The notes under the pieces: generated by a model | Databases searched by the model: none | What the model was told of the DNA's origin: nothing | What the model saw: only the letters and a program-made list of their open reading frames with translations | Part shown: positions 1-38,904 of the stretch, one piece after another | Layout of the letters: each line of letters begins with the position of its first letter | How positions within the stretch are numbered: position 1 is the stretch's first letter | Assembly: GCA_021808285.1 (NCBI GenBank) | Contig: JAKBBV010000024.1 | Span: 1-38,904 of the forward strand | DNA: 38,904 nucleotides | DNA from: Pseudomonadota bacterium | GTDB taxonomy: Bacteria; Pseudomonadota; Alphaproteobacteria; Caulobacterales; Caulobacteraceae | Direction: 5' to 3' | Position numbers and translations under genes: made by a program

Positions 1-1
1 G

Positions 2-985
2 GCGCAGGGCTGGCGCGCCCAGGCCGCCTATCTGAGCCTTTCGGGTCAGGTGGCGCAGGCCGCGGCGGCGATCGCCGATCTGAACGCCCGGGTCGCGGCC
101 CTCCACGCGGTCATGCGCGACGACGAGACCGACATCGGCATCGTCAATGCGGCGGAAAGGGCGGGCGGCGACGCCCGCTCCCACCTTCTCACCGGCCGGG
201 CCAAGCTCGCCCGCGACACCGCCGCCCTGGCGCCGCTGGAGGCCGAGCTGGCCGCCGAGCGCCACGCCCTGGCCCGCCTGGTGGGGCGCAGCCCGGACGC
301 CTGGACCGGCCCTGACTTCTCCCTCGACAGCTTCGCGCCGCCGGCGACCCTGAACCTCGCCGTGCCCTCCGAACTGGTGCGCCGGCGCCCGGACATCCAG
401 GCGGCCGAGGCCGACCTGCACGCCGCCACGGCCCAGATCGGCGTGGCGACCGCCAATCTCTATCCCGACGTCAGGCTCGTCGCCGGCATCACCCAGGAGG
501 CGTTGACGCCGCAGAACCTGCCGGAGTTCCCCGCCACCGCCTATAATTTCGGCCCGCAATTCAGCCTGCCGATCTTCGACGGCGGGACCCTGCGCGCGAA
601 GCGTCGGGCGGCGGTGGAGGCGGCCCGGGCGGCGGAGGCCCGCTATCGCGCCACGGTGGTCCAGGCCCTCACCCAGGTGGCGGACGCCCTGAGCGCTCTG
701 GCCGAGGACGATCGCCGGGTCGGCCAGCTCGACCAGGCCCAGCGCCTGGCCGACGCCTCGCTCGCCGACACGCGCAACGCCTATCGCCTGGGCGGCGCGC
801 CCTATGCGGATCTGGTGAACGCGCAGGACAATCTGGACGCCTCGCGGCGGGATCTGGTGGCCGCGCAAGGCCAGCGTCTGGCCGACATCGTCACCCTCCT
901 GGCCGCCGCCGCGGGGGACTGGCGCGAGGCCCCCGGGAACCCTCCCGCCGGGAACGGCGTTCCCAGATCAGGCGACGGCCGCTGA
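2..985 (+). CDS. NodT/OprM-family outer-membrane efflux protein, 5' end missing
   Basis: C-terminal part of an outer-membrane factor of an RND-type tripartite efflux pump, which forms the trimeric channel from periplasm to exterior. The reading frame is open from base 2 and continues off the window; the GTG at position 50 is internal, because in-frame sequence before it (AQGWRAQAAYLSLSGQ) fits the family. Family hallmarks seen: PSELVRRRPDI followed by AEADLHAATAQIGVATANLYP, then GPQFSLPIFDGG, then the long helical repeat ending in YRLGGAPYADLVNAQ. Roughly the last two thirds of a ~480-aa protein is present. The matching membrane-fusion and RND pump genes would be expected upstream, outside the window. 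The tail after the last helix is Gly/Pro/Arg-rich and poorly conserved in the family. Family call is firm; substrate is unknown. Confidence 0.88.
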   Translation, partial: AQGWRAQAAYLSLSGQVAQAAAAIADLNARVAALHAVMRDDETDIGIVNAAERAGGDARSHLLTGRAKLARDTAALAPLEAELAAERHALARLVGRSPDAWTGPDFSLDSFAPPATLNLAVPSELVRRRPDIQAAEADLHAATAQIGVATANLYPDVRLVAGITQEALTPQNLPEFPATAYNFGPQFSLPIFDGGTLRAKRRAAVEAARAAEARYRATVVQALTQVADALSALAEDDRRVGQLDQAQRLADASLADTRNAYRLGGAPYADLVNAQDNLDASRRDLVAAQGQRLADIVTLLAAAAGDWREAPGNPPAGNGVPRSGDGR

Positions 986-1102
986 CCCTGGACCGGTGAG
1001 CCTCGACCTTGCGCCTTTATTGCAGCCGACCGTCGGGCGCCCTACAAACGGGCGCTCCAAACCGACCGCCCCTTCTTCGTCAATGTCTAAACGGGTGACC
1101 TG

Positions 1103-2971
1103 ATGCCGGATGGAGACGCCTCCGCCACAGCGAAATTCATTCCAGGCCTTGAGCCGGCGCCGACCCGCCACCGGGCCCTGGCGGAGTGGGTGCGCGAGAT
1201 CGCCGCCCTGACCCGGCCCGACCGGGTGCGGTGGTGCGATGGCTCGGACGCGGAATGGCGCGAACTGACCTCCCAGATGGTGGCGTCGGGGTCCCTGAAG
1301 GCGCTCAATCCGGACAAGCGCCCCAACAGCTTCTACGCCGCCTCGGACCCCAAGGACGTGGCGCGAGTCGAGAGCCGCACCTTCATCTGCTCGCACGATC
1401 CGAACGATGCGGGACCCAGCAACAACTGGCGCGAGCCGGACGGCATGAAGGCCGAACTGCGCGGCCTGTTCGAGGGCTGCATGCGCGGGCGCACCCTCTA
1501 TGTGGTGCCCTTCTGCATGGGCCCGCTCGGCTCGCCCATCAGCGCGCTCGGCGTGGAGCTGACCGACAGCCCCTATGTGGTCATCTCCATGAAGATCATG
1601 ACCCGTATGGGCAAGGCGGCCCTGGAGGCGCTCGGCGAGGACGGCTTCTTCGTGCCCGCGGTGCACAGCGTCGGCAGGCCGCTCGCGCCGGGCGAGGCGG
1701 ACGTCCCCTGGCCCTGCAACGAGACCAAATACATCTGTCACTTCCCCGAGACCCGCGAGATCTGGTCGTTCGGTTCGGGCTATGGCGGCAACGCCCTGCT
1801 GGGCAAGAAGTGCTACGCCCTGCGCATCGCCTCGGTCATGGCCAGGGACGAGGGCTGGCTGGCCGAGCACATGCTGATCCTCAAGCTGACCTCGCCGCAG
1901 GGACGCTCGCACTTCCTCGCGGCCGCCTTCCCCAGCGCCTGCGGCAAGACCAACCTCTCCATGCTTCAGCCGACCCTGCCGGGCTGGAAGGCCGAGACCG
2001 TGGGTGACGATATCTGCTGGATGCGCTTCGCCGCCGACGGCTCGCTGCGCGCGATCAACCCGGAAGCCGGGTTCTTCGGCGTGGCGCCGGGCACGGGCTA
2101 CGCCACCAACGCCAACGCCATCGCCGCGCTTGGCGCCAACTGCCTGTTCACCAACGTCGCCCTGACCGCGGATGGGGATGTCTGGTGGGAAGGCCTCACC
2201 GAGACCCCGCCCGAGGGCTTGACCGACTGGAAGGGGCGGCCCTGGAGCCCGGCCCTGGGCGAGCCCGCCGCCCACCCCAATGCCCGCTTCACCGCGCCGG
2301 CGGACCAGTGCCCCTCCATCGCCGCCGAATGGACCGACCCGGAGGGCGTGCCGATCTCCGCCATCCTGTTCGGCGGGCGCCGGGCCAGCGCCGTGCCTCT
2401 GGTCACCGAGGCGTTCGACTGGGATCACGGCGTGTTCCTGGCTTCCAACGTCGCCTCCGAGGGAACGGCGGCGGCGGAGAACAAGGTCGGCGAGCTGCGC
2501 CGCGATCCCTTCGCCATGCTGCCCTTCTGCGGCTACAATATGGGCGATTATTTCGCCCACTGGCTGAAGCTGGGCGCGGAGGCCACGACCGCGCGCCTGC
2601 CTCGCATCTTCTTCGTCAACTGGTTCCGCAAGGACGCCAGGGGGCGCTATGTCTGGCCGGGCTTCGGCGACAACAGCCGGGTGCTGAAGTGGATCGTCGA
2701 GCGGCTCGAAGGCCGCGTCGGCGCCCGCGACACCGCCATCGGGCGGCTGCCTCAGGCGGAGGATCTGGACCGCACCAATCTGAACCTGTCCGACGCCGAC
2801 CTGGATCTCCTCCTGGAGGTCGACGCCGAGGTCTGGCGCGAAGAAGCCGCCCTGATCCCGGCCGCCTATGAACGCTTCGGCGATCGGCTGCCCAGGGCGC
2901 TGTGGGCTCAGCACGAGGCTCTGGTGCAGCGCCTTGAGGCGGGCCAGGGTCGCGCCGCGGTCCGGGCCTAG
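1103..2971 (+). CDS. pckG: Phosphoenolpyruvate carboxykinase (GTP)
   Basis: Catalyses oxaloacetate + GTP to phosphoenolpyruvate + GDP + CO2, the entry step of gluconeogenesis, in the cytosol. At 622 aa it has the usual length of the GTP-type enzyme. Visible motifs: FCMGPLGSP (~137-145), HSVGRPL (~188-194), the PEPCK P-loop FPSACGKTN (276-284), the metal/nucleotide motif GDDICWM (301-307) and [10 protein letters not shown] (~324-333). These separate it from the ATP-type (pckA) family. Start ATG at 1103 is chosen because the protein begins at the expected N-terminus; no strong ribosome-binding site is visible. The 117-bp gap before it may hold its promoter. The next gene starts 13 bp after the stop, so the two may be co-transcribed. 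Confidence 0.96.
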
Positions 2972-2984
2972 GGCGCGCGCGGAT

Positions 2985-3725
2985 ATGGGGGTGGAGACGC
3001 GCCAGGAGGTGCGGGTCGCGAGCCAGTTTCGCGGTCCGCCGCAGTCGGGCAATGGCGGCTATGTCTGCGGTCTGATGGCCGGGGCGCTCGCCGGTCCGGT
3101 GACGGCGATGTTGCGCGCGCCCGTGCCGCTCGATGCGCCGCTGACCCTGGCCTCCGATGGCCAGAGCGCGCGCTTGCTGGACGAGGGCGATCGACTGATC
3201 GGCGAGGCGCGATGCGCGGCGCTGGACGCCCTGCCGCCGCCCCCGCCGCCGCCCAGCCTCGCGAAGGCCCAGGCGGCGGGACAGCGTTTCGTCGGACTTC
3301 AGCGCACCTTCCACCCCATCTGCTTCACCTGCGGCCCGGGGCTTGAGGACGGTTATGGTCTGCGGGTCTTTACCGGTCAGGTCGAGGGCGCCCCTGAGGG
3401 CGAGGTGGCCGGCGTCTGGACGCCGCACCCGGCCTTCGCGGAGGCGGACGGTCTGGTCGCCGCGGAGGTCGTCTGGGCGGCGATCGACTGTCCAGGTTCG
3501 GTGGCCTGGGTGGTTCAGGGCGGCGGCGGGGGGCTGCTGGGAACCATGACCGGGGCGGTGCTGCGCCGTCCGGCGCCTGGCGAGACGCTCATCGTCACCG
3601 CCTGGCCGGTGGAGCGCAGCGGCCGCAAGAGTCTCTCCGGCGCGGCCCTGTTCACCGCCTCGGGCGAACTTGTGGCGCACAGTCATCAGGTCTGGATCGG
3701 CCGGGCGCCGGCCAGCCCCGAATAG
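2985..3725 (+). CDS. Hotdog-fold (thioesterase-like) protein of unknown substrate
   Basis: 246-aa cytosolic protein read from the ATG at 2985, 13 bp after the PEPCK stop. The frame is open further upstream, but that part lies inside pckG and reads as shadow sequence. The N-terminal FRGPPQSGNGGYVCGLMAG and the later GVWTPHPAFAEADGLVAAEVVWAAIDCPG resemble the two halves of a double hotdog acyl-CoA thioesterase-like fold; this is pattern recognition, not an alignment. Between them sit a proline run (ALPPPPPPPSLAKA) and a cysteine-containing segment CFTCGPG. No catalytic residue can be assigned with confidence. Its position between PEPCK and a thiolase suggests a role in acyl-CoA metabolism, which is inference only. 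Confidence 0.75.
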   Translation: MGVETRQEVRVASQFRGPPQSGNGGYVCGLMAGALAGPVTAMLRAPVPLDAPLTLASDGQSARLLDEGDRLIGEARCAALDALPPPPPPPSLAKAQAAGQRFVGLQRTFHPICFTCGPGLEDGYGLRVFTGQVEGAPEGEVAGVWTPHPAFAEADGLVAAEVVWAAIDCPGSVAWVVQGGGGGLLGTMTGAVLRRPAPGETLIVTAWPVERSGRKSLSGAALFTASGELVAHSHQVWIGRAPASPE

Positions 3726-3832
3726 GCCGCGCCGTGTCCCGACCGCTCGCCGGGCGCGCCTTTGCCCTGGCGCCGGGCGAGGCCTAGCGTATAGAAGGCC
3801 CCATAAAGTCGAAGCCAGGGAGAGAAGGCCCC

Positions 3833-5005
3833 ATGCGTGAAGCTGTCATCGTGTCCTATGCCCGCACCGGACTGGCCAAGTCGGGGCGGGGCGGGTTCAA
3901 CATCACCCCGACCGTCTCCATGGCCGCGCATGCGGTGAAGCACGCCGTCGCCCGCTCGGGCCTCGAAGCCGACGCGATCGAAGACTGCTTCATGGGCAAT
4001 GTCTCGCATGGGGCCGGCAATCTCGGGCGTCAGGCGGCTCTTCTGGCGGGTCTGCCGATCACCACCTCCGGCGTGACCGTCAACCGGTTCTGTTCCTCGG
4101 GCCTGCAGACCATCGCCATGGCGGCCCGCTATGTGAAGGACGACGGCGCCAATGCGGTGGTCGCCGGCGGCGTGGAGTCGATCAGCTTTCCCGGCACGGG
4201 GGTGGGCCAGGGCAACAACGACCCCAAGCTGACCGAGATGTATCCCGACATCTTCATGCCGATGATCGATACCGCCGACATCGTCGCCAAGCGCTACGGC
4301 CTCAGCCGCGAAGCCCAGGACGAATTTTCCCTCGAGTCCCAGCGTCGCATGGCCGCCGCCCAGCAAGCCGACAAGTTCAAGGACGAGATCGTCCCCATGG
4401 CCACCAAGATGAAGGTGGTGGACAAGGCGACCAAGGCCGAGAGCATCGTCGACTACACCGTGACCCGGGACGAGTGTAACCGCCCCGACACCACTCTGGA
4501 GGGTCTGAGCTCGCTCCAGCCGGTGCGTGGAGAGGGCAATTTCATCACCGCGGGCAACGCCTCCCAGCTCTCCGACGGCGCGGCGGCGGTCGTGGTCATG
4601 GAGGCCAAGGAGGCCGAGCGCCGCGGCCTCACGCCCATGGGCGTCTTCAAGGGCTGGGCCGTGGCCGGCTGCGCCCCGGACGAGATGGGGATCGGGCCGG
4701 TGTTCGCGGTCCCTCGCTTGCTGGAGCGTCACGGGCTGAAGGTCGACGACATCGATCTGTGGGAGCTGAATGAGGCCTTCGCCAGCCAGTGCCTCTACTG
4801 CCGGGACAAGCTCGGCATCGATCCGGCCAAGTACAATGTGAATGGCGGCTCCATCGCCATCGGCCATCCCTTCGGCATGACCGGCGCGAGGCTGACGGGC
4901 CACGTCCTGCAGGAGGCCAAGCGCCGGGGCAATGTGAGGCACGCCGTGGTCACCATGTGCATCGGCGGCGGCATGGGCGGCGCCGGCCTCTTCGAGGTTC
5001 TCTGA
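3833..5005 (+). CDS. Acetyl-CoA acetyltransferase (thiolase)
   Basis: Thiolase-superfamily enzyme of 390 aa, carrying out the CoA-dependent cleavage or condensation of 3-ketoacyl-CoA in beta-oxidation or acetoacetyl-CoA metabolism. The acyl-accepting cysteine is Cys87 in [11 protein letters not shown]. The C-terminal catalytic pair is His345 in [11 protein letters not shown] and Cys376 in [24 protein letters not shown] is the conserved NEAFA box. Start ATG 3833 is preceded by AGGGAGAG at about 10 nt. The sequence is complete. Whether it is a short-chain biosynthetic thiolase (PhaA/AtoB) or a degradative 3-ketoacyl-CoA thiolase (FadA-like) cannot be decided by eye; the N-terminal [20 protein letters not shown] is closer to FadA-type annotations. 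No partner fadB is in view. Confidence 0.93.
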
Positions 5006-5018
5006 TCGTCTCCCAGGG

Positions 5019-5040
5019 CGCCCGGGCCGTGGCCCGGGCG
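5019..5040 (+). terminator. GC-rich hairpin after the thiolase gene
   Basis: Perfect 10-bp inverted repeat, CGCCCGGGCC / GGCCCGGGCG, separated by only GT, starting 14 bases after the thiolase stop. Because of the minimal loop, the practical structure is an 8- to 9-bp stem. No T tract follows, so it is a candidate terminator or mRNA 3'-end stabiliser rather than a classical rho-independent terminator. Confidence 0.45.
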
Positions 5041-5131
5041 ACTGTCGCTGATGGCCATGGCCCCAGGCTCGCGACGCCGGTTCGGGCGCGGACGGCGGCG
5101 CGGCTGGGTTTGACTGCGGAGGCCTGGCTTC

Positions 5132-6511
5132 TTGACCGCTGACGCCCCGTCCATGCCCCGGAATCCGGCCCAGCCTTCGGACATGGCCGAGCCCGCAGAT
5201 CTGGCGAAGGCCGAAGCCGCCTACGAGCGCTTCGTCTGGGATCATCTGCCGCGCAATTTCGCCGGCCATTTCATCCACGGCGCCCTTGGCATGACCGGGT
5301 TTCGGCTGGTCAACAGCCTGACCATCATGCCCGCCTATCTGAGCCTCCTGTCAGGGGGCTCTGCCCTGTTCGTCGGCCTGGGCCAATCTCTCCAGCAACT
5401 CGGAGGGGTGGTGTCGCCGGTGGTCGGCGCGACCTTCGTCGAGCACCGCCGCAAAGTGCTGCCGGTGTCCCTGGTCATGGGCGTGCTGATGCGCGTCCAG
5501 GTTCTGATCCTGGCGCTCGCGGGCTTCTTTCTCCACGGCAGGCCCCTGCTGTTCGTGGTTCTGGGCGCGCTCTTTCTCCTTGGCCTGTTCTCCGGCGCCC
5601 AGGGCGTCGCCTTCCAGCTTCTGCTCGCCAAGGTCATCCCCATCACCCGACGCGGGGCCCTTCAGGCCGTGCGCAACATGGTCGGCGGCTCCATCGCCGC
5701 GGGGCTCGCCTGGTGGGCGGGCGACTATCTGGTTCAGCGCAACGTGTTCGGCAACGGTTACGGCGTCACCTTCCTGATCGCGTTCTTCCTGACCAGCGCC
5801 GGCCTGCTGGCTCTGGGTCTTCTGATGGTCGAGCCGTCGCCTCCCCGGGTGCGGCCACGGACCCGCCTGGCCGCGCGTCTGCGGGAGTTCCCCAGCCTGT
5901 TCGTTCAGGATCGGGGGTTCATGAACTTCATGATCGCCCAGACCCTCGCCACGGCGGGCCGGATCGGGGTTCCGTTCTATGTGCTGTTCGCCGGCCGCTC
6001 CATGTCTCTGGACGGCAAGACGGTGGGGCTGCTGTCGCTCATCTCCCTTGGGGCGGATACGTCGACGAACCTTCTCTGGGGTCTGACCGGGGACCGCTTC
6101 GGCTTCCGGTTCACCTTCATCCTGTCGCTCGCCTTCTGGATCGCCGGAACGGCGCTGTTGATGGCGGCGCCCTCACTGCCGGTCGTGCATTTGGCCGGCA
6201 TGTCCCTGGGGTCGGTGGGCTTCATCCTCCTCGCCTTCTTCGCTCTGGGCGGCGCGCAGTCGGGCTTTCTCATGAGCTCCCAGACCATGGTTCTGGAATT
6301 CGGGGCCCGGGAGGATGTTCCCATGCGGCTGGCTCTGATGGCCACCGGGCAGGGGACGATGAATGCTCTGACGCCGCTACTGGGCGGGCTCATCGCCGCG
6401 ACGCTGGGCTATGAGACCTTGTTCGGGTTTTCGGCCGTGTTGCTCGCGGTCTCGCTGTTTTTGCTGATCTTTCTGGTGGAGGAGCCCCGTTTGCGGCGAG
6501 CCGCCGCCTGA
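5132..6511 (+). CDS. MFS transporter
   Basis: 459-aa inner-membrane permease with about 12 hydrophobic segments and a cytosolic N-terminus (~45 aa, charged). The TTG at 5132 is preferred over the ATG at 5153 because GGAGG lies at 5118-5122, 9 nt before the TTG. After the second segment the sequence GLGQSLQQLGGVVSPVVGATFVEHRRKVLP takes the place of the usual MFS loop 2-3 signature (GxLaDrxGrr). LTGDRFGFRFTF in the second half is the corresponding repeat motif. No substrate-determining feature is recognisable. It stands alone between thiolase and alanine dehydrogenase, with 126 and 103 bp gaps, so context says little about its cargo. Confidence 0.85.
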   Translation: MTADAPSMPRNPAQPSDMAEPADLAKAEAAYERFVWDHLPRNFAGHFIHGALGMTGFRLVNSLTIMPAYLSLLSGGSALFVGLGQSLQQLGGVVSPVVGATFVEHRRKVLPVSLVMGVLMRVQVLILALAGFFLHGRPLLFVVLGALFLLGLFSGAQGVAFQLLLAKVIPITRRGALQAVRNMVGGSIAAGLAWWAGDYLVQRNVFGNGYGVTFLIAFFLTSAGLLALGLLMVEPSPPRVRPRTRLAARLREFPSLFVQDRGFMNFMIAQTLATAGRIGVPFYVLFAGRSMSLDGKTVGLLSLISLGADTSTNLLWGLTGDRFGFRFTFILSLAFWIAGTALLMAAPSLPVVHLAGMSLGSVGFILLAFFALGGAQSGFLMSSQTMVLEFGAREDVPMRLALMATGQGTMNALTPLLGGLIAATLGYETLFGFSAVLLAVSLFLLIFLVEEPRLRRAAA

Positions 6512-6570
6512 ACGGGGCGCCTGCCGGCCCTCGCCCGGGGATCAGTCATCGGCTATAGGGCGCGCCATTC

Positions 6571-6589
6571 GCCGACCCTCGCGGTCGGC
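6571..6589 (+). other. Hairpin in the ald leader
   Basis: Perfect 7-bp stem GCCGACC / GGTCGGC with a CTCGC loop, ending 25 bases before the ald start codon. It could be the end of the upstream MFS transcript or a leader structure of the ald mRNA; position alone does not decide. No T tract follows. Confidence 0.35.
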
Positions 6590-6614
6590 CCCTGAGATCA
6601 AGGATCTGTCGACC

Positions 6615-7703
6615 ATGCGTATCGGTGTTCCCAAGGAGATCAAGACCCTCGAGTTCCGCGTCGGCGTGACGCCTGGGGTCGCCCATCGGCTGGTCGCAGA
6701 GGGCCATCAGGTCTTTGTCGAGGCCGGGGCCGGCGCGGGAATCGGCCTGGCGGATCAGGCCTATACGGACGTGGGCGCGACCGTTCTGCCCAATGCCGAT
6801 GAGGTGTTCGAAGCGGCCGATATGATCGTCAAGGTCAAGGAGCCCCAGGCGGTGGAGATCGCCCGGCTGAAGCCGCGCCATATCCTCTTCACCTACCTCC
6901 ACCTGGCCGCCGACCCGGACCAGGCCAAGGGGCTCATGGCCTCGGGGTGCACCGCCATCGCCTATGAGACGATCACCGATCGCGCCGGGCGGCTGCCCCT
7001 GCTGGCGCCCATGAGCCAGGTGGCCGGACGAATGGCCGTGGATGTCGGGGCCTATCACCTGATGAAGCCGGCAGGCGGGCGCGGCCTCCTGCTGGGCGGC
7101 GCGCCGGGGGTGCTGCCTGCGAAGGTGCTGATCCTCGGCGGCGGCGTCGCCGGCAAGCACGCCGCGGAGATGGCCGTCGGCCATGGCGCCGATGTGACCT
7201 TGTTCGACATCTCGGCCGCGCGGCTCGAGCAGCTGGACGATCAGTTCGGCGGACGCCTCAAGACCTGCTATTCCACCCACGACCTTGTGGCAGAGGCCCT
7301 GCCTACCGCAGATCTCGTGATCGGCTGCGTTCTGATTCCCGGGGCGGCGGCCCCCAAGCTGGTGACCCGCGCCGATCTCAAGGCCATGCGCAAGGGTTCT
7401 GTCCTCGTGGATGTGGCGATCGACCAGGGCGGCTGCTTCGAGACCAGCCATCCGACCACGCACGCCGATCCGACCTTCGTGGTCGACGATGTCATCCACT
7501 ACTGCGTCGCCAACATGCCCGGCGCCGCGCCGCTGACCTCGACCTACGCCCTGAACGCCGCCACCGCGCCCTATATCTCGCGGCTCGCGGGCCATGGGGT
7601 GGAGGAGGCCTTCGCCGAGGATGGCGGTTTTGCCGCCGGCCTCAATGTGCGTTCGGGCCACATCACCCATCCCGCCGTGGCGCACGATCTGGGCCTGAAC
7701 TGA
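6615..7703 (+). CDS. ald: Alanine dehydrogenase
   Basis: NAD-dependent interconversion of L-alanine and pyruvate + ammonia, in the cytosol; links amino-acid catabolism with pyruvate and the nearby gluconeogenic PEPCK. 362 aa, close to the usual ~370. Active-site residues known for the family fall at the canonical numbers: Arg15 (TLEFRVG), Lys75 (VKVKEP) and His96 (TYLHLA). The Rossmann dinucleotide site is VLILGGGVAGKHAA. The pyruvate-binding domain motif SQVAGRMAVDVGA and the late NMPGAAPLTSTYALN are also present. ATG 6615 is preceded by AAGGA at about 10 nt. No Lrp/AldR-type regulator gene is next to it. Confidence 0.95.
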   Translation: MRIGVPKEIKTLEFRVGVTPGVAHRLVAEGHQVFVEAGAGAGIGLADQAYTDVGATVLPNADEVFEAADMIVKVKEPQAVEIARLKPRHILFTYLHLAADPDQAKGLMASGCTAIAYETITDRAGRLPLLAPMSQVAGRMAVDVGAYHLMKPAGGRGLLLGGAPGVLPAKVLILGGGVAGKHAAEMAVGHGADVTLFDISAARLEQLDDQFGGRLKTCYSTHDLVAEALPTADLVIGCVLIPGAAAPKLVTRADLKAMRKGSVLVDVAIDQGGCFETSHPTTHADPTFVVDDVIHYCVANMPGAAPLTSTYALNAATAPYISRLAGHGVEEAFAEDGGFAAGLNVRSGHITHPAVAHDLGLN

Positions 7704-7805
7704 GGTTTCCGCAGTCGGGGGCGATCTGACTGGTCTCGCCGCGCTTGCCAGCCGCCGCCGCCTGGGTTTGATGGGGGCCTGGGAAGCCTGGGCGGAGGGA
7801 TGGGC

Positions 7806-10391
7806 GTGGGACGAGGTCTTGGACGGTGGGGTCGGTTGCTTGGGGCCCTGGTCGGCGGTGCGGCGGCGATGGGCGCGGCGATGTCGGTCTGGGCCAACGC
7901 CCCGGCCGCGCCGTCCTCCGCCAAGGCCTATGCGCCGGACGCATTCACCAAGGCGACAGAGGGCCTCACCCGCAAGGAGGGCCTGATTCCACTCTATCTC
8001 GATGTCAGGGGAGGCCGTGTGCTGGCCCTCCTGTCGCCGGACGGGAAGGGCGCCTTCGGCGAGTTTCTCTACCAGACCTATATGCGCAGCGGCATCGGAT
8101 CGACGCCGATCGGCATCGACCGATCCAATCCCGGGCGCACGCGCGTCCTGCGATTCCGACGGGCCGGCCCGCGCATGGTCGCCGAGCTCGAGAACTTCGC
8201 GTTCCGCGCCGATGGCGGCTCGCCTGACGAGAAACAGGCCGTGCGTGAATCCTTCCCCCCTTCGGTGGTCTGGTCAGGGGATATCGCCGCCTTGCGTCCA
8301 GACGGCGCAGTCCTGGTCGATCTCACAGGTTTCCTCACTCGCGACGCCTTCGGTGTGGTTGACTATCTGAAACGGGCCAAGGAGGGGGCGTTTCACCTCG
8401 CCGAGGATCGCTCCTACGCCGATGTCGACGAGGTCCAGGCCTTTCCGGACAATCTCGAGTTCGACGCCCATGAGACCTTCGTCGGCGATAATCCGGGCCG
8501 GGAGCTTCAGCGCCTTGCGCCCGATCCGCACGCGGTCACCCTGATCGAACACCAGTCGCTCATCCGGCTTCCCCCGCCGGGCTTCACCCCGCGCCTGGCT
8601 GATCCGCGCACCGGGACCTTCAGCGAGCTCGTGGCCAATTACGGGGCCAAGCTCGACGAGCCCACGGTCTATCGCCTGGCTGAAAGATTCCGGCTCGAGA
8701 AGGTGAATCCGACCGCCGCGCGATCGCCGGTGAAGAAGCCCATTGTATTCTATGTCGACCGCGCCGCGCCCGAACCCGTGCGCCAGGCCCTGATCGACGG
8801 CGCCAGCTGGTGGGCCAAGGCCTTCGATGATGCGGGCTTCGAAAATGCCTTCAAGGTGGAGGTCCTGCCCCAGGGGGTGAGCCCGCTCGATGCGCGCTAC
8901 AACATCATCAACTGGGTGCACCGTCAGACCCGGGGCTGGTCCTACGGATACGCGGTCACCGACCCGCGTACGGGAGAGATCGTCAAGGGTTCGGTCCTCT
9001 TGGGCTCGCTGCGGGTGCGCCAGGATCGCATGATCTTCGAGGGCCTGGTCGGCGCCGACAAGACCGGGTCGGGGGCGCAGGACGATCCCATCGTCGTGTC
9101 GCTCGCCCGGCTACGGCAACTCGCGGTGCATGAGACCGGGCACGCCCTGGGGCTGGCCCACAACTTCGCCGGCAGCACCTATGACGACCGCGCTTCGGTG
9201 ATGGATTATCCACCACCAAGGATCGGGATCGGGCCGGGAGGCGCCTTCGATTTCACCCACGCCTATGCTGTCGGGGTGGGGCCGTGGGATGAGTTCGCGA
9301 TCAAGTGGCTATATAGCGAAGTCCCTCCCGGTGCGGCGGGACAGGCCGCGCTGGAGGCGATCGTCCGTGACGGCTACGCCAAGGGTCTGCGCTATGTCCG
9401 GGACGAAGATGCCCGCCCGACGGGCTCGGCTCAGCCCTATGGAGCGCTCTGGGATGACGGCCCTGACAGCGTCGCCAGCCTGGCCCATGTGATGCAGGTG
9501 AGGCGTATCGCTCTAGATCGCTTCGGACCGGACAACATCCCCTCGGGCGCCCCCCTTTCCGACCTGCGGCGCGTAATTGTTCCGATTTACCTGTTCCATC
9601 GCTACGAGGTCGACTCTGTCTCCAAGTCCATCGGCGGGGTGGATTTCGCCTATGGGGTGCGCGGCGCGCAGATCCATGCCGCGGCTCCTGTGCCCGCGGA
9701 CCGTCAGCGCCAGGCGCTCAGCGCGTTGCTCGCGACGCTGGACCCGGCAGCTTTGACCTTGCCGCCGACGCTCCTGTCGACTCTCTCGGCCGGGCGCGAT
9801 GGCGCGGAGGATCGCGCCTACGACATCGAGGTGTTTGGCGACTCCCAGAGCCCGGTGTTCGATCTCGACGCCGCCGTCGCCGCCGCCGCAGACATCACCC
9901 TCTCCGACCTGCTGGATCCGAGCCGCCTCGGCAGGGTCGCCGATCAGAGCGCCGCGATCCCCGGACAACTGGATCTCGGCGAGCTGCTGGATGCGGTCGT
10001 CTCGAAGGCATTTGATGCCCGACCTCTGGCGGGGGAGGAGGCTCAGGTCCGACGCGACGTCCAAACCCGGCTGGTGATCAAGCTCGCGGGACTGGCCGCC
10101 AATCCTGCGGCGTCTCCGGCTGTGGCCGCCGCAGCCCGACTGGAGCTCGATCGCCTGGGCGAGGCCTTGGCCCACCGCACCAGTGAGGATCCGGCCGAAC
10201 AGGCCCAGGCGGCATGGCTTAAGGACCTCATCCTTGATAAGGCGAAAGGCGGTCTCGCCCAGCTGGCCGACGCCGCATACGAGCCTCCGCCGGGAATGCC
10301 GATCGGCGCCGACGGCGAGACCTGCTGGTTCTGTGACATTCCGCCGGCCTTCGGGAGACCGGAGCCGGCGGACGAAGCGCCTGCGCCCTGA
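7806..10391 (+). CDS. Exported zinc-dependent metalloprotease (DUF4953/DUF5117 type)
   Basis: Large secreted or periplasmic metzincin-like protease, about 861 aa. The ATG at 7800 lies only 1-2 nt from GGAGGGA (7794-7800), too close for a ribosome-binding site. The GTG at 7806, two codons later, has better spacing and is preferred. The N-terminus (RGLGRWGRLLGALVGGAAAMGAAMSVWANA) is a signal peptide. Zinc site, numbered from the ATG at 7800: HETGHALGLAHN (444-455), the HExxHxxGxxH pattern. It is followed by the Met-turn SVMDYP (466-471). Flanking sequence ARYNIINWVHRQTRGWSYGYAVTDPRTGEIVKG is typical of the DUF5117/DUF4953 group. Physiological substrate unknown. It ends 294 bp before mraZ and is probably transcribed separately from the dcw cluster. 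Confidence 0.9.
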   Translation: MGRGLGRWGRLLGALVGGAAAMGAAMSVWANAPAAPSSAKAYAPDAFTKATEGLTRKEGLIPLYLDVRGGRVLALLSPDGKGAFGEFLYQTYMRSGIGSTPIGIDRSNPGRTRVLRFRRAGPRMVAELENFAFRADGGSPDEKQAVRESFPPSVVWSGDIAALRPDGAVLVDLTGFLTRDAFGVVDYLKRAKEGAFHLAEDRSYADVDEVQAFPDNLEFDAHETFVGDNPGRELQRLAPDPHAVTLIEHQSLIRLPPPGFTPRLADPRTGTFSELVANYGAKLDEPTVYRLAERFRLEKVNPTAARSPVKKPIVFYVDRAAPEPVRQALIDGASWWAKAFDDAGFENAFKVEVLPQGVSPLDARYNIINWVHRQTRGWSYGYAVTDPRTGEIVKGSVLLGSLRVRQDRMIFEGLVGADKTGSGAQDDPIVVSLARLRQLAVHETGHALGLAHNFAGSTYDDRASVMDYPPPRIGIGPGGAFDFTHAYAVGVGPWDEFAIKWLYSEVPPGAAGQAALEAIVRDGYAKGLRYVRDEDARPTGSAQPYGALWDDGPDSVASLAHVMQVRRIALDRFGPDNIPSGAPLSDLRRVIVPIYLFHRYEVDSVSKSIGGVDFAYGVRGAQIHAAAPVPADRQRQALSALLATLDPAALTLPPTLLSTLSAGRDGAEDRAYDIEVFGDSQSPVFDLDAAVAAAADITLSDLLDPSRLGRVADQSAAIPGQLDLGELLDAVVSKAFDARPLAGEEAQVRRDVQTRLVIKLAGLAANPAASPAVAAAARLELDRLGEALAHRTSEDPAEQAQAAWLKDLILDKAKGGLAQLADAAYEPPPGMPIGADGETCWFCDIPPAFGRPEPADEAPAP

Positions 10392-10684
10392 TCCTCTGGC
10401 CTGATCGGCCGTCTCGCTCACCTCGTTAACGATTTGACCCATGTCCACGTGCGTCCAGGCGCGCACGCACGCCCCTTTTTGTACTTTGTTTGTTCTAAGA
10501 TCTACCTGCTTCGACCGCTGCGGGCGTGGATGTTTGACTGTGATCTCCTCATTTTTGGGCCGTTTGTGTCATTGTATCCCAATTCGTCCCATGTTAACCC
10601 ATTCGTGTCGCGGAGCGCTCGCTCCGCCAGGGTGGAGGCGCGATTCGGCGCACGACAGCGAACGAGGAAGGGTTCTGCGGCGCG
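10392..10684 (+). other. Long leader region of the dcw cluster
   Basis: 293-bp gene-free stretch, notably AT-richer in its middle (10480-10605) than the rest of the window, which fits a promoter region. A TTGACT lies at 10534-10539, but no convincing -10 box is found at the right distance. The MraZ-box array at 10578-10601 is the only clear element. Short frames through this stretch show no protein-like composition. Confidence 0.6.
10578..10601 (-). promoter_or_regulatory. Three MraZ boxes (predicted MraZ operator)
   Basis: CCCA occurs at 10578-10581, 10588-10591 and 10598-10601, exactly 10 bp apart. Read on the minus strand this is TGGGT, TGGGA, TGGGA separated by 5-nt spacers. This matches the known MraZ operator architecture (repeated TGGGN with N5 spacers upstream of mraZ in E. 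coli and other bacteria). The array lies 84-107 bp before the mraZ start codon. Seen directly: spacing and sequence. Inferred: autorepression of the cluster by MraZ. Confidence 0.75.
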
Positions 10685-11149
10685 GTGTTCATCTCGACAG
10701 CCGAGAAACAGCTGGATTCCAAGCGACGGATCGTTCTGCCGCAGGATTTCCGTGCGGTCGCGGCCGGGCCATTTGACGGCGTCTTCTGTTTTCCATCCAT
10801 CGAGGCCGACTGTCTCGAAGGTGGCGGTCAGGCCCTCTTCGATACCTATCGCAACCTGATTGATGAGCTCCCGTTTGGCGATCCGCTGCGAAGCGCACTC
10901 GAGGTCAGCGTCTATGGCGGTCTCAACCGTCTGGCCTTCGACACGGCCGGTCGCATCACCTTGCCTGAGACCCTATGCGAGCGCTTTGGTCTCACCGACT
11001 GGGTGGCCATCGTCGGCCTTGGCGAACGCTTTCAGATCTGGTCGCGCGATGCTTTCCGCGAACATCGCGACCGTCAACTTGCCGCCGCGCGCGAGGGGCT
11101 TCCCGCCTATCGCGCCCAGCAGCGCGCATTGCGGGCGCAGGCGTCGTGA
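10685..11149 (+). CDS. mraZ: Transcriptional regulator MraZ
   Basis: First gene of the dcw cluster; a ring-forming DNA-binding protein that regulates the cluster through TGGG-type boxes. 154 aa from a GTG start. Two SpoVT/AbrB-like repeats each carry the family DxxxR motif: Asp11-Arg15 in [11 protein letters not shown] and Asp86-Arg90 in [10 protein letters not shown]. The mRNA leader contains three matching boxes at 10578-10601. The stop overlaps the start of rsmH (GTGA). The ribosome-binding site is weak: AGGAAGGG lies 11-18 nt upstream, further than normal, so an internal start cannot be fully excluded, although the N-terminal [14 protein letters not shown] aligns with the family start. 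Confidence 0.95.
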
Positions 11150-12132
11150 GAAACGTTCGCCCGCGCCGTTCGCCTGAGGCAGACAGCAATCTCGAAGCCG
11201 GTCGCCCTCATGCGCCGGTGCTCCTCGCTGAGGTGCTGGAGGCGATCCGCCCGGGTTCCGGTGACCTTATCGTAGATGGCACGTTCGGGGCTGGAGGCTA
11301 TAGCCGCGCCTTTCTCGACGCCGGCGCGGATGTATTAGCCCTGGATCGCGATCCGTCCGCGGAAGTTTTTGCCGAAGAGCTGCGGGCGAAGCCGGGTTTC
11401 CGCTTGGTCCTGGCTCCCTTCTCGACCTTGGCGGCGGTGCTGGGGATGAATAGGGCCGACGCCATCGCCCTGGACCTGGGGGTCTCCTCCATGCAGCTCG
11501 ACCAGGGCGAGCGCGGCTTCTCGCTCCGGCGCGATGGCCCTCTCGACATGCGAATGTCGCGCGAGGGGCTCAGCGCCGCCGATCTGGTCAACGGGGAGAG
11601 CTCAGAGGCTCTGGCGCATCTCTTTCGCCGCTATGGCGAGGAGCCGCAGGCCCGCCGCATCGCCGCCGCCATCGTACGCCGCCGAGTTGAAAGGCCGATC
11701 CTGCGGACGCTCGACTTGGCGGAGGTGGTGGAGCAAGCCGTTGGCGGCCGTCGCGGTCTTCGCGTTCACCCCGCGACGCGCGTTTTCCAGGCCCTCCGAA
11801 TCGCGGTCAATCAGGAGCTGGTCGAGCTGGAAGATGGGCTGACGGCGGCGGAGAAGGTGCTCAAGGCGGGCGGTAGGCTGGCGGTGGTGACATTCCATTC
11901 CCTAGAGGACCGCATCGTTAAGTCGTTCCTGTTGGCGAGGGCGGGCCAGGTCCCGGCAGGCTCCCGCCACGCGCCGCCGCGCATCGCCGGGCCGGCGCCC
12001 AGTTTTCGTCTGATCGTGCGCGGCGCTCAGGCGCCCGGCGCGGCGGAGATCGCCGCCAATCCGCGCGCCCGGTCGGCCAAGCTGCGTTGGGCGGTGCGCA
12101 CCGAGGCCCCGGCTTGGGAGGCGGCGGCGTGA
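11146..12132 (+). CDS. rsmH: 16S rRNA (cytosine-1402-N4)-methyltransferase
   Basis: SAM-dependent methyltransferase (formerly MraW) that methylates N4 of C1402 in the 16S rRNA decoding centre. 328 aa from the GTG at 11146, which overlaps the mraZ stop as GTGA. The open frame extends upstream into mraZ, but that extension is shadow sequence. Motifs: [16 protein letters not shown]-binding [10 protein letters not shown] (44-53), [19 protein letters not shown] with DGPLDMRM, and the late [15 protein letters not shown] and [10 protein letters not shown]. Complete and of normal length. Its own stop overlaps the ftsL start (GTGA), which supports translational coupling along the operon. Confidence 0.96.
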
Positions 12133-12590
12133 TCAATCCGTTCGGCCTCCTGACCCGGCGGGTGCGCGGGTTCCGCGTCATCGACATCGCCGCTGTCGGC
12201 GTGATCGTCGTCACCGCTCTGGCGACCTATGCCTTCAAGACCTCTGCGGGGGCTGAGGATGCCGATTCTTTGGGGATCGAGGGCCAGATCGTGGCCGAGC
12301 AGCAGCAAATTCGCCTGTTGCATGCCGAGCTGGCCAAACTGGACGACCCCACGCGCATTGAAGCGCTATCTAGCCAGTATCTCGGCATGGGAGCGGAGAC
12401 CGCCAAACAGGATATATCAGAGGTCGATCTAGGGCGCATCGCCAGCCGGCCCGCGGCCCCCGCGCCGGTGCTCACGCCGAGCCCCGCGCCTGACGATCCT
12501 GAGGCCACGCCCACCTCCGTCGAGACTCCGCCCTCATCAGCGTCATCGCCTCGCCCTGCGGCGCCCCCTGTCCACGCGAGGGCGGGATGA
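12129..12590 (+). CDS. ftsL: Cell-division protein FtsL
   Basis: Small bitopic inner-membrane division protein that pairs with FtsB/DivIC and helps activate FtsWI. 153 aa from the GTG at 12129 (GTGA overlap with rsmH). One membrane segment (~17-36, [20 protein letters not shown]) after a short basic N-terminus. A heptad-like periplasmic coiled coil follows ([22 protein letters not shown]), then [17 protein letters not shown], the conserved FtsL tail. The Pro/Ala-rich C-terminal ~50 aa is an extension, common in alphaproteobacteria. Identification rests on topology and position between rsmH and ftsI as much as on sequence. Confidence 0.9.
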
Positions 12591-14443
12591 GCATTGCACA
12601 GCCCCCATTCGCCGGCGCGGACGTCTCCCGCGCGCCGCCGGTCTGGCGCGACTGGCGCGCCATCCTGGCTGCGATTGAGGGCGCGACGAGCCGCGGCCTC
12701 GCGCCGGGCGAGGCGCGCGAAGCAGGGCGATTGCGGATCTTCTTCGTTATGGCTCTGTTCGCCGCCGCGTTCGTTTATGCGGGTATCTTCGCCGCGAAGG
12801 CCGCCCTTCTGTCGGGTTTGGAAGGACGCGGAGCCGCTGGCGCTCCGGCAGAGACCGTGCGGGCCGACCTCGTGGACCGAAACGGACGCATCCTGGCCGT
12901 CGATCTGATCCGCTATGGGCTCTATATCCGGCCGCAGGAAGTCTATGACCGCGCGGCGACCCTGGACGCGGTCGCGCGCATCCTGCCTGGCGTTCCCCGC
13001 GCGCGCCTCGCCAATGTTCTGGGGCGAGATCGGGGTGAATATTACATCGCTGGCGATCTCAGCCCCGAGGTTCGCGACCAACTTCACGATCTGGCCCTGC
13101 CCGGTCTCTACTTTCAGGACGAGGAGGGTCGGGCTTATCCTCTTGGCGAGACTGCGGCCCAGGTGATTGGCCTGGCGAGCCGCGATGGCCGCGGCCTTTC
13201 GGGGGCTGAGCGCGCCTTTGACGGCGCCATCCGCAAGGATTCTGGCCCGGTCGCACTCTCGATCGATCTGCGTGTTCAGGCAGCCCTTCAGGACGAGGTG
13301 GACAAGGCCGCAGTCCACTTCGGGGTCAAGGACGCCGTGGGCATGGTGGTGAATGTGCGCACTGGCGAAATCCTCGCCATGACCAGCTGGCCGACCTATG
13401 ATCCCAACCATCCGGAGCGCACGCCGCCGGACAACATGGTCAACCATGCCGCAGCCACGGTCTATGAGCCCGGCTCGGTGTTCAAGGTCTTCACCTTGGC
13501 CGAAGGTCTGGACACGGGGGCCGTCAATATCCGGACGGTTTTCGACGTCTGCTCCCCGCTGGTGCTGCCCGGTCAAATCATTCATGACTATGACAAGGGT
13601 GACTGTGCGCTGCCGCTTTGGGAGGTGTTCACTCACTCCTCCAATATCGGCGCAGCCAAGATGGCCATCCGTGTCGGCGGAGAGGCCGAGGATCACTATT
13701 TCCACGCCTTCGGACTGTTCAATAAGGCGCCCAGCGAACTGATCGAATCCGCTCGGCCGCTGACGGTAAGCCGCATGTCGGTCAACTCAGTGGCTACCAT
13801 GGCTTTCGGTCAATCGATCTCTGTGAGTCCCTTGGCCCTGGCTACCGGGATGAGCGCGATCCTCAATGGCGGTATCTATCGCCCCCTGACTTTGAGAAAG
13901 CTCGACCCCGGCGAGTCCCCGGCTCCCGGCCGCCGCGTGATCAAAGAGTCCACTTCGCGGGTCATGCTGGGGCTGATGCGGCTCAACGGCACCAATGGCA
14001 CCGGCCGTTCGGCCGACCTTGGCGCCCCCGGCTATCTGGTCGGTGGCAAGACCGGGACGGCCACGAAGCTGGTCAATGGCCATTATGACCTGGGCAAGAA
14101 AAACCTCGCCTCGTTCGCCGCCGTATTCCCTACCGATGGCGGCTTCAACCAGGACCGATACTTCGTGCTTGTGATGATGGACGAACCCAAGGTTCTGGCC
14201 GAGACGGGCGGCTTCACCACGGGCGGTGCTGTCTCCGCGCCCATCGCCGGACGCATCATTGAGCGCATTGCGCCCTTTCTCGGCCAGACGCGACGCGCAG
14301 ACGAACCGGATGAGCCACCGCCGGGGCGCAACAAGGATGTCGTCGACGCCTCTGTGCTCGACCACATACAGGCCGTGTCGGGTCCTGTTGGACCGCCCAT
14401 CAATCCGGTCATCACCGATGCCGCCGGCGGGCGTGCACGATGA
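12587..14443 (+). CDS. ftsI: Septal peptidoglycan transpeptidase FtsI (PBP3)
   Basis: Class B penicillin-binding protein that cross-links septal peptidoglycan together with FtsW. 618 aa; ATG overlaps the ftsL stop (ATGA). Cytoplasmic tail, one membrane segment (~48-70, RIFFVMALFAAAFVYAGIFAA), then the pedestal domain with VDLVDRNGRILAVD-like sequence. Transpeptidase motifs: Ser297-x-x-Lys300 (YEPGSVFKVFT), SSN 351-353 (THSSNIGAAK) and KTG 488-490 (VGGKTGTATK). All three catalytic motifs are intact. The cytoplasmic N-terminal tail (~45 aa) is longer than in E. coli. The stop overlaps the murE start by ATGA. Confidence 0.97.
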   Translation: MSIAQPPFAGADVSRAPPVWRDWRAILAAIEGATSRGLAPGEAREAGRLRIFFVMALFAAAFVYAGIFAAKAALLSGLEGRGAAGAPAETVRADLVDRNGRILAVDLIRYGLYIRPQEVYDRAATLDAVARILPGVPRARLANVLGRDRGEYYIAGDLSPEVRDQLHDLALPGLYFQDEEGRAYPLGETAAQVIGLASRDGRGLSGAERAFDGAIRKDSGPVALSIDLRVQAALQDEVDKAAVHFGVKDAVGMVVNVRTGEILAMTSWPTYDPNHPERTPPDNMVNHAAATVYEPGSVFKVFTLAEGLDTGAVNIRTVFDVCSPLVLPGQIIHDYDKGDCALPLWEVFTHSSNIGAAKMAIRVGGEAEDHYFHAFGLFNKAPSELIESARPLTVSRMSVNSVATMAFGQSISVSPLALATGMSAILNGGIYRPLTLRKLDPGESPAPGRRVIKESTSRVMLGLMRLNGTNGTGRSADLGAPGYLVGGKTGTATKLVNGHYDLGKKNLASFAAVFPTDGGFNQDRYFVLVMMDEPKVLAETGGFTTGGAVSAPIAGRIIERIAPFLGQTRRADEPDEPPPGRNKDVVDASVLDHIQAVSGPVGPPINPVITDAAGGRAR

Positions 14444-15887
14444 GCGCTCGCCTCTCAGCCTTGGTGCAGCGTGATCTGGATGAGGATCCGGTGATCGAGG
14501 GGGTTACGGCTGACAGCCGCAAGGTTCGGCCGGGTTATTTATTTGCGGCTCTTCCCGGGGCGAAGGCTGACGGCCGCGCCTTCGTGGGCGCGGCGATAAA
14601 GCAGGGCGCGGCGGCGGTGCTTGCGCCGGATGCTTCCCCGGATTGGCGGCCCCAGTGGTGCAAGCGCACGACCCGCGCCGCGCCTATGCGCTCGCGGCGG
14701 CCGCGTTCTGGCGGCGCCAGCCCGAGGCCTGCGTCGCCGTCACAGGCACCAATGGCAAGACCTCGGTGGCAGGGTTCTGCCGACAGATCTTCAGTCAGCT
14801 GGGTCGGGCCTCGGCCAGCATGGGAACTCTCGGCGTACGCGCGGGCGAGGTCCAACTGACCCCGCCGGGCCTGACGACGCCGGACGCCGCCGACGTCGCG
14901 CGTCTGCTTTGCGAGTTGGCGACGGGAGGTATCACTCACCTGGCGCTGGAGGCCTCTTCCCACGGTCTGGACCAGCGGCGACTCGATGGCGTGAGACTGG
15001 CCGCCGGCGCTTTCCTCAATCTGACCCAGGACCATCTCGACTATCACGGGGATATGGCCACCTATCGCGCGGCCAAGCTTCGCTTGTTCGATACCCTCTT
15101 GCCCCGCGGTGCGACGGCTGTCCTCAATGCGGACTCGAGCGCCTATTCAGCCTTCGCGGCCACCGCCGTCAGCCACGGCCTCAGCGTTGTCTCAGTCGGC
15201 GCCGCCGGCCAGTCGGTGCGCCTTCTGGCTCGGGAAGCGGACCTTTCGGGGCAACGTCTGACCCTGCGGGCCTTTGGGCGCAAATACGACGTGGATCTGC
15301 CGTTGGTCGGAGACTTTCAGGCGACCAACGCCCTGGTCGCCGCGGGACTTTGCCTCGCGGTGGGCGAGTCGCCGGACGAGGTCTTCGCTGCGCTCGGCCG
15401 CCTTGAAGGCGCACCCGGTCGACTTCAGCGGGTAGGAGAGTCCGCCGATGGGGCGGTGGCCTATGTGGACTATGCCCATACGCCCGATGGCCTGGAGACA
15501 GTGCTGCGGGCGCTGCGGGGGCACGCTCGCGGTCGCCTGGTGCTCGTATTTGGCGCGGGCGGAGACCGCGATCGCACCAAACGTCCGCTGATGGGCGCGG
15601 CGGCGGCGGCCCTCGCCGATCTCGCTTTTGTCACCGATGACAATCCGCGCAGCGAAAACCCCGCGCTCATCCGCGCCGAGATTCTGTCTGGAGGTCGGGG
15701 CCTGATCGAGGCGCCAGGTCGCGCCCAGGCCATCAAGGCTGCGGTAGGATCTCTAGAGCGTGGAGACATCCTGGTGGTGGCGGGCAAGGGGCACGAGCAG
15801 GGGCAGGTGATCGGGAGAGACATCGTGCCGTTCGACGATATCGCCGAGACCCGTCGCGCTCTGGGGCTGGACGACGGCCGTGGCTGA
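14440..15887 (+). pseudogene. murE: UDP-MurNAc-L-Ala-D-Glu:meso-DAP ligase, frameshifted as read
   Basis: MurE adds the third stem-peptide residue (meso-diaminopimelate in Gram-negatives) in the cytosol. Domain 1 is read from ATG 14440 (ATGA overlap with ftsI): GVTADSRKVRPGYLFAALPG, then GAAAVLAPDASPDW. At about 14644-14650 the coding frame jumps by -1. The rest continues in the other frame: VVQAHDPRRAYALAAAAFW, the ATP site TGTNGKTS, DHLDYHGDM, NALVAAGL and a DNPRSENP motif typical of DAP-adding MurE. One extra C after GATTGG would restore DWPAPVVQAHDP, so the sequence looks like a 1-nt deletion. murE is essential, and the rest is undamaged with normal total length (~482 codons). A sequencing or assembly error is therefore more likely than true loss. 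No classical -1 slippery heptamer is at the junction. Confidence 0.9.
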
Positions 15888-17301
15888 ACCGGCTGGGGCG
15901 GTTCCGCTATGGAGCGGCCGCGACATCGCTGAGGCTGTGGGCGGCGCCCTGACGGGTGGAGATTTCGCCGTATCCGGGGTCGCGATCGATAGTCGGGAGG
16001 TGCAGCCGGGCGATCTCTTCGTCGCGCTCTCCGGGGCCCGGGATGGGCATGATTTCATCCCTGACGCGTTCAGACGCGGAGCTGTCGCCTCACTGACCTC
16101 GAGGGAAGTGGATGGTCCGCATGTTTGTGTCACGGGAGGCATTCTGGCGGCGTTGGAGGCGCTCGCGGCTTCCGCCCGGGAGCGGGCCGCGATGGCCCGG
16201 CGCGCCGCCGTCACCGGTTCGGTGGGCAAGACCAGCGTCACCCAGGCGATCCTGGCGGGGCTAAACCTGGCGGGCGGAGGCCATGGACCGGTTCGTTCCT
16301 TCAACAACCATATCGGAGTGCCCCTGACCCTGGCTCGCATGCCGGGCCAGACACGGCGCGCAGTGTTTGAACTCGGCATGAACCACGCGGGTGAAATCGC
16401 CCCCTTGTCGCGGCTCGTGCGGCCCCATGTCGCGGTCGTCACCACAGTGGCGGCGGTGCACGTTGAAGCGTTTGACGACGGAGAGGCCGGCGTGGCGCGC
16501 GCCAAGGCCGAGATCTTCACCGGTCTCGAACGCGGCGGAGTCGCGGTCCTCAATGCCGAAAACCGCTGGTTCGATGTTCTGAATGCGCAGGCCGAGGCGG
16601 CTGGGGCCGAGGTTCGCGCTTTTGGCTCCGCTCCAGGCGTCGCAGGGCGGCTGATTCACTTCACGCCCACACCCTCCGGCGCCTTCGTCGAGGCGGAGAT
16701 CGACGGGCGGGCAAGGCGCTATCCCTTGCGGCAAAGTGCGTCGCATTGGGGCCCCATGAGTCTGGCGGCGCTCTTGACCCTGCGCGCCCTGGACGTGGAC
16801 CTGGAAATCGCCCTGGCCGCCCTGGCCTCCTTCGAACCCCTCACCGGCCGAGGGGCTGCCTCTCAGATTCGTCTTCCGACAGGCGAAGCCACGCTCATCG
16901 ATGACAGCTATAACGCCAGCCCGGTATCCGTCGCCGCGGCGCTAAGGGCCCTGGGCGCGAAAAGCCCCGCAGGCCGGCGTCTCGTGGCCCTTACGGACAT
17001 GCTGGAACTCGGCCCTGAAGGCCCTGCTCAGCATGCCAAGCTTGCGGACGTCGCAGACGCGGCCGACATCGACCTGATGTTCTGCGCCGGACCGCTAATG
17101 CGCCACGCCTATGAAGCCTTGCCGCCGTCTCGCCGTGGGGCCTGGACAGAGTCCGTCGAATCACTGACGCCGATTCTGATCGCCGCCCTCAGCCCGGGCG
17201 ACGTCATTCTCGTCAAGGGCTCCAAGGCTTCGCGGGCTGCTGACATCGTCGCCGGACTAGCGAAGGCCTTTGCACCCGTTCTGGAGGGGGAGGAGAGCTA
17301 G
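15880..17301 (+). CDS. murF: UDP-MurNAc-tripeptide:D-Ala-D-Ala ligase
   Basis: Cytosolic ATP-dependent ligase that adds D-Ala-D-Ala to complete the muramyl pentapeptide. 473 aa from GTG 15880, overlapping the murE stop by 8 nt. Domain 1: [21 protein letters not shown]-binding loop TGSVGKTS (112-119), then [12 protein letters not shown] and [11 protein letters not shown], both MurF-specific signatures. The C-terminal domain has [11 protein letters not shown] and [10 protein letters not shown]-like sequence ([16 protein letters not shown]). Complete and normal in length. The stop overlaps the mraY start by one base (TAGTG), with GGAGGGGGAGGAGA before it serving mraY. Confidence 0.96.
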
Positions 17302-18416
17302 TGCTCTATCTGCTGTATCAGCACCTCGCCGCCCAAAGTCATCACTATATCGGCGTCCTCAATCTGCTGCGCTATCTGACCTTTCGGGGGGTCATGGCGG
17401 TAGCTACCTCTCAGGTTGTGGTCGTGGCCATGGGCTCACGATTCATCCGCTGGATGAAGGCGAAGCAGGGCAAGGGCCAGCCCATTCGCGCCGAGGGCAT
17501 TCAGCGCCACATCACCGAGAAGGCGGGCACGCCCACCATGGGCGGCCTGATGTTCCTCGCCGGCATTACCGTCGCCACTTTGCTCTGGGCAGATTTGCAG
17601 AATGTCTATGTATGGGCGGTTCTTCTGGTCACTCTCGGCTTTGGCGGCCTGGGTTTTCTCGACGACTACGCCAAGGTGACCAAGCAGACCACGGCCGGAC
17701 TCTCAGGCTGGCTCAGACTGCTGGTCGAAAGCCTGATCGGGGTTATCGCCGTCCTGGCTATGGTCCTGTTCGCCCCCCACTCGCCCGAAGGCGCTGGCCT
17801 ATCGACCTCTGTGGCTTTCCCCATATTCAAAAGGGCCCTGCTCGACCTGTCCTGGTTCTATCTGCTGTTCGGAGCCTTTGTGATTGTCGGCGCGTCGAAT
17901 GCCGTGAACTTCACCGACGGCCTGGATGGATTGGCGACCGTGCCGGTGATGATCGCCGCCGCGACCTTCGGCCTGATCGCCTACATGGTCGGAAATATCC
18001 GTTTCTCCGACTATCTCGAGCTCCATTTTGTCCCCGGCGCGGGCGAGGTGGCTATCCTCTGCTCAGCGATCGTCGGTTCAGGTCTGGGTTTCCTCTGGTA
18101 CAACGCGCCGCCGGCGCGGATATTTATGGGCGACAGTGGGGCCCTGTCCCTCGGAGCGGCGCTCGGCGCCATCGCCGTGGCCACCAAGCATGAGATCGTC
18201 TTGGCGATTGTCGGCGGCCTGTTCGTGGTCGAGACCGTCTCAGTCATCATCCAGGTGATGTGGTTCAAAAGGACCGGCAAGCGGGTGTTTCTCATGGCCC
18301 CGATTCACCATCACTTCGAGCGTCTTGGATGGTCGGAGTCGACGGTCGTGATCCGCTTTTGGATCGTCGCCATCATGCTGGCCCTGGTCGGGCTCTCGAC
18401 ACTCAAACTCAGGTGA
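17301..18416 (+). CDS. mraY: Phospho-MurNAc-pentapeptide transferase (lipid I synthase)
   Basis: Integral membrane enzyme that transfers phospho-MurNAc-pentapeptide from UDP to undecaprenyl phosphate, making lipid I. 371 aa with about 10 membrane segments. GTG 17301 shares one base with the murF stop and has a strong GGAGG-type ribosome site. Catalytic and Mg-binding features: GTPTMGG (77-82), Asp121-Asp122 in FLDDYAKV, Asp206 and Asp209 in NFTDGLDGL, Asp278 in FMGDSGAL, and the late HHHFE. The N-terminal ~20 aa ([20 protein letters not shown]) are the usual periplasmic start. All key residues are present. Confidence 0.97.
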
Positions 18417-18431
18417 GGCGGCCGTCGGCCC

Positions 18432-19883
18432 ATGATCCCCGTCCCCGTCTTTGCCGATCAGGAGGTGCTGGTCTTTGGGCTGGCCCGGTCGGGTCTGGCT
18501 GCGGCGCGCGCGCTTGAGGCGGGCCGAGCGCGGGTCCTCGGTTGGGATGAGCGGGACGCGGCTCGCGCGGCGGCGGTCGGCGAGGGGCTGACCCTGACGG
18601 ATCCTGCTTCGCTGGATTTCCGCCGCCTCGCCGCTGTTGTGCTCTCGCCCGGCGTCCCGCTCACCCATCCCACCCCCCATCCGGTCGTAACCCTCGCCAG
18701 GGCCGCGGGAGTGGACGTCATCGGCGATATCGAACTTTTTGCCCGCGCCATCGCACAGGCGCCGGAGCATAAGCGGCCGACTGTGGTCGCGATCACTGGG
18801 ACCAATGGCAAATCGACAACCACAGCGCTGGTGACGCACCTCCTCGCTGAGGCGGGCCGGGACGTACATATGGGCGGCAATATCGGATGGGGCGTGCTTG
18901 GCTTGCCCCCGATGCACGGCGGCGCCGTATATGTCCTGGAGCTGTCCTCCTACCAACTTGACCTGACTTCGAGCTTGCATCCCCGCGCCGCAATCCTGCT
19001 GAATCTCAGCCCCGATCATCTGGATCGCCACGGAGACATGGCGGGCTACGCGGCCGCTAAACGGCGCATCCTCCTCAATCAGGGCAAGGGCGACACGGCC
19101 GTGATTGGGGTTGATGACGATTGGGGGCAGAGGATCTGCACCGAGATCACGGCGGCTAACCGACGCACCATCTACCCGATCAGCGCGCGAAAGGCGCTCA
19201 GCCGTGGGGCTTACGTTCTCGAAGGCCGACTCTATGACGCCTGCGGATTGGATCGGGTTCTCGAGGTCGCAGATCTGACAGCTGCGCGCTCGCTTCCTGG
19301 TCGTCACAACTGGCAGAACGCCGCAGCCGCCTATGCGGCGGTAACGGCCCTGGGACTGACCACCGAACAGGCCGTGACCGGGCTGATGAGCTTTCCCGGC
19401 CTCGCCCACAGGATGGAGACGGTGGGCGCCCTCGGCGGCGTGCGCTTCGTCAATGATTCAAAGGCCACGAATATCGACGCCGCGCGGCAGGCGTTGGCGA
19501 GTTATCCCCGGGTGTTCTGGATCGCGGGCGGGCGCCCGAAGAGCGGCATCGAGGATCTGACTGATCTCTTCCCCACAATCGCTCGGGCCTATCTGATTGG
19601 CGAGGCGGCCGTAGACTTTGGCGCCACCCTGGCCGGCCATACGCCCTACGTTCTGAGCGGTGATCTGGCCAGGGCCGTCAAGGAGGCCTTCGTCGATGCC
19701 CGGGCCGAGGCTGCCCGCACTGGCGGTGAAGCCGTCGTGCTGTTTTCGCCAGCCTGCGCCTCGTTCGATCAGTTCACGGATTTCGAAGCGCGCGGAGAGG
19801 CCTTCCGCGTCGCTGTACAGGCCCTGGCGACGGAGGATCTGGGCGCTCAGATGCCGCCCCACAGGGGGGAGGTCCGCGCATGA
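18432..19883 (+). CDS. murD: UDP-MurNAc-L-Ala:D-Glu ligase
   Basis: Cytosolic ligase adding D-glutamate as second stem residue. 483 aa; ATG 18432 lies 15 bp after mraY. Domain 1 is a Rossmann-like UDP-binding fold (VLVFGLARSGLAAARAL). ATP loop TGTNGKSTT (122-130); LELSSYQLD and NLSPDHLDRHGDM are family signatures; FVNDSKATN and the C-terminal SPACASFDQFTDFEARGEAF are diagnostic for MurD. It is slightly longer than E. coli MurD (438 aa), as in other alphaproteobacteria. The stop overlaps ftsW as ATGA. Confidence 0.96.
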   Translation: MIPVPVFADQEVLVFGLARSGLAAARALEAGRARVLGWDERDAARAAAVGEGLTLTDPASLDFRRLAAVVLSPGVPLTHPTPHPVVTLARAAGVDVIGDIELFARAIAQAPEHKRPTVVAITGTNGKSTTTALVTHLLAEAGRDVHMGGNIGWGVLGLPPMHGGAVYVLELSSYQLDLTSSLHPRAAILLNLSPDHLDRHGDMAGYAAAKRRILLNQGKGDTAVIGVDDDWGQRICTEITAANRRTIYPISARKALSRGAYVLEGRLYDACGLDRVLEVADLTAARSLPGRHNWQNAAAAYAAVTALGLTTEQAVTGLMSFPGLAHRMETVGALGGVRFVNDSKATNIDAARQALASYPRVFWIAGGRPKSGIEDLTDLFPTIARAYLIGEAAVDFGATLAGHTPYVLSGDLARAVKEAFVDARAEAARTGGEAVVLFSPACASFDQFTDFEARGEAFRVAVQALATEDLGAQMPPHRGEVRA

Positions 19884-21046
19884 GTTCAAGTCAGCACGCC
19901 TTCCAGCGCACGGACCGGTCTCGCCTTGGCCTATGGTGGTGGACAACAGATCGCTGGCTTCTCGGAGCTACGGCCGTTCTGCTGATCCTGGGCGTCATTT
20001 TGCAATTCGGCACTAGTCCCGCGGCGGCGGTGCGCCTCGGCCTTAAATCACCGTTCCATTTCGCCATCCGGCAATGCATCTTCGCGGGTCTAGGCGTCAC
20101 CATTCTTTTGTTTGTCTCGCAGCTGAGCCCTAGGGGGGTGAGGCGGGCGGCCTTGATCGTCTACCTCATCTCTATGGCGGCGATGATGACTCTGCCCTTC
20201 GTCGGGCATGTCGCCAAGGGGGCCGGCCGCTGGGTCGACATCGCGGGGTTCACCCTGCAACCGTCGGAGTTCATGAAACCCGCGCTCATTGTCCTCGCGG
20301 CCTGGATGTTCTCCGAGGGTCGCAAGGGGGAGGTTCCGGGCACAACGATCGCCTTCGTGCTCTATCTGGCGGCCGTCGCGCTCCTCCTGATGGAGCCCGA
20401 TGTCGGTCAAACCATCCTCATCACAGCGGCCTTCGGCGCTGCGTTCTGGGTTGCGGGCGTGCCGACGAGCTGGATATTAGCCTTGGGCGGTGTCTCAGCG
20501 GCTGGCCTGACCGGGGTCTATTTCGCCTTCCCGCACGTGTCGAACCGAGTCCATACCTTCCTGCACCAGGATAAGTCAGGCGGCCCGACCCAGGTGCATG
20601 CCGCCGCCGAGGCGATCGCTGCGGGCGGTCTGTTCGGCAAAGGCCCCGGAGAAGGGGTCATGAAGCTGGAAATCCCCGACATGCACACCGATTTCGCCTA
20701 TAGCGCCGCCGCGGAGGAGTACGGCCTCTGGCTTTCGCTTTTGCTCATCGTCTTATTCGCTGTCCTGGTCTTGCGAGGGCTTTACAAGGCCATGCGGCTG
20801 GCCGACCCGTTTGAGCAGATCGCCGCCGCGGGCCTATTTGTCCTGGTTGGCTTGCAGGCCTTCATCAATGTCGCTGTGAACCTGGCCCTCATCCCCACCA
20901 AAGGTATGACCCTGCCATTCATTTCCTATGGCGGGTCGTCCATGCTCGGCATGGGATTGACCGTCGGCATGGCGCTGGCCCTTACGCGCCGTCGCCCCGG
21001 CGCCTATGCCTCTGAGCCCCTGGCTCGGGCTGGCGACTTCGCCTGA
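19880..21046 (+). CDS. ftsW: Septal peptidoglycan glycosyltransferase FtsW
   Basis: SEDS-family polymerase that elongates septal glycan strands from lipid II, working with FtsI from the same operon. 388 aa with about 10 membrane segments after a short cytosolic N-terminus (DRSRLGLWWWTTDRW). SEDS signatures: GAGRWVDIAGFTLQPSEFMKPA, LMEPDVGQTIL, HTDFAYSAAAEEYGLW and LPFISYGGSSML. Cluster membership favours FtsW over RodA. ATG overlaps murD (ATGA); murG follows after 11 bp. Confidence 0.95.
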   Translation: MSSSQHAFQRTDRSRLGLWWWTTDRWLLGATAVLLILGVILQFGTSPAAAVRLGLKSPFHFAIRQCIFAGLGVTILLFVSQLSPRGVRRAALIVYLISMAAMMTLPFVGHVAKGAGRWVDIAGFTLQPSEFMKPALIVLAAWMFSEGRKGEVPGTTIAFVLYLAAVALLLMEPDVGQTILITAAFGAAFWVAGVPTSWILALGGVSAAGLTGVYFAFPHVSNRVHTFLHQDKSGGPTQVHAAAEAIAAGGLFGKGPGEGVMKLEIPDMHTDFAYSAAAEEYGLWLSLLLIVLFAVLVLRGLYKAMRLADPFEQIAAAGLFVLVGLQAFINVAVNLALIPTKGMTLPFISYGGSSMLGMGLTVGMALALTRRRPGAYASEPLARAGDFA

Positions 21047-21057
21047 TCGGTCCTGAA

Positions 21058-22137
21058 GTGAAGAGCATCGTTTTGGCGGCTGGCGGAACCGGCGGGCATC
21101 TCTTCCCGGCCCAGGCGCTAGCCGTTGCTTTGCGCGCTCGCGGCTGGCGTCTCATTCTTGCTACCGACGCTCGCGCCGCAGAGCACGCCAAGGCCTTCCC
21201 CGCCGAGCGTGTGGTCGCGCTTCCCGTCGCCACATGGCGGGGCCGCGACCCCGCGGCCTTGCTGCGTGCGGGCCTGACGGTGGCCGCGGGCGTGCGGGCC
21301 GGCCGCAGGCTGATCGGCGAGGTGGCGCCTGACTTGACTGTGGGTTTTGGCGGCTACCCTTCTCTACCGGCAATGCTGGCGGCGGTGAGCCTTGGCCGAC
21401 CGACTCTGATCCATGAACAGAACGCGGTGATGGGCCGCGCCAACCGCCTTCTGGCATCCCACGTCACCGCCGTGGCCTGCGGGTTTGAGTCCCTGGCCAA
21501 AGCGCCGGCTCGCGCCATCGCCGGAATGACTGTCACCGGCAACCCCGTGCGCCCTGAGATCGCCGATCTGGCCGGGCGCGGCTACGAGGCGCCCAGGGGG
21601 CGGATCCACATTCTCGCTACCGGCGGCAGCCAGGGCGCGCGCCTCCTCTCAGAGCGCATTCCCGCCGCCATCGCGGCCCTACCAGAGCCCCTGCGTCGCC
21701 GTCTGATCGTGAGCCAGCAGTCGCGCCCCGAATGTCTTGAGGCGGCCCGCGCCATCTATGCAGAGGCCGGCGTGGAGGCCGAGACAGCATCCTTCTTTGC
21801 GGACATGGCGCGACGGCTGCATCAGGCCCACTTGGTCATTGGGCGCGCCGGGGCCTCCACGGTTACGGAGGTTTGTACTGTCGGACGACCCAGCCTTCTC
21901 ATCCCACTGGGCGTGGCGCTCGACGACGACCAGGGCCAGAATGCTCGGCTCCTGGCCGAGGCGGGGGCGGCGCTCGTGTTGCGCGAGGGCGAGTTGGACC
22001 GTCTCGGCCCGATGCTGGAAGGGCTGTTGAACGAGCCCGCACGCCTGACCGCCATGGCCGCCGCCGCCGCCGCTCGGGCCCGTCCGGACGCCGCGGAACG
22101 GCTCGCCGACCTAGTGGAACGTTTGGCCAGCGTTTAG
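21058..22137 (+). CDS. murG: Lipid II synthase (GlcNAc transferase)
   Basis: Peripheral inner-membrane glycosyltransferase (GT28) that adds GlcNAc from UDP-GlcNAc to lipid I. 359 aa from GTG 21058. Lipid-binding loop GGTGGH (9-14), second G loop GFGGYPSLP, HEQNAVMGRANR, GGSQGARLLSE, and the UDP-GlcNAc site GRAGASTVTEV with the terminal DDDQGQNA motif. Complete. It is the last dcw gene here. The next coding sequence is on the opposite strand and ends 110 bp away, so the operon ends at murG in this genome, whereas murC usually follows. Confidence 0.96.
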   Translation: MKSIVLAAGGTGGHLFPAQALAVALRARGWRLILATDARAAEHAKAFPAERVVALPVATWRGRDPAALLRAGLTVAAGVRAGRRLIGEVAPDLTVGFGGYPSLPAMLAAVSLGRPTLIHEQNAVMGRANRLLASHVTAVACGFESLAKAPARAIAGMTVTGNPVRPEIADLAGRGYEAPRGRIHILATGGSQGARLLSERIPAAIAALPEPLRRRLIVSQQSRPECLEAARAIYAEAGVEAETASFFADMARRLHQAHLVIGRAGASTVTEVCTVGRPSLLIPLGVALDDDQGQNARLLAEAGAALVLREGELDRLGPMLEGLLNEPARLTAMAAAAAARARPDAAERLADLVERLASV

Positions 22138-22247
22138 GTCGACTGCCGACCAGGTGGAAGCTGTCTGGGCGGCCAAGCGGCGCGTCAGCACTTGAAACTC
22201 GAGCGAATGGCGACTTGGACAACAAATCGATCAGCTCGGCGTTTGCT

Positions 22248-25200
22248 CTAGTCGCGTTCACCTTCGTCGGCGATGTTCGCCGTGGCCGCCGGATGTAATG
22301 AGAACATCCAGCCCCTCGCTCCAAGAGCCTGACCCGCGTCCCCTCCAGCTCCCGAACCGGCCGCAGTCCTTTCGGCCGCCACGCTGGGGATGGCGATGGG
22401 CGATTGCGCCTTGGCTTTCAGCGCCGAATTGGCCCTGGCGAAATCGCCATTGCGCAGGGCGTCGAAATCGCCCTGCACCTTCTCGAGCTGCCGGGTCAGT
22501 TCGTCGATACGAGCGAGCTGATAGGCCGCTGGCGCCCCGTCATAGGAGCTGATCGCGCCATAGACGTCGTCGGCATATTCGCGCAGGCGCAGTTCGCCGG
22601 TGATGGCCCCGCCTTCGGTGGTGGCGACGATCCGCTTGCGCAGCGCTTCCGCCTCCCCGGCCACCGTCTGGAGTTGGCCCCTTAGCGGGTCGGCGGGCGG
22701 CAGCGCGGCGGCCCTGGCCGCCGTCTGAGCGGCGACGGCGACGATCTGGGCGTCGAGGTCCGTCATTCGCCCAAAGAGAGCGCTGATCCGCGTCAACGCT
22801 TCGTACTGGGCCTTTCGCGCGGCAAGGTCGAAGTGATCGCGCCGGTCTAGCGTCACCTGGAACGGCGCCGTCACCGTCAGATCTCCGCTGGTGATTCGCA
22901 CCTCATACACGCCGGGTAACACACGTGGGCCCTGGGAGGCGTTGAAGGCGACCTGGGCGGCGGGTGGAACACGCGGCGGCGCGTCGCGCATGCCCCAAGT
23001 CACACGGTTGATCCCCGGACGCGTGGAGGCGGGCAGGGTATCGAGGATTTTTCCTGACGGATCGAGGACTTCGACCCTCAGCTTGCCGTACAGATGCCGG
23101 TGTGGCTCATAATAGGAGATGACCGCACCGTCGGTAGGGTCGGGGCCTACGAAGCTGGCATCGCCGTTCGACCAGCCCCCATTGCCCTCAATGCGCTCCT
23201 GGTCCGGGCGCGCGGGCAGGATGGAGATGGGCTTCTCCATCACCGCCTCGGTGAGACCCCTGAGGGGTGTCAGGTCGTCGACGATCCAGATGCCTCGGCC
23301 GTGGGTGGCGATGGCGAGATCCTTGTCGCGATTCTGGAAGGCGATATCGCGAACGGGGACATCAGGCAGGCCGCCGCCCTTGAACTGCGCCCATCGCTTG
23401 CCGCCGTCCGGTGAAATCCAAAGCCCGAACTCGGTACCGGCATAGAGGAGGCCCGGGCGTTCGGGGTCCTCCTTGATCACCCAGACCTGACCGCGCATCC
23501 CCTGTGCGGGTGAGGCGATCCGGGTCCATGTCTGCCCGTAATCGCTCGTGCGATAGATATAGGGCTCGAAGTCGCCGAACACGTGCCTGTCGAACGCAGC
23601 ATACGCCACCGCCGCGTCATAAGGACTGGCCTCTATCCAGGAGACCCAAGAGCGGGCTGGAACGCCGATCTTGGCCGTGAGATTGTTCCAGTGCGCGCCG
23701 CCGTCCCGGGTGAGCTGAACATTGCCGTCGTCGGTTCCCACCCAGATCTGACCGGCCGCCTTGGGCGATTCTGAGATCGCTTAGATGGTCGTGTAGGTTT
23801 CCGCGGCAGAGTTATCGACAGTGATCCCGCCGCTCTTCTCCTGCTGCTGTTTGGAGGGATCATTAGTGGTCAGGTCGGGCGAGATTTTGTCCCAGGTCTG
23901 GCCGTGGTCACGACTGCGGAACAGGTACTGCGCGCCGATATAGATTTCGCCCTTGTCGTTGGGGCTGACCACCAGAGGCGTATTCCAGTTGAAACGCAGT
24001 TTCTCGGCTGTGTCCGACTGCGGCTGGATGTCCCGCATCTCATGGGTGTGACGGTTGACGCGCACCACTGACCCGCCCTGGCTCTCGGAGTAGGCAAAGC
24101 CGTCCGGATCAGCCGGATCGGGCCAGGCCCAGAAACCATCGCCGCCTCCGATATTCTCCCACCGACCGTTCGTAACCCCTCCTGGATAGGCGGTGTCGCC
24201 GACCCAGGCGGCGTTATCCTGCAGGCCGCCATAGACCTGGTAGGGATCCTTGTCGTCGAGACTGACATGATAGAACTGTGAGATCGGCAGGTTGTCGACC
24301 TTGGACCAGCGATTGGCCCCGTCGTGGCTGATCCAGAGGCCCCCGTCGTTGCCCACGACGATATGTTTAGTGTCGCTGGGATCTATCCAAAGGTCGTGCT
24401 GGTCTGGATGGATGCTCTGGCTCAGCGTTGTGAAGCTTCTTCCGCCATCGTCACTGACGATCAGGGAGAAGTCGGTCTTGAACACCCGGTTGGGGTCCTT
24501 GGGGTCGACCTTCAAGTTGGCGAAATAAAAGGGGCGCCACACCATCCACTGGCTACGGTCCCGCGGCGCCCAGGTCTTACCGCCGTCATCCGAGCGATAG
24601 AGCGCGCTCTTCGCGCTCTCCACAAAGGCATAAACGACCTTCGGGTCGGAAGGCGCGAAGGCCACGGCCTCTCGTCCCCAGGGGCCATCGGGAAGACCAT
24701 CGCCTGGTGATTTGAGGCTTTTCCAGGTGGCGCCGCCGTCTTCCGTGACCAGGAGGTCGCTCCCGGATGGCGCCTTCTCATCCTCGCCGCCGGAGCGAAA
24801 GCCCCAGCCGGTGCGGCGGAAATCCCACATGCCGGCAATCAGCTTGTTGGGATTGCTAGGGTCCATGCTCAGGGTTGAGCAGCCGCTGGAGAGATTGGCG
24901 CCCTTGAGGATCAGGGTCCAGGTCTTGCCGCCATCTCTGGTCTTGTAGAGGCCGCGGTCGGCGCTGTCGCTCCACAACCGGCCGGGAACGCAGACATACA
25001 CCGTGTCGCTGTTCGAAGGATCGACGAGGATTTTGGAGATGTGCTCTGAGGCTGGAAGGCCCATATGGGTCCAGGTCTCGCCCCCGTCCGTGGTCTTATA
25101 GACGCCATCGCCCACCGAGACCGAGTTGCGCATCCAACTCTCGCCAGTGCCGACCCAGTAGGTGTCGGGATGGTTGGGGTCGAGCGCGATGGCTCCGATG

Positions 25201-25514
25201 GACTGGACGTCCTCCTTGTCGAAAATGGGTCGGAACGTCGTGCCGTCGTCCTGCGATTTCCATAACCCACCCGAGGCGGCGCCGACCAAAAGCAGGGTCG
25301 AGCCGTCCTTCTCATGGCGCCCGGCGATGGCTGAAACCCGGCCGCTCATTGTCGCCGAGCCAATGTTGCGGGCGCCAAGGCCCGACAAGATCGCACTGTC
25401 GAAGGTGGAGGCGGCTGTCACCGGGAGGGTTGCCGCGGCAGCTGCGGAACTGCTCAGGGCGGCAAAGCTGGCGGCGGCGAGAAGGAACGCGCGAGAGAGA
25501 TGTGCGCGGCTCAT
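22248..25514 (-). pseudogene. Exported BNR/sortilin-type repeat protein, split by one in-frame stop
   Basis: Predicted exported beta-propeller protein of the VPS10/sortilin-like or glycosyl-hydrolase-like BNR class. Signal peptide at the start (RAFLLAAASFAALSSSAAAA). About eleven Asp-box repeats (S/T-x-D-x-G-x-T-W) are visible, e.g. KTTDGGETW, RSDDGGKTW, RSRDHGQTW and SPDGGKRW. A TAA at 23783-23781 interrupts the frame after SAAETYTTI, and the same frame continues at once with AISESP and IWVGTDDGNVQ. Family members usually read TTIYAIS here, so one base change from TAT/TAC explains the stop. Without it the protein would be 1088 aa, a normal length. The C-terminal part has a helical tail (IDELTRQLEKVQ). 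ATG overlaps the stop of the upstream LolA-fold gene (ATGA). Confidence 0.85.
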
Positions 25515-26317
25515 TTCTTGTCCTCCGAAGCGGTCGGGGCGGGTGTCTTGGCGCCGGCAGGCATCGCGAACTGTGAAGATGCGAGCGGCGGGTTCACGTC
25601 GATCTTGGTATAGGTGATCGTCTGTTGGGCGGGCTGGTCCTTTGGTCCGGAACTCTGCTCAAGTGGAAAATAGACGCCTTCGATCTTCTCGTAGTCCCCC
25701 AGATCGGTGACTGTGATTTGCTCTGATCCACGCAGGACCTGGCGGGTCTCGACGCGGAAGGCGAGCCAGGCGTCGGGGTCCAGATAGAAGGTTTGCTGGT
25801 CGCCATTCCTGAGCGTTGCGCGAAGGGCATAGGCGGGACCGCCGTCAACGTCCTTAAGCCCCAGATTGTCGATCGTCGCGCCCTTGTTCTTGGCGTCGAT
25901 CAGCGGGTCTTCGAAATCCGCTTCTTCCTGGAGGGATTTGGCGTCGTCGCCAGACAAGGTCTCGGGGTCTTTGCGCCCCTGGAAGGGTTGAATCTGCCAG
26001 CCGGTCTCGCCGTTGTAGGCCTGGACAGCGGTCAGGCCCTGGAGCGTGGCATTGATCCGGACGCTGTCCGGGCGGGCGATGTCCTCCTCATAACCAAGCT
26101 GGGCGTCCAGGCCGCTGATGCGCAATGTGCCAGTCATGCGGAGCGTCTTGATCGCCTTAAGCGCCGCGAGGCCGCCGCGGGCGGCGATGTGTCGCGCGAT
26201 GATCTCATCGGTTGAAAGCGCCGGCGGCGTCGTCGACTGGGCAAGCGCCTGCGCGGCGCCCAAGCCCAAGATTGCCGCTGCCGGTCCCACGCGCCGACGC
26301 CAAATCCAGGAACTCAA
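25511..26317 (-). CDS. Exported LolA-fold (outer-membrane lipoprotein-sorting-like) protein
   Basis: 268-aa predicted periplasmic protein. TTG 26317 is chosen because GGAGGAGGGG lies 3 nt before it and a signal peptide begins directly (SSWIWRRRVGPAAAILGLGAAQALAQ). The frame is open further upstream but lacks family-like sequence. The mature start STDEIIARHIAARGGLAALKAIKTLRMTG is typical of a widespread family annotated as outer-membrane lipoprotein-sorting proteins. The rest is beta-rich (YNGETGWQIQPFQG, DLGDYEKIEGVYFP), consistent with a LolA/LolB-like half-barrel. It is translationally coupled to the BNR protein, which suggests the two exported proteins work together. Function unknown; it is not LolA itself. 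Confidence 0.75.
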   Translation of the reverse strand: MSSWIWRRRVGPAAAILGLGAAQALAQSTTPPALSTDEIIARHIAARGGLAALKAIKTLRMTGTLRISGLDAQLGYEEDIARPDSVRINATLQGLTAVQAYNGETGWQIQPFQGRKDPETLSGDDAKSLQEEADFEDPLIDAKNKGATIDNLGLKDVDGGPAYALRATLRNGDQQTFYLDPDAWLAFRVETRQVLRGSEQITVTDLGDYEKIEGVYFPLEQSSGPKDQPAQQTITYTKIDVNPPLASSQFAMPAGAKTPAPTASEDKK

Positions 26318-26331
26318 ATGCCCCTCCTCCA

Positions 26332-26389
26332 AATGTCGCGCCAGTGATAGGCGGCGGCTCGCCTCCGCGCAATCTTGCGGAATGTCGCG
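26332..26389. repeat. 9-bp direct repeat before the LolA-fold gene
   Basis: AATGTCGCG occurs at 26332-26340 and again at 26381-26389 (49-bp period) within the 91-bp gap upstream of the exported-protein pair. It could be paired regulator sites; chance is not excluded. Confidence 0.3.
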
Positions 26390-26408
26390 ATGATTGAGCC
26401 AGTGCGCA

Positions 26409-27116
26409 TCAACTCGCCCCTGCGCTCGTCGCCTCTCGAGCCCGGCGCGCATCACCCGAGCGGCGGCGGCGGCGAACATAGAGCACGGTCCAGAGGGCCA
26501 GGGCCCCAGTGAAGCCATATCCCAGGATAGGCCCAGCGATTAGGTACTGCTTTACGCTGAGGCGCATCACCAGCACCACCGCCAGAGCGGCGTCGAGCAA
26601 GAGCCCACAGCCCCAGACGAGGGTCATGACCATGAAGGTGCGCTTTACGGCCGGGTCATCCTTGCGCGCCGCCAACTCCGCCGCGAGCGCCTGATTGTTC
26701 TGGCGCTTCATGCCCGCCTGCGCGAGTTCCCAAATGATCGGGCGGCCAATCGCGGCAGAACCCAGAAAGGCAAGGCCAATGACGAAGGTCACCATGCGTT
26801 CGCGCAGCTGCAGGAATTTGACCGAGCCGCCGCCCAGCAGCGCCAGGAGCGAGAGGCCAATCGAAACCAGGACGAATGCCGAGATGAAGTCTACATGCCG
26901 TGTGCGGATGAAGGTGACGACGGCCCAGATCAGCGGCGGCGCCGAGGACACGATCAGCGCCCTGACCTCGCCCCACGGGCCCTGAAGCTGGTCGTAGATC
27001 AGGTAGGGGAGGACCAGATTGATAAGGACCTCGATCGCGAAACCGGGGCCCTGATTTCTGAGGACTCCGCTGATTGCGGATCGGTCCGCTGGACCCTGGT
27101 TCATCCTGACACTCAT
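26409..27116 (-). CDS. VC0807-family integral membrane protein
   Basis: 235-aa inner-membrane protein with about six hydrophobic segments and a basic C-terminal tail (RRRRRSGDARRARE). The pattern LINLVLPYLIYDQLQ, ALIVSSAPPLIWAVVTFIRTRHVDFISAFVLVSIGLS and LRERMVTFVIGLAFLGSAAIGRPI matches my recollection of the VC0807 family of uncharacterised membrane proteins. Start ATG 27116 (MSVRMNQ); a second in-frame ATG four codons later is possible. Divergent from the ClC gene, with 76 bp between starts. No function is known for the family. Confidence 0.75.
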   Translation of the reverse strand: MSVRMNQGPADRSAISGVLRNQGPGFAIEVLINLVLPYLIYDQLQGPWGEVRALIVSSAPPLIWAVVTFIRTRHVDFISAFVLVSIGLSLLALLGGGSVKFLQLRERMVTFVIGLAFLGSAAIGRPIIWELAQAGMKRQNNQALAAELAARKDDPAVKRTFMVMTLVWGCGLLLDAALAVVLVMRLSVKQYLIAGPILGYGFTGALALWTVLYVRRRRRSGDARRAREATSAGAS

Positions 27117-27165
27117 CCTTTTGTTGTAATCGCGAACACCGGCGCTCTAACCGCCTTGTTCTAAA

Positions 27166-27192
27166 AAGCGTGCGGACGCATAGACCACGCTT
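27166..27192. promoter_or_regulatory. Inverted repeat directly before the ClC start codon
   Basis: Perfect 7-bp arms AAGCGTG (27166-27172) and CACGCTT (27186-27192), 13-nt spacer, ending exactly at the GTG start codon at 27193. It lies in the divergent gap with the VC0807-like gene. It could be an operator, or an mRNA hairpin limiting initiation, since no ribosome-binding site is visible there. Confidence 0.4.
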
Positions 27193-28605
27193 GTGGCATA
27201 CCTTCTGAAATCCCCTCTCCGGCGTCAATCGAAGGTTGGCCGGGGTCATGCCTGGCGCGAAGCGCATCGGGCGGTCCTGCAGCTGCGCCAGACGCGCAGG
27301 CTGGTGCAGATCCTGGCCGTCGCCATCCTCAGCGGCTTGGCGGCAGCCTATTATGCAAGGCTATTCGATCTCGCCATCCGTTGGCATCAGACCATGTATC
27401 GGGCCGCCCCGTGGGCCGTGCTGCTGGCCATGCCGTTCGGCTTTGGCTTCGTAACCTGGGCCACGCGCCGATTTGCGCCTGCGGCCACCGGTAGCGGCAT
27501 CCCCCAGGTCATCGCTGCGGCGGAAAGCCGCTGGACCGGCCGCTGGGGCGGCCAACGTGTCACCCTGCGCACGGCGGCGTGGAAGGTGGTCCTGTCTGTC
27601 GTCTCCCTCCTGTTCGGCGCCTCGATCGGCCGCGAGGGCCCCACAGTGCAGGTCGTCGCCGGTCTGATGCGCTCCCTGACGCGGGGCTTGAAGGGCGAAC
27701 CTGGGCGACGAGCGTTGATCTTGGCGGGCGGGGCGGCGGGGGTGGCCGCGGCCTTCAACGCCCCGATCGCAGGCGTGATCTTCGCTGTAGAGGAACTGGC
27801 CGGCGCATTTGAAAAGCGGACCCACGCCACCGTCATCCTCGTGGTCGTCACCGCCGGTTTCGCTTCATATGCCCTACAGGGCGACTATGCCTATTTCGGG
27901 GTGTTCGATTCTGGCCCTGTGAGTCCGACAATCTGGCTCGCCGCACCAATGATCGGCATCGTCGGCGGCCTCGCTGGAGGCGCATTTTCTCGCCTATTGG
28001 CGATTTGTATCGGACCGGGTTCAAACCCACTCAATGACTTTCGACGGGCCCGGCCGGTGACATTCGCGGTGATCTGCGGGGCGATCGCGGCCGTGGCCGC
28101 CTGGGCCTCTGGCGGCATCACCTTCGGAGCCGGCTACGCCGAGGCCAAATCTCTGTTGACCGATCATCCGGGTCGCGGCTTCAGTCTGGCCATCAGCAAG
28201 TTCATCGCCACCCTGGCCGCCTCGGCGGCGGGCGGGCCAGGCGGCCTCTTCGCCCCGTCCCTGGCCACAGGCGCTGGGATCGGCGGGGCCTTCGCCCGCA
28301 GCGGCCTGTTTGCGTTCCAGGGCCGCGACGCCGTTGTCATTGGTATGGCGGCCTATCTGTCGGGTGTGGTCCAGGCGCCTCTGACCAGCGCGGTGATCCT
28401 CATGGAGATGACCCGTTCACCCGGTTTGGTCGGGCCGCTCCTCGTCTCCACCCTGCTGGCGCGATGGGTGTCGGGGCGCATCAATGCCGAGCCAATCTAT
28501 CATCTGCTGGCGCACGGTTGGATGGGTCCAGGACCGGAACACGGCGCTGTCGGCGCGACAGCCGGCAAGGCCCCCGTCGAGGACGAGGGCCCGCCGAAAG
28601 TCTGA
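27193..28605 (+). CDS. ClC-type chloride/proton antiporter
   Basis: 470-aa inner-membrane ClC protein without CBS domains. Selectivity-filter motifs: GSGIP (100-104), GREGP (146-150, gating Glu148), and GGLFAPSLATGAGIGG in the second half. The EE pair in FAVEELAG (Glu200-Glu201) supplies the internal proton glutamate, so it is predicted to be a Cl-/H+ exchanger rather than a channel. Start GTG 27193 has no clear ribosome-binding site. Likely roles are acid resistance or charge compensation, by analogy with E. coli ClcA. Ends 15 bp from the convergent cytochrome c gene. Confidence 0.92.
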   Translation: MAYLLKSPLRRQSKVGRGHAWREAHRAVLQLRQTRRLVQILAVAILSGLAAAYYARLFDLAIRWHQTMYRAAPWAVLLAMPFGFGFVTWATRRFAPAATGSGIPQVIAAAESRWTGRWGGQRVTLRTAAWKVVLSVVSLLFGASIGREGPTVQVVAGLMRSLTRGLKGEPGRRALILAGGAAGVAAAFNAPIAGVIFAVEELAGAFEKRTHATVILVVVTAGFASYALQGDYAYFGVFDSGPVSPTIWLAAPMIGIVGGLAGGAFSRLLAICIGPGSNPLNDFRRARPVTFAVICGAIAAVAAWASGGITFGAGYAEAKSLLTDHPGRGFSLAISKFIATLAASAAGGPGGLFAPSLATGAGIGGAFARSGLFAFQGRDAVVIGMAAYLSGVVQAPLTSAVILMEMTRSPGLVGPLLVSTLLARWVSGRINAEPIYHLLAHGWMGPGPEHGAVGATAGKAPVEDEGPPKV

Positions 28606-28620
28606 GGCCGCCGCTCCCAG

Positions 28621-28992
28621 CTACTTTTGCGTCGCCAGGAAGGCGACCAGGTCATCGACCTGCTGGGGATTATGAAGACCCGCATAGGTCATCTTCGTGC
28701 CTGGGACCATGCCGCGGGGGTCTGGCAGGTATTCGCGCAGCTTGGCTTCGGTCCAAACCCATCCTGCGGCCTTCATGCCCGGAGAATAGGCATAGCCGGC
28801 GAGGGTTCCGGCCTTGCGGCCTACCACCCCGTGCAGGTTGGGGCCCATCTTGAAGCCTGATCCCGGCGTCACGGCATGACAGATGCCGCACTGCGTATTG
28901 AAGTCGGTTCTCCCGGCGATAGGGTTGCCACCGGCTTGAGCCGCGCCCGCAATGAGAGCGAACGCGGCGGCGAAGGTCAGTATGCGATCCAT
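28621..28992 (-). CDS. Periplasmic class I cytochrome c
   Basis: 123-aa monoheme cytochrome c, exported by a signal peptide (LTFAAAFALIAGAAQA). Heme attachment CGICH (Cys35, Cys38, His39). The distal ligand is Met101 in VPGTKM. KMGPNLHGVVGRKAG and YSPGMKAAGWVWTEAKLREYL are typical of cytochrome c2/mitochondrial-type c, a soluble electron carrier. Its ATG lies inside the end of the upstream outer-membrane cytochrome gene (16-nt overlap, 28977-28992), so the two are translationally coupled. It probably accepts electrons from, or gives them to, that protein. Family call firm; partnership inferred. Confidence 0.94.
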   Translation of the reverse strand: MDRILTFAAAFALIAGAAQAGGNPIAGRTDFNTQCGICHAVTPGSGFKMGPNLHGVVGRKAGTLAGYAYSPGMKAAGWVWTEAKLREYLPDPRGMVPGTKMTYAGLHNPQQVDDLVAFLATQK

Positions 28993-30473
28993 AGAAACAC
29001 CCTGAATGCGTTGTTGTTGGAAGGTTGAGAGCCCAGCCCATCATAGTTGCTGCGTGCGCCGTTGAACTCAGCGTAGTAGGTGTACTGAATACCCGTCCTG
29101 GCGTTGAAGCGCGGCCCGAAGGGCGACTTGCCGGCCCCCCAGGGCGTGGCGTCCACCTGAACCGTGAAGCCTTCCGTATCCGGGCGCGCCACACGGTTTC
29201 CGTCGACAATCTGGTACAGGTAGGCATTGCCGGAGCCGAATGTGCGAAAGAGCTGAAGCGTGGCCCCAAACTGGTTGCGGAAATAGTAGCTGGCGTCAGC
29301 GCGGAGGTCGTTCAGGCCGGTGACCCGATTACAGTCCAGATATCCGGCCAACGCTGCGCTGGCGCAGGTGTAGTTCAAATACGCGTCCTCGTGGATGAGG
29401 TGGCCCTGAAGGGTAAAGACGTCGCCGTTGGAGCGCATGACGTACCATGACGAATCCAGACCCACGTCGTCGTAGAGATCGGTGAGTCCCAAAGACTGGT
29501 CGAGGCCAGGATAGATGCGGGTCGACATGCCGAAGGCCCCGATTTCCAGGACGCCCTGGCCCAGGCCCTTTTGGTAGGCGACTCTTGCATATGGCGCCAA
29601 GCCGGAGATCGAACCTGGGCTGGTGGGGTCGACGCCCAGCCGGGTCAGCTCCTTGGCGGTCGGAGAGCCATAGGCCCCTGCTTCGAGGTAGAAGGCGTCA
29701 TCGATCCAGGCATAGGCCGTGCCGCCGATGACCTCCTGGGCCAGGCCTCCCGAAAGCAAAGGAGAGGCCGATGGAGCCGGGACAAGAGTGGACGATGTAT
29801 AGGGAAAGCCCCAGGCCGGGGTGGTGTTCCAGGCGTCTTCCACGGTCGGGGCGTTGTTCAGGCTCACCCCTAGCACCGCGGAATGCTTGCCGAGATTGGC
29901 GGTGGTGACGCCGCGGACATCAAGATTATCCCAGTGAAAGGCATGGGCCACCCCGTCATAGGTCGTCTGAATGAAGGCGCCGAGATGGTCGCCCAAGCCA
30001 CCGGCGACAAACAGGCTGACTTGGTCCACGGCCAGATTGTTATTTGGGGCGAAGTTCTTCGGCGGCGGGTTTTGCGAGGCGCCAGTATTAGTGAACGAGC
30101 TCACCACCATGCCTGAGAGCGGAACATTCCATTTGACCGCCCGAAGCGTGTAACCGTGAAGTTTGAACTCTCGTCCAAACGGAGTGAGCTGGGGTCCAAA
30201 GCCGCCCACGTGACAGGCTTGGCATGGCTGGCCGGTTTGTACAGCGAAGGCAGGGACAGCCCGAGCCGAGCCTGGATGAAACGCCAGAACGAGACAGAGC
30301 CCCAGCCAACCGACGAAGCGCCAGGAGTGTTTCGCGGCCTGATGGGCGCCGTAGAGGCGATCGGACGACGCAGACCACGTCGAAGCTGGCGCGAACGGCG
30401 ATCGCCCCGGCGACCTCGACGGTTCGGCCTTCACCCCTTTGTCCCTTAGGGAGTTGTTGTCCAAACGGCCCAT
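28977..30473 (-). CDS. Cyc2-like outer-membrane cytochrome-porin fusion
   Basis: 498-aa predicted outer-membrane protein combining one c-type heme site with a beta-barrel. The export signal is internal to a long N-terminus (~50-72, WRFVGWLGLCLVLAFHPGSARA). Directly after it come AVQTGQPCQACH (Cys84, Cys87, His88) and LTPFGREFKLHGYTL, matching my memory of Cyc2-type proteins, in which a small heme domain plugs a ~16-stranded porin. The remainder is alternating polar/hydrophobic strands ending in RVFLWIAY, whose final aromatic residue fits a barrel-assembly signal. ATG 30473 has AAAGGG 6 nt upstream; the ~48-residue N-terminal extension before the signal is odd, but no better start is evident. 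Cyc2 oxidises Fe(II) at the surface in iron oxidisers; function here is unproven. Confidence 0.75.
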   Translation of the reverse strand: MGRLDNNSLRDKGVKAEPSRSPGRSPFAPASTWSASSDRLYGAHQAAKHSWRFVGWLGLCLVLAFHPGSARAVPAFAVQTGQPCQACHVGGFGPQLTPFGREFKLHGYTLRAVKWNVPLSGMVVSSFTNTGASQNPPPKNFAPNNNLAVDQVSLFVAGGLGDHLGAFIQTTYDGVAHAFHWDNLDVRGVTTANLGKHSAVLGVSLNNAPTVEDAWNTTPAWGFPYTSSTLVPAPSASPLLSGGLAQEVIGGTAYAWIDDAFYLEAGAYGSPTAKELTRLGVDPTSPGSISGLAPYARVAYQKGLGQGVLEIGAFGMSTRIYPGLDQSLGLTDLYDDVGLDSSWYVMRSNGDVFTLQGHLIHEDAYLNYTCASAALAGYLDCNRVTGLNDLRADASYYFRNQFGATLQLFRTFGSGNAYLYQIVDGNRVARPDTEGFTVQVDATPWGAGKSPFGPRFNARTGIQYTYYAEFNGARSNYDGLGSQPSNNNAFRVFLWIAY

Positions 30474-30530
30474 GACTCACCCTTTCGTGATCCGTTGGAG
30501 CGGTAGTGTCTCGGTCGTCGGGTGACCGCC

Positions 30531-30544
30531 TTGATCTCGATCAG
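30531..30544 (-). promoter_or_regulatory. FNR/FixK-type box upstream of the cytochrome pair
   Basis: TTGATCTCGATCAG matches the alphaproteobacterial FNR/FixK consensus TTGATCNNGATCAA at all but the last fixed base. Its centre is about 65 bp before the start codon of the Cyc2-like gene, a suitable distance for an activator site at about -41 of a promoter. It overlaps the stop codon of the upstream permease gene. No strong -10 box is obvious (CACTAC at 30508-30503 sits at the right place but is weak). Confidence 0.6.
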
Positions 30545-32031
30545 GACGATGTTCGACGCTCCGCTAGAGCGGCTGCGACCTGGGCATGTCGGGCCCGGCT
30601 GATGCCATAGGGAGAGAAGATGATGATGGAGCCAAGACAGAGCAGGGCGACGCCTGGTCCGTAGACGAGCATTAGTCGCTGAAGGACAGGCTCAGGGACC
30701 GCACCCGGGATCAGCCCGCCAGTCTCGTGTGGAAAGCCGATCAGATCGAGGGCAAACCCCGCCACGAGGACACCGAGACCGCCGGCCGCTTTGGCGGCGA
30801 ACGCGAGCCCAGCGAAGAACAGCCCCTCGCGACGGCTCCCGTAGAGATATTCGTGCTCATCGGCGGCGTCGGCCATCATTGAGGGGTAGGCGACGACGGC
30901 GAGCCCCATGCCAAGGCCGGCCACCAAACTGTTGACCATGAGCGGAACTGTCGCGGCGGACCCGGTGGGCATAAAGAGATGTAGGACGCGTAGGCCCGGC
31001 AGGACCGCCCAGACGAACACCACCGTCCAAAGCCCGATAATGACCATGGTCTTCTTCTCAAGACGCCTGGAGACCTGCGGTGCGGCCCCTGCGCCAAGGA
31101 ACAGCCCCGCCAGGAAGGCGTAGGCGAGGAACTGGATTTGAGCCGTCGGCAGTCGCCAGACGAAGACGGCCGTATGGTTGCCGAAGGTCGCATTCAGACC
31201 CACGGCGACGTAGAATACCACTGCGGATATGAAGAGCCGCCTGAACGAGGCGTTGCGCCAGATATCCGCGATCTCCACTGGCAGGCCGGAGATCAGGGGG
31301 CTGGGGCGCTCGGCGGGCTGCGGAAGCCGCGCGGCGTAGCGCATCAGGCCTAGCGCGCAGATCGCGGTCATGACGCCGACCAGACATCCGACCATCCAGC
31401 CAAATCCCGGATAGGCGGACATGCGCTGAAGGCCAGCGCTACCGACAAAGAAAAGGCCAAAGGCAGCGACGTTGATCACGAGCCCCGCAAGGATGCCGAC
31501 GATAGCCCTCCAGGCGACCACGCTCGAGCGCTCCTGATAGTCCTCGGTCATCTCCGCGCCGAGGGCGAAATAGGGCACATTAAATAGAGACACCGCGCTC
31601 CGGGCGAGGATGCAGCTGACGGCCAGCCAAACGGTCAGGGCTGCGGGGCTGAGACCATGGGGCGGGGCGAACAGCATGCCAAGCGTCAGCGGGATCAGGG
31701 GCGCCCCGGCGAGCATCAGGGGCAATCGTCGTCCGAGGCGCGTTCGCAGATTGTCTGAGATCGAGCCGACAAGGGGATCGACGATGGCGTCGAATACCAG
31801 GCTGACGGAAATGGCCAGGCCCACCTCCCCGCCGGAGAGCCCGAGCACGACGGTGTAATAGAAGAAGACAAACGGTATGGCGGTGTCGAAGGCCCCGGAT
31901 TGGGCGAATTGGCCGAGGCTGTAGAGGAACTTGTGGGCTAGGCTGGGCTTGAAAGAGGGGCGCGGATCAGTCGGCCTCAACGTATCCGCCGCCAAGCTCT
32001 CGAGAGTCTCGCTCCATGCCGCTTCAGCCAC
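30541..32031 (-). CDS. GPH-family (glycoside-pentoside-hexuronide) sugar/cation symporter
   Basis: 496-aa MFS-type permease with about 12 membrane segments. GTG 32031 is chosen because AGGGAGAGGG lies immediately upstream; the frame stays open to 32154, but that part covers the intergenic region and reads poorly. The start of the membrane domain, KFLYSLGQFAQSGAFDTAIPFVFFYYTVVLGLSGGEVGLAISVSLVFDAIVDPLVGSISDN, with TRLGRRLPLMLAGA, is typical of GPH transporters (MelB relatives). Divergent from the SMP-30/PhyH/alpha-galactosidase operon, it is the likely uptake route for the galactoside or its product. The ~35-aa N-terminal cytosolic tail is longer than usual. Confidence 0.85.
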   Translation of the reverse strand: MAEAAWSETLESLAADTLRPTDPRPSFKPSLAHKFLYSLGQFAQSGAFDTAIPFVFFYYTVVLGLSGGEVGLAISVSLVFDAIVDPLVGSISDNLRTRLGRRLPLMLAGAPLIPLTLGMLFAPPHGLSPAALTVWLAVSCILARSAVSLFNVPYFALGAEMTEDYQERSSVVAWRAIVGILAGLVINVAAFGLFFVGSAGLQRMSAYPGFGWMVGCLVGVMTAICALGLMRYAARLPQPAERPSPLISGLPVEIADIWRNASFRRLFISAVVFYVAVGLNATFGNHTAVFVWRLPTAQIQFLAYAFLAGLFLGAGAAPQVSRRLEKKTMVIIGLWTVVFVWAVLPGLRVLHLFMPTGSAATVPLMVNSLVAGLGMGLAVVAYPSMMADAADEHEYLYGSRREGLFFAGLAFAAKAAGGLGVLVAGFALDLIGFPHETGGLIPGAVPEPVLQRLMLVYGPGVALLCLGSIIIFSPYGISRARHAQVAAALAERRTSS

Positions 32032-32155
32032 ATCCCTCTCCCTTACGATGGTCGCCGAAGCGCTTGTTTTTCGAGACCTTAGTCGCCAAGGCGGCGTTGG
32101 CAACGCCTCTTGTTCGTCTTGATCGCCCAGGCATCGGGGTCCATAGGCAATCACC
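32032..32155. promoter_or_regulatory. Divergent control region with two palindromes
   Basis: 124-bp gap between divergent sugar genes. It holds AAGCGCTT (32058-32065), an 8-bp palindrome with the central CG seen in LacI/GalR-type operators. It also holds GGCGTTGGCAACGCC (32093-32107), a perfect 6-bp inverted repeat with a 3-nt centre. Either could be the operator; no local regulator gene is present to pair with them. Confidence 0.4.
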
Positions 32156-33046
32156 GTGACTAGTCCCCTGATATGCGTCGCTCCGGTCGGCGACCGCTGC
32201 GGCGAGGCTGCGACCTGGTGCGCTGCGGAGCGGGCGCTCTACTGGTGCGACGTCAACCGCTTCCTGATCCATCGGCTGGGGCCGGAAGGTGAGGTGCGCT
32301 CGTGGTTCTTCGAGGAACCCGTGACCGCCCTCTCCCTGACCGACTCGCCGGACGAGGATCTTCTTGTGGCGCTCGGCTCGCGTCTCATTCTCTGGCGCTG
32401 GCGCGACGATCGCCGCCGCGACCACGGTTTCTCGCTGTCGACCTGGCCCCGAGCGCGCCTCAACGACGGTCGCGCGGCGCCAAATGGAGATTTCTGGATC
32501 GGTTCTATGGGCCAGAATGTCGGACCCAGCGGCGAGGCGCTGGCCTGCGAGCCCGGTCAGGGCGAGCTCTTTCGCCTGAGGCCCGGAGGCGCGGTGAACC
32601 GCGAGGTCGCGGGCATCGGCATCTCCAATACTGTCTGCTGGTCGCCGGATCATCGCGTCTTCTATTTTGGCGATAGCCAGGCCAACTGCGTCTGGGCCTA
32701 TGATTATGATCCGACAAGCGGAGCGATCGGCGGACGACGGGAGTTTCTTATGGGGTTTGAGCGCGGCGCACCCGACGGTTCGGCCGTCGATGCCGCGGGC
32801 CGGCTCTGGAACTGCCGCTTCGGCGGGAGCTGCATCGTGGTGGTCAATCCCGACGGTTCGCTCAACCAGATCATCGAGGCGCCAGTGCGCAACATCACGA
32901 CCTGCGCGTTCGGCGGCGAGGATCTGACGACTCTCTACATCACCACGGCGGCGATGATGACCCATGAGGGCGACCGCCTTGCGGGATCATTGTTCGCCCT
33001 GCAGGTCGATACGCCGGGCCTCGACGGTTTCGTCGCCCGACTATGA
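32156..33046 (+). CDS. SMP-30/gluconolactonase/LRE-family protein
   Basis: 296-aa six-bladed beta-propeller, probably a metal-dependent sugar lactonase in the cytosol. Family features: Glu17 at the start of the propeller (GDRCGEAATW, a variant of LGEGPVW), the substrate/metal motif RLNDGRAAPNGDFWIGSMG, GISNTVCWSPDHRVFYFGDS and PDGSAVDAAGRLWNCRFGG, and the closing CAFGGEDLTTLYITTA. In the second motif Asn is followed by Thr instead of the usual Gly. GTG 32156 has a weak ribosome site. First gene of an operon with PhyH and GH36; a lactonase would follow a sugar dehydrogenase, but none is in view. Confidence 0.88.
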   Translation: MTSPLICVAPVGDRCGEAATWCAAERALYWCDVNRFLIHRLGPEGEVRSWFFEEPVTALSLTDSPDEDLLVALGSRLILWRWRDDRRRDHGFSLSTWPRARLNDGRAAPNGDFWIGSMGQNVGPSGEALACEPGQGELFRLRPGGAVNREVAGIGISNTVCWSPDHRVFYFGDSQANCVWAYDYDPTSGAIGGRREFLMGFERGAPDGSAVDAAGRLWNCRFGGSCIVVVNPDGSLNQIIEAPVRNITTCAFGGEDLTTLYITTAAMMTHEGDRLAGSLFALQVDTPGLDGFVARL

Positions 33047-33059
33047 AAGGAGGCGCCAT

Positions 33060-33935
33060 ATGCGCTTGACCGACGCTCAATTGGCCCAGGTCTGGGATCG
33101 CGGATTCGCAGTTGTCGAGGGGTTTCTTGACCCGGAGACATTGGCTGCGGCTCAGGAGGCGATGTGGGATTACTATCCCCGGCCCGATGCCTATTTCGCC
33201 GATCCGCAGGCCTATCCGAAGTTCGCCGCCAGCCAATTCGCCGGTCTGCGTTTCTTCCCCTATGTTTCATGGGCGCTCAATCGCCTTCCCGTCTATCCCG
33301 ATCTCGTGGATGCGGCCGAGAGGTTTCTGGAGACCCAGGCCGTGGAGGTCTACAAGGTTGAGCTTTGGGCCAAATACGCCGGCGCGGTAAACTACGACCA
33401 GCCTCACCATCGCGACTTCGGCAACCACACGCTTGTCGTGCCGCGCACCGACGGTTTCCTGCCGCAGATGACGACCTTTCTGCTGCTTTCTGATGTGACG
33501 GAGCTTGATGGCCCCACCAAGCTCGTGCCCCTCGAACACACTCGCCATCTGCCGCTAACGCCGCGCCAGCTTCCGATGGGCGAACTCTTCGATAAGGAGA
33601 TCGCAGCGACTGCGCCGGCTGGGTCGCTGATGATTTACAAGACCGACGTTATGCATCGCGGCTCGGATTTCACGGCGCCGGGCCGCTCGCGTTTTGCCAT
33701 GCTCGTTGATTTTCAGGCCAAGGGATACCCCTGGCGCGGGAAGATGTCCTGGCCAGATCGGGGGGAATGGAAAGGTATGACCGAGGCCATGGTCCGGATG
33801 ACCGCGCGTGAGCGGGACCTTTTCGGCTGGCCGCCGCCTGGCAGTCCCTACTGGAACGCCCAGACCCTTGCCGACGTCGCCGTACGCTATCCGGGCATGG
33901 ACATGGCGCCCTATGAGGAGGGCGTCTCGGCGTGA
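33060..33935 (+). CDS. PhyH-family Fe(II)/2-oxoglutarate dioxygenase
   Basis: 291-aa phytanoyl-CoA dioxygenase-superfamily enzyme: a non-heme iron oxygenase that couples 2-oxoglutarate decarboxylation to substrate oxidation. ATG 33060 has a perfect AAAGGAGG 6 nt upstream; the longer open frame lies inside SMP-30. Metal triad: His117-x-Asp119 (PHHRDF) and His199 (DVMHRGSDF). The 2-oxoglutarate-binding arginine is probably Arg211 (GRSRFAML). N-terminal RGFAVVEGFLDPETL is typical. The 13-bp gap to SMP-30 and GTGA overlap with alpha-galactosidase place it firmly in a sugar operon, so a carbohydrate or glycoside substrate is likelier than a fatty acyl-CoA. Actual substrate unknown. Confidence 0.85.
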   Translation: MRLTDAQLAQVWDRGFAVVEGFLDPETLAAAQEAMWDYYPRPDAYFADPQAYPKFAASQFAGLRFFPYVSWALNRLPVYPDLVDAAERFLETQAVEVYKVELWAKYAGAVNYDQPHHRDFGNHTLVVPRTDGFLPQMTTFLLLSDVTELDGPTKLVPLEHTRHLPLTPRQLPMGELFDKEIAATAPAGSLMIYKTDVMHRGSDFTAPGRSRFAMLVDFQAKGYPWRGKMSWPDRGEWKGMTEAMVRMTARERDLFGWPPPGSPYWNAQTLADVAVRYPGMDMAPYEEGVSA

Positions 33936-36103
33936 TCCCACCCCTCGTCCGTCTGTCGGGCGGCGGTCAGAGCCTCATCTTCGCCTTTGAGTCCGGTCTG
34001 GCGCGGCTCGTGTGGTGGGGTGCGGAGCTTTCGGCGATGGAGGCGGAGGCGGCCGTCCGGCTCGCGGACCGAGGCATTCCTCAAGGCATGCTGGATGCTG
34101 GCGAGGCGCTGAGCCTGCATCCCTGCGCGGCCCAGGGCTTCACCGGCTTTCCCGCTCTGGAGATCCGTCGCGACGACGGGACCTTCCTCGCCGATCCCCG
34201 TGTCACTGGGGTCAGAGGAGGCGCCGACGCGGTGGAATGGCGAGCAATGGATCGCCTCGCCGGTCTTGATCTGAGTGTGAAGGTAACTCTCGATGCAGCG
34301 ACCGGCGTCGCGGCTTTCAAGACACGCGTAGAAAACACCGGCGGTTCGACCCTTTGTCTTGACTGGGTCGCCTCTGCCGCCCTGCCGCTCGATGAGGACG
34401 AAGCCTTGATGTTTGATGGCCGCTGGGCAGGCGAGATGCGCCCGGTGCGCGCGCGTCTGACCACAGGGACTTGGCTTAAGGACAATCGGACGGGCCGCAC
34501 TTCCCACCACGCGCCGCCCTTCGCCGTCGTCGGAGCGCCGGGTTTTGGGGAGGACGAGGGCGAGGTTTTGGGTCTGCATCTGGCCTGGAGCGGTTCGACG
34601 CGCCTTGTTCTCGAGCGGCTCCGCGACGGGCGCCTTCAGGCCCAGGCGGGCGAGCTCTTCCTACCCGGCGAGATGACTCTTGCGCCGGGCGAAGCCTATG
34701 AGACGCCCACTCTTTACGCCGCGCGTAGCGACCGTGGGCTGAACGGCCTATCTGCGCGACTGCATCCCTTTGTGCGGGATGTCATCATGGGCGGACGTCT
34801 GGCCGCCCGGCCGCGACCGGTGACCTTCAACACCTGGGAGGCGGTCTATTTCCGGCACGATCTGGACGAACTGAAGGCTCTGGCGGACCGGGCTGCAGCC
34901 CTGGGAGTGGAGCGTTTCGTGCTCGACGATGGCTGGTTCGCTGGCCGCCATGACGACACGACGAGCCTTGGCGACTGGCGCCCCGATCCGGCGAAATATC
35001 CCGAAGGTCTGTCCCCTCTTATCGACCATGTGCGAGCGCTAGGCATGGAATTCGGTCTGTGGGTCGAGCCGGAGATGGCCAATCCTGCTTCCGAGCTCCT
35101 GGCGGCTCATCCCGACTGGAGTCTCAAGGTCGCTGGACGAGAGCAACCTCTGGGACGCGGGCAATATGTGCTCGACCTGACCCGCGCCGAAGTTTCCGAC
35201 GCGATCTTCGCCCAGATCGACTCCCTGCTGCGCGCTCATCCCATCGCCTATCTTAAATGGGACATGAACCGGGACCTCACACACGCGGCGAGTGCGGGAC
35301 GACCGGCGGTCCATGCTCAGACCCAGGCCGTCTACGCTCTGATCGACCGCCTGCGCGCCACCCATCCTGGTGTCGAGATCGAATCCTGCGCTTCGGGCGG
35401 GGGGCGGGCGGACTACGAAATCCTGAAACGCACTGACCGAATCTGGACCTCTGACAACAATGATCCGTTCGTGCGTCAGGCGTTGCAACGCGCCTTCACC
35501 ATCTTCTTTCCACCAGGGGTCATGGGCGCGCATGTGCCCGCAGCGATCAACCCCATCACCGGAGGTCGATCCGGGATGGCCCTGCGCGCCGCCACCGCGC
35601 TTTTCGGCCATATGGGCATTGAGGCTGACCCGCGTAGGTTCAGCCTTGGTGAGAGCGAGAGGCTTGCCTGGATGATCGCCCTGCATAAGCGCCATCGCCG
35701 GCGCCTGCACTCAGGCCGCCTGATCCGCCTCCCCCACCCCGATCCAGGAGCCTCCGCGCTGATGGCGACCGACTCCGAGGGGGCGCTGGTCTGCTTCACC
35801 CAATTGGCCCCGTCTATGACCGCAACCCCTGCGCCACTGAAGCTGTCCGGCCTCGATGAGGCGGCCACCTATCTCGTTCTCAGGATAGATCCGCCTTCAA
35901 GGCCTAGCGCGATGATGAAGCGGTCTCCGCCGCTTGCGGAGGGCGCGCCCGCGACCGCATCGGGGCGCGTACTGGTTCGCCAGGGTCTGCCCTTACCCGT
36001 TCTTCGAGTCGGCGGTGTTGCGCTCTATGAGTTGGAGCGGATCGGTGACGATGCGGCCTTTTCCGGCGAGGCGCGTCTGGCCCCTGCGAGGCGCGCGCCT
36101 TAG
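33932..36103 (+). CDS. GH36 alpha-galactosidase
   Basis: 723-aa cytosolic retaining alpha-galactosidase that removes alpha-linked galactose from oligosaccharides; no signal peptide. GTG 33932 overlaps the PhyH stop (GTGA). An N-terminal beta-sandwich (~1-285) is followed by the barrel: FNTWEAVYFRHDLDEL, FVLDDGWFAGRHDDTTSLGDW and FGLWVEPEMANP. The nucleophile is Asp444 in YLKWDMNRDL and the acid/base is Asp508 in WTSDNNDP, with ESCASGGGRADYEI between them. A short beta domain ends in GGVALYELERIGDD. Length is normal. The last 111 bp overlap the converging ClC-CBS frame. Together with the divergent GPH symporter this suggests use of an imported alpha-galactoside. Confidence 0.95.
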   Translation: MIPPLVRLSGGGQSLIFAFESGLARLVWWGAELSAMEAEAAVRLADRGIPQGMLDAGEALSLHPCAAQGFTGFPALEIRRDDGTFLADPRVTGVRGGADAVEWRAMDRLAGLDLSVKVTLDAATGVAAFKTRVENTGGSTLCLDWVASAALPLDEDEALMFDGRWAGEMRPVRARLTTGTWLKDNRTGRTSHHAPPFAVVGAPGFGEDEGEVLGLHLAWSGSTRLVLERLRDGRLQAQAGELFLPGEMTLAPGEAYETPTLYAARSDRGLNGLSARLHPFVRDVIMGGRLAARPRPVTFNTWEAVYFRHDLDELKALADRAAALGVERFVLDDGWFAGRHDDTTSLGDWRPDPAKYPEGLSPLIDHVRALGMEFGLWVEPEMANPASELLAAHPDWSLKVAGREQPLGRGQYVLDLTRAEVSDAIFAQIDSLLRAHPIAYLKWDMNRDLTHAASAGRPAVHAQTQAVYALIDRLRATHPGVEIESCASGGGRADYEILKRTDRIWTSDNNDPFVRQALQRAFTIFFPPGVMGAHVPAAINPITGGRSGMALRAATALFGHMGIEADPRRFSLGESERLAWMIALHKRHRRRLHSGRLIRLPHPDPGASALMATDSEGALVCFTQLAPSMTATPAPLKLSGLDEAATYLVLRIDPPSRPSAMMKRSPPLAEGAPATASGRVLVRQGLPLPVLRVGGVALYELERIGDDAAFSGEARLAPARRAP

Positions 36104-37861
36104 CAGAAAGACTTGACGGTCTGTCTCGGACGCGCGCTGGGCTGCTCGCGGACGCATGAGATCGGTGCGGCTGACGATGCCGACGAGTCGGCCGTTCTTG
36201 GGGTCGACCACGGGTAAGCGGCCAACGCCCGCGTGGATCATTTTGGCTGCGGCGTCCGCCGCTCGCTCGTGAGGGTGGGTCCGCGCGTCATCTTTCGAAG
36301 CAAGACCGGCGAGGGTTCTGGATTCGGCTTCGCAGCCCTTCAAGGCATCCAGTTTGGCGGCCGAAACCATGGCGACGAAGGCGCCGTCGGCGGCGATCAC
36401 AGGCCATGTCCGACGATGGGCGCCTTCGCCTGTGAGAAATGCGCGCGCCGCGTCCAGAGAAAGCTCAGACGGCAGGGTAGACGGCGTCGCGGTCATGATC
36501 TCCCCTACCCGTGCCAGCTCCAGGGGGTCGGCGCCATATTCGCGCGTCAGATGTCCGCCCCGCCGGCTGATCTTCTCGGTGAGGATCGAGCGTCGAAGCA
36601 CCAGAACCGTGACCGCATATCCAGCGGTCGCGGCGGCCAGGACGGGCGTGAGGAGATGTACGTTGCCCGTGAGTTCCACCGCGAACAGTACGCCGGTGAA
36701 AGGCGTACGCATCGTGCCCCCCATGATCGCGCCCATGCCGATGATCGCCCAAAGTCCTGTCCCTCCCGGAAGGACCTGACCCTCTAGCCAACCCAGGGCG
36801 CCTCCGAGAATGAGCAAAGGTGCGAGAACTCCGCCAGAAGTCCCTGACGACAGGGCGATCAACCATATGACCGCTTTGACGAGGAGAAGGCCTGTCACCG
36901 CGGAAACGGCCAAGTGGCCGCTGATGAGATCCCCGATGACATCATACCCGACGCCGAGCGCGCGCGGCTGAATGAAGCCTCCGATCCCAACCGCCAGTCC
37001 GCCGATCGCCGGCCACCACATCCAGTGGAGGGGGAGGCGCTCGAAGGCGTCCTCGGCGGCATAGAGGAGTCGCGTGCAAATCACCGACTGCAGACCGGCG
37101 ACAAGGCCGACGGCGACGCAGGCGATCAGGCCCCATGATGGCAGGTGCGGCATAATGGGGAACGGAAACAACGGGCCGTGTGGGAAAAGGAGGGGGCGAA
37201 GGGCGCTGGCGGCGATGCTGGCGACGGCCACCGGGATAAAGCTGCGCGGTTTCCACTCGAACAGCAGAAGCTCCACCGCAATGGCCACCGCCGCAAGGGG
37301 CGTACCGAAGACGCCGGTCATGCCAGCCGCAGCGCCGGCCGCCAGGAGCGTCTTGCGCTCTGCCGCCGTCAAGGCGAAAGCTTGGCCGATCAGCGAGCCC
37401 AGGGCCCCGCCAGTCATGATGATCGGGCCCTCTGCGCCGAACGGCCCGCCGCTTCCGATGGAGATGGCCGAGGAGATTGGCTTTAGGACGGCGACCTTGG
37501 GATGCATACGGCTGCCCTCGGTGAGGATCGCCTCCAACGCTTCTGGAATACCGTGTCCGCGGATGCGCTCTGAACCGAACCGCGCCATGAGTCCGACGAC
37601 GAGGCCGCCGACCACCGGCCTCAACACGGTCCCGAGGCCAAGCGGCGCCTGCGATGGAGCGACGGTGGTGAGGCTTAGTCGGCCGTACCACACGAGGTTG
37701 GTGACCAGCGCGATCAGCTTGATCAGAATCCAGGCGCCGGCCAGCCCGCCAGCGCCCACCACAAGAGCCAGGGTCATCAGGATGAGCACACGGAAGTCTG
37801 TAGTGTAATCCCCAAGCTTGGAGGCAGAGCGGCATGCGCCGTGGGGTAGCGTGCGGGACAT
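35993..37861 (-). CDS. ClC-family chloride channel/antiporter with CBS domains
   Basis: 622-aa inner-membrane ClC protein. Filter motifs: GHGIPEA (102-108), GAEGP (142-146, gating Glu144, with Ala in place of the usual Arg) and TSGGVLAPLLILGGALG. The equivalent of the internal proton glutamate is Glu197 (AIAVELLLFEW). After the membrane part a cytosolic CBS pair is recognisable (VGEIMTATPSTLPSELSLDAARAFL, then HAGVGRLPVVDPKNGRLVGIVSRTDLM), which usually senses adenine nucleotides. The last ~40 aa (after SETDRQVFLLRR) are low-complexity, basic and antisense to the alpha-galactosidase end, so they may be an unselected extension. Divergent from a MarR regulator, which may control it. Confidence 0.92.
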   Translation of the reverse strand: MSRTLPHGACRSASKLGDYTTDFRVLILMTLALVVGAGGLAGAWILIKLIALVTNLVWYGRLSLTTVAPSQAPLGLGTVLRPVVGGLVVGLMARFGSERIRGHGIPEALEAILTEGSRMHPKVAVLKPISSAISIGSGGPFGAEGPIIMTGGALGSLIGQAFALTAAERKTLLAAGAAAGMTGVFGTPLAAVAIAVELLLFEWKPRSFIPVAVASIAASALRPLLFPHGPLFPFPIMPHLPSWGLIACVAVGLVAGLQSVICTRLLYAAEDAFERLPLHWMWWPAIGGLAVGIGGFIQPRALGVGYDVIGDLISGHLAVSAVTGLLLVKAVIWLIALSSGTSGGVLAPLLILGGALGWLEGQVLPGGTGLWAIIGMGAIMGGTMRTPFTGVLFAVELTGNVHLLTPVLAAATAGYAVTVLVLRRSILTEKISRRGGHLTREYGADPLELARVGEIMTATPSTLPSELSLDAARAFLTGEGAHRRTWPVIAADGAFVAMVSAAKLDALKGCEAESRTLAGLASKDDARTHPHERAADAAAKMIHAGVGRLPVVDPKNGRLVGIVSRTDLMRPRAAQRASETDRQVFLLRRAPRRGQTRLAGKGRIVTDPLQLIERNTADSKNG

Positions 37862-37928
37862 GGATCACATTCGAGAAGCAGAAGGAGGGGACGAGCGCCG
37901 CAGTTGGCATTATGATCGGGAAACGAGT

Positions 37929-37945
37929 ATATCGGACTACGATGT
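37929..37945. promoter_or_regulatory. Imperfect inverted repeat between ClC-CBS and MarR genes
   Basis: ATATCG-GACTA-CGATGT, arms matching at 5 of 6 bases, lies 18 bp before the MarR start codon in the 101-bp divergent gap. Size and position fit a MarR-family operator; not proven. Confidence 0.35.
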
Positions 37946-37962
37946 AATTCAAGGGCATAGCC

Positions 37963-38448
37963 GTGGGTGAACCTGACGATCCTCTCATCCCTGCGTCAGA
38001 GGCTCTGCATCTCGTTGGCGCCACACCGACCCAACCCGAACTCAGGGAGGAGGACTATGTCCGTCTGGCTGCCTTCCGGCGCGCCCTGCGACGGTTTCTC
38101 GCCTTCAGCGAACACAGCGCCCGGGAGGCAGGCCTGACCGCCCAGCAACACCAGGCTTTACTCAGCGTGAAGGGGGCGCCGCCCGGCGTGGCGCCGACGG
38201 TCGGCTATCTCGCGGATCAGCTCCTCCTCGCCCCCAACAGCGCCGCCGAACTGACGGATCGAATGGTCCGAACCGGGCTCTTGGAACGCCGAACGGCGCC
38301 CGAGGATCGTCGTCGCGTGGTGCTCTGCCTGACTCCGGCCGCAGAGGGGGTGCTGTGGCGGCTTTCGGCCGACCATCTGCGGGAGTTGAGCGAGGCCGCT
38401 CCTACCCTGGAGGCGCTGACCGCTCTGGTGCGCGATCGACGGGCTTGA
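37963..38448 (+). CDS. MarR-family transcriptional regulator
   Basis: 161-aa winged-helix regulator. GTG 37963 has AAGGG 7 nt upstream. The core reads LTAQQHQALLSVKGAP, VGYLADQLLLAPNSAAELTDRMVRTGLLERRTAPEDRRRVVLCLTPAAEGVL: recognition helix, wing with the conserved DRR, and C-terminal dimer helix, in the order of MarR proteins. The ~35-aa N-terminal tail is a little long. Divergent to the ClC-CBS gene, so that gene and its own promoter are the first candidate targets. Ligand unknown. Confidence 0.9.
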   Translation: MGEPDDPLIPASEALHLVGATPTQPELREEDYVRLAAFRRALRRFLAFSEHSAREAGLTAQQHQALLSVKGAPPGVAPTVGYLADQLLLAPNSAAELTDRMVRTGLLERRTAPEDRRRVVLCLTPAAEGVLWRLSADHLRELSEAAPTLEALTALVRDRRA

Positions 38449-38467
38449 GGCGACGTGAGCCAGCGGC

Positions 38468-38904
38468 TCAGGTGACCCGGCCAGCTCCCATGCGCGCGAT
38501 CCAGCGATAACTGAACGCGACTACGGCGGTAAAGGTCAGACCGCCTATCCATAGGGAGGGGGTGTGAAAGCCGCTTCCGACCAGGGCGAGTGGGGCGTCG
38601 CGATTGGCGAAGCCCAGCTTATCGGAAAAGGCGACCAGACCTGCGACCACCACGCCCAGCAAACTCTCGCCGACAATGAGGCCCGAGGCCAGAAGGACGC
38701 CAAGTTGACGGGTCGCCTCGGGGCGCGGTCCTCGGTCCGCACGCCGATCAAACCAAGCCCCGACAAGGGCGCCCACGACGACCATCAGGGTCGTCGAGGT
38801 TGGAAGGTAGATGCCAAGGCCCACAGCCAGAGGCGGCAGTCGAATCGTCTTCGCCGTGCGCGCCACGATTTCGTCGATCGCGATGGCGGCGAGACCGAGG
38901 ACGA
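38468..38904 (-). CDS. OPT-family oligopeptide transporter, C-terminal part
   Basis: C-terminal ~145 aa of an inner-membrane OPT-family transporter (oligopeptides, or metal chelates in the YSL branch). The frame is open to the window edge; the GTG at 38866 is internal (the frame before it reads VLGLAAIAIDEIVARTAKT). Family sequence: LAVGLGIYLPTSTTLMVVVGALVGAWFD, and GVLLASGLIVGESLLGVVVAGLVAFSDK, followed by a last membrane segment (WIGGLTFTAVVAFSYRWI). Converges on the MarR gene with 19 bp between stops. Substrate cannot be judged from this part. Confidence 0.85.
   Translation of the reverse strand, partial: VLGLAAIAIDEIVARTAKTIRLPPLAVGLGIYLPTSTTLMVVVGALVGAWFDRRADRGPRPEATRQLGVLLASGLIVGESLLGVVVAGLVAFSDKLGFANRDAPLALVGSGFHTPSLWIGGLTFTAVVAFSYRWIARMGAGRVT

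Follow-up and report, generated by a model that had tools for sequence, protein, structure and literature searches.

Genes and features of the locus

The window, by which we mean the whole stretch of 38,904 nucleotides analyzed, carries on its reverse strand the gene of a Cyc2-like cytochrome-porin of 498 aa (28977..30473), recognized by reading of the open reading frame and by a profile match to relatives. A hydrophobic stretch ahead of AVPAF was read by eye as a signal peptide; the pre-sequence before AVPAF is long, with 71 residues in the window and 37 in the sister locus L003. The mature part, of about 427 aa, begins with AVPAFAVQTG at 30260 and harbors a single c-type heme motif, CQACH (30210..30224, reverse strand), aligned with that of 27 relatives. 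In the alignments, a Val codon (30240..30242, reverse strand) occupies the position of the signature Arg of Cyc2 (AXPXFAR), and the Arg codon of GYTLR (30141..30143, reverse strand) corresponds to mature residue 40. The preliminary description of this 498-aa frame had listed one CxxCH, the segment TPFGREFKL and an aromatic end; all were found in place, the segment reading LTPFGREFKLHGY and the last residue being Tyr.

The remainder of the protein is presumably a barrel, in which a crude script counted 14 amphipathic 10-mers. No Pfam or NCBIfam model matched the window protein at E 0.1. When 28 relatives were compared with the same collections, two weak cytochrome-model matches were obtained, and one relative each matched a PorV-type barrel model, DUF7430, a PorV/PorQ model and a spore protein model, the barrel-model matches being only single weak ones of PorV type. 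The PDB sequence matches of the porin were T-cell receptor chains (best E 0.025), which we took as chance, and a profile of 28 relatives retrieved nothing from the PDB at E 1. Two Cys (29331-29366; mature residues 299 and 310) lie in a presumed barrel loop, and some aligned relatives also have a Cys pair in the same presumed loop.

The second gene of the pair encodes a 123-aa monoheme class I cytochrome of c/c2 type (28621..28992, reverse strand). It overlaps the porin gene by 16 nt (28977..28992, reverse strand), exactly as described before, and the overlap has the same length in L003 and L034. This partner scored 36.6 bits against Pfam Cytochrom_C (PF00034), whose cut-off is 21.3, and cytochrome c and cytochrome c2 occur among the 60 listed of its 104 PDB sequence matches; it appears to be c/c2-like.

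Upstream of the porin, on the same strand, lies a GPH-type MFS transporter gene (30541..32154), assigned by Pfam/NCBIfam and also upstream in the sister L003. Beyond this synteny, no tie of the transporter to the gene pair was found. Elsewhere, the window contains cell-wall/division genes (10975-21046: MraW, a penicillin-binding transpeptidase, two Mur ligases and an FtsW/RodA-type protein), as well as two neighboring BNR/Sortilin-type repeat proteins, of which one passes the Sortilin cut-off and the other narrowly misses it, and a GH36 melibiase (22248-25514 and 33932-36103).

Relation to Cyc2

Cyc2 is recognized by the AXPXFAR[Q/K][T/Y] signature together with a PXL motif (PMC8406198). The definition of Keffer et al. 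2021 comprises a single CXXCH, PXL four residues after it, at least 365 residues, a signal peptide, a 16-stranded outer-membrane barrel, homology to family members and Fe(II) oxidation, and sequences without PXFAR[Q/K][T/Y] were excluded from the published tree (PMC8406198). The window protein has one CXXCH near its mature N terminus and, with 498 aa (427 aa mature), is longer than this minimum. Its PQL comes after five residues from the heme motif, the other aligned sequences (rows) having three, four or five. Its signature reads AVPAFAVQT, with Val for Arg, which does not match AXPXFAR[Q/K][T/Y]. The shorter pattern PXFAR[Q/K][T/Y] was present in 19 of 64 rows and in 0 of the 39 rows of the GPQL lineage, that of the window protein; in a larger set, two of 49 GPQL-type rows (L074 and L081) contained it.

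The profile search for Cyc2 similarity that had been suggested for this protein gave a full-length match (411 of 411 positions, 411.5 bits) with a model built from 16 signature-Arg relatives, of which 11 pass the strict motif and none is a named, biochemically tested Cyc2. Against a model of eight cluster-1-like rows, all from genomes of one family and, at a guess from the motif, Zetaproteobacteria, the score was 40.8 bits and covered only positions 1-106 of 365. The label Cyc2-like is thus borne out by full-length homology to signature-Arg cytochrome-porins and not by the published signature. Judged from its sequence, the window protein is not a Cyc2 in the strict sense, because the signature Arg is absent. 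By descent it belongs to a sister lineage of these cytochrome-porins; it would be expected to function like those of Cyc2 type.

Compared with Cyc2 itself (A. ferrooxidans Cyc2, Mariprofundus Cyc2PV-1 and Leptospirillum Cyt572), the window protein shares the one CXXCH near the N terminus, the FGRxFKxxGY segment, a mature length of about 430 residues and a cytochrome gene, which in Cyc2 often adjoins (PMC8406198). It differs in the replaced signature Arg and in a new fixed Arg at GYTxR, and the spacing from the heme motif to PQL is two residues longer than in the common alphaproteobacterial rows. The partner is monoheme in the lineage of the window, whereas that of the others is mostly diheme.

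A lineage with a displaced arginine

The GYTxR motif was present in 39/39 rows of the Arg-less subclade to which the window protein belongs, compared with 0/36 other rows (75 rows), and its fixed Arg sits 33 residues after the lost signature Arg. None of the 31 signature-Arg rows has GYTxR, and five of the 75 rows have neither.

In a tree of 56 rows, from which the trait columns had been removed, the 39 GPQL rows stood on one side of a branch with support 99/95, and 33 rows of the window's subclade were likewise split off with support 100/99. This first tree followed a narrow pattern that left out L058, L059, L061, L074, L081, L083, L085, L091 and L092. A quick tree of 67 rows, with 11 rows added (L058, L059, L061, L074 and L081 restored; L103, L105, L106, L107, L109 and L110 new), supported the GPQL-type branch with 92 and the GYTxR branch with 100. 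L083, L085, L091 and L092 were in neither tree, and duplicates or fragments (L005, L015, L053, L054, L068 and L069) were skipped.

GYTxR arises once on the 67-row tree. As a single event, the Arg relocation counts as one coincidence and not as many, and we rejected it as a repeated compensation. The 36 Arg-less GPQL rows did not form one clade in the best tree, and constraining them to a single clade could not be rejected (p-AU 0.385). Outside the GPQL lineage, a relative on an Acidithiobacillus ferrooxidans plasmid (L035, 5890-7257) reads AIPAFAAQT, with the signature Arg gone and without the GYTxR Arg.

Partner cytochromes among relatives

A c-type cytochrome gene is next downstream in 5/6 plasmid-borne homologs examined. 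The downstream cytochrome (within 1.2 kb) was monoheme in 22/22 GPQL rows and diheme in 9/11 other rows, in a table compiled by hand from neighbor listings whose rows are not independent. The table excludes rows without such a neighbor (17/39 GPQL and 6/17 others of the 64-row set), as well as the eight cluster-1-like rows, none of which showed a neighboring cytochrome. It also omits L058, L059, L061, L074 and L081, together with the partners that lie upstream in L103-L106. Class I cytochromes resembling the partner were found in 16/16 genomes of the genus, with or without the porin, so the partner protein alone is not specific.

FixK/FNR-type boxes and regulators

A FixK/FNR-like box, TTGATCTCGATCAG (30531..30544, no strand assigned), lies 57 nt ahead of the porin ATG and overlaps the stop codon of the upstream MFS gene. 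It is one mismatch from TTGATNNNNATCAA, which we take to be the FixK/FNR consensus. In the window and in its sister the mismatch is CTGAT for TTGAT, at the overlap with the stop of the upstream gene. The window contains two box matches against 0.36 expected (3/100 shuffles reach two), and the 2.9-Mb genome contains 46 sites, compared with five for the pattern read backwards. Taken alone, the box of the window is weak.

Exact TTGA-N6-TCAA was found upstream in 9/31 related loci, a set that counts the window although its own box is not exact. The simulated mean was 0.07 and the maximum 2 in 300 simulations, and each of six control palindromes was met 0 or 1 times. With one mismatch allowed, the count was 14/31 (simulated mean 1.8, maximum 7). 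In the larger set, 12/39 upstream regions had an exact box and 27/39, including that of the window, had none. Because exact boxes recur upstream in relatives, the box of the window gains weight. One-mismatch sites are not rare in the genome, and a chance match was set aside on this recurrence; in the window itself the box is a putative one.

In three congeners with puf and RuBisCO genes (G034, G070 and G085), the porin gene has an exact box, and so has the cytochrome gene. Neither box nor partner was present in the stretches seen of L107 and L108 (both G095), L110, L112, L114, L115 and L116. In G110, the first copy (L018) has no box and the second (L106) is cut by the contig end.

As to regulators, a FixK-type gene (L047, 6073-6822) scored 222 bits with the FixK model, below its 300-bit cut-off, and a FixJ-type gene of the host genome scored 293.6 bits, over a cut-off of 255. 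A FixL-like ORF of 317 aa reached 215.7 bits, far under the cut-off of 850; at L047 6807-7760, it stops within the kinase part after these 317 aa. The FNR/FixK-type box announced in the preliminary description is present with one mismatch, with FixK-type boxes in part of the relatives and FixK/FixJ-type genes in the genome.

Some upstream regions carry further features. A CTTAAGG-centred element followed by CGTCTGG precedes the porin in L103, L104/L031 and L105; CTTAAGG occurs in these 3/39 regions against a simulated mean of 0.29 (maximum 2 in 200). In L103 (5136-7299, forward strand), two genes beside the FixK box are divergent from the porin: one for a multicopper oxidase and an unknown one that no Pfam model matches. 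Genes similar to the latter are also found in L104 and L105. Universal stress protein and AAA/APH genes adjoin the porin gene in L105 (2118-4913, reverse strand), with an exact FNR-type box (3078) ahead of the stress protein gene; the arrangement looks like a low-oxygen gene island.

Host genome and distribution

The host genome (2.9 Mb, 97.75% complete, 0.14% contamination) was assumed at first to be that of a heterotroph. We rejected this premise because RuBisCO and reaction-centre genes were found: the RuBisCO large subunit (805 bits), cbbX, phosphoribulokinase and FBPase lie together on one contig (C46, L095), and pufL, pufM, bchX, bchY, bchZ and bchC on another (C89, L099). The RuBisCO is probably of form I; no small subunit was recognized in the host proteins scanned. 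One heme-copper oxidase gene was found in the genome, aa3-type by eye. The genus is likely to be Palsa-881, to which PMC12700997 gave the new name Acaudatibacter, since that paper reports reaction-centre and Calvin-cycle genes there.

Matches to the porin were obtained in 37/249 sampled genomes of the family, some of them partial (in G044, a 38-aa piece only), in 13/385 genomes of the class sample and in 70/398 of the phylum sample, where 18 extend over nearly the whole profile and 52 cover the N terminus only. Plasmid records gave 9/72,556, and a genome contig search gave two Caulobacteraceae MAG loci. The best 30 of the family match places were taken as loci, by which more distant family copies are under-sampled. 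The sole relative from the viral-contig scan, on an IMG/VR contig (L069, 4839-6194), is partial, being truncated where the contig ends.

In the family sample, puf was found in 21/249 genomes and RuBisCO in 7/249. The porin occurs in 12/21 puf genomes versus 25/228 others (p 2.4e-6) and in 6/7 RuBisCO genomes (p 4.7e-5), relatedness being ignored in both tests. Within the genus, 14/16 genomes have the porin, and the eight puf and six RuBisCO genomes are all inside these 14 (p 0.23 and 0.375); outside the genus, the porin is present in 4/13 puf genomes (p 0.028). Six genomes of the genus combine puf, RuBisCO and porin: G000 (the window), G034, G070, G085, G095 and G110. The sister genome G021 has puf and no RuBisCO match. 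The association mostly follows genus membership. The co-occurrence is significant across the family and not within the genus; as a sign of a causal link to photosynthesis it is suggestive only.

Discussion

The gene pair is real. Its resemblance to the Cyc2 family was rightly noted, but the family name does not apply in the strict sense; nor is the host simply a heterotroph. Our preferred reading, held tentatively, is that the pair may be a low-oxygen-induced electron inlet under FixJ-FixK, most likely for Fe(II), which leads to the reaction centre or to the aa3-type oxidase. In the cytochrome-porin, a Cyc2 homolog of a separate Arg-less lineage, the single heme would sit where an outer-membrane barrel opens to the periplasm. 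It would accept electrons from outside the cell, dissolved Fe(II) being the most likely donor. The electrons would pass to the c2-type cytochrome of the overlapping gene and from there to the photosynthetic reaction centre in the light, or to the aa3-type oxidase with oxygen. Falling oxygen would switch the pair on through FixJ-FixK.

For such control there is a regulatory precedent in the FixK-dependent iron-oxidation operon pioABC of Rhodopseudomonas palustris (PMC3050613). As in the window, the iron-oxidation genes of strain TIE-1 have FixK boxes and belong to an alphaproteobacterial phototroph (PMC3050613); PioABC includes the decaheme cytochrome PioA and a separate outer-membrane protein, PioB (PMC10654088), whereas the window encodes one fused monoheme protein. 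The Cyc2 homologs of Acetobacteraceae, an alphaproteobacterial family with photosynthetic members, often lie beside a mono- or diheme cytochrome gene (PMC10715153). They belong to another family, and the account of them in PMC10715153 appears to describe neither FixK control nor the Arg change.

The same inlet might serve respiration only, with electrons from Fe(II) reaching the aa3-type oxidase and photosynthesis uninvolved, either for energy or for keeping Fe(II) outside the cell at the oxic-anoxic boundary. The 25/37 porin-bearing family genomes without a puf match, and the single, seemingly aa3-type heme-copper oxidase gene of the host, are consistent with this. We consider it rather unlikely, as the exact FixK boxes at both genes in the three puf and RuBisCO congeners and the c2-like partner argue against it.

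The low-oxygen type of the boxes would also suit an outlet, in which a reduced cytochrome pool is discharged at low oxygen to Fe(III), humics or some other acceptor outside the cell, and the Arg-less relative on the A. ferrooxidans plasmid, with similar matches on Acidiphilium plasmids, points the same way. However, no quinol-to-periplasm shuttle was noticed beside the gene pair in the window, and c2-type carriers normally supply oxidases or reaction centres. Even though Cyc2 and Cyc1 isoforms have been named as the ferric-iron-reduction pathway of acidithiobacilli (PMC10715153), we regard an outlet as quite improbable here. Least probable of all is an outer-membrane protein with a structural or sensory heme or a non-iron substrate, as in copper or redox stress: a multicopper oxidase and an unknown gene adjoin the congener locus L103, with the box region in common, and the window protein has no Pfam or NCBIfam match, but the single heme motif, the frequent cytochrome neighbor across the lineage and the C-terminal aromatic residue in 30/39 GPQL rows speak against it.

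Within the inlet reading, a more specific form would be photoferrotrophy in Caulobacteraceae, in which a FixK-controlled, Arg-relocated porin lineage would pass electrons of extracellular Fe(II) by way of a c2-type cytochrome to the reaction centre, for light-driven CO2 fixation at the oxic-anoxic boundary. In this full form, we think it unlikely. Cyc2 was already proposed to serve phototrophic Acetobacteraceae (PMC10715153), and lake phototrophs with cyc2-type genes have been reported before: 40% of lake Chlorobium groups have cyc2 homologs (PMC8125076). For Caulobacteraceae, the photoautotrophic potential of 'Acaudatibacter' (GTDB Palsa-881) was described in 2025 (PMC12700997); that paper appears to name no specific electron donor, and its main text contains neither 'iron' nor 'cyc2'. 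Our search, with most subscription journals outside it, returned no paper joining Caulobacter with Cyc2 and porin, or Palsa-881 with iron.

The gene pair offers a concrete candidate for the electron inlet of photoautotrophic Caulobacteraceae, testable gene by gene. The extent of Cyc2-type electron uptake may be underestimated, because a screen with the published signature would retain just two of the 49 rows that represent this lineage in our set. The loss of the signature Arg, together with the new fixed Arg, provides a direct mutational test of the role of that residue at the heme. Because the genome also has genes for light-driven carbon fixation, the pair could be the electron entry for an unrecognized kind of photosynthesis.
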